A stretch of DNA of 64,000 nucleotides from Lumbricus terrestris (taxonomy: Eukaryota > Annelida > Clitellata > Crassiclitellata > Lumbricidae), in the NCBI GenBank assembly GCA_949752735.1, contig OX457043.1, positions 43,018,442 to 43,082,441 of the forward strand, written 5' to 3'. A program made the translations under genes and the position numbers. The notes beneath the pieces were generated by a model, which was given only the letters and a program-made list of their open reading frames with translations, was not told where the DNA came from and ran no database searches. Position 1 is the stretch's first letter, and each line of letters starts with the position of its first letter. Shown one piece after another: positions 1-64,000 of the stretch.

Positions 1-265
1 TTCAACGCACATAGAATTTCGTTTATTAGGTGCTGTTACTTTATTCAGTGCTGATACTTCGGGTTACGTTTACCTGTATAAAAATGGAGGGGTGCATATG
101 CAAATTGCGGGTGGAGAGGGTGCGCCAAATGCCGATGCTATCAATGCAACAGGTTGTACTATAATTTATCTAACTGAAAACGATTACCTCGAGATAGGTG
201 TTTATTCAACCGCCGATGTAGGTTTAGTAGCTAAGGACTTTTCCATCGCATTCTTACGACCATAA
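1..265 (+). CDS. Fibre-like viral protein, C-terminal part (5' cut by window edge)
   Basis: An open frame enters from the left edge (codons from base 2) and stops at 263-265. Its last 87 residues align by eye with the C-terminus of the next gene (320-958): both have a VGLYKSGG / VYLYKNGG strand, a glycine-rich loop (IAGGGG / IAGGEG), a DYLEI strand and a closing DFS-A-LR. The two are therefore tandem paralogues. The alternating hydrophobic strands and the YLYKNGG, LTENDYLEI patterns resemble C1q/TNF-like jelly-roll tips, which suggests a trimeric virion spike or fibre tip; that is inference. The N-terminus lies outside the window. Confidence 0.6.
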   Translation, partial: STHIEFRLLGAVTLFSADTSGYVYLYKNGGVHMQIAGGEGAPNADAINATGCTIIYLTENDYLEIGVYSTADVGLVAKDFSIAFLRP

Positions 266-319
266 CTAATTTTTTTGACGTAGACGGAGTTTTTGTACTA
301 AAAATATTAGGATAATAAA

Positions 320-958
320 ATGCCTGTTGATATTTTTGGACGAATGGATGGTGGATCAGCGCCACGAGTAGTAGCAGGGGGTATCACATTATCCCAAGTC
401 AACAATACTTTTCTAAGACGAGATGGAGCGACCGCTGCGACGGGAAATATTGACTTGGGTTCTAACAAGCTAATTAATGTAGCGGATCCTACCGATCTTC
501 AAGACGTGGCCACTAAGAATTACGTCGATGGTAAATTGCCTTCTTCCGATACGACCGCATTTGGTCCGGCGTTTAGTGTTTACGCCCTCGTTGCTCAGGC
601 TATCCTAGCTAACGTTACGACGCAAGTAAAATTTCCAGCAGTAAAATTCGATCCGGACAATTGTCTCATCAATTCGAATCGTTTCTTTCCTCAGAAAGCC
701 GGATGTTATATAGTTACGGCGTATGTGGAATTTCGCAACAATAATGCTGGAATTTCCTGTAATGTTGGCTTGTACAAAAGTGGGGGACTTTACACGTTGA
801 TTGCCGGTGGTGGAGGTACGGCTGCAGTGCGTAGAGGTGTAACGGGTACAACCCTAGTTCGATTAACTAATACCGATTATCTCGAGATATTTGTTACTTC
901 GACTGTTAATGAAAATATTATGGTTCGAGATTTTTCAGCGGCGTACTTACGATCCTAA
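320..958 (+). CDS. Fibre/spike-like protein with phage-tail-fibre motif and C1q-like tip
   Basis: 212 residues. Residues 20-70 contain the run FLRRDGATAATGNIDLGSNK followed by LINVADPTDLQDVATKNYVDG. This is the stalk-repeat motif common in tail fibres of phages and in fibre-like proteins of Polinton/adintovirus-type elements. Residues 90-212 look like a C1q/TNF-type jelly roll: AQAILANVTTQVKF, a glycine-rich GGGG loop, TDYLEI, ending DFSAAYLRS. A likely role is the receptor-binding spike of a virion; this is inferred from the motif and the neighbouring capsid genes. The ATG at 320 follows an AT-rich gap of 54 bases after the paralogue upstream. The opposing major-capsid gene ends 37 bases downstream, so the two genes converge. 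Confidence 0.62.
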   Translation: MPVDIFGRMDGGSAPRVVAGGITLSQVNNTFLRRDGATAATGNIDLGSNKLINVADPTDLQDVATKNYVDGKLPSSDTTAFGPAFSVYALVAQAILANVTTQVKFPAVKFDPDNCLINSNRFFPQKAGCYIVTAYVEFRNNNAGISCNVGLYKSGGLYTLIAGGGGTAAVRRGVTGTTLVRLTNTDYLEIFVTSTVNENIMVRDFSAAYLRS

Positions 959-995
959 ATTCGAAACCTCATTTAGTTTTGAATTTACAATTTTT

Positions 996-2285
996 TTAGT
1001 TCACAACGCTCATTTTCCCACCATCCGACTGAAATTTGAGTAACTTATCACAAATCATCACTGCATAAGCTTCCGTTCGAGCTGGCACCACATCATTAAA
1101 AGTAGCTTTGATTAGGATATCGACTACTGATGGCTTCAGACGCTCTGATTGCTTGCTCACATCAATCACCATAATTGGGAACAGATCTTTGAAGTCTGCT
1201 GGAGTGATATTACTTTGCGTTATCAGTTCGCTCATTCCATAGAATTTTTCACTAAACGTGGCCGCGTCTCGGTACGCCCGCGAGAACTGTTGATTCGGGA
1301 ATGATAGGTTATAGTCGGCTTGTGGGTATTTAGCTGAATTCATCATCACATACACGTTCTTCAGATTAATATGATCGAAAACGGAAGGATTCATTAGTTG
1401 ATTGCCGCCACGATCCGTTTGAAAACCTATAATTATGTACCTAGGTTTCTCAGGTGATGACTTGACGCTAAGTCTCCAGGAAAAAGTAGACGCGCGGTCA
1501 ACGGTTATACTATCGCATTGGCGTGCTCTGTACCCAACTGACAGCGTAGCCTTCGATTCGATCGTTTTCATCAGTTCAAACTTTTCCATATCAGCCGGCA
1601 AAACATGAGGCATAAACCATGAGATTTTGTCTAGCCTAACTTTCCCAGCAGCCGCAGCAGCGTCTCGAAAAATTGCGTCGTTGTCATCTTTACGAACAAG
1701 AGTTAGCGTGTGTTTAAAACCATAAACAACACTGTTGTAATCGTAACAAAATCCAAAAATATGCCTCAATGGAACGGCAAAACTAAACGTGCCTTTAGCA
1801 CCCGGTTTTTGAATTAGATACGACTGTCGAACGGCAAAACCTTGATTATCCGCGATAGAGGCTGTCGCGCCACTGTCCTTGTACCACAGCTGATTTAATC
1901 CTTGAGCTAGTTGAAAATCATTTGGGTATTTGAGCAATCCGAGCATCGTAGTTGCTTGACCTGGGTTAAATAACGATTCAATTTCTTTGTTTGATAAGGA
2001 ATACGAAATATTGTTGAAGAGATGCATGAGTCCATTATTCGTAAGGGCTACAGCATCGGCATCAGCGTACACGTGGTTGTCCGCCTTCAACAATCTACCC
2101 TCGAATAATAGGTAAGATTCCGCTGGATGGTTGAAATTATCATGAAGTTCGATGTTTATTGTAATATTTCCAGCGGTGTTTAGATTCACTCCCGATACCG
2201 GCTCATACTCATACCATTCGTAGCGTTCGATACCCTCATCAATCAGAGGTTGTTCGGTAAAGTTTAGAATATCAGACGACTGCAT
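996..2285 (-). CDS. Major capsid protein candidate, double-jelly-roll F54H12.2-like family
   Basis: 429 residues, uninterrupted. It matches the family annotated in many invertebrate genomes as uncharacterised protein F54H12.2-like, now treated as a double-jelly-roll capsid fold. Hallmarks seen: KPRYIIIGFQTDRGGNQ, the following FDHINLKNVYVMMN, YNLSFPNQQFSRAYRDA, LITQSNITPADFKDLFPIMV, DVSKQSERLKPSVVDI, and a C-terminal AYAVMICDKLLKFQSDGGKM. No membrane segment or signal peptide is apparent. It heads the minus-strand run of virion genes and lies 23 bases from the next gene, as in compact viral genomes. The capsid role comes from established family knowledge plus context; identification of the family is firm. 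Confidence 0.82.
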   Translation of the reverse strand: MQSSDILNFTEQPLIDEGIERYEWYEYEPVSGVNLNTAGNITINIELHDNFNHPAESYLLFEGRLLKADNHVYADADAVALTNNGLMHLFNNISYSLSNKEIESLFNPGQATTMLGLLKYPNDFQLAQGLNQLWYKDSGATASIADNQGFAVRQSYLIQKPGAKGTFSFAVPLRHIFGFCYDYNSVVYGFKHTLTLVRKDDNDAIFRDAAAAAGKVRLDKISWFMPHVLPADMEKFELMKTIESKATLSVGYRARQCDSITVDRASTFSWRLSVKSSPEKPRYIIIGFQTDRGGNQLMNPSVFDHINLKNVYVMMNSAKYPQADYNLSFPNQQFSRAYRDAATFSEKFYGMSELITQSNITPADFKDLFPIMVIDVSKQSERLKPSVVDILIKATFNDVVPARTEAYAVMICDKLLKFQSDGGKMSVVN

Positions 2286-2308
2286 TTTATTGTACGATAT
2301 TATTTTTT

Positions 2309-2740
2309 TTACGCGACCTTCATTCCCGCGCCGTTTCGCGAACGCACTAAATCTTGGATCGATGGGGCATTTTTCAAACCATTTCCCATCATCAGATTAT
2401 TGATATTCGTGTTCTCCGGATTCGTCCCGATGCTACTTAGTCGATCTAAAGTGTCTATATTTTTTTGCGTAAGTGGAGTTTTTGGAGTAGTAAACAGTTT
2501 AGCCGCAGCTTTCTCTACTAATCTTTTTCCAGCGTCGGTTGCGGCTGTTTTCCCAACATCGATAGCCTTTTTCCCAATTTCTGTCGCCACGTCTTTACTA
2601 GCACTAAGAGCTCTCGTTGCTAACTGTTTGGCAGCGTTCGATGTAACTAGTCTTTTGAAAAATCCCGAAATAGTATCAAATATTCCAGATCCACCGATAA
2701 TGTATTGCTTCCTGTAACTCCTTCTATTCACGATCGGCAT
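2309..2740 (-). CDS. Small basic alanine/lysine-rich virion protein (core- or pX-like)
   Basis: 143 residues. The N-terminus is basic (MPIVNRRSYRKQYIIGGSG). It is followed by an amphipathic segment (IFDTISGFFKRLV) and a long Ala/Lys-rich helix, roughly residues 35-85, with repeats such as KKAIDVGKTAATDAGKRLVEKAAAK. The C-terminus contains NNLMMGNGLK and ends in NGAGMKV. This composition is typical of small DNA-binding or minor-capsid proteins placed next to the capsid gene in Polinton/adintovirus-like elements, where a GG/GxG site may be cut by a viral protease. No protease gene is visible in the window. The ATG at 2740 lies 2 bases from the end of the next gene. The function is inferred; this small protein type is hard to assign by sequence alone. 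Confidence 0.55.
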   Translation of the reverse strand: MPIVNRRSYRKQYIIGGSGIFDTISGFFKRLVTSNAAKQLATRALSASKDVATEIGKKAIDVGKTAATDAGKRLVEKAAAKLFTTPKTPLTQKNIDTLDRLSSIGTNPENTNINNLMMGNGLKNAPSIQDLVRSRNGAGMKVA

Positions 2741-2742
2741 TT

Positions 2743-3645
2743 TTATAATGTTGTCATTATATTTTTATAAGCATCCTTGCTCAACACCCCTTGTCTCAGT
2801 AATGCATCACACATCGCTACGATCTCGTTTCTTACCCCGGTATTGCCTACCTTGAAGCTTTGAATTCTTAACTCCAGCTGTTCCACCAATACATTAGGGT
2901 CTTCGGATATGACGATTACGCCGACGCCTTTACCTACCGTACCTAGGGTCATCTTTTCCCATATCGGTTTGATGATTTGTTTGTATTTGTCGCTTGAAGA
3001 TGATCTAGGTTTGTTTGGATTTTTTTCCTGTCTTATAGCATTCGTTGTGGTGAGAATCTCGGCGTAATCATCTATATCATTAACATCGTATATCGCGTCG
3101 TCCGGCTGTTTCATCGTCAACAACTCCCAAAGACCGGGTGTTCCTCTGTAAGTCTTATTTCCAACCGTCACATCGTCTCCTTGAATCGAAATCGGAGTGT
3201 CACCGATGTAGAATTGTCCATCTTTGGATTTTATTCCGAACGTTATGTCTGCGGTTCTTTTATCAGAGGCGTATTGAAGAAGGTACTTGGTTGCTACGCC
3301 TCCTAGTTCTAAAGTTCTAATATCTCCAATTGGGCCGGCGCTATACGCTTCTATCGAAGGACGCTGAGGAAATTGAAGACCCTGTAACGAAGCGGGGAGT
3401 GCTTGTAGCGCGTTTGAAGTAGCTACCGAGTTTTGATTGATGGCGGACAATAAGACATTTTGCTCTTTGGAAATTGCGGATTGTGAATCGACGATAGGTT
3501 TGAAGAACTTGGTTAAATCTTGCTGAAGCCCCGAATCTCCTAATCTCTTCGATAAAAAGTTTTGTTGAATATTCTTCTTTATGTTCATAAACTCCGTGAC
3601 TAAAAACTCTCTTTTCGCGGGGTCGGTTATTTTTATAAACGACAT
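2743..3645 (-). CDS. DUF8207-like virion-associated protein
   Basis: 300 residues from the chosen ATG at 3645; a longer reading starts at 3684. The inner start is preferred because the neighbouring paralogues all begin MSF-(Q/I)-KITDPAKR. Residues 1-75 form a helical head, and the central part is a coiled-coil-like linker. The C-terminal half carries the family pattern TFGIKSKDGQFYIGDTPI, then TVGNKTYRGTPGLWELLTMK, DDAIYDVNDIDDYAEIL and YKQIIKPIWEK. That pattern matches a domain I recognise from invertebrate Polinton-like elements (DUF8207). Its function is unknown; it lies within the capsid gene run. The head module is reused in the small genes at 3797-5202. Confidence 0.65.
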   Translation of the reverse strand: MSFIKITDPAKREFLVTEFMNIKKNIQQNFLSKRLGDSGLQQDLTKFFKPIVDSQSAISKEQNVLLSAINQNSVATSNALQALPASLQGLQFPQRPSIEAYSAGPIGDIRTLELGGVATKYLLQYASDKRTADITFGIKSKDGQFYIGDTPISIQGDDVTVGNKTYRGTPGLWELLTMKQPDDAIYDVNDIDDYAEILTTTNAIRQEKNPNKPRSSSSDKYKQIIKPIWEKMTLGTVGKGVGVIVISEDPNVLVEQLELRIQSFKVGNTGVRNEIVAMCDALLRQGVLSKDAYKNIMTTL

Positions 3646-3715
3646 TTTAAAATTAGAAACATAATGTTTTTCGACATGTTTCAAAACATGAGATTGAAGG
3701 TGCTGTCTGACTTCT

Positions 3716-3832
3716 TCTCACTCGTCCATCGCGACTTTCTTGTTATTGAATTCTTCAATCTCGCTCAGCATCGTCTCACTCTCACGTGAAATGATATCAT
3801 CTACGCGAGCTTCTGAAATATAGTACCTCCTG
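3716..3832 (-). pseudogene. Degenerate fragment of the DDIISxEEY-tail module
   Basis: Read on the minus strand, this stretch gives a damaged copy of the C-terminal module found in the neighbouring small genes: a DDIIS segment, then TMLSEIEEFNNKK and a terminal VAMDE before a stop. The ATG-bearing head is missing, and the fragment overlaps the 3' end of the 3797-4183 gene in another frame. It looks like the remnant of one more duplicate in the array. Confidence 0.5.
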
Positions 3833-4183
3833 ACTTATTCCTTGATTGCGTAACGATTCCGCTATGGTTGTAATCTTATTGCCCCAAATTTCTTTAATAT
3901 CGCTTAGAATCAGATAATATTCCTCAACTGAAATGATATCATCCACGAGAGCTTTTGTAATATGGTCGCTGATCGTGTTGAGTTTCGCGACAGCTTGCGT
4001 TTTGATTTCTTCATACATCTCAGCTTTCATCATCTGATTTTTATAGCTGTCGATTAAACTTCCCATCTCCGAATCACCTATTAAACCCCATAAAATTTGT
4101 TGATTATGTTCATCGATTATTTTCAGATTTTCTACAACGAAATCGGCTCTTTTCGCGGGATCGGTTATTTTTTGAAACGACAT
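3797..4183 (-). CDS. Small chimeric paralogue: DUF8207-type head plus helical tail module
   Basis: 128 residues from the ATG at 4183; a longer in-frame start exists 16 codons upstream, but paralogues begin at MSFQKITDPAKR. The head (residues 1-45) matches the N-terminus of the protein at 2743-3645. The tail (residues 60-110: AKLNTISDHITKAL, DDIISVEEYYLILSDI) matches the C-terminus of the membrane protein at 5357-6037. The final residues (LYFRSSRR) run into remnants of another copy, so the end may be eroded. No function is known. It belongs to a tandem series of such head-tail fusions. Confidence 0.5.
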   Translation of the reverse strand: MSFQKITDPAKRADFVVENLKIIDEHNQQILWGLIGDSEMGSLIDSYKNQMMKAEMYEEIKTQAVAKLNTISDHITKALVDDIISVEEYYLILSDIKEIWGNKITTIAESLRNQGISQEVLYFRSSRR

Positions 4184-4194
4184 TTTAAGTAAGT

Positions 4195-4325
4195 AAAAAA
4201 ATATAATGTTTTCAGACGTGTTTTTCGACATGTTTCAAAACATAAGTTGGACGTATTTCCAGACGTAACGACATACGTCTACATGTTTTCACGTATGTTC
4301 GCGTTAGTCGTTTTTTTTCTCAAAC
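4195..4325 (-). repeat. Intergenic repeat unit with AGACGTA...TACGTCT hairpin
   Basis: This AT-rich spacer holds a word block (ttttcgacatgtttcaaaac, then a hairpin with 7-bp arms AGACGTA/TACGTCT and a 6-nt loop, then acatgttttcacgtatgtt). The block recurs at 4700-4800 and 5211-5390 upstream or downstream of each chimeric gene. Conservation of spacer as well as coding modules shows that the whole unit was duplicated. The hairpin could serve in transcription or RNA ends; that is a guess. Confidence 0.65.
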
Positions 4326-4348
4326 ATATATTGAAAGTGCTGCCTGAC

Positions 4349-4684
4349 TTATTCCTCTTTGGTTTTAATCTTCTTGTTCCAAATTTTTTCAATCTCGCTT
4401 ATAATCAGAGAATATTCCTCAACTGAAATGATATCATCCACGAGATCTTTTCTAATATGATCGCTGATTGTGTTGAATCTCGCGACAGCTAGCTTTTTGA
4501 TCTTTTCATACATCTCAGCTTTCATCATCTGATTTTTATTGATATAGCTGTCGATTATATCTACCATCGACGAAATACCTAATCACATCAATAAATTTGC
4601 TTGATCATGTTCTGGGTTTGTTTTCAGATTTTCTGCAAGGAAAACGTTGATTTCCGCGGGATCGGTAATTCTTTGAATCGACAT
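4349..4684 (-). pseudogene. Chimeric head-tail paralogue with in-frame stop
   Basis: A full-length copy of the head-tail architecture starts at the ATG at 4684 (MSIQRITDPAE...) and continues in one frame to 4349. The frame is broken by a TGA about 33 codons in, just before the MVDIIDS segment. The tail is well kept (ARFNTISDHIRKDLVDDIIS, EEYSLIISEIEK). A shorter product could begin at the methionine at 4567. The head is more diverged than in the other copies, which fits a decaying duplicate. Confidence 0.55.
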
Positions 4685-4788
4685 TTTAAGTAAAAGAAAA
4701 AAAAATATTTTCAGACGTGTTTTTTAGACGTGTGAAAAAACATAAGTTGGACGTATTTCCCAACGTAACGACATACGTCTACATGTTT

Positions 4789-5202
4789 TCACGTATGTTT
4801 TGTCTTTTTGATAGATTCGTTTTTTGTTTTTCTACCTGACTTCTTCGTCACCTCGTTCACCACATCCATCACGACTTTAATTTTACTTCTAATCTCTTCT
4901 TTCTTGTTATTGAATTTTTCAATCTCGCTCAGCATCAACGAATATTCCTCATCTGAAATGTTATCATCCATGAGAGCTTTTTCAATATAGTCGCAGATCG
5001 TGTTGAGTTTCAGGTCAGCTAGCGTTTTGATCTTTTCATTCATCATCAGCTTTTTACAGATGTAGCTGGCGATTATACTTTGCAGTCCCGAATCTCCCAA
5101 TCTCTCCGATAAAAAGTTTTGTTGAAAATTCTTCTTGGTTTCCAGATATTCTGCAACGATAAACTCTCTTTTCGCGGGATCGGTTATTTTTTGAAACGAC
5201 AT
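4789..5202 (-). CDS. Small chimeric paralogue: DUF8207-type head plus helical tail module
   Basis: 137 residues, intact. The head MSFQKITDPAKREFIVAEYL, then NFQQNFLSERLGDSGLQ, is almost the same as the head of the 2743-3645 protein. The tail (LKLNTICDYIEKALMDDNIS, DEEYSLMLSEIEKFNNKKEE, IKVVMDVVNEVTKK) matches the C-terminus of the 5357-6037 protein and ends lysine-rich. It appears to join the 5' end of one neighbour to the 3' end of the other, probably by recombination between spacer repeats. Its role is unknown; a helical, soluble product is expected. Confidence 0.55.
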   Translation of the reverse strand: MSFQKITDPAKREFIVAEYLETKKNFQQNFLSERLGDSGLQSIIASYICKKLMMNEKIKTLADLKLNTICDYIEKALMDDNISDEEYSLMLSEIEKFNNKKEEIRSKIKVVMDVVNEVTKKSGRKTKNESIKKTKHT

Positions 5203-5210
5203 TTTAAGTA

Positions 5211-5390
5211 GAAAAAAATATAATGTTTTCAGACGTGTTTTTCGACATGTTTCAAAACATAAGTTGGACGTATTTCCAGACGTAACGACATACGTCTACA
5301 TGTTTTCACGTATGTTTGCGAATGTTAGATGTATTTCCAGACGTAACAACATACGTCTACATGTTTTCACGTATGTTTGCGTTAGTCTTT
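5211..5390 (-). repeat. Two tandem copies of the hairpin spacer repeat
   Basis: Two close copies of the spacer block seen at 4195-4325 lie here, each with the AGACGTA-ACRACA-TACGTCT hairpin (about 5279-5298 and 5339-5358) and the flanking acatgttttcacgtatgttt. The second copy overlaps the 3' end of the 5357-6037 gene. Confidence 0.6.
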
Positions 5391-6037
5391 TTTTTTCTCA
5401 AACATAGATTGAAAGTACTGCCGGGCTTCATCTTTTCCACGATCGATGAGTGATTTTTCGTCACCTCGTCCATCGCGTCTATCGCAACTTTAATATTACT
5501 CCTAATTTCTTCTTTCATGCCGTTGAATTTTTCAATCTCGCTCAGAATCAGGGAATATTCCTCGTTTGAAATGTTATCATCCATGAGAGCTTTTGAAATA
5601 TGGTCGCTGATCGTGTTGAGTTTCGCATCGGCTAGCGTTTTGATCTTTTCATGCTTCTCACCCTTCAACGCAAGCTTCTTACTGATATAGACACCGATTA
5701 AACCTAGCAACCCCATACCTATTCCCACTCCTTCCATAGCAATAACGATGGGTGCAGCGATTATAGTGGATAATACTCCGATTCCTGCAGCGCCGAGCCC
5801 CGTCCCAACCACTACGAGGGCGCTGCCTACTGAGCTGATTACGCTTACACTTCTATGGTACTTTTTACTCAACGCCGCTCTTTTGTCGCGTTCTTGCTCG
5901 ATTTCTTTCTTAATTTCACCAATCTTTTGGAGCCGATACGTTTGCGCCGACCCTGTGACGATATGTATTTCTCCTTCCGGTGCTGATGGTAGCTTCGGAT
6001 AGAGTGATTGTGTTGTTTTGATGCCGTCGTATTCCAT
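5357..6037 (-). CDS. Membrane protein of Polinton-like elements with helical tail
   Basis: 226 residues. Three parts are visible: a polar N-terminus with a proline-containing PKLPSAPEGE stretch; a charged helix (KIGEIKKEIEQERDKRAALSKKYHRSV); and, at about residues 68-115, two glycine/alanine-rich hydrophobic segments (VGSALVVVGTGLGAAGIGVL and an IAMEGVGIGMGLLGLIGVYI stretch) fit to span a membrane as a hairpin. The tail (KHEKIKTLADAKLNTISDHI, SKALMDDNISNEEYSLILSE) is the module copied in the chimeric genes. I recognise this protein type from invertebrate Polinton-like elements. Its function is unknown; a role in virion membrane interaction or entry is speculation. Confidence 0.6.
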   Translation of the reverse strand: MEYDGIKTTQSLYPKLPSAPEGEIHIVTGSAQTYRLQKIGEIKKEIEQERDKRAALSKKYHRSVSVISSVGSALVVVGTGLGAAGIGVLSTIIAAPIVIAMEGVGIGMGLLGLIGVYISKKLALKGEKHEKIKTLADAKLNTISDHISKALMDDNISNEEYSLILSEIEKFNGMKEEIRSNIKVAIDAMDEVTKNHSSIVEKMKPGSTFNLCLRKKKTNANIRENM

Positions 6038-6062
6038 TCGTTTTATTTACGCGATATATTTT

Positions 6063-6470
6063 TTAGATTAGATAATTTACACGACATAGCGAATCTCCCG
6101 CGTTAATGGTTACCACTGAATCGGAGTTGTTTTGAATAGTGACTATGATATCATCAACCACATCATCCGAAACCACTTCGTTTTGTAGACTGCATCTTTG
6201 TTCTTTGATACTCTGTTTGAGGGAAATGAGACAAAGTCCTGCACTCATTTCTACCCCGAGTCCAAGAGTTAGCGTAGTTGTCGTCTTTGGTTGTATCGTT
6301 ATAACATTTTGCGCAAAAATCTCCCATCTTACGCCTTCTAGTAGCCTAATTGGATTGTGGGTAACGCCCCTCGTAATCTTCCAATGGACTTGCATGGGTT
6401 GCATTCTAACCTCGACCGGCCTAGTTGGTTTAGTTCCAAATTTGTGTATTGGCATTCCGTATCTCGACAT
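6063..6470 (-). CDS. dUTPase-fold protein (probably not catalytic)
   Basis: 135 residues. The order of strands resembles trimeric dUTPases: a target-like VITIQPKTTTTLTLGLGVEM (compare the P-G-T...TGL-I motif), GLCLISLKQSI, a VVDDIIVTIQN segment where dUTPases carry the GVID...G-I-V-L-N motif, and a closing VVTINAGDSLCRVNYL resembling GDRIAQL. The conserved catalytic Asp/Tyr and the glycine-rich C-terminal motif are not evident, so a structural role is more likely than dUTP hydrolysis. The protein lies inside the virion gene run, 19 bases from the pVI-like gene. It could equally be another jelly-roll minor protein. Confidence 0.45.
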   Translation of the reverse strand: MSRYGMPIHKFGTKPTRPVEVRMQPMQVHWKITRGVTHNPIRLLEGVRWEIFAQNVITIQPKTTTTLTLGLGVEMSAGLCLISLKQSIKEQRCSLQNEVVSDDVVDDIIVTIQNNSDSVVTINAGDSLCRVNYLI

Positions 6471-6489
6471 TTTATAATCGTTTTTATTT

Positions 6490-7074
6490 TTATAATATCA
6501 TACCGAGAATCGTATCTCGAAACGGAGAATTAGGACCTAGTAAAAGTCCTTTACCTATAGGCTCATACCCCGACCCCGTTTTCATGAACAACCCTTCTCC
6601 CTTTATCGAGGCGCCTTTTGACCATGGGGACATGAACAAACCAGATCCAGCTGATCTTATCTTACAGTCCATACCGCCCTTCTTCATGTACACTACTGCT
6701 GATCCGCTGATTTTATCCACAATCTTCGACGTGGCCGCGGAACCTAAGCCACTCATAGCCCCCGTAACTAAACTAGGTATAAGGAATTTAGCCGCTGTTG
6801 CTAGAAACGGAAGAATGGCGCCTATGAATCCTCCTTCGACTTTCTTATTGTACTCCAATTGCGTTTTGCTCATTTTGATGGTTACACCGGTTCCTTTTTG
6901 GCACGCCTTTGTCATTTTTTCGATTTGAGCCCGCGTGAAAGCAAACATATCGTCGCCTTTAAAATCATCGTGTGCTAGTTTGATATTCACACCTGTTCCT
7001 GCTTGAAGAGATTTTTGAATTTTGTCTCGTTGCCCTTCTGAAATATTAACTTTATAGCCTATGTACCGACTCAT
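6490..7074 (-). CDS. pVI-like minor capsid protein with GG cleavage-type site
   Basis: 194 residues. The N-terminal half has two similar segments containing GTGVNIKLAHDDFKGDD and GTGVTIKMSKTQLEYN. Next comes KKVEGGFIGAILPF, a hydrophobic amphipathic stretch (residues 79-105) and glycine-rich repeats (YMKKGGMDCKI, GSGLFMSPW, GEGLFMKTGSG, GKGLLLGPNSPF), ending ILGMIL. This is a well-known protein of invertebrate Polinton/adintovirus-like elements. VEGG-F resembles an adenovirus-type protease site (hydrophobic-x-G-G), as in adenovirus pVI whose released amphipathic helix disrupts membranes. The functional comparison is inference; family recognition is good. Confidence 0.66.
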   Translation of the reverse strand: MSRYIGYKVNISEGQRDKIQKSLQAGTGVNIKLAHDDFKGDDMFAFTRAQIEKMTKACQKGTGVTIKMSKTQLEYNKKVEGGFIGAILPFLATAAKFLIPSLVTGAMSGLGSAATSKIVDKISGSAVVYMKKGGMDCKIRSAGSGLFMSPWSKGASIKGEGLFMKTGSGYEPIGKGLLLGPNSPFRDTILGMIL

Positions 7075-7095
7075 TTTAGTTTACAAAAAAAACTT

Positions 7096-7890
7096 TCAAA
7101 CTTGTCTGACGTGAAAACGAATCGACAAGTTTTCTCCTCTAAGATTTATCAGTTTCCCATCTTGATCTGTGAGCTCCGTTGTCATTGTATAAATGGTAGA
7201 TAGCGTAATGGGGATATAGATTAAATTTTGCGACACTTCGATAATTTTGAACCCCGGGGCTGTGTTCGGGAAAAAAGAATGTATCATGTTTATCGCCTTT
7301 CCGTTAAGGTACGAAGACCCGATAATGTCGCTGGTCACTATTAAATCGGTGACACTCATTATATTTACTATCTCCTTCGATTCGTTATATCCTTCAAGAT
7401 AGATATATCTTATAAAACCAAAAACCTTTCCAATCGAATTCCGAGGCGTAAAATCAACCGCATAGTTCTCTGCTATATTTAACACAGCCTTCAGCGTATT
7501 TGTGTTTGGTTCTAATGAGACACAGTACTCTCCATTTGCTATGTCGTAATGCCCATTCTCCTTCATGATTTTCTGTATGTGGTTGTTGATATCTGTTATT
7601 TCATAGCATCCCACCGGTACTTCTATGTTAAACCAAGGACTCACACCATTCGGTGAATACCTAAAGTTGTTGTTTGTAACGTCGATATTTGGAAAAGAAT
7701 AGTATGTTGCGAGTTCTGCGAAGGCCATTTCGTAATTTTTATTTTTGTCTAGTTCAATAGATGGATTAAACTGTGTTCTGATTCGTGTGCTCCTTCCGAT
7801 TGCTACAATGTAAAATGACGTTTTTGGTTCCGTGTTACGAGCCGTCTTTTCAGTATTATCAGCTATCTGTTTGAGAAGCGATGATTCCAT
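7096..7890 (-). CDS. Penton-like / minor capsid protein
   Basis: 264 residues. The family pattern is clear: FNPSIELDKNKNYEMAFAEL, TYYSFPNIDVTNNNFRYSPN, WFNIEVPVGCYEITDINNHI, SLEPNTNTLKAVLNI, a GFIRYIYLEGYNESKEIVNI segment, SFFPNTAPGFKIIEV, YIPITLSTIYTMTTELTDQD and the C-terminal LINLRGENLSIRFHVRQV. The all-beta character and position between the pVI-like and ATPase genes agree with a single-jelly-roll penton or minor capsid protein. The family is abundant in cnidarian, arthropod and echinoderm Polinton-like elements. The frame is intact; the ATG at 7890 is preceded by an AT-rich gap. Confidence 0.68.
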   Translation of the reverse strand: MESSLLKQIADNTEKTARNTEPKTSFYIVAIGRSTRIRTQFNPSIELDKNKNYEMAFAELATYYSFPNIDVTNNNFRYSPNGVSPWFNIEVPVGCYEITDINNHIQKIMKENGHYDIANGEYCVSLEPNTNTLKAVLNIAENYAVDFTPRNSIGKVFGFIRYIYLEGYNESKEIVNIMSVTDLIVTSDIIGSSYLNGKAINMIHSFFPNTAPGFKIIEVSQNLIYIPITLSTIYTMTTELTDQDGKLINLRGENLSIRFHVRQV

Positions 7891-7909
7891 TTTTTATTAC
7901 GCAATAATT

Positions 7910-8697
7910 TTACAACAGCGGATCCTCGATTACGTAAAATGTATCCAATCCGCAGCGGTATTTACCATCATCTTTTTCACTAGTTAGATCAATAACAAGG
8001 AATCCGTGCGGTTGTTCCCATACCGTTTTGCATAATTTTTTAAATTCATCTTTGCGCATGTCTGTACTAACATGGTCGTTGTAAATATGATCGAGGTTTT
8101 TCTGGTCCTGCTTGAACAGGCAAAAAAGTTTGCATTCTCTCTGATCGATTGTCGCGGTAGTTTGAAATAATTCTGAGCTAGGTAAAAACAGTCCACATTA
8201 CTATGCCTTCCCCGAATATAATACTTTTCGCATGTGTTCTGTTTTTCCAATTGTAAATCGTCGAAAATCATTAGATTCTTCTTTTCACTACTCAATTCTC
8301 TCGGGTCCGGTACATCTTCAGCTTTTTCAAAGAACTTGGCATTGATATCTGATTTAGCTTTTAAGTTTTTGGCTATTACTTCTATAACGTCAGCCGGTGC
8401 CGCATTTTGTTCCACGATTTCGTCTCGGTGCTCGAATAACCAAACGATCTCTTCTTTTGGTAATTTTTCTTCGAATGCCTTTTTAATAATGCGATATTCC
8501 GGTTGAAACAGAGATGTGCCGAATACCTGGAGGTTATTATAGTCCAACCAGTCTGACCTGAGTAATAGATTCAGAAGAAGCGTCGTTTTACCACACGCCG
8601 ATTTCCCGATTATGAGCCCCCGTATACTTCTAGGTAAAAGAGGATTATTAAATCTTTTCGAAAGCGCAGTGCCCCAACTCAGATCTTTGATATCCAT
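7910..8697 (-). pseudogene. Frameshifted A32/FtsK-type DNA-packaging ATPase
   Basis: The ATPase that pumps DNA into the procapsid. Walker A is GKSACGKTT (residues 31-39) after a hydrophobic strand (RGLII). Walker B is LMIFDD (residues 142-147), followed by DLQLEKQ and a GRHSNVDCFYLAQNYFKLPR region typical of the family. The frame is lost at an A-run on the plus strand (8122-8127): the family's C-terminal part continues in another frame and ends at 7910-7912. The continuous reading to 7984 gives an unrelated C-terminus of about 50 residues. One base is missing in a homopolymer, so either decay or a sequencing indel explains it. Otherwise it is full length at about 260 codons. Confidence 0.78.
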
Positions 8698-8734
8698 TTT
8701 ATATAATTTTTTTAATTTGTATTAAAAAAGCGAG
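8698..8734. promoter_or_regulatory. Divergent AT-rich promoter region
   Basis: A gap of 37 bases separates the ATPase start (minus) and the zinc-ribbon/PLA2 start (plus). It contains TATATAATT and runs of T and A. All virion genes to the left run leftwards and the integrase side runs rightwards, so this is the only place for a shared divergent promoter. Assignment is by position only. Confidence 0.4.
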
Positions 8735-9259
8735 ATGTATTGCGTAAAATGTAAAAAACATACTGAAACGAGAGATGTGCAGAACGTAGTGACTAATAAC
8801 GGGAGATCGATGCTTCGGGGTGTTTGCGTTGTATGCGGGAAAACTAAAACTCAATTCGTAAAAGGAGCTAAGAAAGGGGGAGACCTGGTTAGTTCGTTGA
8901 ATGCAGCTACTAGTAACATTAAGTTACCATGGGCTAAGTTTCCCGGCGAGATGCATTTACCAGGGCATCAGTTTCTCGGTCCCGGTACTAGGCTAGATTT
9001 GAGACTGAATCCTGACGAGACTCCCAAAGATTGGAGTAAACCTATTAATCGAGTAGATAACGCGGCGTATTACCATGATTTAGCTTACAATCAACATACT
9101 GATACAGCTTCTAGGAATATTGCGGATTTAGCCATGATTAATGATTTGAACAATATTTCTAACCCGAGCTTGCGTGAACGAGTGGAGAGGGCCATAGTTA
9201 AACCTATATTATCTACTAAAGCGAGTCTTGGGTTAGGTTTAAAAAAAGCTCTGAAGTGA
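8735..9259 (+). CDS. Zinc-ribbon plus parvovirus-type phospholipase A2 domain protein
   Basis: 174 residues. An N-terminal zinc ribbon has C3-x2-C6 and C31-x2-C34 (MYCVKC and CVVCGK). Residues 75-125 match the phospholipase A2 domain of parvovirus VP1: LPGHQFLGPGT supplies the calcium-loop glycines (82-85), and NRVDNAAYYHDLAYNQH has the catalytic His114-Asp115 pair and the following Tyr. In parvoviruses this domain breaches the endosomal membrane. Polinton/adintovirus-like elements carry similar proteins, and a virion entry role is inferred here. The C-terminus is basic (SLGLGLKKALK). The stop overlaps the integrase frame in a 7-A run at 9241-9247, so the two may originally have been one protein. 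Confidence 0.75.
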   Translation: MYCVKCKKHTETRDVQNVVTNNGRSMLRGVCVVCGKTKTQFVKGAKKGGDLVSSLNAATSNIKLPWAKFPGEMHLPGHQFLGPGTRLDLRLNPDETPKDWSKPINRVDNAAYYHDLAYNQHTDTASRNIADLAMINDLNNISNPSLRERVERAIVKPILSTKASLGLGLKKALK

Positions 9260-10170
9260 AATGGACTGATCAATTAGCTGATGAGTTACATAAACCGGTG
9301 GTTAGACATTTTAGGAAGAGGAAGGTGATTGTTAATGGGATAGATGAGATATGGGCGGCTGATTTGGTAGACATGCAGAGCTTCGCTAAAGATAACGATG
9401 GGGTGAAATACCTATTAACCGTTATAGATGTTTTTCTAAATACGGTTGGATTGTGACATTGAAAGATAAGAGTGGGAAATCTACAGCTGACGGCTTCGTG
9501 AAGATACTCGAGGGTGGGAGGAAGCCTGTGAAATTATGGGTTGACAAAGGCAAAGAATTTTATAATAAGGATGTCAAGAATTTGGTTGAGTTGTACTCTA
9601 CTGAGAATGAGAAAAAATCTTGCGTTGTTGAGAGATGGAACCGAACGATGAAAGAAAAGATGTATAAATATTTTTCAGCTAACTCGACGAGAAGATACAT
9701 CGATATATTAGATGAAATGGTTATCAATTATAATAATACAAGGCATTCTTCCATTAAAATGACACCCGTTAAGGCTAGTATGAAAGTGAATGAAAGGACC
9801 GTATTTATGAATTTAAATGGTAAAGAGATTTCAGAGCCTATTGTACCAAAGTTTTCAAATTGGTGATAAAGTCAGAATAACTAAGAAGAAGAACATTTTT
9901 GAGAAGGGATATACACCCCGATGGACTGAGGAGGTATTTGCAGTATCCCAGATTCAATACACGGTTCCACCAACTTATAAGATTACTGATTCTAATGGTG
10001 AGGAAATACAAGGTAGTTTTTATGAACAGGAGCTACAGAAAACAACTCAAGAAATATTTAGAATAGAAAAGATTATCAGGAAACGTGGGAAGAAATCGCT
10101 CGTGAAGTGGCTTGGATATCCAGAGTCTTTTAATTCGTGGGTAAATAATGAAGACTTAGTGATCATGTGA
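9256..10170 (+). pseudogene. Frameshifted retroviral-type integrase with C-terminal chromodomain (F54H12.3-like)
   Basis: Polinton-type integrase homologous to the family named transposon-derived protein F54H12.3. Three overlapping frames carry it: 9256-9456 (ELHKPVVRHFRKRK, EIWAADLVDM with the first catalytic Asp), 9453-9866 (LWVDKGKEFYN with the second Asp, ENEKKSCVVERWNRTMKEKM with the Glu, NYNNTRHSSIKMTPVKA) and 9817-10170 (GDKVRITKKKNIFEKGY, then the chromodomain FRIEKIIRKRGKKSLVKWLG, NSWVNNEDL). Frame changes fall in T-runs at 9431-9435 and about 9852-9855. No clear ATG opens the first frame, which starts at GTG within the tail of the preceding gene. All DDE residues and the chromodomain are otherwise kept. 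Confidence 0.82.
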
Positions 10171-10192
10171 TGATGAGTAATTACCACTCACC

Positions 10193-10243
10193 CTATGACT
10201 CATCATCGAAACTACTGGAAATTCCCCGCATGATGAGTCATAG
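10193..10243. repeat. 14-bp perfect inverted repeat after integrase
   Basis: The arms ctatgactcatcat (10193-10206) and atgatgagtcatag (10230-10243) are exact reverse complements with a 23-nt loop. They lie 23 bases past the integrase stop. An RNA 3'-end structure or a remnant of an element terminus is possible. Confidence 0.7.
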
Positions 10244-10271
10244 ACGCGTGCTGGGGTGGTTATGAGGTGGC

Positions 10272-10566
10272 TGATTTTTGAAGCATGGTTTGGGAGGTTG
10301 GCAGAAGTTTAACCATGGTTTGGGTTAAAGTACGATGGGTCGCAAGAAAATATTTTTTGGATATTTTAGTTTAGGGAAAAAAATTTGTGTGTTGGAAAAA
10401 GTTGAACCATGGTTATGGGTGGATATATTTTTGAACCATGGTTATGGGTGGTTATATTTTTGAACCATGGTTATGGATGGTTATATTTTTGAACCATGGT
10501 TATAGGTCGGCACATTTTTTGAACCATGGTTATGGGTGATTATATTTTTGAACCATGGTTATTGGG
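10272..10566 (+). repeat. About 30-bp tandem repeat (gaaccatggttatgggtggt...)
   Basis: At least six units of roughly 30 bp built on ttgaaccatggttatgggtgg and tatattt, with more degenerate units at the left side. There is no open frame of note. Its position at the integrase end of the viral block would fit a terminal repeat region, but no matching left end is in view. Confidence 0.75.
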
Positions 10567-11039
10567 TCAATGTTCCAGAATAGTCTTAATCTATCTACTC
10601 CCAACATGCTCCGAGGAACTGGAAGAGGTGCTAAAATAAACAAATCGAGTGCAGAAAGCGGTAACATGAGAATTTGGAAAGTTCGTTATCACCTGATAAT
10701 ATGAGCTTCATTTAAAAGCAAAGGAAGCAGGGCAGCTCTACTACATGTTTGGAATCGTTAAAATGGAGGAGATCGCATTGTACTTGTTGGTGGATAGGCC
10801 TACAAATATCGGAGTTGTTACTTTTTGTCAAATTCCTATTTTTTACTCGGCGTAAAATTCCTAGTTATAACAAATTTTCAACTTCTCATTAAATTGCTTG
10901 TTTATATCTGTGAAATAATTTCTTACCTTCTACATCTCGTTAAACATTAAAGTCATATATGTAGTGGTGGATCACTTAGGCTATCTTATTCAAATCATTT
11001 ATTTCATCCGCGATATCTTTGGCTATTATTTCTTTTAAG
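10567..11039. other. No gene seen
   Basis: AT-rich sequence without a convincing ORF, RNA gene or recognised repeat. Confidence 0.5.
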
Positions 11040-11108
11040 AGCGCCGCTCTTCTGTCGGGCGCCCTTTTGTCGGCGCCCTTTTGTCGTGCGCCCTTTTGAC
11101 GGGTCACC
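11040..11108. repeat. Short array of gcgcccttttgtcg units ending in gggtcaccct
   Basis: Four to five units of about 15 bp (cgcccttttgtcggcg and variants) end in gggtcaccct. The ending matches the termini of the ggacaaaatgg arrays at 50668-51434 and 58668. It is probably one arm of a subrepeat-armed transposon. Confidence 0.5.
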
Positions 11109-11111
11109 CTA

Positions 11112-12006
11112 AAAGTGTCCCCAGAGACTCTATTTCGAAACAGATTCTCCAGCTAATTGTGCATAGTTTGCCAACTGATGTCATATATTTTTGTTCGTAA
11201 TGATGGACCGATTGGATATTTATTATGGATTCTGATACATAGGCTATACACTACACACATACATTGTGGAGCGCGGTGGTGTTGTGGGTATGTTCGCCGC
11301 CTTGCAGCCGAAGGGTTTGCAGGTTCGAATCCACTTCAAGCCGTCGCGTAGGGATCCTGGGCAAGTCCTTTACTCGCAATTGCTCAGCGTTTCGGCGTGA
11401 AACTCCGATGCAGTGCCCGCGCTGTAGTCGGGAGCACCTCTGAGTAGGGAGCTTGAAGGGGCGCGATAACAAGTGCACATACAAACAAACAGAGGCAGTA
11501 AGATATACAGTGAGACATTTGACAAACACAGAATCTGGAATCGAAAGTTGGTACCCTTCAGTCAGACATGTAGTCGAAAGTGGATGCCCTTTAGCATAAG
11601 CGTACGGGAGATTTCAGCAGTGGGCGGGGGACAAAGATTTAACTTCTGCCCGAAAAATAAATCCCGAAATCTCGTGGAAAATACTACTTTTTCCCAGAAA
11701 AAAGTTGACGTGTGCTTGCCCGAAAAAACAGACTTGCCCGAAATTGCCCGAAAAGTTGACGACCTTTTTTAGTCATTTCCCGGGTCTGCTTGCCCGAAAA
11801 ACAGTTTTGCCCGAAATTTTGGGGCATTTACCCCTCTGGATCCCCGCCTCGTACGCCTATGCTCTTTAGTCAGACATACAATGCAAGCAGGCGAGGTAAT
11901 GTAGGCCCTATAATTGTCTAGATAGGCTTATTAGAATTCGCTGTAGAACAGGATTCGAACACTAATTGCAGTATATCTGCGGTTGCTACAGGTCTAGGCC
12001 TTCGGT
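11112..12006 (+). repeat. Composite tRNA-derived SINE-like repeat, copy A
   Basis: Shares long similarity with 55575-56205. A tRNA-like head near 11268-11335 has an A-box-like gagcgcggtggtg and a B box ggttcgaatcc. The body includes gtgaaactccgatgcagtg and ctctgagtagggagcttgaaggggcgc. A second, reverse-oriented B-box-like gggattcgaac-type sequence lies near 11950. The copy is interrupted by the hAT element at 11595-11861. The two-headed layout is visible in both copies. Confidence 0.6.
11595..11861. mobile_element. hAT-type MITE nested in SINE-like repeat
   Basis: 267 bp. Ends CATAAGCGTACG / CGTACGCCTATG form imperfect inverted repeats. The flanks ccctttag (11587-11594) and ctctttag (11862-11869) form an 8-bp target duplication with one mismatch. 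The empty site is seen in the related copy at about 56070. The inside holds repeats of cttgcccgaaaa. Confidence 0.65.
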
Positions 12007-12520
12007 CCAGGGCCGTCTTATCCATTAGGCACAGTAGGCACTGTGCCTAGGGCCTACGAACTTACCAGGGGCCTACGAAATCCTGAAAAAATATATTAAA
12101 ACATAAATGCAGTGATTGGTCAATGACTGGGAAAACAAACAGAAAACGAGAACTTGCAAATTTAATTTTAACGAGCTAACTTTTTTAAGGCTAGAGTTGT
12201 TCTTCTACAATTCTCATACTAGCAATGATGAGGTGTGCAATCAATTCTGCTGTAACTGGAATGACACTAAAGGGGCATATAATAAACACCTGATTTTATT
12301 GCAGTCAACTTAGGCTACCAGATACAAGAATTGACGGTCAGGGTAAACCCACATGACAGTAGTAGGCCTACCAGATTTGGACTCAGAATAAAATTGTGCA
12401 AAATATGAAAACAATGACCGCCGGAAAACAATAATTATAAAGAACTGACGGTGAAATTGAATGGATAAGTGCTGAAGCAAGTCACAAGTTCTAAGGAGAA
12501 CGGATTCGTAATGATGCAAT
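12007..12520. other. No gene; possible hAT-like start at 12010
   Basis: The stretch from cagggccgtcttatccatta to tgcctagggcctac resembles a widespread hAT terminus, but no partner end with a target duplication was found. The remainder is unassigned AT-rich sequence. Confidence 0.35.
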
Positions 12521-12529
12521 GCAGAAGGT

Positions 12530-12850
12530 GCTGGAGCAAAGAAAAGCACTGCTAGATAAGATCAGGAAATGAAGACGGTCATGGTTTGACCATATAGTAA
12601 GAACGGACGACAAAAGTTTGCCAGCAAGGGCATTACAGGTATATAGGCCTATTGTCACTTGGATGGAGTACGAAACTGAGGGAGACAATCTAAGACATAG
12701 ATGGAAAACGTGAGACGCGACCTTACAGAAAAGACGGACATGAGAACGGCACTTGCGGTTTTTAAGAAATCTTCTTCAACAGACTTTCGCCCAAGCGTCA
12801 TTAGCCTACAGACAATTGTGCATGGTCCAGGGCATAACTATGGTCATTGT
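12530..12850 (+). repeat. Non-LTR retrotransposon tail fragment
   Basis: Broken frames give the typical end of LINE ORF2-type sequences: a W-F-D-H-I-V-R segment (tggtttgaccatatagtaag), RALQ, RHRWK, then DLTEKTDMRTA. Several stops interrupt it. It is an old fragment. Confidence 0.55.
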
Positions 12851-12860
12851 TTGGCTAGTG

Positions 12861-14585
12861 CAGCGGTTCTCAACCTGTGGGTCGCGACCCCCACGGGGGT
12901 CGCCTGACGATTTGCCAGGGGTCGCCTGGGCCTGTCAGAATTTGTGAAATATGTAATAGCAATTTCAACGCTCTTACTATAGTAGCTAGGCTATAACATT
13001 TTAAACTAAATTTTGCTAATACTATATTGCTAGGCCTATGAGTCATTCGTCAGGTTATGGCAGTGAATTTAATATTTTCTGTTTTGGTCTCAAATATAAA
13101 TTACACTTTTACCACACATCTGAAAAAATTAAATAATATTCAGTTTGCTCAAAGAATCAATGCTGTCAACTATAGTGAGATCAATACAGGGGCGGAGAAT
13201 TGGGGGTGATAGTGAACGGTCCCCTCGAAATTAGTGGTGGAGATCAAGTTGCTTATATCTTCCAATATTTCATATTTATTTAATAAATATCCTTATAAAT
13301 TTATAAAGTGTAACCCACTGCTTATCCATTATGAGCAATTTTATTAGAATGCCAGCTTAAAATGTCATAATTGCCATTTGCAAATGAAAACAAATTTTAA
13401 AAAATGTGTCGGGAACATTTATTGAAGACTGAAGTCTGAAATCACGTATCTGAGCTGCTGAGGACTGAAATCATGAGAAACTTTGTTAAAATGACATCAT
13501 AAAATGATACAGTTTCATTATGAAAATCCAAAATATCGTAAACAATTGGGAGGCGACCACTTGAAGTCTTAAACCCTGACTATTAGCATTGAAAAATGAG
13601 CAATCTTGCGAATGTTGAAGTAATGAAGTTTAAATTGCTATACCGTTGCAACGTGGACAGTAGCGGCGCCAGGATTTCAGTTTCGGGGGGCTGAAGCCTC
13701 GACCGAAATCTCATGAAAAGTTTCCATTTTCGCCGCCAAAATTTCTTTTTTTTAGTCATCGACCGAAATCACATGAAAATTTTCCATTTTCGCCGCCAAA
13801 ATTTCTGACGACCTTTTTTTTTTGTTATCGACCGAAATCCCATGAAAATTTTCCATTTTCGCCGCCAAAATTTCTGACGACTTTTTTATTTATTTATTTA
13901 TTTTTTTTAGTCGTCAGCCCAAAATCCAAAAATTCTGTGTATTTCACTGCTGTAAAAAATTTCGAATGCCCCTTTTTTTAGGGGGGCTGAGCCTCTTGTA
14001 GGGGGGCTTAGCCCCCCACCCCCCTAGCGCCGCTACTGAACGTGGAAATTAAAAAGCGTTAGCCTAAGCAATGGCAATAGAAATTTACTAAAGCCCTCAA
14101 CCCTGTCTTTGCACAATGTAATCATGAGAGATGTTTTTAAATGACAGCATAAAATGTTGCCATTGCAGTATGGAAATTTAAAAATAACAATGCAAGGGGT
14201 ACTTTTGAGACCTTAAACAACAACTATCAGCACTCAAATGATGAGCAATTTCATCATTCTACCTTTAAATGATACCATTGCAGTGGAAAACCTAAAAAAA
14301 TCGCAAATGGGGAGAAGCACTTACAACCCCTCCCTCTTGTTGAATAAACCTATGAAAGTTGAACTTAAAACTTTCGAATATAGGTAGCTCTCTGAATCGC
14401 AAGTGCCAAGTAACCTCATACAATTGCATAAAGCAGTTTTTCGAATAGTGAAATGAAAATGCATAACAGAGAACGATGGTAACAAAAAACAGTGAGGGTT
14501 ATTCAATCAATTTTGTTGTTAGGGGTCGTCACAACTTTCGAAATGCTACCAGGGGTCGCCGCACTAAAAAGGTTGAGAACCGCTG
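12861..14585. mobile_element. hAT transposon remnant, Charlie-like ends, 8-bp TSD
   Basis: 1725 bp. The left end cagcggttctcaacctgtgg and right end aaaggttgagaaccgctg are inverted repeats of the classic hAT type. An exact 8-bp target duplication ggctagtg flanks it (12853-12860 and 14586-14593). There is no transposase ORF, so it is non-autonomous or eroded. It carries a younger element at 13658-14038. Confidence 0.85.
13658..14038. mobile_element. Nested hAT MITE, 8-bp TSD
   Basis: 381 bp, ends CAGTAGCGGCGCC / GGCGCCGCTACTG form inverted repeats (with tagcgccgct at the right). Exact target duplication aacgtgga (13650-13657, 14039-14046). The interior has three near copies of an aaatttctgacgac / ccattttcgccgccaaaat unit. 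A fragment of the same interior unit occurs near 44570. Confidence 0.8.
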
Positions 14586-14593
14586 GGCTAGTG

Positions 14594-15590
14594 AGAGTAG
14601 GCTCTAACAGAGTTCCTAGTATATACCGTGTCAGTCTACACTATCAAACTCCCCCAAAGGTTGCACTCTGCCAGAGCAAGTCCCAATGATATTAAACATG
14701 ATGAATTTACACAATAAAACCTCAAGCATATTTATGGCACATAGATAAAGGAGGAGGGCGACACAAATCAATCATTAATTGATATGACAGTGTCGTTAAA
14801 CAGTCACAAGTCTATAAACCTATCAGACACTCCTCAACATTGTTCTGGTTGAAGGCTATTGACTGATTGCTCTCAATTATCATGAGAGCAAAAACACAGT
14901 CATAGATTCTAATTTTACAAGCCACTTCCATTTTTGAAGTTCAAAATGTCACGACCATGCAATTGACGATCACTAAAAAGTAAATTATTAGTCTATATAG
15001 GCCTAATACTGCACTTGAATTTAAACTGCAGCAGTAAACAGCTCACCCAGAGTACACTGTAAATGTTTCAGGTGTAGAAAGCATGCTCGAAACTTTGATT
15101 TTCTTGAGTGCTACTAGCTGCGGAGGGACCCCGGTGTAAATGTTTCAAATTACCCCCGGTTTCAGATTACCCCCTGCACACTATAGATTTGCATCAATCA
15201 TCGCCTTTATTGCGCTTAAAAATATAAAAAAGATCCCGCTTCTTGTTTTGCTCTGAAGATTTTCATCCGTCGTCCCACTTCGTGTTTTGTTATCGGTAAT
15301 CTGAGGCGGCGTAGAGCAATAGGTCGCTCCGTCTCCTTCTCTGTCTTTCCCTCTATTGTTCTTGCCTTCACCTGTTTCCAACCAAATGGACTATTGTAAC
15401 ACTCTATTGGTTAGTCTTCCAAAAGTTCGTATCTCCCTCTTCAGTCTGTTCTAAATGCAGTGGCCACACTAGTGGCTCGACGTCCTCGCTCGTCCCACAT
15501 CACCGATTTTGTTTGATCACCTCAATTGGTTTCCCCTTATTGCTCGGATTGAATTCAAAGTTCTATAGGCCTACATCAATTTTCCAAAGT
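14594..15590. other. No gene seen
   Basis: About 1 kb with no ORF of coding character, no RNA gene and no repeat that I can name. Confidence 0.5.
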
Positions 15591-15599
15591 ATATTGGGG

Positions 15600-15912
15600 G
15601 GGGGGGGGCTGTAGCGCAATGGATAACACGCTGGCGTAGAGAGCGAGAGGTAGTGAGTTCGAGCCCCCGTTGGGCGGATTTGCTTTGTAGGCTGCTATTA
15701 GCCCGGTAGCGCAATGGATAACACGCTGGCGTAGAGTGCGAGAGGTAGCGAGTTCGAGCCCCCGTTGGGCGGATTTGCTTTGTAGGCTGCTATTAGCGCC
15801 GTGTAATTACAAAGCTGTCTGTTCAGTTAGTAGTTAAGTTTAATTTAGATTACTGCATAACTTGTAAATGTAAAGCGCAGTGCGCCTTGCAGGCGTTTAA
15901 TTAAAGAAAAGA

Positions 15913-15988
<76 letters not shown>

Positions 15989-15990
15989 AA
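15600..15990 (+). repeat. tRNA-derived SINE with duplicated head and (ATT)n tail
   Basis: Two tRNA-like heads (about 15608-15677 and 15699-15771), each with A-box tagcgcaatgg and B-box gagttcgagcc. In the second, GCCCGGT and GTTGGGC can pair as an acceptor stem. A common body follows, then an (ATT)n tail at 15912-15987. No clean anticodon arm is seen, so this is a SINE, not a tRNA gene. Confidence 0.65.
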
Positions 15991-16019
15991 AAATAACGAG
16001 GTAAACATGATCCCTCGGG

Positions 16020-17022
16020 AGTAGTGTAAGGACGAGTGTCTTGGAACAGGGCGGGGCTACCGCTAATCCCAGGCCCCTCCCCTTAGGCTGCTAGGCTATA
16101 GGCCACGCCCCTAGGGCTGCTAGGCTATAATTCTAATGACTTATTAATTACCAATTAGGCTAAGACGCTGAGCTATTACGTAATCCACCGGGCTACTAGG
16201 CTAAGACGCTGAGCTATTATGCTAATTCGCTAGGCTAAGACGCTGAGCTATTACGTAATCCACCGGGCTACTAGGCTAAGACGCTGAGCTATTATGCTAA
16301 TTCGCTAGGCTAAGACGCTGAGCTATTACGTAATCCACCGGGCTACTAGGCTAAGACGCTGAGCTATTAGGCTAATCCGATGCCCGCTGCGCTATAGCAT
16401 TAAGACGCTATTATGCTAATGAGCTAAGCAGTGCCCCAGCGGCCTGTCAATCAAACGAGCAGCCTAACCAATCAGCGCTAAGCAGTGATCCAGCGACCTG
16501 TCAATCATACGAGCAGCCCCGGAAAGCTGTAACCAATCATCGAGCAATTACCCTACACATCCGCGCCCGGTCCCAACGCGTAATTATCTCCTTTGATCAA
16601 TAATAACAGCAATTACCCGCCGACCGTTCCCAACGAGTAATTACCCTGCATATCCGGCGACCGTCCCAACGCGTAATTACTTCCTTTGATGGCTAATTAC
16701 AGCAATTACCCTACACAGGCGTTGCCCGTCCCAACGCGTAATTACCTCCTTTGATCAATAATAGCAGCAATTACTCGCCGACCGTTCCCAACGAGTAATT
16801 ACCCTGCATACCCGGCGATCGTCCCAACGCGTAATTACTTCCTTTGATGGCTAATTACAGCAATTACCCTGCACAGCCGTTGGTCGCGCCAAGGCATAAT
16901 TACAGAACCGGACGCGGCGCTCGTCCTTTCATGGCTAATAACGGCAATTATCCGCGGTCGTCCCAACGAGTAATTATCCTATGCATCCGGTGGATAAATA
17001 ATTTTCTTTGGTGTCTATCATA
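16020..17022 (+). repeat. Left terminal inverted repeat with internal tandem units
   Basis: The outer 120 bp match the right arm nearly base for base. Then come about three units of roughly 75 bp (aggctaagacgctgagct, attacgtaatccaccgggct...), then a region of about 65-bp units built on cccaacgcgtaatta and tcctttgatcaataataaca. The exact inner limit is blurred near ggtgtct at 17010-17022. Confidence 0.85.
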
Positions 17023-17175
17023 ATTTAAATAAGTATGAAAGAACAAACACATGGAATTTTCAAGCAATTTTTTTTTCAACACAAACCCTTTTCGTTAATA
17101 TAAATTATGTGATTATACTAGAGTTCGAATATTTACAACACATAATGTCCACTTCAATACTATTGCACAACACCT

Positions 17176-17181
17176 TTTATT
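17176..17181 (-). terminator. Polyadenylation signal AATAAA for the polymerase gene
   Basis: On the minus strand AATAAA lies about 57 nt past the TAG at 17238-17240. It stands in AT-rich sequence between the stop and the left terminal repeat. Confidence 0.55.
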
Positions 17182-17237
17182 TTACATGCGGCATTCGTCA
17201 CATTTAGCATAGTACGATTATTTTCAGCAGAGTATTA

Positions 17238-20200
17238 CTACAATTTATTTACAAACGAAATATTTACATGGCCATATGCAAAAGAATCCGACAAATTTAG
17301 CAGAAATCGCTTATCATCGTAAGGGGAAAGTGCTGCTTTGCGAAGTTCAGCCGTGTGTAGCTCATGCTTCCTGCTCTGTATAACACAGAATTTGGACGAT
17401 GTAACCTTTTCTTCAAAAATACAATTTCTATAGTCAGCATGTCGAATACACTTCTTCACGAACCCCCTCTTAATGCCTTTACCAGTCTTCTTTTCCTTAT
17501 CGTTTGGTAAGAGTAAACTGTACATCTTCGAACGGAGACCACAGAATTCCAAAACGGCATCGCCGTTACACTCATCTTTAAACTTGCCTATGACTTTGGA
17601 GTTTGTACGGCTATGCAAAAAGTGCCCACAGGGGTAGTCAGACGTGTCATATTCGTGCAGATTACGCTGCATGTCGGTATATACATCAGATGTGAAAATA
17701 TGGTAACAAAGGCTGTCTGTGTCAGTGAAAAGGAGTTTGCAAGCATTTCCATAAAGGGGTATTATATGCTGGTAGTGGAATTCGTACATTTTTAATTTAG
17801 ATATGTCCAAAATGCACATTTCGGCATAGAGGGGCTTGTTCAGATAGACGTTGGACGTTGTCAATTTCACGACTGTTAAATCTTCGTTGATTATGGTATA
17901 CGACTCGAAAGTCGGGCGGGCCACGAAACGTTTGGCTCGTTTCGCATTCATGACCAGCTTCACATCAAGCTGTTTCCTGTTGTTCCGCATGGTCTTACCA
18001 TAGATTGAATTGTTCATCAACTTATAAAGATCCTTTTCAAGCGAAGATTTAGCAACCTGTCGTTTGGATGTGTTAAAGTCGATGTATTTCTTCAACCACC
18101 GACTTTGCCGAAATTCGAGAATTTTGTGAATTTTGGTCAATTTCAGCCCCATTGTTATGTAGTATTGGAGATTGCGGTAGTGAACGACGTATCGGGTCTT
18201 TGCCATGAGGTTGGGCACCAACTTTTCGACCCCGGTACCGATTTTAGCCGAAATTTTGTGAGAAACGGACTTTGCGTAAGGAGATATCATGTCCGGTCGT
18301 ATGAGCAGTCTCTCAGGCGCAAGGGGATAGTCGTTGTGTGCGTCGTGGAGATGTGAAGGATATTCCAAGTCCACATCCAACAAATACCCCAAGTCGTCGT
18401 CTGTCGATTTAGTGTCCAAGTCGAAATTGCCAATTTCATTGTCGTCTAAAAATCTGAATTTGCCTGTCGGGAGAGGTTCGGACATGGCGTAACCGTACAG
18501 GTTATTGCAATCCAAGTACATTATGTAGCTGTTTGGAACGTTAGGGTCGTATCCTTGGGCGAGATACGGATTGTTGGCCTTTGCGTATCGATTGGAAATC
18601 ATTGACACGCCACCTCTCATGCCTCGCTCTACAAAAAGATAAATGTCCGGGTCGGTGATGAGCTCCAAATTCACCTTTGTCATACGTAAACAAGCGTCAA
18701 AGCTCAGTCCGGGGCTGCTGTAATAGTGGAGTGCGTCGAGTCCATAAAATTCCAACGACATGCTTCGAAACGATTCGAATACGTCGGCCAGTAAAATAAC
18801 GTCGGTCTGCAAGTACAAGTCGTGATAGTCCTGCATTGTCTGCATGTCGAACGTCTGCCAAATTTTCTGTGCGTAGTCATAGTCGTCTTGCGAAATGTTC
18901 TCTTCGGTCAGTTTACTGTAAAAGCAGCCTTTGGGAGGCAGAGTCCTTTCGGTCATTCTGCAGGCCGATGTCATGTATTCGTAAGGAAATACCCCCTTAC
19001 GCAAGAGCAATTTGAATTCGTTCGGAAAAAGCCGCCGTAAATGCAGAAATTTAGAATCATCTTCTTTAGACAGATTCTTCACCAACACATCCAAACTACA
19101 GTTTAGAAATTGCAACGAGTCCAAAAATCTGATGTGGTTCACTTCGAAAGAAAGATATTTTTCCATATTTGTGGCTATTACGTTAATTTCTTGCGTTGCA
19201 AACTCCTTTGTCATATGTTTGAGTATGAGGTGAGAGTCATAGCCTTTGAGGTTGTGGAAGACGACAGGAAGAAAATAGTTGGGCGTCTTCTGTTTCTTGG
19301 ATTTTGTGGGCTTACGAAATTTCATTTTTAGGTTACAAGGCGAGCAAAGAGCAGAAATAAAGTTACCAGTCATATGACAGTGGTGTCGAACTTTATTGTT
19401 AGGTGTGAAAGCTGTTGTGCAAGAGGGACAGGCTGTGCAAGATTCAAATTCTAGCCTCTGCTGCTGTGTCAGAGGCTTCATTGGCATGTTCGTAGCAAGT
19501 ATTTTATTAATTCGGGTCTGTTCAGATTTTACATGAGCAAAGAAGTTGCTCATAACGTCAGGACCCGAGTAGACGCATGGTTTGTTATCATCCAGGTGTG
19601 GAAAAGACGACACAGTCAGACAGCAGAATCCGCTGGGCGTATGAGTATCCAGAATTTTAGTTGAATTATTGCATGCGACATTTTCATTTGGAGCCAGATA
19701 ACTTTCAAAGTCTGCATACAGAACGTATGGGACAGGCATCTCGTGCTGCGTATTTGAGAATTTTAGATTGCAATTTTCACGAGTCGGATAACGTACGGAC
19801 TGAAGTCCGTGCTTGCCACATTCGTCCATGTGTGCATGTTTGCCAGCAGCGGTGGTGAAGCAGTACAGGCAATATGGACAAGGGAAAGAACGGTTATTGT
19901 GCGAATTTCTTCTCCTTAGAAGTGCAGAAAGGTTACGTACTACAATATAATGTCGTTTGGTGCCGTCGTCAAGCAAAAGAAGGTTTGCAATATGTTTCCT
20001 ACCCCTGTGAGCACTTGCGTATAAAGGCGTAAAGGTTTTGTCGTCTGAGTTAAAGTACATGACATTGATGGCATAATCGAGATTCATTGACTCAAAGAGC
20101 GAAATCTGTTCAATAGTCATGGGGAACTTTATATCTTTGGTGTGATGTTCATTCACATAACTTTTGTAGTGGTTGACTCTGTGCGGATTAGCACTTTGAA

Positions 20201-23200
20201 AATGTGAAATTGAAAGCAGGCTGTACACAAAGCAAAGATCGTCATCGTTTTGAATATTCAGAGTTGCATGCTTGTTTGCAATATATTGTGGTGTGGGTAT
20301 GTAGGTGGAGCCGCCTACAGGATCGTATATGGCATTGCACAATTTAAAATCAGTCACACCGTTCACTACCCACCCGGAGCTTTGTGTTGTAAACGTGTCG
20401 ACAAGTTGCTCGATTCTTTCGACAGCCTCCTGCAATTGGTCAGATATTTGCGACGGATGAGTCAGAGCAGATGGAATCGACTCGAAGTATCCGATCGTTT
20501 GCGCTTCTCCATCTGGGGTTGAACGTTTGAAATCGACATCAACAGCCACGTACCACTTCACCGGCCTAAACAAATATTAACCAAGTTCGTTATTTTTGTA
20601 TAACACGCACTTCGTATATCACGAAAATTGTGTAGCACGAATCTGCTAAGACCGAATATAGCAGATGGAATTTGCTTAAGTTTGCGAAAATTTACTAAGT
20701 TTGCAAATCTTGATCCAAATGCAAGTGAATTGTAGTTGCTCTAACAGAAATTTTCTAAGTGCAAGCAAAAATTTCTAAGTCCAGCATTTTAGAGCGAAAA
20801 TTTTCTAAGTACAAGAAATGCGGTTGCAAAATTTTCCACGTATATGCAGCAATTTAGAGTGCAAGATTTTTATAAGTTCCACGTTTAGATCAAAATTCTC
20901 TAAGTACATTTGTATGCATTACAAACTCACCCTTCATCTCTGAATGTATCCTCCAACGTGCTGATCAATCGTGTCGCTTCTCCCTGCAGCATGGCGTGAA
21001 CGTCGGTTGTTTGAGTCGTTGGAAAGGTTACATCTATGAATGTATTCTGAGTGGAAGTGTGGACGGCTGGGTTGAGCTGCTTCTTGAAGCATGTGACACA
21101 GAGATCCTGCCCAGCTCTGAAGAACCGGGAAGGTCGGCGTGTCTTACATTGAATGCACTCTTTGCGTAGAATGCAGGTTTGACAGAGTCCGTTCGTCAGA
21201 TTGAAAGCCTTGTAATTTCGACACGACTCGCATCGACCTAAAGATTAACAAACAAATTAAAGTTCAACAAGTTTCATTTTAAAAAGCCGCAAATAGAAAG
21301 AGATTTAGGTGTGCTTAGAGATTGTAAAAGGTGCATAGAGTACAATGTGTGTGTGTGTGTGTGTGTGTAACACATAGGAAGTCACAACAACTGCAAAAGT
21401 CTACAAGTATAGAGTACATGGGCGCCCGCTCATAGGGGCAAGGGGGGGCACTTGCCCCCACCTGGAAAGTTGAAACCTATTTTTCTAAATACTACTTTTG
21501 GGGTTTAAGAAATTTCTTCCCATTGAAATACTAATGTTACGAATGATACACTTTAGTGAAAGTCAGAAATTTAAGTAATGAAATCTCTTTAGAAATAAAG
21601 AAGCTATCTTAATTTTCTGCCTTGCATTATTTCAAGCTCTTGCTGAAAACGGTAACGATGACTTTTAATCTTCACGTGGGTGCCCATACAAATAGTATTC
21701 CTATTGATTATGGCCTACTTGTCTGGCATCTCGCTGAAGGCTAATGCAATTTTTCACAACTACACAAAAATTAATTATCAATAAATTACACTAATGTAAA
21801 AATTTGAAATTTATCAACAACCCATTGAAATTAAGTAAAAGAGATATACATATTCACCAGCGTTATATATGGAATCAAGTCTGCTTTAAGTCAGGCTGCA
21901 TTTTGTCCATTTTGCATGTTGCCAAGTAGTACAGAATTTAGGTAGGTCATGCTGTAGATAAACTTGGATAATTGGCTCTGGTTATCACGCCTCGAGATTT
22001 TCTTCAAAAACCAACGTCTCCTCTGTTCAAAAGAGTTGATACTCCATTCTTCTGATCCTTGGGATCCTCCACCTTCCTAAATGACACCTGCATTAACATC
22101 TGACCCTCTGGCTACCGGACTCGGACCTCTTTCTTGACTACCCTTTGAACAGCCTGATGACTCGATGCAGCGCTTCTGAATAAGCTGGCGCCCTACAATT
22201 GACTTTGGAGTGCACTTTAGAAGTTTAGAAATTGCGATTAAAATATAGAAGTTACTTGATGGAGCACTTGCCCCTTTAAAACTGATACCTGTTTTTCGTT
22301 CATTTATTCATTCATTCATTATATAGCGCCCCTTAAAAACCTACTTTTTAACATTCTACTTTTGATTTTTAATAAATTTCTTCGCACTAGAAAAACTATT
22401 CATATTGAAAATGAGAGGTCTACACAAAATTAAGCTGAGAAATATGCATTAAGAAACCTTTTTGAAAAATCCCATGCTCTCACTTTCCAGCTTTGCAATT
22501 TTTAAGCTCTTGCAACTAGGAAATTTAACCGTGACCACCTTAAAAATTTTGCCCCCCCTGCAAAAATTTCTGCGGACGCCCATGATAGAGTACAATGTGT
22601 ATATGTGTGTAACACACACAGGAAGGCATAAAGATTGTAAAAATGTGTATACCTGAAGCTGCAGACTCTGACGAAGACGGTCCTGTACGGGACTCTGGCG
22701 CCTCGGGCGAAGCCGAGGCTGCGTGGGTTTCTGCCGCTGCCGCCGCCGCCGCCGCCGCCCCTGTTCGGAATCCTAGCGCGGCCGTCGAAGACGGCCCTGC
22801 TCGGTGTTCGCCATCACCAAGATCTGCACAACAGAAAATTGCTAAGTACATAAAAGTTTGTATTGGCAGAATAAGCACGAATTTGTATTGCTAGAGGGGT
22901 TATGCTACTACTTTGTAAATATCGCAACGTAAAAGTAATAGGAAAGTCCTTTATGCTAACGAATACTAAAAATTCGTGTCAGACTCACTATATGAACAAT
23001 CCGTATGCTAATAAAGTGAAGAATTTATGGTCGATAAAAAGTGCCATCACGTATATTTTAGGAAGTTGTAACACAGAGGCTTCCTCGTCAAAGATATAAT
23101 ATGTTAGAGAACGCTTGTTGAAGCAAAATTATATGGAATCACTAACTTGTACGCTTGGCATCTCGAATGATATTCGAATCGACCTCTCTGCGTTTCCGCT

Positions 23201-23605
23201 CTGCAATAGAATTTTAAAATGCTGTAAAATATTTTGCCCAAGTTCTTTTGCAGTAGGCTATAAATTATTGCAAAATATAAATCGGAAGAAGCCTAATGTA
23301 GCATAAAAAGAGTTCATTTTGACGAAATGTTATTTGACTAGAGCTCGAAAGTTCATAAATATTATCTGTTTATTGAAGAGGTGAATAAAATTAATGTACT
23401 AATACATACTCAGTTCATGCAGTTTTGCCACACGAAGTTTAGATTCTATAGAAAAAAATAACATATGTGTAAAGCGTCAAATGCAATAATATCTGCGCAA
23501 AGAAATTTAAGTTGTAGTTTGTACAAGTCAGGAAATATATGCCAAATAGAGAAATTCCTGCCGTTCATTAAAATAATTTACAGTATTATACTCACGGGAA
23601 CTCAT
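17238..23605 (-). CDS. Spliced family-B (Polinton/protein-primed type) DNA polymerase
   Basis: Four coding exons: 23596-23605 (ATG AGT TCC C), 22653-22823, 20931-21237 and 17238-20565. All have GT/AG borders and phases that fit (1, 1, 2), giving about 1271 residues. Exon 2 encodes a poly-Ala/Ser/Pro linker. Exon 3 encodes a Cys-rich domain (CESC, CQTC, CIQC, CVTC). Exon 4 has a C2H2-like CPYCLYCF...H...C, exonuclease motifs YADFES, NLKGYDSHLI and YHDLYLQTDVILLADVFE, a VRHHCHMTGNF...CSPCNL zinc site, and polymerase motifs A (YLDCNNLYGYAM), B (KLMNNSIYGKTMRN) and C (FTDTDSL). All catalytic Asp residues are present, so an active enzyme is plausible. It should copy the element's linear DNA. Confidence 0.88.
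21417..22584. mobile_element. hAT MITE (CATGGGCGCCCG family), copy 1, in polymerase intron 2
   Basis: 1168 bp. Ends CATGGGCGCCCGC and GCGGACGCCCATG are inverted repeats. Exact 8-bp target duplication atagagta (21409-21416, 22585-22592). The inner ends share gcacttgcccccacctgg-type and gcaaaaatttctgc words with copies at 29422 and 42301. No ORF. Confidence 0.85.
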
Positions 23606-23714
23606 GCTGTAGTTGTAGTAAGCGTCTGACTCTGCGTAATCGGTAGAACGAATTGCTGCTCTCGGCTGTTGAACTCGGAAACTCGTCTGTGTTTAGCTGC
23701 TATCTGAGTCCGGA

Positions 23715-23721
23715 TTTTATA
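23715..23721 (-). promoter_or_regulatory. TATA box of the polymerase gene
   Basis: TATAAAA on the minus strand, about 110 nt upstream of the ATG at 23605, inside the right terminal region. It fits a pol II start roughly 80 nt before the ATG. Confidence 0.6.
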
Positions 23722-23784
23722 GAGCGCTGGAGGGGTGGTGACACCATAAGAGCCGGAAATGGTGTAATAGTATGCCTCTTTGTA

Positions 23785-25067
23785 TCTTTGATTAAAGACA
23801 CCAGATATTAAAGGACATCAAAGTCCGTAATTATGCCTTGGGTCGTTTGCCGGATATGCAGGGTAATTACTGCTATTATTGATCAAAGGAGGTAATTACT
23901 CGTTGGCCGGGTCAGCGGCTGTGTAGGATAATTACACGCTGGGAGGTCGCGGATGTGCAGGATAATTGCTGCTATTATTGATCAAAGGAGATAATTACGC
24001 GTTGCATCGGTCGCCGGATGTGTAGGGTAATTACTCGTTGGGACGGTCGGCGGGTAATTGCCGTTATTAGACATGAAAGGACGAGCGCCGCGTCCGGTTC
24101 TGTAATTATGCCTTGGCGCGACCAACGGCTGTGCAGGGTAATTGCTGTAATTAACCATCAAAGGAAGTAATTACGCGTTGGATCGGTAGCCGGATGTGTA
24201 GGGTAATTACTCGTTGGGACGGTCGGCGGGTAATTGCTGTTATTTTTGATCAAAGGAGGTAATTACGCGTTGGGACGGGCAACGCCTGTGTAGGGTAATT
24301 GCTGTAATTAGCCATCAAAGGAAGTAATTACGCGTTGGGACGGTCGCCGGATATGCAGGGTAATTACTCGTTGGGAACGGTCGGCGGGTAATTGCTGTTA
24401 TTATTGATCAAAGGAGATTATTACGCGTTGGGACCGGGCGCGGATGTGCATTGTGCAGGGTAATTGCTCGATGATTGGTTACAGCTTTCCGGGGCTGCTC
24501 GTATGATTGACAGGTCGCTGGATCACTGCTTAGCGCTGATTGGTTAGGCTGCTCGTTTGATTGACAGGCCGCTGGGGCACTGCTTAGCTCACTAGCATAA
24601 TAGCGTCTTAATGCTATAGCGCAGCGGGCATCGGATTAGCCTAATAGCTCAGCGTCTTAGCCTAGTAGCCCGGTGGATTACGTAATAGCTCAGCGTCTTA
24701 GCCTAGCGAATTAGCATAATAGCTCATCGTCTTAGCCTAGTAGCCCGGTGGATTACGTAATAGCTCAGCGTCTTAGCCTAGCGAATTAGCATAATAGCTC
24801 ATCGTCTTAGCCTAGTAGCCCAGTGGATTACGTAATAGCTCAGCGTCTTAGCCTAGCGAATTAGCATAATAGCTCATCGTCTTAGCCTAGTAGCCCGGTG
24901 GATTACGTAATAGCTCAGCGTCTTAGCCTAATTGGTAATTAATAAGTCATTAGCATAATAGCCTAGCAGCCCTAGGGGCGTGGCCTATAGCCTAGCAGCC
25001 TAAGGGGGAGGGGCCTGGGATTAGCGGTAGCCCCGCCCTGTTCCAAGACACTCGTCCTTACACTACT
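23785..25067 (-). repeat. Right terminal inverted repeat with internal tandem units
   Basis: Inverted relative to 16020-17022. It has one more of the roughly 75-bp units and an extra block of the taattac/cgttggga units, so the arms differ in length by almost 300 bp. The outermost 120 bp are nearly identical to the left arm. Confidence 0.85.
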
Positions 25068-25073
25068 CTCGGG

Positions 25074-25212
25074 GACTTCAACACTCTCGATAAAAGCAGA
25101 TTTGTCTGGAATGAATTATTATTATTATTATTATTATTTTTTTTTTTTTTTTTTTTTTTTACCCGAGGTACCTAGGATCCCTCGGGATTTCAAAAAATTA
25201 AGCTTGGAGCTG

Positions 25213-25274
<62 letters not shown>

Positions 25275-25545
25275 CTATGTGACCTCATTTCGGCCTTTTC
25301 TCTTCGCCCGCTCCGCTCTTTTGACTAGAATGATCTTTTCTTCCGCGAGCTATAGGACTGTTATGGCTAACATGCGAAGCTATGCTTGCATTTACCCTTC
25401 ACTGTAGAACCAGCTTCCTCCTTCAACGAGTTTCTCCTTATTAACTGGTGGACCAAGTGACTTCTAATCGCTGTCTCGGGGTCACTTTCTTCTCTCCCGG
25501 CCTCTCGCACTCCATGGGATCGCCTTTAAGAGAAGTATACGCACT
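25074..25545. other. No gene; simple repeats
   Basis: (ATT)n runs at about 25117-25137 and 25217-25273, a T-run at 25137-25160, then unassigned sequence with a SINE-like tail (cctctcgcactccatgggatcgcc). Confidence 0.55.
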
Positions 25546-26470
25546 GCGAGGGGCTATATAAATTTACATGTAGGCTGCAATGCAATATAAAACAACGTTT
25601 TGATCAAATGATTCTTTTTAGATCCATGTTGGAATCAAATCAAAACATATTTCAAAATCGCAATTTTAGCGTGTTAAGAACAAGGTTTGTGCTTAAACTC
25701 CACTAAGGTTTTATTTGTAATTTTCAGCCATTTTGTATGACATTGTTTAGAAAATTATAACCGGTAAAAATAGCAATTTTACATGGTAATCATTTACATT
25801 TAAATAATGATTAGAAACGAAACATGGCCTTAAGGTTGCTTAATGTTCACGGTTTGATTCTAATATTCAGCAAACATTTCAATGGTGGCGCAAACCTATC
25901 AAATGTTTTGAAAATTAATGTAGCCTACTGTGACTGCGTCCTAAATCTAGTAAGATCTAGCATAGATAATTATAACAACTAAAGCAAGTGACGACTTCAT
26001 AGGGGAATGGCATCCGGTTTAATCAGAGTTAGTTTGCCAGATGAGTTCTAAACTAATTTATACCTTCCACGGTCAGGCTTATAGAGTTTTAGATCATAAG
26101 AGGTTGCGTCCAGGCAATAGTTATGTGAGCTGAACAGTTATTCAGGACAGCGATTATAGATAGGCTATATCATTGCGAAATTAAAAAGAGCAAAGTCTCT
26201 ATTCTTCAATTCCTCCTGTGGTTAATGTATTTTGCTATTTTATGACGAAATCTGGCGGTGTTTAAAATACACGACTGTCTGACTATAAGCTTACCGATAG
26301 AGAATATCATGGTGAGATGCACTCTTACAGAGCACGCATTGCATGTGAAATTAAATATAAAACCTAACCTGGGTTAGGGTTAGGGTTAGGGTATAATATT
26401 TTGACTATGGATCTCTCTGACAGCATTTAATGTCAGCGATTATCAAGCAGTAGTTGACGACACGATTGCT
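25545..26470. repeat. 3' flank of C1q copy, shared with 45107-46150 and 57433-58190
   Basis: Long stretches match the other two flanks, for example aaaacatatttcaaaatc, ttatttaaccggtaaaa-like words, agagcaaagt-tctattcttcaa and atagagaatatcat. It is noncoding and shows that duplication of the C1q unit included about 1 kb of 3' sequence. Confidence 0.7.
26371..26391 (+). repeat. Interstitial TTAGGG telomere-type repeat
   Basis: gggttagggttagggttaggg, three and a half units, absent from the matching flanks of the other C1q copies as far as I can see. Confidence 0.7.
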
Positions 26471-26517
26471 CTTTCTCGACCTTTCTGCTCTGCGTGTCGG
26501 TCAACGTGTGCTTCGAT

Positions 26518-28169
26518 TTAATTCTCGAAGAGGAGGTATCCGGAGAACGAGGTGGTATGGTCTCCGTAGACGAAGGATGCATCCTTGCGTACCTGCAGCC
26601 AGATCTGATCACCAACTTCCAGCGAGAGAATGGCAACGATGGCTGTCGGTCCCCAGTTTGGGATGCTCTCGGACCAGGCGGTCAGTATCCTTACTCCATT
26701 CTTTATGACGTTGACGGCGCCCTACAGAAAACGGTGAAGAGGACGATGACAAAACAGGTGTAAGTTGAAGAAGAAAGCGCATAGGTCGAGGATGAATAGT
26801 TGAATACGAAGCAAAATAATACCGAATGCAAGAAATGAAGATGAGGGTAGATGGTGAAGAAGTCGATGAAGAATTACATTTACGAAGAAGTAGACGAAGG
26901 GAGATAGGCGTCTGCAGAACTTTATGTAGGAGGGGCAAAACACGACGATCACAACTCACGGGTATTTTGTTTTAGTAGCATAAGCTCGAAAACTGCAAAG
27001 CAAAATATTAAGAACATATTTTTTACAGAGGTTTCTTTATATAAATTTCTAAGTTTAACTTCGTGTATCATTATTAATACAGTGGATAGTTCTTTTAGTG
27101 AGAAAAATTGTTAAAAATCAAATGTAGCAATTAATGATGGTTATAATAAATCAGGTGGTGAAGATATTTTAATTTTTAGGGTTAGGAAATTCCATGATGA
27201 TAATGATGTTTTACTATTGTGGAAAACCTAATAATCTATATAAATAAAGAGAAGATTCTGTGTGTCTGTCTGTTTGACCAGGACACAATTCGACAGTTTG
27301 GCACCTTTTCACTCCAAACCCTCAATACTGTGCCCCTCCAATATCCAGCCCCTCACCACACCCCCACACCGACCTCCACCGGTACGCCACCGTGAAACTT
27401 ATCGGTAAAAATGTTCCCCACCCACACCGACCCCCACACCACCCACCCCACCCCCACCCTACCCCAAGCCCACCCCACCACAATTTAAAATTGTCCCCCA
27501 CCCACACCTACCACACCCCACACCACCAACCCCACTTTCCAACCTACCCCCAACCCCACCCCCACCACACTCCGACCTCCACCGGTACGCCACCCGTGAA
27601 ATTTGGGTTTTCGGGAAAATTTCTCTCACCCCTCCACCCCTCACCCACCCCGCCACACCCCACCTCACCACACTTTGACATCCACCGGTGCGGCCCCCAG
27701 TGAAATTTGGGTTTTCGGGAAAATTTTCTTCCTCCCCACGCTCCTCAACCCCCCCACCCCTGCCCACCGGGCCACTGCGGGCCGGGGTGTGTGCTGGGTG
27801 GAGGCGAGGTGGTCCGTGTAAAAATCTGTTTAGCTGCAACGTTTCAGGTGAATAAGTGTGAAAATATGCATGACAAAGGCTGGAAAAGTAGCGAAAACTA
27901 GAGTTTTTGCCCCCAACCTGGGGGAGGGCTCTAGCCCCTGAACCCACCTTGTCTACGCCACTGACTTACCGACTTCGCATGCTGTCCCGAGATAGTGACG
28001 CTGAATTGGTACGTAGCTCTGACGGGGGCCGTGAATCGACCGGAACATTTATCATAGGCCGAACCAACGTTCGTTTCCAAGTTGTCAAAGACGAAGTCGG
28101 TGTCCTCACAGACTGGGCCGAAGTTCTTCACCAGAGTAGCGAAGAAGGCCACCTTCTTTGCTTCACATC
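26518..28169 (-). CDS. C1q-domain protein gene, copy 3 (signal exon not found)
   Basis: Two exons. 27970-28169 encodes the first half of a C1q domain (FATLVKNFGPV, TDFVFDNLETNVGSAYD, GRFTAPVRATYQFSVTI) and ends at a canonical donor gtaagt. 26518-26721 encodes the second half (NGVRILTAWSESIPNW, AILSLEVGDQIWLQVRKDAS, TTSFSGYLLFEN) and then TAA. Phases match (0/0) and the acceptor is ctgtag. The FxGFLLF-type ending and VGDxxWL are C1q hallmarks. By analogy with copy 2 a signal-peptide exon should precede 28169 in phase 1; I did not find one up to 34 kb, so the copy may be incomplete. C1q-domain proteins are usually secreted trimeric recognition proteins. Confidence 0.72.
27238..27963. mobile_element. 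C-rich non-autonomous element in the C1q copy 3 intron
   Basis: Its right end reads cttgtctacgccactg, the inverse of a hAT-type CAGTGGCGTAGACAAG, and directly abuts the splice donor. The interior is strongly C-rich on the plus strand with repeated acctccaccggtacgccacc and gaaatttgggttttcgggaa units. The left part, tctatataaataaagagaag then tgtgtgtctgtctgtttgac, resembles Helitron-like sequence. The left limit and target duplication are uncertain. Confidence 0.45.
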
Positions 28170-29023
28170 CTTATAGAAGCACACAGGCAGTTGGGTAACT
28201 GGAATCAAGTTGAGGTGTAGCTATACCATTAGGTATAGGTAACAATGATAGGCCTAGTGACAGCGATTTATATGGCGCCGTAATACAGCTATGCCGTTGC
28301 AAAGGCGCCTGCTGACGTACTGCTTGACTAAACTAAAGACATCGTCGTGCTTAGACCAATGCCACATTTTAGACTACGAGCGCTGCCATAAAGGGGTTCA
28401 CGAACTTCAGTTACTCGACGCAAACAGTTTCCATAATACCTCGCCTCAAAGCCGGACATTCGTCGCATCTGCATCTGAAGCATTGCTACGTCAGAGACGC
28501 TGGTTCCGCCGGACAGGTTTTCGCTCTTGTTGCGCCCTTATACCTTAGAGGCTTAGACGTATCACGGTCTCAGTGACGAGGGGACAGTCTTGGCATTCTT
28601 GCCCAAAGAGTTCCGCTCTCTTTTTATGATCGCGATGAAATGTAAGGAATGATCATAATGATGACGGTTGTATCGTGGTGGTGATGGTGGTTGTGGTGCT
28701 GGAGGTAGTGTTGGCCCCATGGTGGTGATGATGATGACGACGACGTCGACAAAGATGATGATGATGTTGATTATGTTGATGATGACGATGATAATTATGA
28801 TGATGATGATGACGACAACGACAACGTGACATTGACGATGATGATGATGAAAGTGATCACGATGACGATGATGATGACGATGATGATGATTATTGCGACG
28901 ATGTAATCTACGTCAAATCAAATCAGAAATTGAAAAAAGATGAACGAAGTCTTATAGGCGATGTATACCGACAATTATTGCATCAGGATCCAAATCCACA
29001 GCTCCATTTATTTAGCGCAAGAC
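28170..29023. other. No gene; GAT/GAC microsatellite at 28632-28905
   Basis: 28200-28330 shares words with regions upstream of the other C1q copies (atggcgccgta...atgccg). The rest is a degenerate (GAT/GAC)n tract. ORFs across it are microsatellite artefacts. Confidence 0.55.
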
Positions 29024-29178
29024 CATGGGCGGAGTTTATCAGGGGCTAGGGGGGCTAAGCCCCCCCAAGAAGACCCAAGTTTATTTTTTTGGCCGTGTAA
29101 ATGGTATCTTTTCCCGGGCTTAGCCCCCCCCCAGAAGGCCTTAGCCCCTCCAAGAACGGAAACCAAACTCCGCCCATG
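29024..29178. mobile_element. 155-bp hAT MITE, 8-bp TSD
   Basis: Ends CATGGGCGGAGTTT / AAACTCCGCCCATG are perfect inverted repeats; target duplication cgcaagac (29016-29023, 29179-29186) is exact. The interior is ggggctaagcccccc-type sequence. Confidence 0.85.
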
Positions 29179-29421
29179 CGCAAGACACCTAGCGATGAAG
29201 ATATCGAATGTCCTACTTGCGATGGTTTCTCCACACTGCTTCTGCTGAGCCATTCTACTTGTGTTCTGTAGTTTCGACTCGAAGTAATTCCGCAAAAGGC
29301 CGTCCTTCCGTTTTCCTGATGAGACCAACGAAGTCGTCTTCTACTCTTCTGTCTGATAGCTGACTCAGTCTCGGTCTATCAGATTTGCCGTCGACTTTAT
29401 AAGTAGAAGAAACCCAGCTGC

Positions 29422-29966
29422 CATAGGCGCCCGCACACAAGGGGCAAGAGGGGCACTTCCCCCTCCCCCTTGGAAAATTGACATCTATTTTTTATTCACT
29501 ACTTTTGTAGTAGGCCTTCTAATATCTTCTCATCAGAGAATTGATTATATCAATAATGAACAAAGTGAAACTAAGAAATCTACGTTTAGAAACCTCCATA
29601 TTATAATAAGCATGCTTTCAATTTTCTGCCCTGCTTTTTTCAGGCTCTTGCTAAAAACTGTAACCATGACCATTGGGTTCATCTGATCCTCGGATCGTCC
29701 ACCTTCTAATCCTAAATGGCACCCACCTTAACAGCTGCTCCGCCCCCTCTGCCCTTCTGGATTCGAAACTATTTCACAAAGAAAACTATTCATATTAAAA
29801 ATTATAGAAAAATGAAATTGAGAAATATACACTAAAACATTCTATGAAAAACACCCATGCATGTTCCTATTTTTCTTCTTTGCATTGTCCAACTGCTTGC
29901 TACAAACTTTTTTGACCGTGACCATCGTGTTTTGCCCTCCTGTAAAAATTTCTGCGGGCGCCCATG
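29422..29966. mobile_element. hAT MITE (CATGGGCGCCCG family), copy 2
   Basis: 545 bp, ends CATAGGCGCCCGC / GCGGGCGCCCATG. Flanks ccagctgc and cctgctgc form an 8-bp duplication with one mismatch. Shares gggcacttcccc and aaaatttctgcgggcgccc with copies 1 and 3. Confidence 0.78.
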
Positions 29967-29974
29967 CCTGCTGC

Positions 29975-32900
29975 TTTCTGTTGATGATCGCGTTCGAGGG
30001 AATAAATTCATATCATCGGCGCGTGATCACGCCTTCAGAAGAATATGTTGAAATTGCCGGATATATTTTTATTGACTGGGCCGTTCGCCATTGTATGGGG
30101 CCTATTTGGTGATCGCATTCTAGGAATCATTTTTGCGCGTGATCATGCACATGGGCGCCCTCAGGTTGGTGGTTAGAGGGAGAGGCTACTTGATTGCAGG
30201 AATTTTAAATATAAATATTTTAATTTTTTTTATTAGTTTTGAATTTTAAAAATAGGTCATTCTCACGTTTCACGTCAAGTAGGCTATGAATATTTCCAAA
30301 TTGGTAGCCTATATCACTAATATTGTTCTTGCATGTCATTTCGCAATAGTAATAGCAATCATGAATTTGTATAGCGCCACGTCAAGAGAAACTTCTCTGA
30401 GGCGTTCTCAAACTGACAACACCAAACAACAATACAAGAGAACGGTTTTCAAACACTTGCGGAAAAGTTGCAAAGAAAGACCATGAAGTTCGTTATATAG
30501 AGATCACTGGACAAGTTAGAAAGACCGACCATAGCGAAGCTTTATGCAGCACTGTGGGAGTTCGAGGTTATAGGGACAATTAGTTCACCATTAGTTTGAT
30601 TGGTGGCTTGGATTATACAAAGGAGCTCTTGTACGCTGAAGAAAATACATAAGACATCAGTAATTGCCCGGGACGGAAAGTTTAGCCAGTCTTCTCAAGT
30701 TTTCCTTAAGTGCAAAGGCCCGTCATTCCTCTAGCGCTGATAGCAGTCATGTTGGGCTCACTCTTTCCTAAAGTAGCCTATTCTCAGTCTGCAACTCTGC
30801 GTCTGATCATATTAGCATAATTATCTTTGTATTCAGCTAAAAGTATAAGTTAGAAGTTGAAGTGATTCCATTCTTTTCGATTATTTTCAGAAGAATATGA
30901 TTCTTTGTTAAGCATTCAAGAACATATGCTTAATGGTCAGTGGTGTTTTTTAACCAGGCTAAGTCTATAGGTTTCTTCAATAGACTTTACTGTTGCGACT
31001 TTGTCTCGATTCGGTTGTATAGCCTAATCAATGAAGGAAATGTGAACAGCTGTTGTATTACCGCCTTCGTGAGGTTATTGTAAGGCGCTATATAAATGTT
31101 CATATACATACATACATGCATACCGGAATATATGTTATGCATATGTGCATACTTTGGTTTCAGAAGCGAATATCGTAATGCTCAGGTTTTGAAGAGATTT
31201 TACCAACTTTTACAGACCTGGGAGCATTCAATAAGCCAAATTTCTATCTTCTACTAAAATTAGAACAAATAACTTTGCAGCTGCTTTTCCCATATCTAAC
31301 CTACAGAAGCAGTTATGCTGGTAAAGTGTAGGCTACAATTTATACCACGTAATTTTGCCCCTTGCGAAAACCTCTTCGAGTGCCCTTGATCACATCTGTC
31401 AAAGTATACCCTAAGTATTTTTATTGGCTGCGCCTTTACATACGGATGGCGATCATAAATCAAGAAATTATGTTGTCGGCACGTGATCACTCTGCCCAAA
31501 CATAAAGCCAGAAACCAGATAAATGTAGGCCTACATATATAGCTACATGTATTTTATGTATGTAGATGTACGTACATTATAGTTTATTGTAATATTATAA
31601 GAAGTTCTTAATTGTCACCCCTCCCATCGTACGATGAGAGTTACCCTTCTCTAATTGAGACTTCGAATTTGAATTAAAGACAACAACAATTAAGAGAAAC
31701 GTCATTAGGCCTATTAATCAGTCAGCGTTAATCGAGTGACGAGTTATGACACTTTTTATGACCTATACGACACTTTCCAGACTCACGTGACTCGACAAAT
31801 TTCTCCTGCCTAGATTGTTGCAAATCCTGTGAGTCTAATCGGATTTGATGGAAGCGCACACCGGACTTTCAGCGAAAGAAATTATAGGCCTACACGTTTT
31901 GTTAGTTTGCAATATACACTGAATGCTGATATCTGCTAATGAGATCTGATTAAGTTCTTTTTCACGGAAATAATTCTGGCAATTTTGGGGAACCCCCAAG
32001 CCTTTCTCCATTTTGTTTTGCTTTATCGATGCGATTCTATCCATATTGGACCTAATCCTCTTCCAATCCATTCACAAAGTTTTAGTAATAACCTGTCAGA
32101 TTTGCGGAGTTATAGTTTCCAGTTAACCTATACTTGCATTTTCACGAAATTGTGGTAATTCTAGATTCACACTTCATCAAAGCACCGTCTTGATCTATAT
32201 ACATGTAGGCCTTAGCAATGATTATTATTATTATTATTACTGGCTGATTGCAACTGATAACGGCATGCCGAGTTCAGTGTCTATATAATCCGAAGCTGCT
32301 TACGAAGTTCTCAGAAAGACAACCTGAACTCCATTAGTACCTGGTAGGCCTACTTGCAGTACATGTAGCTATGGCTCTTTTCCCTCGGAATTTTCGAAAA
32401 TGAGCTTCGCTTATCTTACTAGTATTCTGCGCCTTTAGGACTAGGCACCATCGAACAGTGTTTAGTGGGGAGGGGAAAGTTCCCTCCAACGAATGAATTT
32501 ACCCTCCCAATAAAAATCTCGAGGTGTTGTGTACATGTAAATACGTACCATTCCCCCAGAAAAAATGAACGTGTAACAATTCCTCCCCAGAAAAAACGAG
32601 CGGCTTTACGCACATGCAGATATTTCATATGATGATATGTTGGTAAATTTTGGTAAAATACAAAGAAAGACTAAAAAAGGTCATCAGTTATTTTAGCAGC
32701 GAAAATAGTATATTTTCTTGAGATTTCGGCCGGAATATTAAGAAAAGTCAGAAAATTTGACCGATGAAGATGTCGACGATAACAGACATCCGCCCAAAAT
32801 GTCCGGACAAAACGGACTTTTTCTCGTTCCTTCTTCAGCAGCCTGAATCCCCCTCCACCAAGCAGGGGGGGGAAACTAGATTAAACAATGACCATCGAAT

Positions 32901-34015
32901 CGATGCAATTGTCGTATATCAAGGGACGGCGACTGTCGAGCAAATAATGCACGCCAGACACATACATTTTTGGCTTGAAAACTTTGCTATTTGTTGGATT
33001 AATCTGCTGGCTCACTTAATTTAATTTCCTAGCTAATTTTTTCACTGCACCACTGTGTAAGCCATGTATGTTATTTTACATACTATGTGTCATGATCATA
33101 ACTTCTTGTACGTTTTAAGTTGATGATGGGATCAATAAACTTGACTTGACTTGCCTTGATGGTGGAATAGAGCTGGTTGTTGTTTGTCAGATTTCCTACT
33201 TCAATAGGACTAATCAGATTTCCTACAGAATCACTTGAGAGGTATAGGGTTGTCAACAAACACCCGGTATATAAGTACCCGTAATCCTGCGGAAGAGACG
33301 GAGGAATAGGGAGACGTTGTATCGATTGGAGAAAAGAGAAGGCTTGGTTGACTGCAGCAGTCACGAAAATATTATGTCGAATGCACTGCGGCGCCTGCAG
33401 GAATTTATTTCTGTACGCACAACTAGCACAAATCTGAAATGAATGGAGCTCGAGGCGAGCAGTTGATGGTGATAATGAAAAAATAGCCACTGATAGGCCC
33501 ATGGGTCCCATGGGCCTATCAGTGGCGTAACATCCATGTAACGAAGGTGGACAAAGCCCAGATCCCTCGAGGTCTCAAGTGGTCCCTGGCTGCTCAACAA
33601 AAAATAATTTATGCACTTCTTTTCAACAATGGTAATTTATAGGCTAGTCGTCTTAAAGGGTAGGCCCTAGTGTTTAATTTGTTTCCTTCCAAATCTCTGC
33701 TGTGTCTCTGTTGATTTGGAATTAGCAGTAACATCACTGCAGCACACATAGCTTACCTATTTATCGGACATAGGACCCGATTATGTGTCAGTGGCGCGGT
33801 GCTTCAGACGGGAAATTCAGCAAGCAGTAGTGGATCTAGGCTACGTGTAGCTGTGGTCACCCCTATATATGCAAGGGACCCGTGATCTAGCCATAGCATC
33901 GAGACAAACTACCCAATTAACCCGCCCTCTTTGCTGTATGTCAGAACCACCCGTCATGATGGGTTGCTAGAACGCGCTACAGGCTTAGCATTGCCAATGT
34001 TTAGTCATTTTCATA
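29975..34015. other. About 4 kb without a recognised gene
   Basis: Contains LINE/SINE-like tails (aggcgctatataaa near 31085; inverted tail near 30360), short TATT runs, and a 39-bp palindrome at 33487-33525. The ORFs here have no coding character that I can support. Confidence 0.5.
33487..33525. repeat. 39-bp near-perfect palindrome with hAT-like end
   Basis: The arms ccactgataggcccatggg and cccatgggcctatcagtgg are exact reverse complements around a single T. The right arm runs into cagtggcgtaacatcc, a hAT-like terminus, so it may be a transposon excision or double-end scar. Confidence 0.65.
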
Positions 34016-34020
34016 ACCCC

Positions 34021-34593
34021 TGTCAATCTCCAATTGACCTTCAAAGTTTTCTTCCTTTTTCTTCTGTGTTCAGTAGCGCAGCCTACGCCCAACCTAGTCA
34101 CTGTACTTCGATATCTAAAGCTAGTGTATAAGTTTCTAAAGTTCTTAACTTGTTCAATTACAACAAAGCTCTGTTTCTTGTATTTTCTTCTTTCTTCATA
34201 AACAACGCAAATAACACAACAAAGGATCAACGACGACAAACGCTTGAATTCAACGACAGCAACGCAACTATTATTATCTAACTCCACTGTTCTCTAAAAC
34301 GTCTTCTACTCTCTACTACCAACTCCTTCTTCTACAACTTAACTCACTGTCTAGGCGTACACTCTTCCCCTTACCGCTCTGTCCTTCTATCTGCCTCTCT
34401 CCGTCTATCTGTCCGTCTGTCTGTCTGCCTCGCTCTCTCTCTCGCGCTCTCCGGCGACGGTCGGCCGAGCCGCGCCAACTTTCCCGCCAGTCTGTCACCT
34501 GCAGGCCTAACTGTCTAGACGCTGACCTTGAGCTGGTCTATTCGTACGCCTAAACATCAACTGACCACTTAGACTATACAAAATTAGCTCACA
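34021..34593 (-). repeat. 3' LTR
   Basis: 573 bp, plus-strand ends TGTCAATCTCC...TTAGCTCACA, no difference seen from 40967-41539. It contains CT-rich runs and a ctgtctgtctg stretch. Confidence 0.92.
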
Positions 34594-34613
34594 TTACCTC
34601 CCTCCTTTCTTTT
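34594..34613 (-). promoter_or_regulatory. Polypurine tract
   Basis: On the minus strand AAAAGAAAGGAGGGAGGTAA directly abuts the 3' LTR start (TGTGAGC). This is the expected primer site for plus-strand synthesis. Confidence 0.8.
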
Positions 34614-34706
34614 AAAGAGAGCTAATTATCTATAAAAATTAGCGAACGTACCTTAACTAAACAATGCAAATAGTCTATAACATAATACATCATAAAATAT
34701 CTTACA

Positions 34707-37700
34707 CTACAATCTAGACAGACAATCAGCTACTACATTCAATTTACCTTTCTTATAGTTCAACAGAATGTCAAAATTTTGCAATGATAAAGACCATCTG
34801 ACTAATTTAGCAGATTTCGACATTGATTCAGTCAAATAAACTAAAGGATTATGGTCTGTAAACACATTGATTTTAGAACCAATAAGAATTTCTTTCAACT
34901 TGTTTAAAGCCCATATGATTGCATAGGCTTCCTTCTCAATCGTCGCCCACCTCCTCTGAGTATCTGTCAGCTTCTGACTGATAAATGAAACAGGACGTTC
35001 AATCCCTTCCTCGTCCACCTGAGACAGTACAGCTCCCACAGCAAAATCACTGCTATCACAGTACAAATTAAATGGTTTCCCAACCTCAAACATATATAGA
35101 ATCACATTTGATAAAACAATCTGTTTAAGGGAATCAAAAGATTTCTGATGTGCATCAGTCCAAACAATGTTCTCAGGTACTTTCTTGCTGGTCAAGTCTG
35201 TCAATGGTTTAGCAATTTCAGCAAAATTACAGATAAACTGTCTGTAAAATCCAAAAAATCCTAAGACTTGCTTCACTTCCTTCCTGGTTTCAGGTTTCTT
35301 CAAATTAATTAAACTGTCAATCCTGTCTGGATTCATCATCTTCTTCCCTGATCCTATGAGGTGACCGATGAACTTCACCTCACTCTTACCAAACACACAT
35401 TTCTTCAAGTTCAATGTTACATTATGCAGTCTTATTTGTTTCAAGAATAATTCCAAATGTCTTAAATGAATGTCCCAATCATTCGAATGCACTGCAATGT
35501 CATCAACATAAGGTTCAGTAAAATCATGAATCGGTTGCAAGATCATATTTATCGCTTTTACAAAAGTCCGTCCAGAGTTAATCATTCCAAACGGAACACG
35601 CGTAAATTCATACAGTCCATTATGTGTAACAAACGCAGTCTTCCATTGGTCACTCTTTTTCACAGGACAAGTCCAATATGCACTGCGACAGTCCATAACA
35701 GAAATGAACTTGGATTTTCCAACTTTGCTCAAGACATCGTTGACGATTGGCATAGGATATCGGCAGTTTTCAGTAAAAGAGTTAATGTATCTGTAGTCAC
35801 AAGCCAATCTCAAGGATCCATTCTTCTTTTTGACAATGACAAGTGGACTTGCCATTCTGCTTGACGATGGTTGAATGATGTTTTCTTTCAGCATCTCTTG
35901 TATTTGTTTTTCCACTTCTGCTCGGTATATTAGTGGTATTCGATATGCCACGAATTCTTTTTCTCGAAAGTCTGGTCTCAGCACCACTTCGTGTTCTACT
36001 AATGTACATAGTCCAGGTTGGTCTGAAAATCTGTCTGCATATCGATTCAGTACATCAAGTAATTGTTTCTGCTGTTCGCTGGTCAGATGTCCAATTTGTT
36101 CGTAATCCAATTGAAGTGACTTCTGTTTTGTCTCTGAATAGTCTTCCTTCAGCGGTATTTCTACCACTGATCCAAATTCGTCATCCTCTTCCACGATCAG
36201 ACCACAAGACAATGTTCTCGTAATGAACTTCCTCATCTTGTTAGCATGAATAATCCGTCGACCATTTTCGTTCATGTCCACCAGATACGAATATTTGGAT
36301 CTTCTTTGCAGGACCGTGCATGGACCATGCCATCGGGAGATCAATTTATTGGTTGACGTTGGATACAGCACGATGACGTTCTCTCCTGGCTCGAATTCTT
36401 TATCTTTTGCTCTTTTGTTGTATTGACTGGCGTACTGTTTTTGCTTTTCTTCAGCACAACTCTCGGCGAATGTCAAGGCCTTTTCCATGTCTGCTCTTAA
36501 ATTCTTCAGGTACTTTGCCGGTTGCACTCCAATGTTCGGTGGTAGATTTATTTCTTTGGTCCAGCTTTCTTTAAGGATGGTGAGTGGCCCTCTCGGCAAC
36601 TTTCCATAGACCAGCAAATACGGTGCTACTCCTGTAGTTGCATTAGGCACTTCTCTCAATGCCCAGACTGTAAATGGAATAATTTTATGCCACTGTCTCG
36701 GATTTTCCACAACGACATGATGAATCATTTTCTTGAACGTTTGATTCCATCTCTCCACCAATCCTGCCGCTTCTGGATGTCCTGGCGAATCGAATCGAGG
36801 ACAACACCCCATCAGTTTCAGAAATTCTCTTGTTAGACTGGCTGTGAAATTCGTCCCTCTATCGCTCGTTATCACTGACGGAACTCCCACATCCATGAAC
36901 AGCTTCATCAAAGCTTCGCATACAGCCTTAGCGGTCAATGACTTCATCAAGAATATTGTCGGCCATCTTGTACATGAGTCCACGATGCACAAACAATACT
37001 TATGCCCTGCTGCTGAAGTCGGTTCGATTGGTCCTACGACGTCCATGGTCATTCTTCTGAACGGTACATCCTCTCTTGGTATTGGTGTAATCGGCACTCG
37101 ATCCATCACCAAACTTCGTGCTTTTAACTGACACTTCTCACAGGACTTGCAGAACTTCACCACATCTCTACGCATTCTTGGCCACACAAAGGACAACTTG
37201 ATACGTTCCCTTGTCTTCTCTTCTCCCAAGTGTCCGCCAAATACTGACTCATGTGCCAATTCCATCACCTGAATTCTTCTTTCCTTCGGCAACACCAACT
37301 GATACACCAACTGGTCCAACATTTGATGCTTCTTATACATCAACCCATTCACCACACTAAACTCTGATCCTTTGTCTTCAGCTATCTTCCACCACGACCT
37401 CAGTGACTCGTCATTTCTCTGCTGCTCTTCAAATTTCTTTGCGTCTGCTAATTGTCTTTCATCACTCGTATTCTCGGCAAACAAATCCCTCATACTCGTG
37501 TCTATTTCACCATCACTTTCAGAATCATTATCATTATCACGTTCACATGCAACCATCTCTTCTTCAATTTCATTGTTTCCGGATGTTATTCCTTCTTCTT
37601 CTTCTTGAACGCTTTGTTCATCATCGCTTTCTGTGTCCTCATCTAGCAAACTTTCATTTGACTTTTCCTCTTCTCCTTCTTCCACTTCTCTTCTCCGACT

Positions 37701-40385
37701 CTGTGCTCTTGTAGTCACATTCGCTTGCAAATCTCCTTGTAATACACTCACTGGTGGAACCTCTTTCAGTTCTGCGATTATCTCTGGATGCAGCAAGAAC
37801 TTTTCTTTGTTATCTTTGCACAAGACTGCCGGAATGCTGGCACACACCAAGGTTAAATATGGCGCGATATTTACTCCCTTGTCTTTCAAATCTCCTCCTT
37901 CGTTATGACAACTCATCCGCACTTCGATTTTCACCAACTTAGCTGGAATGGGTTCTCCAGCCACACATTGCAAATGTACTCTGCCAATTTCTTCCACTGT
38001 CGCTCCTTTCAACAATTCCTCATTGATTACTGGAATCGCAGTACCAGAGTCAATCAGCGCTCTGACTTGCACGGGATGACAACTGTCATCATTTCCACGT
38101 ATCTCGACATTGACATGCTGTAGTAAAGACTTCTTCGTACGTTGACATTCATCTTTGCTTTCTGTTTCTCGACCAGTATCTTTAATTGGAGCAGAATTTA
38201 CTATTTCTCTCTGTATAGCAAATTGAGGCGTGCACTTCATCACTGACTTCACTTCCGTTTCGCGGTTGTCATGTTCTTCAGACTGATTCGGTGCATTCAT
38301 TACTTGTATCTGATTTACTCTGAGATTTTCTGCACTTCGAGTAAATCTATTTCTCAGATTCGTCATTCTTGGTGGTACTTTGCAATCCTTTATCAGATGT
38401 CGGTCTGACTGACAATTATGGCAACGTTTCTTAACAATCCCTCTCTGTTCAGTGCTCTCCCGCCTGTAATTGTACGCTGCATTGTTTTCTCTTTGGCGTC
38501 CCATCACTGGAATTCGACTGTACATTTGTCTGTCACCCGTTGCTTCTCTTCGATCTTGACCAAACTGTCTTCCAGGAGCACCATCATTCCTTGCTTCGTT
38601 ATTTCTGGCTTGGTTTCCTGTTTCTTTGTTATTACTATTCCACCTGGGTTGCTTCGAACTATTTCCCCATGCTTCATATTTCGGTTTGTCTTGAAACATT
38701 AGACCAATTCGATTGTTCACGTGTACGTCTGCGAGTTCTGCAACATTACTAGCTTCAAAGCATTCAGTACCCTCTTTTGCTAGTACGAACTGTAGTGGAC
38801 CCGGTGGTAGACATTCTTTCAACTTATCCGCCACCAACAGATCAAATAACTTCTCGTAGCTTTTGCCCACTCGCCTACTTCTGACATAATAGTTCAACAG
38901 ATTCTTCAATCTTGCTGTAAACATTGTGTATGTTTCTTCTGCCGTTTTCCTCGCATCTCCAAATCGTGATCGATATTCTCTCGCTGTCAATTTGAATTCT
39001 TTCAGTAAATGTTCTTTCACTATGTCGTAATCATCCAGATCATCGAAAGACAATCGGTTCAACACCGTTCTTGCTCTAGGCGTCATTAGTGGCAACAGCA
39101 ATTTGACCCAAAACTGCTTTTCCACCGTAAAACTGTTGAATGCATTCTCAACTGTCTCAAAATATAATGGCACCTCCATCATATCATATGGCATCTTAGG
39201 TAATACGTGTTTCATTGCATCACCTATCCTTTTAATCTTGGACACCATTGTCTCACTTTCTCTGATCCTGTTTCGTTCTGACTCTTCACGGCTTCTTCTT
39301 TCGTCTTCATTTCGTTCCCTCAGTCTATTTTGATCTTCTACCCTACGCAGTTCTTCTTGTTCTATCTTTTGCTGCAACAATTCTAACTGTTTTCTGCGTT
39401 CCTCCTTTTCTATGGCCATTTCTCGGAGCTGAGCTTCCTTAAGAGCGAGTTTCTTTTGTTCTAATTCTAATTGTTCTTCCCTTTCTCTTTCCGCTTTTTC
39501 CAAATTTTCTTTCTCCATTTTTAATTCTTCCTGTCGAATCTCTTCGGCTCTTTGTAATTCTGCCAAACGCATGGCTTCTTTGTCTTCCTCACGAATCTTT
39601 TGCTCTTCCATCTGTTGTTTTCGTATTTCTTCATCACTTTTCCTTGCTCTCTCGTATTCTATCATCAATTCCATTCTTCTTCGTTCAGCTTCGTCACGAT
39701 CTCTTTTCAGTTGTTCTAGCTGAAGCTGGAACTGCTGCTTCTGCATCTGTATCTCTTCTTGTCTCATCCTTTCTGCTTGTTCTGCTCTTGCTTTTTCCTC
39801 TAGTCGAAGCTTTTCTGTTCGTTCAATCTCTTCTTGTCTCCGTTTCTCCTCTTTCTCTTTCTCTTCTTGTTTTTGTTCTTTCTCCTCTCGTCTCCGTTGC
39901 TCCTCTTTCTCTTTCTCCTCCTGTCTCCGTTTCTCCTCTTTCTCTTTCTCTTCTTGTTTCCGTTCTTTCTCCTCTTGTCTACGTTGTTCTTCTTTCTCTT
40001 TCTCCTCTTTTCTCCGTTGTTCCTCTTCTTGTTTCCGTTCTTTCTCCTCTTGTCTCCGTTCTTTTTCTTCCTGTCTCCGTTGCTCCTCTTTTTCTTTTTC
40101 TTCTTGTCTGCGTTGCTCCTCCCTCATCATCATAAATTGCATCAACGCCTCCATAGACATCGGTGCCGGTGGTTTTTCAATTGGTTTCTCCTCAACGCCA
40201 CCCACTGCACCTTTCTCTTCAGCTTCCTTTTTAAGCCAAACCTCTGCTAATGCTCCCATCAAATTTTCTCTAGACATCTCTTCGACTTCTTCTACGTCTA
40301 GACCCTCTTCAATTAATAACTTTATTAATCGATCAGAAGACATCTTCTTTATACTGGCTTGCTTTTGTTCTGTAAGTTTCTCCAT
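34707..40385 (-). CDS. Gag-Pro-Int-RT-RNaseH polyprotein of Gmr1-like retrotransposon
   Basis: 1892 residues in one frame. Order: SAP-like helix-turn (about 15-58); a long Glu/Lys/Arg coiled coil (80-375); gag capsid (about 390-560: WVKLLLPLMTPRARTVL, REYRSRFGDARKTAEETYTM); a CCHC knuckle CHNCQSDRHLIKDC (about 653); aspartic protease ALIDSGTA (about 777); an H2C2 integrase finger (about 1043-1085, CKSCEKC); DDE integrase (MTMDVVGP, TSDRGTNF, AAGLVERWNQ; about 1115-1208); reverse transcriptase (SPLVIVKKKNGSLRLACDYR, YVDD near 1626); RNase H (YCDSSDFAVGA, EKEAYAI, FTDHNPLVYL). There is no stop or frameshift. Making Gag and Pol from one frame would need processing by the protease alone. The coiled coil is unusually long for gag. 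Confidence 0.93.
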   Translation of the reverse strand: MEKLTEQKQASIKKMSSDRLIKLLIEEGLDVEEVEEMSRENLMGALAEVWLKKEAEEKGAVGGVEEKPIEKPPAPMSMEALMQFMMMREEQRRQEEKEKEEQRRQEEKERRQEEKERKQEEEQRRKEEKEKEEQRRQEEKERKQEEKEKEEKRRQEEKEKEEQRRREEKEQKQEEKEKEEKRRQEEIERTEKLRLEEKARAEQAERMRQEEIQMQKQQFQLQLEQLKRDRDEAERRRMELMIEYERARKSDEEIRKQQMEEQKIREEDKEAMRLAELQRAEEIRQEELKMEKENLEKAEREREEQLELEQKKLALKEAQLREMAIEKEERRKQLELLQQKIEQEELRRVEDQNRLRERNEDERRSREESERNRIRESETMVSKIKRIGDAMKHVLPKMPYDMMEVPLYFETVENAFNSFTVEKQFWVKLLLPLMTPRARTVLNRLSFDDLDDYDIVKEHLLKEFKLTAREYRSRFGDARKTAEETYTMFTARLKNLLNYYVRSRRVGKSYEKLFDLLVADKLKECLPPGPLQFVLAKEGTECFEASNVAELADVHVNNRIGLMFQDKPKYEAWGNSSKQPRWNSNNKETGNQARNNEARNDGAPGRQFGQDRREATGDRQMYSRIPVMGRQRENNAAYNYRRESTEQRGIVKKRCHNCQSDRHLIKDCKVPPRMTNLRNRFTRSAENLRVNQIQVMNAPNQSEEHDNRETEVKSVMKCTPQFAIQREIVNSAPIKDTGRETESKDECQRTKKSLLQHVNVEIRGNDDSCHPVQVRALIDSGTAIPVINEELLKGATVEEIGRVHLQCVAGEPIPAKLVKIEVRMSCHNEGGDLKDKGVNIAPYLTLVCASIPAVLCKDNKEKFLLHPEIIAELKEVPPVSVLQGDLQANVTTRAQSRRREVEEGEEEKSNESLLDEDTESDDEQSVQEEEEGITSGNNEIEEEMVACERDNDNDSESDGEIDTSMRDLFAENTSDERQLADAKKFEEQQRNDESLRSWWKIAEDKGSEFSVVNGLMYKKHQMLDQLVYQLVLPKERRIQVMELAHESVFGGHLGEEKTRERIKLSFVWPRMRRDVVKFCKSCEKCQLKARSLVMDRVPITPIPREDVPFRRMTMDVVGPIEPTSAAGHKYCLCIVDSCTRWPTIFLMKSLTAKAVCEALMKLFMDVGVPSVITSDRGTNFTASLTREFLKLMGCCPRFDSPGHPEAAGLVERWNQTFKKMIHHVVVENPRQWHKIIPFTVWALREVPNATTGVAPYLLVYGKLPRGPLTILKESWTKEINLPPNIGVQPAKYLKNLRADMEKALTFAESCAEEKQKQYASQYNKRAKDKEFEPGENVIVLYPTSTNKLISRWHGPCTVLQRRSKYSYLVDMNENGRRIIHANKMRKFITRTLSCGLIVEEDDEFGSVVEIPLKEDYSETKQKSLQLDYEQIGHLTSEQQKQLLDVLNRYADRFSDQPGLCTLVEHEVVLRPDFREKEFVAYRIPLIYRAEVEKQIQEMLKENIIQPSSSRMASPLVIVKKKNGSLRLACDYRYINSFTENCRYPMPIVNDVLSKVGKSKFISVMDCRSAYWTCPVKKSDQWKTAFVTHNGLYEFTRVPFGMINSGRTFVKAINMILQPIHDFTEPYVDDIAVHSNDWDIHLRHLELFLKQIRLHNVTLNLKKCVFGKSEVKFIGHLIGSGKKMMNPDRIDSLINLKKPETRKEVKQVLGFFGFYRQFICNFAEIAKPLTDLTSKKVPENIVWTDAHQKSFDSLKQIVLSNVILYMFEVGKPFNLYCDSSDFAVGAVLSQVDEEGIERPVSFISQKLTDTQRRWATIEKEAYAIIWALNKLKEILIGSKINVFTDHNPLVYLTESMSKSAKLVRWSLSLQNFDILLNYKKGKLNVVADCLSRL

Positions 40386-40585
40386 CTTTCTTCTTTACTT
40401 CAGTGATTACCGTGAAGAAATCAAGGGAGTGGCTATGAATATCTGTGATTGGCTGACTTTAATTCTTTTGGCTCCTTGGGTAAACAAGCAAGTTTTGTAT
40501 ACCTCTCTCTGGCGTTGCGTTGTCGTAATGTCGTTCGTATGCCCGTTGTATCTTCTCACCAGACTCCGAAATGCGTCTCCAATCG

Positions 40586-40912
40586 TAAATATTCCTCCAA
40601 TTGAAAATATTCCTCCGACTGAAAATATTCCTCCAATTGAAAATATTCCTCCAAATGAAAATATTCCTCCAAATGAAAATATTCCTCCAAATGAAAATAT
40701 TCCTCCAAATGAAAATATTCCTCCAAATGAAAATATTCCTCCAAATGAAAATATTCCTCCAAATGAAAATATTCCTCCAATTGAAAATATTCCTCCGATT
40801 GAAAATATTCCTCCAAATGAAAATATTCCTCCAATTGAAAATATTCCTCCAAATGAAAATATTCCTCCGATTGAAAATATTCCTCCAAATGAAAATATTC
40901 CTCCAATTGAAT
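40586..40912. repeat. 18-bp minisatellite in retrotransposon 5' leader
   Basis: About 18 units of aatattcctccaaatgaa with mostly single-base variants (aat/att/gat). Because 18 is a multiple of 3 without stops, it creates open frames on both strands (a NIPPNE repeat on plus, a LEEYFH repeat on minus) that are probably not genes. Confidence 0.85.
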
Positions 40913-40945
40913 TCGCTATCCCAACATCCTTTGCTTGAATTCAGT

Positions 40946-40963
40946 ATCCCGCCGCTGCCACCA
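40946..40963 (-). promoter_or_regulatory. Primer-binding site
   Basis: TGGTGGCAGCGGCGGGAT on the minus strand, three bases after the 5' LTR end. It starts with the TGG that pairs with a tRNA CCA end; the tRNA species is not assigned. Confidence 0.65.
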
Positions 40964-40966
40964 AAA

Positions 40967-41539
40967 TGTCAATCTCCAATTGACCTTCAAAGTTTTCTTC
41001 CTTTTTCTTCTGTGTTCAGTAGCGCAGCCTACGCCCAACCTAGTCACTGTACTTCGATATCTAAAGCTAGTGTATAAGTTTCTAAAGTTCTTAACTTGTT
41101 CAATTACAACAAAGCTCTGTTTCTTGTATTTTCTTCTTTCTTCATAAACAACGCAAATAACACAACAAAGGATCAACGACGACAAACGCTTGAATTCAAC
41201 GACAGCAACGCAACTATTATTATCTAACTCCACTGTTCTCTAAAACGTCTTCTACTCTCTACTACCAACTCCTTCTTCTACAACTTAACTCACTGTCTAG
41301 GCGTACACTCTTCCCCTTACCGCTCTGTCCTTCTATCTGCCTCTCTCCGTCTATCTGTCCGTCTGTCTGTCTGCCTCGCTCTCTCTCTCGCGCTCTCCGG
41401 CGACGGTCGGCCGAGCCGCGCCAACTTTCCCGCCAGTCTGTCACCTGCAGGCCTAACTGTCTAGACGCTGACCTTGAGCTGGTCTATTCGTACGCCTAAA
41501 CATCAACTGACCACTTAGACTATACAAAATTAGCTCACA
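40967..41539 (-). repeat. 5' LTR
   Basis: 573 bp, identical by eye to the 3' LTR. It carries the promoter for minus-strand transcription. Confidence 0.92.
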
Positions 41540-41544
41540 ACCCC

Positions 41545-42292
41545 AATAAACAACGTGCATCATTAATTGACTCGGATATCAAATATTTCTGTTCTGTCAA
41601 TCTAAAGTAAGCGGGAAGGGGCTGGAGGAGTAAATAGAAACCAAGGCCGTAGCTAGGGGGTGTTTTGGGTGTTTGAACACCCCGGAAATTAAATAATCAT
41701 GTACAAATGAAACAAAGCATTTACTAGCACATGATGTTAGAAATTGTGCATCCAGAACCCGCTATGAAAGTTCACGATGCTTCTCCAAACCCATTATAGT
41801 CAGTTGATTCGGTTGCTTGGGGGCTTGCTCACAGTCAGTAAACACCACCCCATGAAATCCTGGCTAGGACCTTGATAGAAAAACACAATATCAAAAAGAG
41901 TCACCAGGTTTTCCATGGAAGATTGGCATGACCCTGAATTAGCCTTCGCTCTACCATTGAGGAAATGTCCTTCTCTCAGACTAAAAGTTCCTAAAAAGTC
42001 CATCTCCAACAGAGTGTCCCCTAGTAAAAGAGCATGCATAATTAATGAGCCATGCTAATTTGATACCCCTCACAACACAGCCAGTCCAGCATCAGACGGG
42101 CTGGAACAGGCCTATCCAGTATCCATCATGAAACCATTACACATTCGCCTTTTCATGCTCAAAGGAGTTTGCAATATCTAGACTCTATCAAATGTCTAGC
42201 ACAGTCCGCACCTGACTTCGAATCGCACAGCGTTTTCGATAAGCATATTTAACTAAATTAATTGTAATTCAAAAGTGGCTTTCGAATTGGCG
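41545..42292. other. No gene seen
   Basis: Holds a hAT-like end (ccgtagctagggggtg...aacaccccgg near 41645-41690) and otherwise unassigned sequence. Confidence 0.5.
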
Positions 42293-42300
42293 ATCCGGGT

Positions 42301-43149
42301 CATGGGCGCCCGCACATAGGGGCAAGAGGGGGCACTTGCCCCCCTGGAAAAGTGACACCTGTTTCTCAAACTGCTACTTTTGGGTTTTTAACAAATTTCT
42401 TCAATTTAGTGAATTAATTATACTAATGACGGACAAAGTTAAACAAAGAAATCTACGTTTAGAAACCTCTATATATAAGATAAAAATGCTTTGAATTTTC
42501 TGTCTTGCATTTTTCAAGCTCTTCCTTAAAACTGTAACCCTATAACCATTGGGTTCCACTTAAAACTGAAGTCTCGTCTGCTCAAATGAATTCCTACCAC
42601 TATTCATCAGATCATCGGATCTCCCAGCTTCCAATCCTAAATGACACCCACTGGAGCAGCTACTCTGCCCCCCCATCCGCCCCTCTGACAACCGGACTCG
42701 GACCTCATTCTGACTACCATTTGACAGCTCTTTGACTTGATGAATAAGCTGGTGCCTGCGATTGACTTTCGAGCTAAAAGTTTGGAATTACGATCAAAAT
42801 ATAGTTAGTCTAACTATATAACTACAGAGGGAGCATGCATGAATAGCTGAATGAGAAATGGTGTCAATTTTCTAGAGGGCAAGTGGACGTATCGCACCCA
42901 TTCAGGGACCTGCTTTTTAACTACTAATTTTTGATTTTTTTAAACAACTTTCTTCGCACTAAAGAAACTATTCATATTAAAAATTATAAGAACATGACAC
43001 TGAGAAACATACATTAAAAGCGCTCTATGAAAAATACCCATGCATCTTCCTAGTTTGCTGCTTTGCATTTTTCATCCTCTTGCAACAAAAATGTAACCGT
43101 GACCATCGTGTTTTGCCCCCTCCTGCAAAAATTTCTGCGGGCGCCCATG
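42301..43149. mobile_element. hAT MITE (CATGGGCGCCCG family), copy 3
   Basis: 849 bp, ends CATGGGCGCCCGC / GCGGGCGCCCATG, exact target duplication atccgggt (42293-42300, 43150-43157). Most intact copy of the family in the window. Confidence 0.88.
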
Positions 43150-43157
43150 ATCCGGGT

Positions 43158-44904
43158 ATTGAATTAATCAGGTATTTTGGTATTATGTTAATACAATTCA
43201 CATCCTGTAAATATATAAAACAGTGTGGTCCAAAGCATAGGCGCCAAGTTGGCCCGAAGAGTGTGAGTGCCCAAACGAATGTGCACATGAAAGAAATGCG
43301 CGCGTGAGCTCGGGAAATTTTTTAGGCCTTTTTTGATAGACGAGTTATTGAAATTATTCTGTTCATAGGCGGAGACTTGTTTCATGGTTTTAGGGGACGA
43401 ACTCGCGGTCAAAGGACGATCGCCGAGCATGGAAGGGCCGAAGGGGCTTGGGGAGGGAATGTGTCCTGACCATTTTCGATTTTTTTTCTTGCCGCACTGC
43501 GATGGTAGCATCTTAGGCCGTCATTTTTACGAAATTGTTTTGGTTTAAGACTTGAAAAGCATCCCAGCCGCGTTTAAAAAATTCCACACAGCATGAAATA
43601 GTGGCATTTAAAATTGTCATCACGTCAAAATTTCCCATTATTTCATTTTTAAAGATGTGATTTCAGACTTCAATAAATTTTCTTCCCAATTGCTTAAAAC
43701 ATTTGTTCACTCTTTGGGTCAACATGTACTTCTCTTGAAATCCACACAGAAGAAAAGCACAATCTTCGTTAGCATGGGCATCTTGGAGCACTCTCTCCTA
43801 ATTAGGTCAACACTCAACAGACTCAAATTTTGCACAAGAAATAAAAAAAATTCTGTCTACACTAACCACTATTTAGTGAGCCAATATTAACATTGTGGAA
43901 GATAGTTTTTCAAATAGTTTTCGGAGACAATTTAATCAAGACTGATTTGTTAATTGACGCAGACAAAACGATATCCAGCTTTTGTGATGCTGGGAGGTGA
44001 TTCTCGCTCAGTGCCAGTGAGGATCATTATAGCCTATAGCATGTACAATAAAAAAGAAACAGTCATTCAAATCGTCGCCTTCGTCCGTAATAAAAAAAAC
44101 GACTGAAGCGGATCGAATGAGCAGGATTTCGAGGTTTTGCTCGTAGGCCTAGTCGTATGGAGTTAAGACTACCGGACGGGGTAAAACTGGAGTAATAGTA
44201 AGGTGGACTAATTGAGATAAAAGAAAATATGTACAAGCCGCAATGCTTTTATAGATAAGCAATGCCAACAGAGAAATAATATCATAAAAAGCACATCTTG
44301 TTGCCTGATTTCTGGTGGTGTCCATGCATAGGCGGGCCTCGCATGGGCAATTTCTGGTGGTGCTGAGCACTCACGGGCCTCGCATGGTCCAAAATAAATG
44401 AACCAACAACCATGTATTATCCTTAAGCTGTGATAAATTGGATATAACCCAAAACTCATTTATAATCATTTATTTCTCGCATTTGCAAACCTATATCTCC
44501 AGGAAGTGTATTCTGAATTTTTGAGCTGAGTACACGCTGTCGCCAAAACATCGAATTTTTTTGGGTCAAAAATTTCTGACGACCTTTTTTTGATCTCACA
44601 GAGCAAGTTTCCAAGTAGCTCTATCTATACGATTCGATTGTGCAATGTACAGTCGCCTACAGCTTGCAGACCTTAACATTGTGACACAGCTGAGAGAAAT
44701 TGAGGGGAAGGAATTCCTTCACGTTCCCTCCCCAGGTTGAAAAGTGGGGAAGGAATTCTCTCCCTTCCCTCCCCGGGAATTACGACCCTAACTGCGGAGA
44801 GGGCACATCCCAAGATTTTTTAAGCAATCAGCTATAGACAAAATGTGCTGTTCTAACTGGATTTATGCAGTTGTAAAGCACTTTTGTGCAGCTGGAATGA
44901 GCTG
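43158..44904. other. About 1.7 kb without a recognised gene
   Basis: Contains a small fragment (aaaatttctgacgacctttttt, 44567-44589) of the MITE interior seen at 13658-14038, and a GA/CT-rich duplicated word (ggaaggaattc...tccctcccc, 44705-44785). Confidence 0.5.
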
Positions 44905-45106
44905 GCAAACAAGAGCCTGAAACGTGCTCTTGCTGATGTCAACAGAAAAAAATGCGTTGGTCGCCCCAGAACCCGCTGGGGAAGCTTACGACGCTCCCCA
45001 GACACCCTAATCGGTATTGGTTTCGTGCCTTTGGCACTCGCAGCTTCGCGCCTTTGGCGCTAACAAAAATGAGCACCTCCAGGAAAATGGTCTGGTTGCG
45101 CCCCTG
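44905..45106. mobile_element. hAT fragment, related to 47537-48094
   Basis: Right end ctggttgcgcccctg and the stretch gggaagcttacgacgctccccag match the element at 47537-48094. It sits exactly where copy 3's flank reads gcactccatggg without an insertion. The left end was not found. Confidence 0.6.
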
Positions 45107-46150
45107 CTCCATGGGATCACCGATGAGAAGTGTGCACTGCGAGGCGCTATGTAAATTTACAGGTGGGCTACAATACAACATAAAACAACGTTTCGAACTT
45201 TCGATCAAATGATTGTTTTTAGTTTCATGTTTGAAGCAAATCAAAACATATTTCAAAATCACAATTATAGTTTACTAGGAACAAGATTTGTGTTTAAAGT
45301 CCATTAATTAGATTTCTGAAATACTGTTCAGTCATCAGTTGCTTGTTTAGAAAATTATAACCGGTAAAATTAACAATTTTACATGGCAAATCATTTACAT
45401 TTAAATAAAGATTAATGACGAAACATTGCCTGTAGGTTACTTAGTATTTAAAAAAATGTTCGCGGTTTGATGTCTAATAGGCCTATTCAGGAAAATTTTC
45501 AATGGTGGCACAAACCTATCAAATATCTTGAAAATTCATGTAGCTTTCTTCTAAATATAGTAAGACCTTGTAACCAAAGCATTAGTGACGACTTCACAGG
45601 GGAAATGTTATCCGGTTTAATCAGAGTCACTTTGCCAGATGAGTTCTCTAAAACTAATTTATGCCGTCGCGGTCAGGTTTAGACCATAGACAGAACATTC
45701 CACGTGTCCTGGGTTTCGGCAATAGTTTCATAAAAGGCTCAACCATTGGCTGAATCCAGGGATAATATTATGTGAGCAGGACAGCTAGGCCCGATTAAAG
45801 ACAGCTATAGATGTCCTTGCGAAATTGAAAAGAGCAAAGTTTCTATTCATCAATTGCTCCTGTGCTTAGGCTAATGCATGTATAGTCTGCTATTTTGTGA
45901 CGAAAACAGGTGGTGTCTAAAATACATGTCAGACTATAGCTATAGAGAATATCATGCAGAGATGCACGAATAGAGAAGCATGGCAACTATAAATATAAAA
46001 GCCACAGATGTGCCGACTAACAAGGCCAGATTGCGGTTAACAAATAGTTAGCTGAATCAGTATTCAGTATAGGGCCTAAGATGTTGAATATAGCCTAATT
46101 ATATTGCTTTGATGGCATTAATTGAAGCGATTACACGCCCAAGAACTAGT
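45107..46150. repeat. 3' flank of C1q copy 2
   Basis: Matches 25545-26470 and 57433-58190 over most of its length, for example aaaaaatgttcgcggtttga and tcaatggtggcacaaaccta. Confidence 0.7.
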
Positions 46151-46213
46151 TGACGACACACTTGCTCTTCCACGACCTTTCTGCTCTGCGTGTCGGTCAA
46201 CGTGTGCTTCGAC

Positions 46214-49200
46214 TCAGTTCTCGAAGATTAGGAATCCGGAGAACGAGGAGTACATTTTTCCGAAGATTATGGATGCATCACTGCGTACCTGCAGCCATAC
46301 CTGATCGCCAGCTTCCAGCGAGAGAATGGCAACGCTGGTTGACGTTGCCCAGTTTGGGATGCTCTCGGCCCAGACGGTCATTACCTTCTCTCCGTTGTTG
46401 AAGACATTGAAGCCCGCCTGCAGTAAATGGTGAAGAGTACGATGAATGAAGATGAATATTAAGGAGGGAAAAGATATAGAACGTTAAAATAAAGCTGAGA
46501 AACAAAGCGAACGTGAAACATGATGACGAAGAAGGCGATGACTAATATTAATTATTATGAAGAACGTGTGGAATGGTAGCACGACATTTTATCCCGCGAC
46601 AGTTAATACCGGACACTTAGTCCCGGCGACATTTAATCACGCGTCAGTTAATCCCGCGACAGTTAAACCCGGCGACGTTTAATCCCGGCGACACTTAATC
46701 CCGCGACATTTGATACCGCGACACTTAATACCAGTACACAGTACACACGTGAGTAAGAATATTTGGACGACTATAATAATTATTGCTGTCCACATAGCCA
46801 ATTAGCTAGTGGTTCGACTATTGCTGTCCACATAACCATTTAGGTAGGCCTACCTCACTGTTCAGGTTTTCTGTTGTAGCCTACATCTGACATAAAAACG
46901 ATCATTATAAAGGAATTTACATAGGATTTGCGAAGTTGAGTATACGATATATCGGGCAGTAACATGGAGGCGAATTTCGGCTGCAGTAGCAAAGGCAAAC
47001 AAACTGTGATACATGGAAAATACGAATACATTAAACACGGCGACAATGCCAACGGAGCTCTTTTTATGATTAAAGGGGAGCATGTCATTGCTGTGAATAT
47101 TGCTTTTATCGAATTTTACTGGTTTTATAATATTTAACTGCAAAGGCTTAGCTCTTTTGTGAATATTCACAATAGTGAATATTGCTGTGAATATTGCTTT
47201 AATGGAATTTAACTTTTTTTAAAGGTTATTTTACTTCCCGGCATTAAGTGTCGCCGGGATTAAATGTCGCCGAGATTAACTGTCGCGGGATTAATTGGTC
47301 GCGGGTTTAAGTGTCGCGGGATTCAGGTACTAGGCCAACTGTCGCGGTACTAAGTGTCGCGGGATTAAGTGTCATGGAACTTATACAGCTATATATACAA
47401 TATATACATTCATACAAACATACAAATATCTGTGTGAACTGTGAATGACATGGAAATATGATCCGCAGACAGGTCTTGGCAACTGTAGCGTGTACTCAGG
47501 TGATACTCACCTCTAAGTTTTCCGCGAGTACAGTTCCAGTGGCTAAAAGGGTGACCCACGCAATTTTTCCAAATCCGATGAGTTTTTGTGGGATGGGTGG
47601 GGAGGTAGGGGTCATTTCGCTCTTTCAGTGTTACGCCTTTTCCCCCAGAAACCTTGATTCCCTGAGAAGGGACTATATAAAATAGACAACACACTTGTTA
47701 TTGGGAGGAAGGGATAGATTACTAATTCTGCCACTCATGAGCTATATGTCTAAGACCCTTTGTCCTATCTAAACAAATGGGATAGGACATTTTTGAAGTT
47801 TTAAACCATGTTTTTCGGGAAGTTTACATGACTTTATCGTGCCAGCTGTATTTATGGCTCATAAATACAGCTGGCACACACGAGCCTGAAATGTGCTTCA
47901 GCAGATGCCAAAAGTAAAAAATGCATTGGTTTCTGGGGCTCTGCCCCAGACCCCGTCGGGAAGCTTACGACGCTCCCCAGACCTCCTAGTCGACATTGGC
48001 TTCGTGCCTTCGGAAGTTGCTGCTTCGCACCTTCAGCGCTTATAATAATAATAATTCTGAGCACCCCCAGGAAAATGTTCTGGTTGCGCCCCTGTACAGT
48101 CCTGATTTTCACAGGTCTGACGCCTGGGTGTTTGTGCAGAATACACTTAAAAAATTCTAAGGTTATGTGAAATGGCAAATTTTTACCACCTTCTCGGTTT
48201 GATTTGCGGAGACGGTGACGCTGAACTGGTACGTAGCACTGACGGGGGCGGTGAATCGACCGGAACTTTCGTCGTAAGCCGAACCGACGTTTGTTACCAC
48301 CTTGTCAAAGACGAAGTCGCTGTCCACATCGACTGGACCGAAATGTGCCTGTAGACCGGCGAAGAAAGCAACCATCGTCGATTCCAACTCTGATACTAAA
48401 GAGACACGCAACCAATTAGGTGACTGGAATCTGGCTGATGTAGCTACCATCAGGAGTTATAACTTATAACTATTAGGTGACAATTGATATGGCGCCGTAG
48501 ACACTTATGCCGCTACATGTTCGCCTGACGACAGAGGACATCTGACATAGTTGATGTATAGTGTATACAGACATTGTTTTTGCTTGGACCAGTGCTTCAC
48601 TTCACGAGTTCTACCGCAAAGAATTAAGTCCAGTGGTTCTAGGAAAACTAATCAAAGACGATTCATCAGAGGACTACTCATCAAAGGACTACTCATCATC
48701 AGGCTGTTCATCAAGGGCTGCCCTTCAAGGAACCATTCATCAAAGTCTGCTGATGTTGGGGCGTTTTTTTCGAGAAACGATGGTCAAGAATTCAAATGTA
48801 GAAAACTAATTAAGTAAAAACTTAAAGAAATTTATTAAAAGAATCCGGGAATAAATGGAAGCTGGATTGATGAAAATTGTTCTTACTCAAAAATGAGTTG
48901 GATTGATTAAATGAATTTGTGATTAAATAGAAGCTGGATGGACGAAATTGAAGTTATATACACGAGACACGAATACCTGTATGATCACGCCGGACAGAAA
49001 ATTTAACCCGTCCATATTCCTCCTATACCGTACTCAGCGTACTGCTATATCAATCATGTACGGCTACTAATGCAAGAAGTCAAGCCAGTTTTTCTGCAAG
49101 CATTAATATTCATTTAGGCCTACAAATGAGTAATGAGGCCTCAACACTTAATTGATGCATGAATTTATTTGTTAACGTTTTATTAAGCCCATTTCAAGCT

Positions 49201-52200
49201 GTTTGTGTTTCAGTTTAAATAGTTTTGTGATGCTTTGGGCCATCTAATAACTTATAGACAATGCGACGGCAAATTATTAGGCCTATGAATTTTAGCTTGT
49301 CCATTGTCTGTGATTATTCAGATTACACTCATTATTATTTTTTTAAATATTAATATTAAATAAATTTTTAAAAAGCGCAAGGTTTAAGACAAAATAGTAG
49401 ACCGCGGACTGCATGGTTGCACTGAATGGCGTGTTATGATAGGCCTAATTTGTAATTCTGTTTTCATAATTATTTGGCCACTGACATCATTTCGCAACTT
49501 ACCGTAGCATATAGCATTGCAAGCGCATCATCTAATCCTACAGTAGGCTACTACAGCTACTAGGCCTAGACCCTGCTCACTGACAGTAAAGTCTTTCATT
49601 GTCCAATTGGCCCTACAATAGTTTTTCCGTCTGCAGACAACTGTAGGTGTAGCGCACCAAAATAGCGCCAAACTATCGATTTATTATAGGCCTTGTAGAT
49701 CCAGCTTTCTTTGCACCGAATTCACTGACCACTAGAAGTTCACTGATTTGCTTGATAAGCACACGTGCTAATATTTTAGTAACATTTTGATTCACCATTT
49801 TAATCAAGCGCATGCCTAAGCGTGACGTTTAAGCATAAAATTACAAATTTTATGAATAGATCGGCAGACGGCAGTCTGCACGATAGCCTACCGGCAAAAT
49901 AATCAGTAGCCTAGTCTAAGTCTCTGTTTAGCAAGGGCCTCATTCATTCTTGTAAACACACTAGGCAACAAAAGTTGCTTAAATGTTGTCACAATCATTG
50001 GTTTGAAGTGACAAATTTAACTATGTTTGTGTCTCAAGTCGGTTTAAGTCGACTTGAGGTAAAAACAACTTCAAGTGACTTCTGTCTACAAAATTCGACT
50101 TGGGGTCAGTTGCGGTGAGCAGAAACGACCCGACCCGACTTGGAATGACCAAGTCGACTGGGGTCGACTTGTTGGGGTCGACTCCCAGGTCTAGTAGGCT
50201 ACCTCTGTATTTCACCAAAACGTAGGCTACATGTGAGTATTTAATGTTCTATTCTTGTGGATCGTTTGGAGAAGAATATTATTCTTGTGTCACCGTCAGT
50301 CTAAATTGTTCAATGGTCTCTATCTAGACCTGCAAGTTATGTCTTATGTGCAAGAGCTCTGTCAATGTCATTCTATTCTGGTTGTACACAATGTACAGGG
50401 GCGTCTTGCTCTACGTTCGTCCACTTAATGTGAACTCTTCATTCACCGAGCACGAAGTTTTAGACAGAATCGTACTTTCTCTGTTATTGGCTTCATAGTA
50501 TGGAATAGGTTCCCACTGTCTTTACGCCTTATGCCTAGGGTATGCGCAGAAGCGCCTTATCGCAGCCTTTAAACCGTCCTTTTCAGCCGGGGTTGGGTCG
50601 GAGCGCTCCTGAGTAGGAACATTGAAGAGGCGCTATATAAATATCCATAATGAATAATGAATGAATGAATTTTATCCGTACCATTTTATCCGTGCCATCT
50701 TATTCGTGCCATTTTATCCCTGTCATTTTATCCGTGCCATTTTATCCGTGCCATTTTGTACGTGCCATTTTATCCTTGCCTTTTATCCGTGTCATTTTGT
50801 CCGTACCATTTTATATGTGCCATTTTATCCGTGCCATTTTATCCGTGCCATATTATCCGTGCCATTTTGTCCGTGCCATTTTATCCGTGCCATTTTATCC
50901 GTGCAATTTTATCCGTGCCATTTTATGCGTACCATTTTATACGTGCCATTTTATCCGTGCCATTTTATCCGTGCCATTTTATCCTTGCCATTTTATCCGT
51001 GCCATTTTATCCGTGCAATTTTATCCGTGCCATTTTATCCTTACCTTTTATCCGTGCCATTTTGTTCGTACCATTTTATATGTGCCATTTTATCCTTGCC
51101 ATTTTATCCGTGCCATTTTAACCGGGCCATTTTATCCGTGCCATTTTATCCGTGACATTTTATTCGTGCCATTTTATCCTTGCCATTTTATCCTTGCCAT
51201 TTTATCCGTGCCATTTTATCCGTGCCATTTTATCCGTGCCATTTTATCTGTACCATTTTATACGTGCCATTTTATCCTTGCCATTTTATCCGTGCCATTT
51301 TATACGTGCCATTTTATCCGTGCCGTTTTATTCGTACCGTTTTGTCCAACACCATTTTGACATATTACCATTTTAGGCTATTCGTACCGTTTTGTCCATA
51401 CCATTTGGTCCGCTACCTTTTAATCCGGTCACCCGGCTCGTGGATCACAATACTGGCCCACACTGGAAGTAGGGCCTACATGAAATTAAAATGCGAACAG
51501 TGCTTTTGTTTATTCTCATGCAATTTTTGTCTGTATTTGGCTTTATTGATACCCAAAGTCAAATATAAATAAAAATTGCATGAGAATAAACAAAAACACT
51601 GGTCGTATTCCAATTTCATGTAGGCCCTACTCCCAGCATGGGCCAGTATTGAAAGTTGGATTTTTCTGTCTGCTTTATCATTTGGACTAGCCTACTAGAT
51701 TTCTATATTTTTGCATCTGCTCCAGTGGAACTGTAATAATTATGAGAATACAATTGCCTGTGTCATGAAACGGAGTATCCCCCTGAAAGCTATCCGGGGG
51801 GATGAATTAATCTATCCCCCGGATGGAATTAACCGGTCTATACTATCCGGGGGGATAAACCATACTACCCCCTTTTTTGAAAAATGCGCATAATAAAAAT
51901 ATTTATGCTGTAATCAAAATTTAAAGTGACTTTAATTGTTTTAAGTGTCCTAGGCAATGCTCAGATAAAGGCAACTCGAATTTATTTAGTGACTCTGAGT
52001 GTTCTTAGGTGTTTTTAATGTTTTAAGTGCTCTAAAAACAGGGCAAAACAAATTATCTAGTCGGAATAAACATACCTGTTAGTGTCATTGTTCAAAACAA
52101 AGCAGATGAAAATTAATTTGCAAAAAAAACTACACGCGGAAGCGGTTTTTTCGACTTTTTTAATTTTGGGGGGATACAATTAATACGGGGTATACTCTAT

Positions 52201-54243
52201 TTCGTGACACCTGCAGTGCGTGACATGTGGCAAAAACATGCTAACTGCACCTCTCGCGCCAGATGGGTGCCAAATGGTATTTTTTTAATTAACCCACTCT
52301 AAACATCGACCAATGAAAGTTAATTGAAATTCAGCTTCATTTGCGTTATGCCAATAAGAAATTCTTAGTCTTTAAACTTTAATAGAAAGTTTGGCCAAGC
52401 GTGACGTATGGTAAAAACATGCATGGTAGGTTAACTGCACATCTCGCGCCAGATGGGTATTCTTTAATTAACCACTCTAAGATCGATCAATGAAAGTTAA
52501 TTGAAATTTGGGTTTCATATGCGCTATGCTAATAAGAAATTCTTAGACTTTAATGGAAAGTTAGGCCCAGCTGATTGTTCGCCTACTTTGGATGGTTTTG
52601 AGTCCATTTATTACCACATTCGCCGAAAGAATTTAATTAACAAAGTTCGCTTTGAGGTCGTAAATATGATACCGTATGCAATAATTGAAATCTAAACGTA
52701 TGTTTTCGTTGACAAATCAATCCATTTCAATTATAAGAAACTCAAAAACCTATGAGATTTGAAAGAATTCCACGTTGCCGGTAGGCCTACTAGATTAGAT
52801 TTAACGAAGAGGTACAGAACCCGAGCTAACGTGACAGTTAATAATTTTTTCTTTCTACACCACCAAAATAATAATAATTTTTTCCTAATAGTTACTGAAT
52901 TGCTAATAGACACTGAAATTTCGAATCATTGCTCAATAATTTGTTTATTTATTTATCCATTTCTATAGCGCCCCTTCATGCTCACTACTCAGAGGCGCTC
53001 TCGCCTACAGCGCGGACACTGTATTGGTGAATTGAAGAATGCAAAATAGCATCACGTCAAACTAAACATGAATCTCTTGGTCACAAAAGGAACCCAGAAT
53101 GGTCTGCAGACTCCCGCTGGTTAGGCCACCTATGTACATTTTCTTATGCTAGATGGTTGACAGATGAACTACAAGCGTAGGCATCTTGTGACGTCTACAG
53201 ATAATATTCCATTATTATACAGGAAATCTTAACTAGGAAAACAAGCGCACCTGTTCTAAACATCCCGATACTACATAATATGCAATTCAAAACATTATAA
53301 CGTGAAGCTTCAAATTTTTACTAAGAAGAATCAACTTTACTATGCACTTATTTGCACTAAGCTTACTACCACTACAAGAGAGGGAAATGCTTGGAGAAAG
53401 ACATCATGCAGGGCACAATGCCGGGAAATCGGAAAAGAGGAAGACCGAGAACAAGCTGGTTGGGGAACATAAATGACTGGACGGGAATGGAAATGGAGGA
53501 AATTATACGACTGGTGGAATACAGGATCGAGACGCTGGAGGAATATTGTTCATGATGCGGCCGAACCTCGAAACGAAGATGGCTGAGAACAGAACAGAGC
53601 TACCACTACTACCAACACCACCATGATTACTTTTTCTCTTCGTCAATGTCTATCTCTCCCTTTACTCGCCTAGGCCGCTAGGCGATACATCGCTTCTTCA
53701 CCTTGTTGTCTTTATGGTCAAGTTTACTAAATTGATGGAACAGAATGACATTCTTTGAATAGATCATACAGGGAAGAGTACCGGGAGCAAGAGTAGGCTA
53801 CGAGCGATGTCGAGGATGGGATGTGTTGTCAACATCGGAGCATGGATGGGAACATCTTTCGATCGGACTCTGACGGAGACAAAAGAATAGGAGGAGATGA
53901 AGAAAACTTGTTCATGAAGCGACCAACCCTCGGATCGAAAATGGTTAGCAACGACGACTGCGTACACTATATAGGCTATTTACCATTTAATGGGTTGTAG
54001 ATGTAAAGAAAGAGCAAGGGGAGGAGGAGGAAGAACAAGAGTGAGAATAAATAGAAGGCTAAGATAGAGACATAAAGGGAAAACCGAGGAAGTGAATAAA
54101 GCATGGAAACTATAAGGGAATTGAAAATGAAGCGACGTTTTGCAAACCAACTCGAAACATATGCACATACCTGCAGTTGTCTGAGCATGACACCAAAGGA
54201 GGTCAACGACCAAAAGCAGAATGCAAATAGCAAGTCTTTTCAT
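46214..54243 (-). CDS. Secreted C1q-domain protein, copy 2 (complete, three exons)
   Basis: Exons 54171-54243, 48190-48395 and 46214-46417; phases 1 and 0 fit and the total is 483 nt, 160 residues. Exon 1 encodes a signal peptide (MKRLAICILLLVVDLLWCHA, then QTTA) with donor gtatgt. Exon 2 gives the first half of a C1q domain (MVAFFAGLQAHFGPVDV, FVFDKVVTNVGSAYDESSG, FTAPVSATYQFSVTV). Exon 3 gives the second half (VMTVWAESIPNWATS, LSLEAGDQVWLQVRSDAS, FSGFLIFEN, TGA). The exon 2 donor is weak (gtggta). There is no collagen stem, so this is a short globular C1q protein, expected to be secreted and probably trimeric. Intron 1 (5.8 kb) is full of repeats. Confidence 0.8.
46575..47385. mobile_element. 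Palindromic element with cccgcgacagttaat subrepeat arms, copy A
   Basis: The left arm has about eight units of 15-17 bp (aatcccgcgacagtt, aatcccggcgacactt). The right arm has the inverse (aactgtcgcgggatt, aagtgtcgccggg). The middle is AT-rich and ORF-less. A close copy lies at 60875-61580 at the same place in C1q copy 1, so it was inserted before that duplication. Confidence 0.75.
47537..48094. mobile_element. hAT element in C1q copy 2 intron, 8-bp TSD
   Basis: 558 bp. Ends CAGTGGC... and ...GGTTGCGCCCCTG; flanks tacagttc / tacagtcc (7 of 8). C1q copy 1 has the uninterrupted site (gagtacagtcctgatttcc at 61734-61752), which proves a later insertion. Confidence 0.75.
48400..50660. other. Intron 1 of C1q copy 2: no further gene
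   Basis: 48440-48560 is shared with the region upstream of the other copies. 50570-50660 is a SINE/LINE-type tail (gagcgctcctgagtaggaac, gaggcgctatataaa, then tgaa repeats). Between them is unassigned sequence with a few gtcgactt-rich words near 50035-50190. Confidence 0.5.
50668..51434. repeat. 14-bp array (ccattttatccgtg)n, about 50 units
   Basis: Units of 13-14 bp vary mostly in the last four bases. The right end degenerates through ccattttgtcc-type units and stops at ctaccttttaatccggtcacc. This mirrors the start ggtgaccggacaaaatggtag of the element at 58668. The long ORFs across it (repeats of SVPFYPCHFIRAIL) are array artefacts. Confidence 0.85.
51448..51651. repeat. 204-bp palindromic (hairpin) element
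   Basis: Left arm caatactggcccacactgga, tagggcctacatgaaatt..., tgtttattctcatgcaattt pairs with the right arm over about 85 bp each, with a spacer near 51535-51565. It resembles a foldback MITE. Confidence 0.8.
51760..52210. mobile_element. MITE with GTGTCAYGAAA termini
   Basis: 451 bp. Left end gtgtcatgaaacggagtatcccc and right end ggggtatactctatttcgtgacac are imperfect inverted repeats. The left part has several ccgggggga words. The target duplication is unclear (at most 2-3 bp). Confidence 0.65.
52217..52565. repeat. Tandem duplication of about 180 bp
   Basis: Both copies contain cgtgac-tggcaaaaacatgc, cacctctcgcgccagatggg (or cacatctcgcg...), gatcaatgaaagttaattga and aataagaaattcttag. 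They differ by small indels. Noncoding. Confidence 0.7.
53380..53960 (+). repeat. Two non-LTR retrotransposon tail fragments
   Basis: 53390-53600 reads, with frameshifts, as the usual end of LINE ORF2: KRGRPRTSWLGNINDWTGME, then an RIETLEE segment and a tail. 53780-53960 is a second, more decayed copy of the same end (gatcggactctgacggagac...gaccaaccctcggatcgaaaatgg). Confidence 0.6.
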
Positions 54244-54335
54244 TTCTTCGAGTTGCGTGAAAATGTTCTTCTTGCGAAGCTCCTGTGTCCAACCGAATGA
54301 CTGAAATCGTCTGCATACGACGGCTGCACTTGTCC

Positions 54336-54343
54336 TTTTTATA
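54336..54343 (-). promoter_or_regulatory. TATA box of C1q copy 2
   Basis: TATAAAAA on the minus strand about 95 nt upstream of the ATG at 54243, preceded by gttgaaacaactt. The spacing suits a short 5' UTR. Confidence 0.55.
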
Positions 54344-54453
54344 AAGTTGTTTCAACGACAGCTGCACTGTCTTGTCATATTTATAAAGTTTCAACGACAG
54401 TGTAATTGTTCTGGACGATCTATCGATTGTCTCTGGCGCAGACTTTCTCGCCC

Positions 54454-54814
54454 CAGTGGCGTAGGCAAGGGGGTTCGGGGTTTAACCCTTCCCCTTTGGC
54501 TTAGGAAAAAGTTTTTAAAAGGTTATTTAGTCCTTTAAATAAGATAAAACAAAAACAATTGTTTTTCTTACTTTATTCTATGTGTTATTCTATTCCCTTT
54601 CCATTTATTGTAATATTATTTATTTATTTATTTATTTATTTTAAGTATTTATATAGCGCCTCTTCAAGAAACCTACTCAGAGGCGCTCTCTGCGCTAACT
54701 AGCCGAAATGATGTTAATACTGTTGAGTTGGTGTCAGGAAGGGCATACGGCCAGGCCAGGCCAGGCAATAAAACTTCCCAACCACCCCATCATAAATTCC
54801 TGGCTACACCACTG
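54454..54814. mobile_element. hAT MITE, 8-bp TSD, with SINE-tail inside
   Basis: 361 bp, ends CAGTGGCGTAGGCAA / GGCTACACCACTG, exact target duplication tctcgccc (54446-54453, 54815-54822). A SINE/LINE tail (tttatatagcgcctcttcaa...actcagaggcgctct, 54613-54693) is nested in it. Confidence 0.83.
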
Positions 54815-54822
54815 TCTCGCCC

Positions 54823-55574
54823 TAATAGTTCGAACGAAAAAAGTTAATAAAGGAATCGCAGCCCAGTCGCTAACACTTAGGGACTATAGCCCCAGGACAG
54901 GGCATGAATCTGAGGGCCTTTTGGCATCCGTTTGAACCGACCTCCACATCTGGCTGCTTGCTCTCACAGTCTCACATTCCCTGTTTTATTGAGTGACCCT
55001 GTTTTACTTTCGACACTATTGATGATCCTTTTAGAAATTTGACCTATGATAGACTAAAATAGGTTTTCAAAAGTCCTTATTTTCTTAACCTGGATAAAAA
55101 AAAATTGATCCATTATCTACTAATGTAGCCTATCTAGACTTCTTTCGTTATCTCAACTTACATGTACATTGTCACTATAACCTGATGTTCAATCCATTGG
55201 GCGGCTGAGAGAGCTGTGATAATTTTACTATCTCGGCCCGCTCAATAACTGAAACAACAATAGGCCTATTGCTATGTACCTGATAGTTGTGAAAGTTGCT
55301 GTCTCTCAGCTATTATATCAAGAATAAATTAGCCTAAATATAATTTATTGATTGCCATACATTTTGTGATGTTTGGCAATAGTATGTCGAATATGCTTAC
55401 TCCGACGAGATAGTTCTGTACCATGCAGTAAGAAAAGTGATGCATTGGTGACTCCGTATTCCGTTCATTCATCAATCCATCCATCCATTCATTCATTTTT
55501 AAAGAGTTTATAATATAACGCCTCTTCGAGACACCTACTCGATGCGGGCTTTTTGCGCCGGTGTCGCGTGACAG
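54823..55574. other. No gene; inverted SINE-type tail at 55497-55560
   Basis: The only recognisable part is taacgcctcttcgagacacctactc near 55513-55540. The rest is unassigned. Confidence 0.5.
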
Positions 55575-56205
55575 AGTCTCCCCTAAAAGTCTCCCCATGC
55601 AGAGACTCTATTTCGAAACAGATTCTCCACCTAATAATTGTGTATTGTTTGCCAGCTGATGTCATATATTTTTGGTCGTAATGATGGACCGATTGGATAT
55701 TTAAAATGCATTCTGATACATTCACACTACACACATACATTGTGGAGCGCGGTGGTGAAGTGGGTATGTTCGCCGCCTTGCAACCGAAGGGTTGCAGGTT
55801 CGAATCCAAATCAAACCGCCGCGTAGGACCCTGGGCAAGTACTTCACTCGCAATTTCTCAGTGCTTCGGCGTGAAACTCCGATGCAGTGTCCGCGCTGTA
55901 GTCGGGAGCGCCTCTGAGTAGGGAGCTTTAAGGGGCGCTATAACAATTGCACCCACAAACAAACAAACAGCGCCAGTAAGATATACAGTGAGACATTTGA
56001 CAAACACAGAATCTGGAATCAAAAGTAGGTACCCGTCAGTCAGACATGCAGTTGAAAGTGGATGCCCTTTAGTCAGATGCATACAATGCAGGTAGGTGAG
56101 GTGATGTATCGTCTAGATAGGCTAATTAGAATTCGCTCCAGAACGGGATTCGAACACTAATTGCAGTATATCTGCGGTTGCTCTAGGGCTAGACCTTCGG
56201 TCGTA
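55575..56205 (+). repeat. Composite tRNA-derived SINE-like repeat, copy B
   Basis: Uninterrupted relative of 11112-12006: tRNA-like head with ggttcgaatcc (about 55795), body with cctctgagtagggagc, and a reverse tRNA-like head with gggattcgaac (about 56143). Confidence 0.6.
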
Positions 56206-56261
56206 TTTCTATAGATAGCCCTGTACATAAGACATTAGGCTTACAATTGATAGCTCTGGGG

Positions 56262-57425
56262 CGGTTCTGGTTCTAGGGCGGTTAGATCGGGTTCTGCGCT
56301 CTGCTGCCCGGTTCATTGGACGAATTCCTAAATTCTCCTCTGTCACTGCCTACATGCGTGATGTGCTGCACTCAGTGGCGTAGCAAGGTTTTGGGGGCCC
56401 TTGTGCAGGATTTCTGTGGTGGGCCCCTTCATTAATTATTGAACCTCCTCGATTTCATACAAAGAGCCTGTGCAAAAACGCCTGGATCTTTTTCGAAGAC
56501 TCTATTTGCATAATTTCGAACCCGAGATTAAATAGCAATTAACTCATTACAATGTTAATTATTTTCTCCCGTTAGTCATCACGATCATTTTCTATTTCTT
56601 CAGGCTACCAGAGAAAATTAAATTGCAATACTTGACAAAAATTTATTTAAAAAAACATTGTTTCATCTGTTGAAGTTTGAATTATTATCTTCCACACTTA
56701 GATTCTGTCAAACAGTTGGGTTTGTTGATTAAAAAGAAATAATATAATAAATTGGAATAATGTAAAGTGACTCAAGTCTCAGTTGCTACGATAAGTCTAA
56801 AAGAAGAAACCAAAAATTCCGAAATGTAAAAATGTTCGCCTGGGCGAATTCCCTTGCGCAAAAATAATTTAGATGCCTTCATTCCTGAATCTTTTGGTAA
56901 TGCAGCTGTTGTACCACCATTGTTTCCGAAGCGCTCCTCTGCTCGGTGTCAATATTCACCACCACCTCAGCACTGATCATGACTGATCATGACTGATCAC
57001 TACGGCACATATGCTTATAGACTTGATTACATTTTGAATATTCTGAATGTAAAAACTTGACTCTGACCACCAGGGGCCCTACTGCAGTCTGGAAAATCCA
57101 TTGCAACGCCACCGCCGTACATGCATGTAGATAGGAACACATTCTGAATAATTCTTAAAATAAAAAATTGACTCTGACCCTCGGGGATCCCTCAACAGCC
57201 GGGGCCCTTGTGCATTGCACAAGCTGCACCACCTATTGCACTGGTTGCCAATAGCCCAACGCATTCCTTATCGAATTGCTGCTCTGGTTTCTTGCTGTCT
57301 CCTTGATTGTGCTCCATCTTACCTGCGCGTTCTCTGTCGCCCAGTCTATGACATTGAAGCGCGTCGGTCCCTTCACTCTGCTGGGAAGGGACAACTCCTT
57401 GTTGTTCCACGCGCTCGCTTAGCTA
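56262..57425 (+). repeat. CR1/L2-like LINE reverse-transcriptase tail, split by a hAT element
   Basis: 56285-56372 encodes LRSAARFIGRIPKFSSVTAY, then MRDVLH. 57223-57425 continues HHLLHWLPIAQRIPYRIAAL, then APSYLRVLCRPVYD and SLHSAGKGQLLVVPRARL. Both belong to the C-terminal RT region of CR1/L2-type LINEs (LHWLP-x-x-RI and APSYL are diagnostic). Removing 56373-57222 plus one target copy joins them in frame. Confidence 0.8.
56373..57222. mobile_element. hAT element inside LINE fragment, 8-bp TSD
   Basis: 850 bp, starts CAGTGGCGTAGCAAGG; flanks gctgcact / gctgcacc (7 of 8). Inverted ends are weak: gggggcccttgtgca occurs near both ends in direct orientation. No ORF. Confidence 0.7.
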
Positions 57426-57432
57426 CCAGACA

Positions 57433-58190
57433 GATTTTACATGGTAATCATTTACATTTAAACAATGATTAACCACGAAACATTGACTACAGGTTACTTT
57501 GTACTAAAAAATGTTCGCGGTTTGATGTCTAAAAGGCATATACAAGAAAATTTTCAATGGTGGCACAAACCTATCAAATATCTTGAAAATTTATATAGCC
57601 TATTGTAGCTTTCTTCAAAATATAGTAAGATCTTGTAACTAAAGTATTAGTGACGACTTCATAGAGAAAATGGTATCCGGTTTAATCAAAGTCACTTTGC
57701 CCGATGAGTTCTCTAAAACTAATTTACGCCTTCACGATTAGGCTTAGACCACAGATAGAACATTCCACGTCACACGTGTCCTTGATTTCGGCAATAGTTT
57801 CATAAAAGGCTCAGTTATTGGCTGAATCCATGGATAATATTATGTGGGCAGAACAGCTAGGCCCTATTAAAGACGGCTATTATAGATGTCCTTGCGAAAT
57901 TGAAAAGAGCAAAGTTTCTATTCATCAATTGCTGCATGTCAGACTATAGCTATAGAGAATATATTAGCCTATAATGCAGAGATGCACGAACAGAGAAGCA
58001 CGCATTGCATGTGCAACTATAAATATTAAAGCTACAGGTATAATTATGTCCATTAACAAAACCAGTGATAAACAGATTGCGGTTAACAAACAGTTAGATG
58101 AATCAGTGTTCAGTATAATATTGTCTAATATGTTGAATATGATTATATTGCTTTGACGGCATTAATTGAAGCGATTACACGCCCAACAAC
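57433..58190. repeat. 3' flank of C1q copy 1
   Basis: Matches 45380-46150 closely and 25780-26470 more loosely. The duplicated block begins abruptly at ttttacatggtaatcattta, right after the LINE fragment. Confidence 0.7.
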
Positions 58191-58257
58191 TAGTTGACGA
58201 CACGATTGCTCTTCCACGACCTTTCTGTTCTGCGTGTCGGTCAACGTGTGCTTCGAC

Positions 58258-60379
58258 TCAGTTCTCGAAGATGAGGAATCCGGAGAACGAGCAGTACATC
58301 TTTCCGTAGAGTACGGATGCATCACTGCGTACCTGCAGCCAGATCTGATCACCAGCTTCCAGCGAGAGAATGGCAACGCTGGTTGACGTTGCCCAGTTTG
58401 GGATGCTCTCGGCCCAGACGGTCATTACCTTCTCTCCGTTGTTGAAGACATTGAAGGCCGCCTGCAGTAAACGGTGAAGAGTACGATGACAAAACAGGTG
58501 TACCCTATAGTTGATTAAGAAGGCGCACAAGATGAAGATGAATATTGAGGGAAAAGATACAGAACGTTAAAATAAAGCTGAGAAACAAAGTGAACGTGGT
58601 ATTTGATGACGAAGAAGACGATGACTAATAATAATAATTATTATGAAGAACGTGTGGAATGGTATACGGTGACCGGACAAAATGGTAGCGGACAAAATGG
58701 TACGGACAAAATGGTATGGACAAAATGGTATTGGGACAAAATGGTATTGGACAAAATGGTACGGACAAAATGGCACGGACAAAATGGTATGGACAAAATG
58801 GTAGGGGACAAAATGGTATTAGGACAAAATGGTACGGACAAAATGGTACGGACAAAATGGTATGGACAAAATGGTATGGGACAAAATGGTATTAGGACAA
58901 AATGATACGGACAAAATGGCACGGACAAAATGGTATGGACAAAATGGTACGAACAAAATGGCGCGGACAAAATGGTATGGACAAAATGGTACTTGGAGAA
59001 AATGGTATCAGACACAATGTACGGATAAAGTTTGTATGTGGACTTGTTATACGCCCCTTCAAGTTATCTACTGAAAACCGGAACGTTTGGTCACCCTAGT
59101 CTAGTATGGCTAGAGCAGAACCGCCTATTGCTAGAATAATGTTCTAATGGTGCACTTCATATCATTGTGAGTTTATATTCTGTATGCAGTACCATATAGT
59201 AACACGGAAAATATATTAGGCTATACGTAAATTCTACATGATACTATCATTATTATACAGTATTAGGCCCACATGCTGTGATGGTAGTTTCTCGTGCGTG
59301 ATATATTTTCATGTTGCGGCCCGCGATTCTTGTAAATTGTCATGTGCAGATTTGTTTTTTCCTGTGGTAGAAATGTGTAGAATATAGGAATAACAACTTC
59401 GTTGAATAATGTAAGGTCTACTTCTGATTGACGGTCGCTAACTGCATCTCTATAGCCTAATTATCTGCCATAGCAGATTCAATGTCCACAGTAAAAGAGG
59501 TATAAAACAAGTTGAAGTTGAACCTTGGTTCACATCACAAAAAGAATTGCAGAGTCGGTTTTTCAGGCTTTCTACATTACAAAAATAAAATACCAAATGG
59601 CCGTCGTGGGCCGCATTAATCGGGTCCAAGGGCCGCATGTTTGAGACCCCTGGTCTAAATCATCATCATCAATATCATTGGGCTCAATGCCCGTAAGAGT
59701 CCGACGTCGCTCTCTGTCTGAGTCTGTCTCGCGTCATGCTGCCCAGCTTCAACAGGTCCGGTCAGCATGTCTGCTCCATACCATTAGCATCTTGGAGCAG
59801 CTAGACCACCTTGTCTGATTGAAGAGAATATTGAGAGAGAGGCATGAAGGACAACCTGGGTGACTGGGTCAATGCCCGTATGTGTCCCACGCTCTCCCCC
59901 TACTCTCTCCACCGGTCTGTCCTGACCGGCCTGTGCATGTCTGCTCCACATCATGACATCTTGAAGCATCTGGGTCACTCTGTCACCTGTGTCGTGGTTT
60001 TTGCGGATTTCAATCGTCTTGGTCTTCTACTGCCAGCGGTCTAAATGGTGCATATAAAAGGGCATATATATATAAATATAATACTTTTGAAGACGCATAG
60101 ATCTTTTCCGTTCTCTTGATAGTGAAGTGTAGTCCAAACGGTCATCGACTTCAAATAACCTTAGTTTATTCATTGTTCCAAACCAATTCCAGTTGAAATT
60201 TAATTACAAGACGAAAATAAAATATAACACTTGTCACCAAAACAAAATTAATATAGTTACAGTCGTAGTACAAATGGACCTTTTCGTGGAACTCAAATGT
60301 TTGTTTGGGCAATGTGGGCCATCTAGTCCACCTTTGAAAATGCTTGACACCCAGAGATATAGATATCTCGTGCTAGCAC

Positions 60380-60439
<60 letters not shown>

Positions 60440-62031
60440 GTAAATGAGTTGGTTTTTTGAAGGGGCGCAACACAGATTTTTTAATGTATGAAATTAAATG
60501 AATTAAGTCTAAGAGTCTTTATCCTCACCATTTTCTCCAAGTACCATTTTGTCCATACCATTTTGTCTGCGCCATTTTGTCCGTACCATTTTGTCCATGC
60601 CATTTTGTCCGCACCATTTTGTCCATACCATTTTGTCCTAATACCATTTTATCCGCTACCATTTTGTCCATACCATTTTGTCCGAACCATTTTGTCTGTA
60701 CCATTTTGTCCTAATACCATTTTGTCCCCTACCATTTTGTCCATACCATTTTGTCCGTGCCATTTTGTCCGTACCATTTTGTCCAATACCATTTTGTCCC
60801 AATACCATTTTGTCCATACCATTTTGTCCGTACCATTTTGTCCGCTACCATTTTGTCCTAGAACCATGGTATACTATAGCGCGACATTTAATCCCGCGTC
60901 AGTTAATCCCGTGTGACAGTTAATCCCGACGACGTTTAATCCCGGCGACACTTAATCCCGCGACATTTGATACCTCGACACTTAATGTATACCTGTACAC
61001 ACGTGAGTAAGAATATTTGGACGACTATTGCTGTCCACGTAGCAAATTAGGTAGACCTACCTCTTTGTTCAGGTTTTCTGTTGTACATCTGACATAAAAC
61101 GATCGTTATAAAGAAATTTACATAGGATTTGCGAAGTTCAGCCTATATACGATAGGGCAGTAACATGAAGGAGAATTTCGGCTGCAGTAGCAAAGGCAAA
61201 CAAACTGTGATACGTGGAAATTACGAATACACCGCGACAATGCCAATGGAGCTCTTTTTATGATTAAGAGGGAGCATGTCATTGCTGTGAATATTACTTT
61301 TATCGAATTTCACTGGTTTTATAACATTTATCTGCAAATGTTTAACTCTTTTGAGAATATTCACAATGGTGAATATTGCTGTGAATATTGCTTTAATGGA
61401 ATATAACTTTTTAAAATGCTATTTTACTTTCCCGGTATTAGATCTAAGTGTCGTGGGAGTAAATGTCGCCGGGATCAACTGTCGCGGGATTAATTGGTCG
61501 CGGGATGAAGTGTCGCCGGGATTAACTGTCCGGTACTAACTTTCGCGGTATTAAGTGTCGCGGGAATAAGTGTCATGAAACCCATACAGCCATATATACA
61601 ATATTATATACATAATTGTATACATACAAACACACAAATATCTGTGTGAACTGTGAATGATATGAAAAAATGATTCGCAGACAGGTCTTGGCAACTGTAG
61701 CGTGTACTAAGTGATACCCACCTCTAAATTTTGCGAGTACAGTCCTGATTTCCACAGGTCTGACGCCTGAGTGTTTGTGCAGAATACGCTTAAAAATTCT
61801 AAGGTTCTGTGATATGGGAAATTTTTACCACCTTCTCGGTTTGATTTGCGGAGACGGTGACGCTGAACTGGTACGTAGCACTGACGGGGGCGGTGAATCG
61901 ACCGGAACTTTCGTCGTAAGCCGAACCGACGTTTGTTACCACCTTGTCAAAGACGAAGTCGCTGTCCACATCGACTGGACCGAAATGTGCCTGTAGACCG
62001 GCGAAGAAAGCAACCATCGTCGGTTCCGACG
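58258..62031 (-). CDS. C1q-domain protein gene, copy 1 (signal exon not seen)
   Basis: Exons 61832-62031 and 58258-58461 encode the two halves of a C1q domain nearly identical to copy 2 (SEPTMVAFFAGLQAHFGPVD; VMTVWAESIPNWATSTSVAI; RSDASVLYGKMYCSFSGFLI). The ancestral acceptor (ctttag in copy 2) reads ctttaa here. A substitute acceptor six bases on (atatcag) keeps the phase but removes two codons. The signal exon should lie to the right; none was recognised before 64000, so it may be outside the window. The intron carries the elements at 58668-60865 and 60875-61580. Confidence 0.72.
58668..60865. mobile_element. MULE-like element with 13-bp subrepeat arms and 9-bp TSD
   Basis: 2198 bp. The left arm (58668-59040) is an array of ggacaaaatggta units; the right arm (about 60527-60865) is its inverse (taccattttgtcc). 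Ends are GGTGACCGGACAAAATGG and the inverse of GGTTCTAGGACAAAATGG. The target duplication atggtatac is 9 bp (58659-58667, 60866-60874), a length usual for Mutator-like elements. The centre has no transposase; it holds a hAT-like end (cgcatgtttgagacccctgg), a duplicated SINE-like stretch and a (GA)n run at 60381-60436. ORFs in the arms are artefacts. Confidence 0.75.
60875..61580. mobile_element. Palindromic element with cccgcgacagttaat subrepeat arms, copy B
   Basis: Same architecture, interior and location as 46575-47385, with small indels in both arms. Confidence 0.75.
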
Positions 62032-62211
62032 CTGATATTAAAGAAACACACAACCAATTAGGCAACTGGAATCTGGCAGATGTAGTTATAACTAGGCTAT
62101 TGGGTGAAATTGATATGGCGCCGTAGACAGTTATGCCGCTACATGGTCGCGTGACGCCAGAGGACATCTGATACACGGTAGGTGATGTATACAGATCTGA
62201 TACCACCGCAT

Positions 62212-63450
62212 CTGTAATGGCAAATTTTCAACTTCATTTTTGTTCTTTCCCCAACCCACCATTTGGTGCCACTGGGTAAAAGACTGATGCAGCCCAAAAA
62301 TTATCCCGATAGAAAAATATTTAGGACTAGCACAACGTGTTTGAAGTTTTGGATTTTACGAAATATCATCGTCTTTTTGAGTATAATGCTAATTTAGCTA
62401 CATTTTTGGACCTATGACTAGTTTTAACAGAAATGCAACATTCTTTTACTCAAGCACGACTGACAAGTATGTCTGACTTCTACAATGATGATAATGGTCT
62501 GTTATATATTTTTATGAACAATTGACCATCACAATAGTATTTGACTCGTGAGTCCCTGAGATCGATGACCATAAAACTTTACTATAAATCTACTTTAAAT
62601 TTCTGTTAGCTGCCATTGGCACTTTGCTGTTGAGTTGCTTGACTCGGGTTCTGCTAAAAATAAAGATAGCCCTCCCACTTCTGGCTTGGCCGACCAGGAG
62701 TGATCCAGCACTTAGGTCATTAGTGTTAAGCTACCGAACCCACTGCTGTAAAACCGACCTGCGTGTCATGCTATAGTGGGCCGTATTTCGTATAACATGT
62801 ACTTGTAATCATTCTGCGGTCAGATTGGGTGATTAAATGAAGATTATTGTACTAGAAAGTCAACACATTGCCATGTTCTTTTGATAGTCCTGATTTCTAT
62901 CTACAGGGATTCTTTGTTACACTAAAGGCTCTTTATTACATGCTTAACTTTAACACAAATTCTGATATAATACGGACAAGGACCTCAATAATAGTTGAAC
63001 TAGAGAAAACTACTGATGACACATGTATTTTCGTTTATTGTGGTTATCAGAGCAGAATGACACAGCGCATCACAGATAAAATCAAGAGCTGCTGTAAACA
63101 AATGAATTAAAATAGATGTTGAAATTATTGAGATCATAATTTTTATAGATCTAAGAAATTACTTATTACCACATAGTAGTCAAAAAGCAGCTTTTAAACA
63201 ACTTCCAAAGAGAGCATCATAATTGAGTGCCTGATGAAGCCTACTCACATTGTTGTCTATTTCATAATATAGAAGTTATCCAATTAAAAGTTTAAGCTTA
63301 CTTTTAGAGTTGAAAACATTGAACACAGAGTCAAACAATTGACACAGAAAGTGCTGTCAAGAGTGGACTCAAATTACACTGCCTTTATTAGCTATTGTAA
63401 ATTAACCACCTATTATAAATTAGCATGAAAGGCGATGGTGTCAAACACGT
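62212..63450. other. No gene seen
   Basis: AT-rich; the 80-codon frame at 62868 has no recognisable domain and ordinary noncoding composition. Confidence 0.5.
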
Positions 63451-63454
63451 AAGC

Positions 63455-63715
63455 TAGGGGAGACCGGGGCTGGTTGCAACATTTTTCATATTTTCATGTG
63501 TAACATTTTTATCTTTAGAGCTATCTGCAAACTGTTTAGCCCATATGAATCCTTTATATCTCAGCATCAAAACAAGCTATAGTTCCGATCTCAGCGACCA
63601 AGCATGTACCCACAATAACTAATGGAACAGAGGGCTCCAAAATGTTGCAACCAGCCCCGGGCCGGTGTTGGTTGCAACGACCCTCGGGGATGGTTGCAAC
63701 AGTATTGAAAGTAGT
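63455..63715. repeat. Element fragment with ggttgcaacc words
   Basis: ctaggggagaccggggctgg then ttgcaac at the left and gttgcaaccagccccggg, ggttgcaac further right form inverted and direct repeats. The gggagaccgggg start is one I associate with a widespread MITE type. The right limit is unclear. Confidence 0.45.
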
Positions 63716-64000
63716 CTAGATATTCAAATAAGGTTGCCTAGCCCTGGAGCAAACTGAGGCCTGCCTATGCATCTAGATTATAAGAATGTAATAATCAAAC
63801 AAATTCCGAAATTCAGAGTATCGAGAGCATCAAAAAGATTTTTTAAAACGTTTTTTGTACTAATAGTCGTCATGCGAAAAGTTTGATAAATTTTCTCCAG
63901 TGGTTTAGAGTTGGACAGGCTACTTCTACCTAACTGGGCTAATGATGTTCAAAATTTTATTTAAAATATGGGATTATTCCAAGTCGTCGGAGTTGTTTTC

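Follow-up and report, generated by a model that had tools for sequence, protein, structure and literature searches.

Polinton-related elements of Lumbricus terrestris with a spliced DNA polymerase as their recognisable gene, and their probable self-copying

The stretch of DNA analysed (the window) comprises 64,000 nucleotides of Lumbricus terrestris contig OX457043.1 (positions 43,018,442 to 43,082,441, assembly GCA_949752735.1) and harbours, at positions 16020–25067, an element of 9048 bp with exact AGTAGT...ACTACT termini (W; Table 1). A preliminary description had proposed AG...CT ends, a 6-bp target-site duplication (TSD; ctcggg) and inverted repeats of about 1 kb, and both the coordinates and the TSD proved exact. 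By blastn the inverted repeats share 97% identity over 370 bp and 96% over 843 bp, in pieces that overlap in tandem repeats, and 89% over 1062 columns in a single gapped alignment; the left repeat contains 75-bp and ~158-bp tandem repeats, and sequences related to it were found elsewhere in the genome. As ~1.17 kb of W is a later insertion nested in intron 3, with relatives in the window at 29422–29747 and 42301–43151, the element proper is ~7.9 kb. The single gene recognised in W is spliced and encodes a phi29-type DNA polymerase (polB). A full Polinton of 16.7 kb, starting at L034:3938, lies 5.4 kb from W. Its DJR capsid, A32-type ATPase and PLA2-like protein score above Pfam cut-offs; its integrase core is below cut-off and looks frame-shifted, and this neighbour, of the type proposed below as integrase donor, is itself damaged.

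Table 1. Features of W and the neighbouring Polinton, in window positions
Feature	Positions	Strand	Basis
Neighbouring full Polinton, right part; ends AGTAGATAGATTAAGAC, TSD CCCAAC	1..10599		TIR and TSD
Left target-site duplication CTCGGG	16014..16019		identical to 25068-25073
Left terminal inverted repeat, opens AGTAGTGTAAGG	16020..16990	+	blastn, gapped alignment
polB exon 5, including stop codon	17238..20565	-	ORF, homologues, model; acceptor TTTAG/G by eye
polB exon 4, Cys-rich (zinc-ribbon-like) part and linker	20931..21237	-	conservation; GT/AG borders by eye
Nested later insertion in intron 3, bordered by ATAGAGTACA (borders approximate)	21421..22582		flanks by eye
Putative polB exon 3, low-complexity, Ala/Gly/Pro/Ser-rich	22653..22823	-	GT/AG borders by eye
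Putative polB exon 2	23153..23200	-	GT/AG borders and phase by eye only
Putative polB exon 1, with start codon	23596..23605	-	ATG then GTGAGT donor, by eye
Right terminal inverted repeat, closes with CCTTACACTACT	24014..25067	-	blastn, gapped alignment
Right target-site duplication CTCGGG	25068..25073		identical to 16014-16019

The open frame that holds exon 5 (17238–20573, minus strand; ORF tool) has 1111 amino acids, and by domain names assigned by eye the exon runs from a start with a TP-like beta/alpha pattern through an OTU-like part and an exonuclease to a palm. Cys114 and His208 of the OTU-like part, a domain likewise read by eye, are conserved, and the predicted model places a helix and a strand there. 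Pfam gave nothing above cut-off for the W polymerase, with zinc-finger-type matches below it, and a PDB sequence search gave nothing significant. Relatives of the protein include PF03175 proteins (52% identity) and an adintovirus PolB, and the nine best PDB fold matches of the predicted model (pLDDT 86.9) are all Phi29 polymerase; it is these PF03175 relatives and the fold search that settle its identity, so that assignment to the Polinton-type PolBs is made through PF03175-bearing homologues and the phi29 fold, Pfam not reaching the W sequence directly. The enzyme is a phi29-type, presumably protein-primed polymerase with a putative OTU-like protease part of its own. Among the predicted upstream exons, exon 4 is well supported by 73% amino acid identity to copy L036 despite saturated synonymous sites (32% to copy L035); exon 3 has 31% identity to L036, and the MSSRE start of exon 1 is also readable in L015. 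The earlier view that a spliced polymerase B is the only gene of W holds as far as recognisable genes go, and tblastn with two queries each returned zero matches to the integrase, ATPase and capsid genes that it had reported as missing.

Examination of 27 loci resolved 22 elements, all with an exact 6-bp TSD and every TSD different, in a search for ends that itself allowed no more than one mismatch in the TSD; as a control, 0 of 462 crossed left/right flank pairs matched in 6 bp. The TSDs of L022 and L023 say little because their flanks are simple repeats. The sample includes 23 repeat-bearing loci (scoring covered 40 of the 206 repeat candidates from a first look), of which L028, L029, L031, L032 and L033 are outside the resolved set and could differ, and L035–L037, picked by polB and not by repeats, all three of which were resolved and belong to the 13 polB carriers described next. 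First-look counts of 1611, 1579 and 1237 are word hits shared across queries and not copy numbers. Termini are AGTAGT in 19 elements and AGTAGA in three, and lengths span 4914–10334 bp, which did not bear out the idea of a fixed packaged length. Thirteen elements carry polB, five of them in broken form; inverted repeats are about 0.5–1.2 kb in 12 of these, and L027 has matching ends only, without the long inverted repeats that the copying model set out below needs.

Integrase (INT), capsid (MCP), ATPase and PLA2 genes were not found by tblastn in any of the 13 polB elements (L035 without its last 157 bp), nor in any other resolved copy. Queries came from the neighbouring Polinton (INT, MCP, ATPase and PLA2) and from viral contig L001 (INT, MCP and ATPase), with names given by eye to the L001 genes and partly to the neighbour's INT; the same panel detects INT on two metagenome-bin contigs at 23–30% identity. 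Between W and L036 (dS about 2) coding conservation is limited to the polB exons, which is also the sole observation bearing on an adenain/Ulp1 cysteine protease. The layout is common to lineages of different depth, namely the W type, L036 (85% amino acid identity) and L035 (60%). The polymerase-only layout with distinct duplications, which the preliminary description had suggested looking for, is found in 13 copies; the two outcomes that would have spoken against it, a full gene set in other copies with W a lone deletion and failure of the TSD in those copies, were seen in none of the 22.

The wording of that description, a Polinton stripped to its polymerase, does not hold for the resident Polinton, and W as a stripped derivative of this one Polinton was ruled out by the clade of its polymerase and by its unrelated repeats. 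In a tree of the eight of 13 family PolBs that were long enough and the C-terminal piece of one resident full-Polinton PolB, a branch with an SH-aLRT support of 100 (quick method) separates the family from the resident Polinton; polB of the small elements is 39% identical to that of the resident Polinton. The inverted repeats of W have no similarity to those of the neighbour, which for this Polinton answers in the negative the question whether full Polintons share the TIRs. Full Polintons seen here end in AGTAGA, and thus have AGTAG and the duplication length, not the repeats, in common with the small elements. Of 101 listed full-Polinton-type polB loci, eight have a listed MCP at a distance of 15 kb or less, versus 0 of 79 others (Fisher p 0.0098), in a test that used sampled polB lists and, out of 645 MCP candidates from the first look, the 126 with the best scores; the spliced kind of all 79 was assigned from query and frame length, fetched loci being checked by sequence, and one of them, W, is 16.2 kb from a capsid gene, that of the neighbour.

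The dN/dS of polB is 0.098–0.200 in 15 pairs among six copies and 0.041–0.060 in six pairs that involve L036, at saturated synonymous sites. Such low values even at saturated sites indicate an old, maintained lineage, and strong purifying selection on polB in polymerase-only elements fits the earlier proposal that they are self-copying. The polB clade is present in many database contigs, and in the tree P0001, from another source, clusters with L035 inside it. The 14 'intron-site' ORFs were selected by eye; P0023, P0062, P0067 and P0089, which start as near the intron site and were unpicked, fall in the other tree group.

In eight of the 22 elements a palindrome takes up 97% or more of the length. 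These palindromes, absent from the preliminary description, are the best evidence on the replication mechanism. L021 runs along L022 to base 3182 and then follows the reverse strand of L022 from 3324; the switch involves an inverted match of 7 bp and a spacer of 135 bp. The two are 99.8% identical over two stretches of 2.3–2.4 kb, and identity is 96% in the outermost ~1.07 kb. As read from this alignment, L021 is the product of a strand switch in a polymerase element at the 7-base inverted match. The join is of the kind that phi29 polymerase makes in vitro, where over 85% of the chimeras described are inverted, with intervening deletions, and over 70% primed at matches of 2–21 nt (PMC1855051). 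In the palindromes L018 and L024 the arms include stretches of only 95–97% identity. In 11 of the 13 polB elements the end repeats (first 700 bp) are 0.905–0.999 identical within an element and 0.49–0.94 between elements. A two-part system, with polB-less copies carrying the missing integrase, was also considered and rejected: eight of these nine copies are palindromes, and apart from the first 48 codons of polB in L021 the nine hold nothing recognisable as a gene.

We consider it likely that these elements of 7.5–10.3 kb form a Polinton-related family of self-copying linear DNA that is inserted by an integrase acting in trans, probably from Polintons. The polB gene would be transcribed and spliced in the nucleus, and the polymerase would replicate, by strand displacement, linear copies of the element outside the chromosomes, as suggested by the type of polymerase, the homogenised end repeats and the palindromic products of mis-replication. 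Since the mirror-image copies look like accidents of a polymerase on free linear DNA, the family probably copies itself; selection among copies suggests that the polymerase acts preferentially on its own element. Insertion of linear copies ending AGTAGT...ACTACT, with its 6-bp duplications, would then depend on an integrase encoded elsewhere, most likely in full Polintons, which are proposed as donors for the terminal AGTAG and duplication length in common. These shared features fit the 'trans-mobilised' part of the original proposal, mobilisation in trans itself being inferred. The palindromic elements may be second-order parasites, having lost the polymerase as well and living on their ends.

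The small elements could instead be capsid-borne satellites, their linear DNA packaged by the capsids of full Polintons and passing from cell to cell or host to host in the manner of a virophage or satellite virus. The spread of the clade over many database contigs, the grouping of P0001 with L035 and the similar size of polymerase elements and palindromes (medians 8437 and 7566 bp) are consistent with this; however, neither query MCP found a capsid gene, size is not fixed (one element has 4914 bp, another 10334 bp) and common ancestry alone may account for the similarity, and we regard it as unlikely. Many non-autonomous element families arise by internal deletion, and the Polinton-like ends and TSD would suit derivatives of full Polintons that kept polB by chance and multiplied wholly in trans. 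This is already disfavoured, and indeed improbable, given a polymerase outside the clade of the one resident full Polinton in the tree, end repeats unrelated to those of that Polinton, purifying selection across saturated synonymous distances and a layout common to the W type, L036 and L035. Slightly less probable still is full autonomy through an unrecognised integrase in the poorly conserved 5' part or the N-terminal polB exons: of the sequence preceding exon 5, about 3 kb are only partly explained and the two frames scanned, exon 3 of the window and exon 4 of L036, have no Pfam match, but coding conservation with L036 stops at the polB exons and exons 1–4, about 536 nt in total and partly of low complexity, would be too little for a DDE integrase domain. 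That palindromes and inverted end pairs are artefacts of assembly or amplified libraries is very improbable, for although Phi29-amplified DNA yields such inverted chimeras (PMC1855051) and long reads may fold back (PMC12870357), an artefact would invert the flanks too, and these differ in all eight palindromes (inverted-flank identity 0.00–0.33 over 30 bases), each of which has a direct 6-bp TSD (that of L023 in a GAT repeat), and the polymerase-bearing elements are independent of the palindromes.

Beyond self-copying within this genome, we are inclined to think, with less assurance, that the elements represent a separate ancient class of self-replicating, integrase-less Polinton satellites with a spliced PolB clade, many animal lineages as hosts and palindromic parasites of their own. 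Scans of viral contigs at DNA and protein level found no family member and two virus-like contigs with a 37–38% identical PolB; one scan of bacterial and archaeal genome contigs gave seven short metagenome-bin contigs, of which none could serve as an element and two show integrase matches next to polB. No recognisable description of polymerase-only Polinton elements was found in the literature searched; the Repbase catalogue may contain earlier entries. The vertebrate Maverick survey appears to seek integrase and polymerase matches close together (PMC8097293); surveys of this kind would miss such elements, which may therefore be common and annotated as orphan polymerases.

Polintons/Mavericks (Polintoviricetes) have the same AGT-type ends, 6-bp TSDs, long inverted repeats and Polinton-type PolB, those of vertebrates being described with (AGT)2//(ACT)2 or (AG)3//(CT)3 ends and 6-bp TSDs and, when intact, with intronless ORFs (PMC8097293). 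The small elements differ in that integrase, capsid and ATPase genes were not found in them, in having half the length, and in a polB that is split by introns and belongs to a separate clade. If the class proposed is real, 'self-synthesizing' would divide into copying, kept and selected here, and insertion, which is borrowed, the two being separable in nature. Adintoviruses, defined by PolB and hexon, with a chromodomain-bearing integrase (PMC11071296), have a homologous PolB, that of the Parasteatoda house spider adintovirus sharing 43% amino acid identity; the small elements have PolB only, on the other side of the basal split, and neither hexon nor integrase was found by tblastn. Entamoeba histolytica has four stand-alone Polinton-type PolB genes in a genome where integrase, protease and ATPase were not found, for which the authors considered assembly error or gene loss; the accessible part of that report (PMC3511435) gives no ends or TSDs for them, whereas the small elements have both. 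Strand displacement by the Entamoeba enzyme has been assayed in vitro (PMC3511435). Yeast cytoplasmic linear plasmids of the pGKL type have a TP-vOTU-exo-palm PolB and are regarded as descendants of (proto)polintons that lost the morphogenetic module (PMC11071308). Unlike these extrachromosomal plasmids, the small elements (13 resolved with polB, 79 such polB loci listed) are chromosomal, with TSDs, and show no second gene. They would stand to Polintons as an integrating linear plasmid to a virus, and would give an integrated counterpart to the proposed Polinton-to-linear-plasmid transition. Defective adenovirus genomes with duplicated inverted ends are palindromic products of protein-primed strand-displacement replication and are packaged in virions, whereas the palindromes described here are chromosomal and flanked by TSDs; as such they would form a fossil record, in the genome, of in vivo replication by strand displacement, and the replication mechanism of Polinton-like elements could be read from them base by base.

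The ends, 6-bp target-site duplication (TSD), inverted repeats and lone spliced polymerase ascribed to the window element in the preliminary description were all confirmed (Table). Its single long open reading frame (ORF; 1111 amino acids) is the last exon of the polymerase gene, polB; five exons with GT/AG borders were placed by eye, giving ~1287 codons by hand count. As a repeat of ~1.17 kb occupies intron 3, the element proper is ~7.9 kb.

Table. Features of the window and of the resident Polinton
Feature	Position	Strand	Remarks
Resident full Polinton	opening 10.6 kb of the window, continued in L034		~16.7 kb; ends AGTAGATAGATTAAGAC; TSD CCCAAC
Tandem copies of a gene or segment in this Polinton	3524-5667		several; 78-93% identical
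Window element	16020-25067		ends AGTAGTGTAAGG.../...CCTTACACTACT; TSD CTCGGG either side
Its inverted repeats	16020-16990, 24014-25067		
Long ORF	17238-20573	minus	
polB exon 1	23605-23596	minus	splice signals and a matching start in L015
polB exon 2	23200-23153	minus	splice signals only
polB exon 3	22823-22653	minus	weak protein conservation; GT/AG borders
polB exon 4	21237-20931	minus	protein conservation in L036 and L035
polB exon 5	20565-17238	minus	GT/AG border by eye
Young LTR-type retroelement	34021-41539		573-bp direct repeats 34021-34593/40967-41539, 100% identical
Minisatellites	40577-40911, 50669-51347, 58675-59029, 60518-60858		last two related, inverted orientation; both similar to 50669-51347

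The retroelement, which we take to be Gmr1-like, has one 1895-aa ORF with integrase domains before reverse transcriptase and RNase H, an unusual order.

The window polymerase gave only below-cut-off matches to Pfam and no significant one to PDB sequences. Among 3055 relatives, some with PF03175, one bears the name of an adintovirus PolB (43% identity). For an AlphaFold2 model (mean pLDDT 86.9, pTM 0.85) the best nine PDB matches were Phi29 DNA polymerase (target-normalised TM 0.63-0.70). In alignments of 22 and 31 rows, what we take to be exonuclease and polymerase motif residues are among those that vary little or not at all. Cys 114 and His 208, putative OTU-type residues, are also conserved. 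The architecture reported for Polinton PolBs is TP-vOTU-exo-palm (PMC11071308, in part), and the window protein may be self-priming.

The genome (1.056 Gb, 331 contigs) was searched with the left repeat; with 40 of 206 first-look candidates scored, at least 93 matches (66-100% identity) were found, the majority forming inverted pairs. Eighteen of 23 repeat-bearing loci taken from these resolve as elements with ends and an exact TSD (no such borders could be placed in L028, L029, L031, L032 and L033), as are all three loci chosen by polB alone (L035, L036 and L037). Window included, 22 of 27 loci resolve as elements, and the TSD holds in the other resolved copies: all 22 are exact and mutually different (0/462 crossed pairs matching). 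The end search itself tolerated no more than one TSD mismatch, and L022 and L023 sit in simple repeats. Thirteen elements carry polB (7485-10334 bp); eight are palindromes, with two mirror-image arms and no full polB (6941-7956 bp); and one is neither (L020:635-5548, 4914 bp, TSD GACGGG). The last has 1-kb inverted repeats around a repetitive interior. None of the 22 matched integrase, capsid, ATPase or phospholipase-like (PLA2) queries, taken from the neighbouring Polinton (Pfam-named; integrase below cut-off) and from viral contig L001 (named by eye); the same integrase queries do pick up, at 23-30% identity, integrases carried by unrelated contigs. Ten further frames, drawn from the window element, L035 and L036, had no Pfam match above cut-off. 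The window element is thus not the single internal-deletion derivative that the preliminary description had considered.

The last polB exon is uninterrupted in 8/13 copies (broken in L013, L014, L016, L022 and L026), and 38 of 41 scored matches in the genome-wide polB listing lack a stop. Among the window element, L011, L012, L015, L027 and L037, dN/dS was 0.098-0.200 at dS 0.19-0.43; against L036 it was 0.041-0.060 (dS ~1.8-2.4), and against L035 dN was ~0.34 with dS beyond estimation. Outside exon 5, and with two low-complexity matches set aside, coding conservation between the window element and L036 lay in exons 3 and 4 and frames overlapping them. Since polB is under selection between successive polymerase-only elements, it serves these elements in some way.

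Besides a polB with an interrupting stop, the resident Polinton encodes an ATPase, a double jelly roll capsid, a PLA2-like protein, an integrase that looks frame-shifted by eye and an ORF read by eye as adenain-like. Its left end has three further copies with an identical start base and different flanks. Full Polintons are a large, recent expansion in this genome: at least 101 full-type polB loci (including L034:4476-8258) share 92-100% identity with the C-terminal piece from the neighbour, many with uninterrupted frames of ~1265-1340 aa. Terminal repeats shared with full Polintons, a question raised earlier, were not borne out for the resident one: it has AGTAG and TSD length in common with the small elements, no common repeat sequence was found between them, and their PolBs are 39% identical.

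A 121-row PolB tree (quick method; own input eight polymerase-only PolBs and the resident's C-terminal piece) is split by a branch with SH-aLRT 100. The resident piece groups with adintovirus and viral-contig PolBs (76 rows), and all eight polymerase-only PolBs lie on the other side (45 rows), together with all 14 database ORFs judged by eye to start at the intron site and 10 continuous ORFs; four ORFs starting about equally near that site are on the 76-row side. Judging from where they start, the foreign ORFs may be interrupted by the intron. Listed capsid genes lay within 15 kb of 8/101 full-type polB loci versus 0/79 others (Fisher p 0.0098), and within 25 kb of eight versus one, the window element beside its neighbour; these counts rest on samples, not censuses.

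Over their first 700 bp, the end repeats of 11/13 polB elements are 0.905-0.999 identical within an element but 0.49-0.94 between elements, so that both ends seem to be homogenised at every cycle. L027:567-9255 (intact polB, exact TSD AATGAT, matching terminal bases) has unlike arms and does not fit this rule; it may be a related recombinant, as if its ends derived from two different elements. In each of the eight palindromes the symmetry covers 97% or more of the element, with arms 98.4-100% identical where aligned, gaps uncounted (ungapped stretches as low as 95% in L018, L023 and L024), and members of one family differ by 2-7%. Their TSDs are direct and their flanks are not inverted; therefore the palindrome predates insertion. 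L021 records the origin of a palindrome from a polB element: it matches L022 at 99.8% over two stretches of 2.3-2.4 kb and at 96% in the outer ~1.07 kb (~220 bases more than L022). Starting at the end, it follows L022 as far as base 3182, switches at a shared TTGATCA to the other strand at 3324, and returns to the end. During displacement synthesis, Phi29 polymerase creates inverted chimeras of this kind, joined where short sequences match (PMC1855051, in part). Given this behaviour, the alike end repeats, the palindromes and the L021 join, we infer a linear DNA stage that is copied by strand displacement; there, a polymerase changing template to the displaced strand would yield a palindrome that is then inserted. 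Palindromes L023, L024, L025 and L030 are 95-98% alike with four different TSDs, and seem to multiply as palindromes.

The simplest source of insertion would be the integrase of full Polintons acting in trans, since the terminal bases and TSD length of the small elements match those of full Polintons in this genome and of vertebrate Mavericks, which have (AGT)2//(ACT)2 ends and a 6-bp TSD (PMC8097293, in part).

In the literature searched, with Repbase and the founding papers outside its scope, no description was found of integrating polymerase-only elements or their palindromes, and there is a fair chance that they form a class of their own. Cytoplasmic linear plasmids are known capsid-less replicons of Polinton origin (PMC11071308, in part), and Polinton-type PolB genes without other Polinton genes have already been noted in Entamoeba (PMC3511435, in part).
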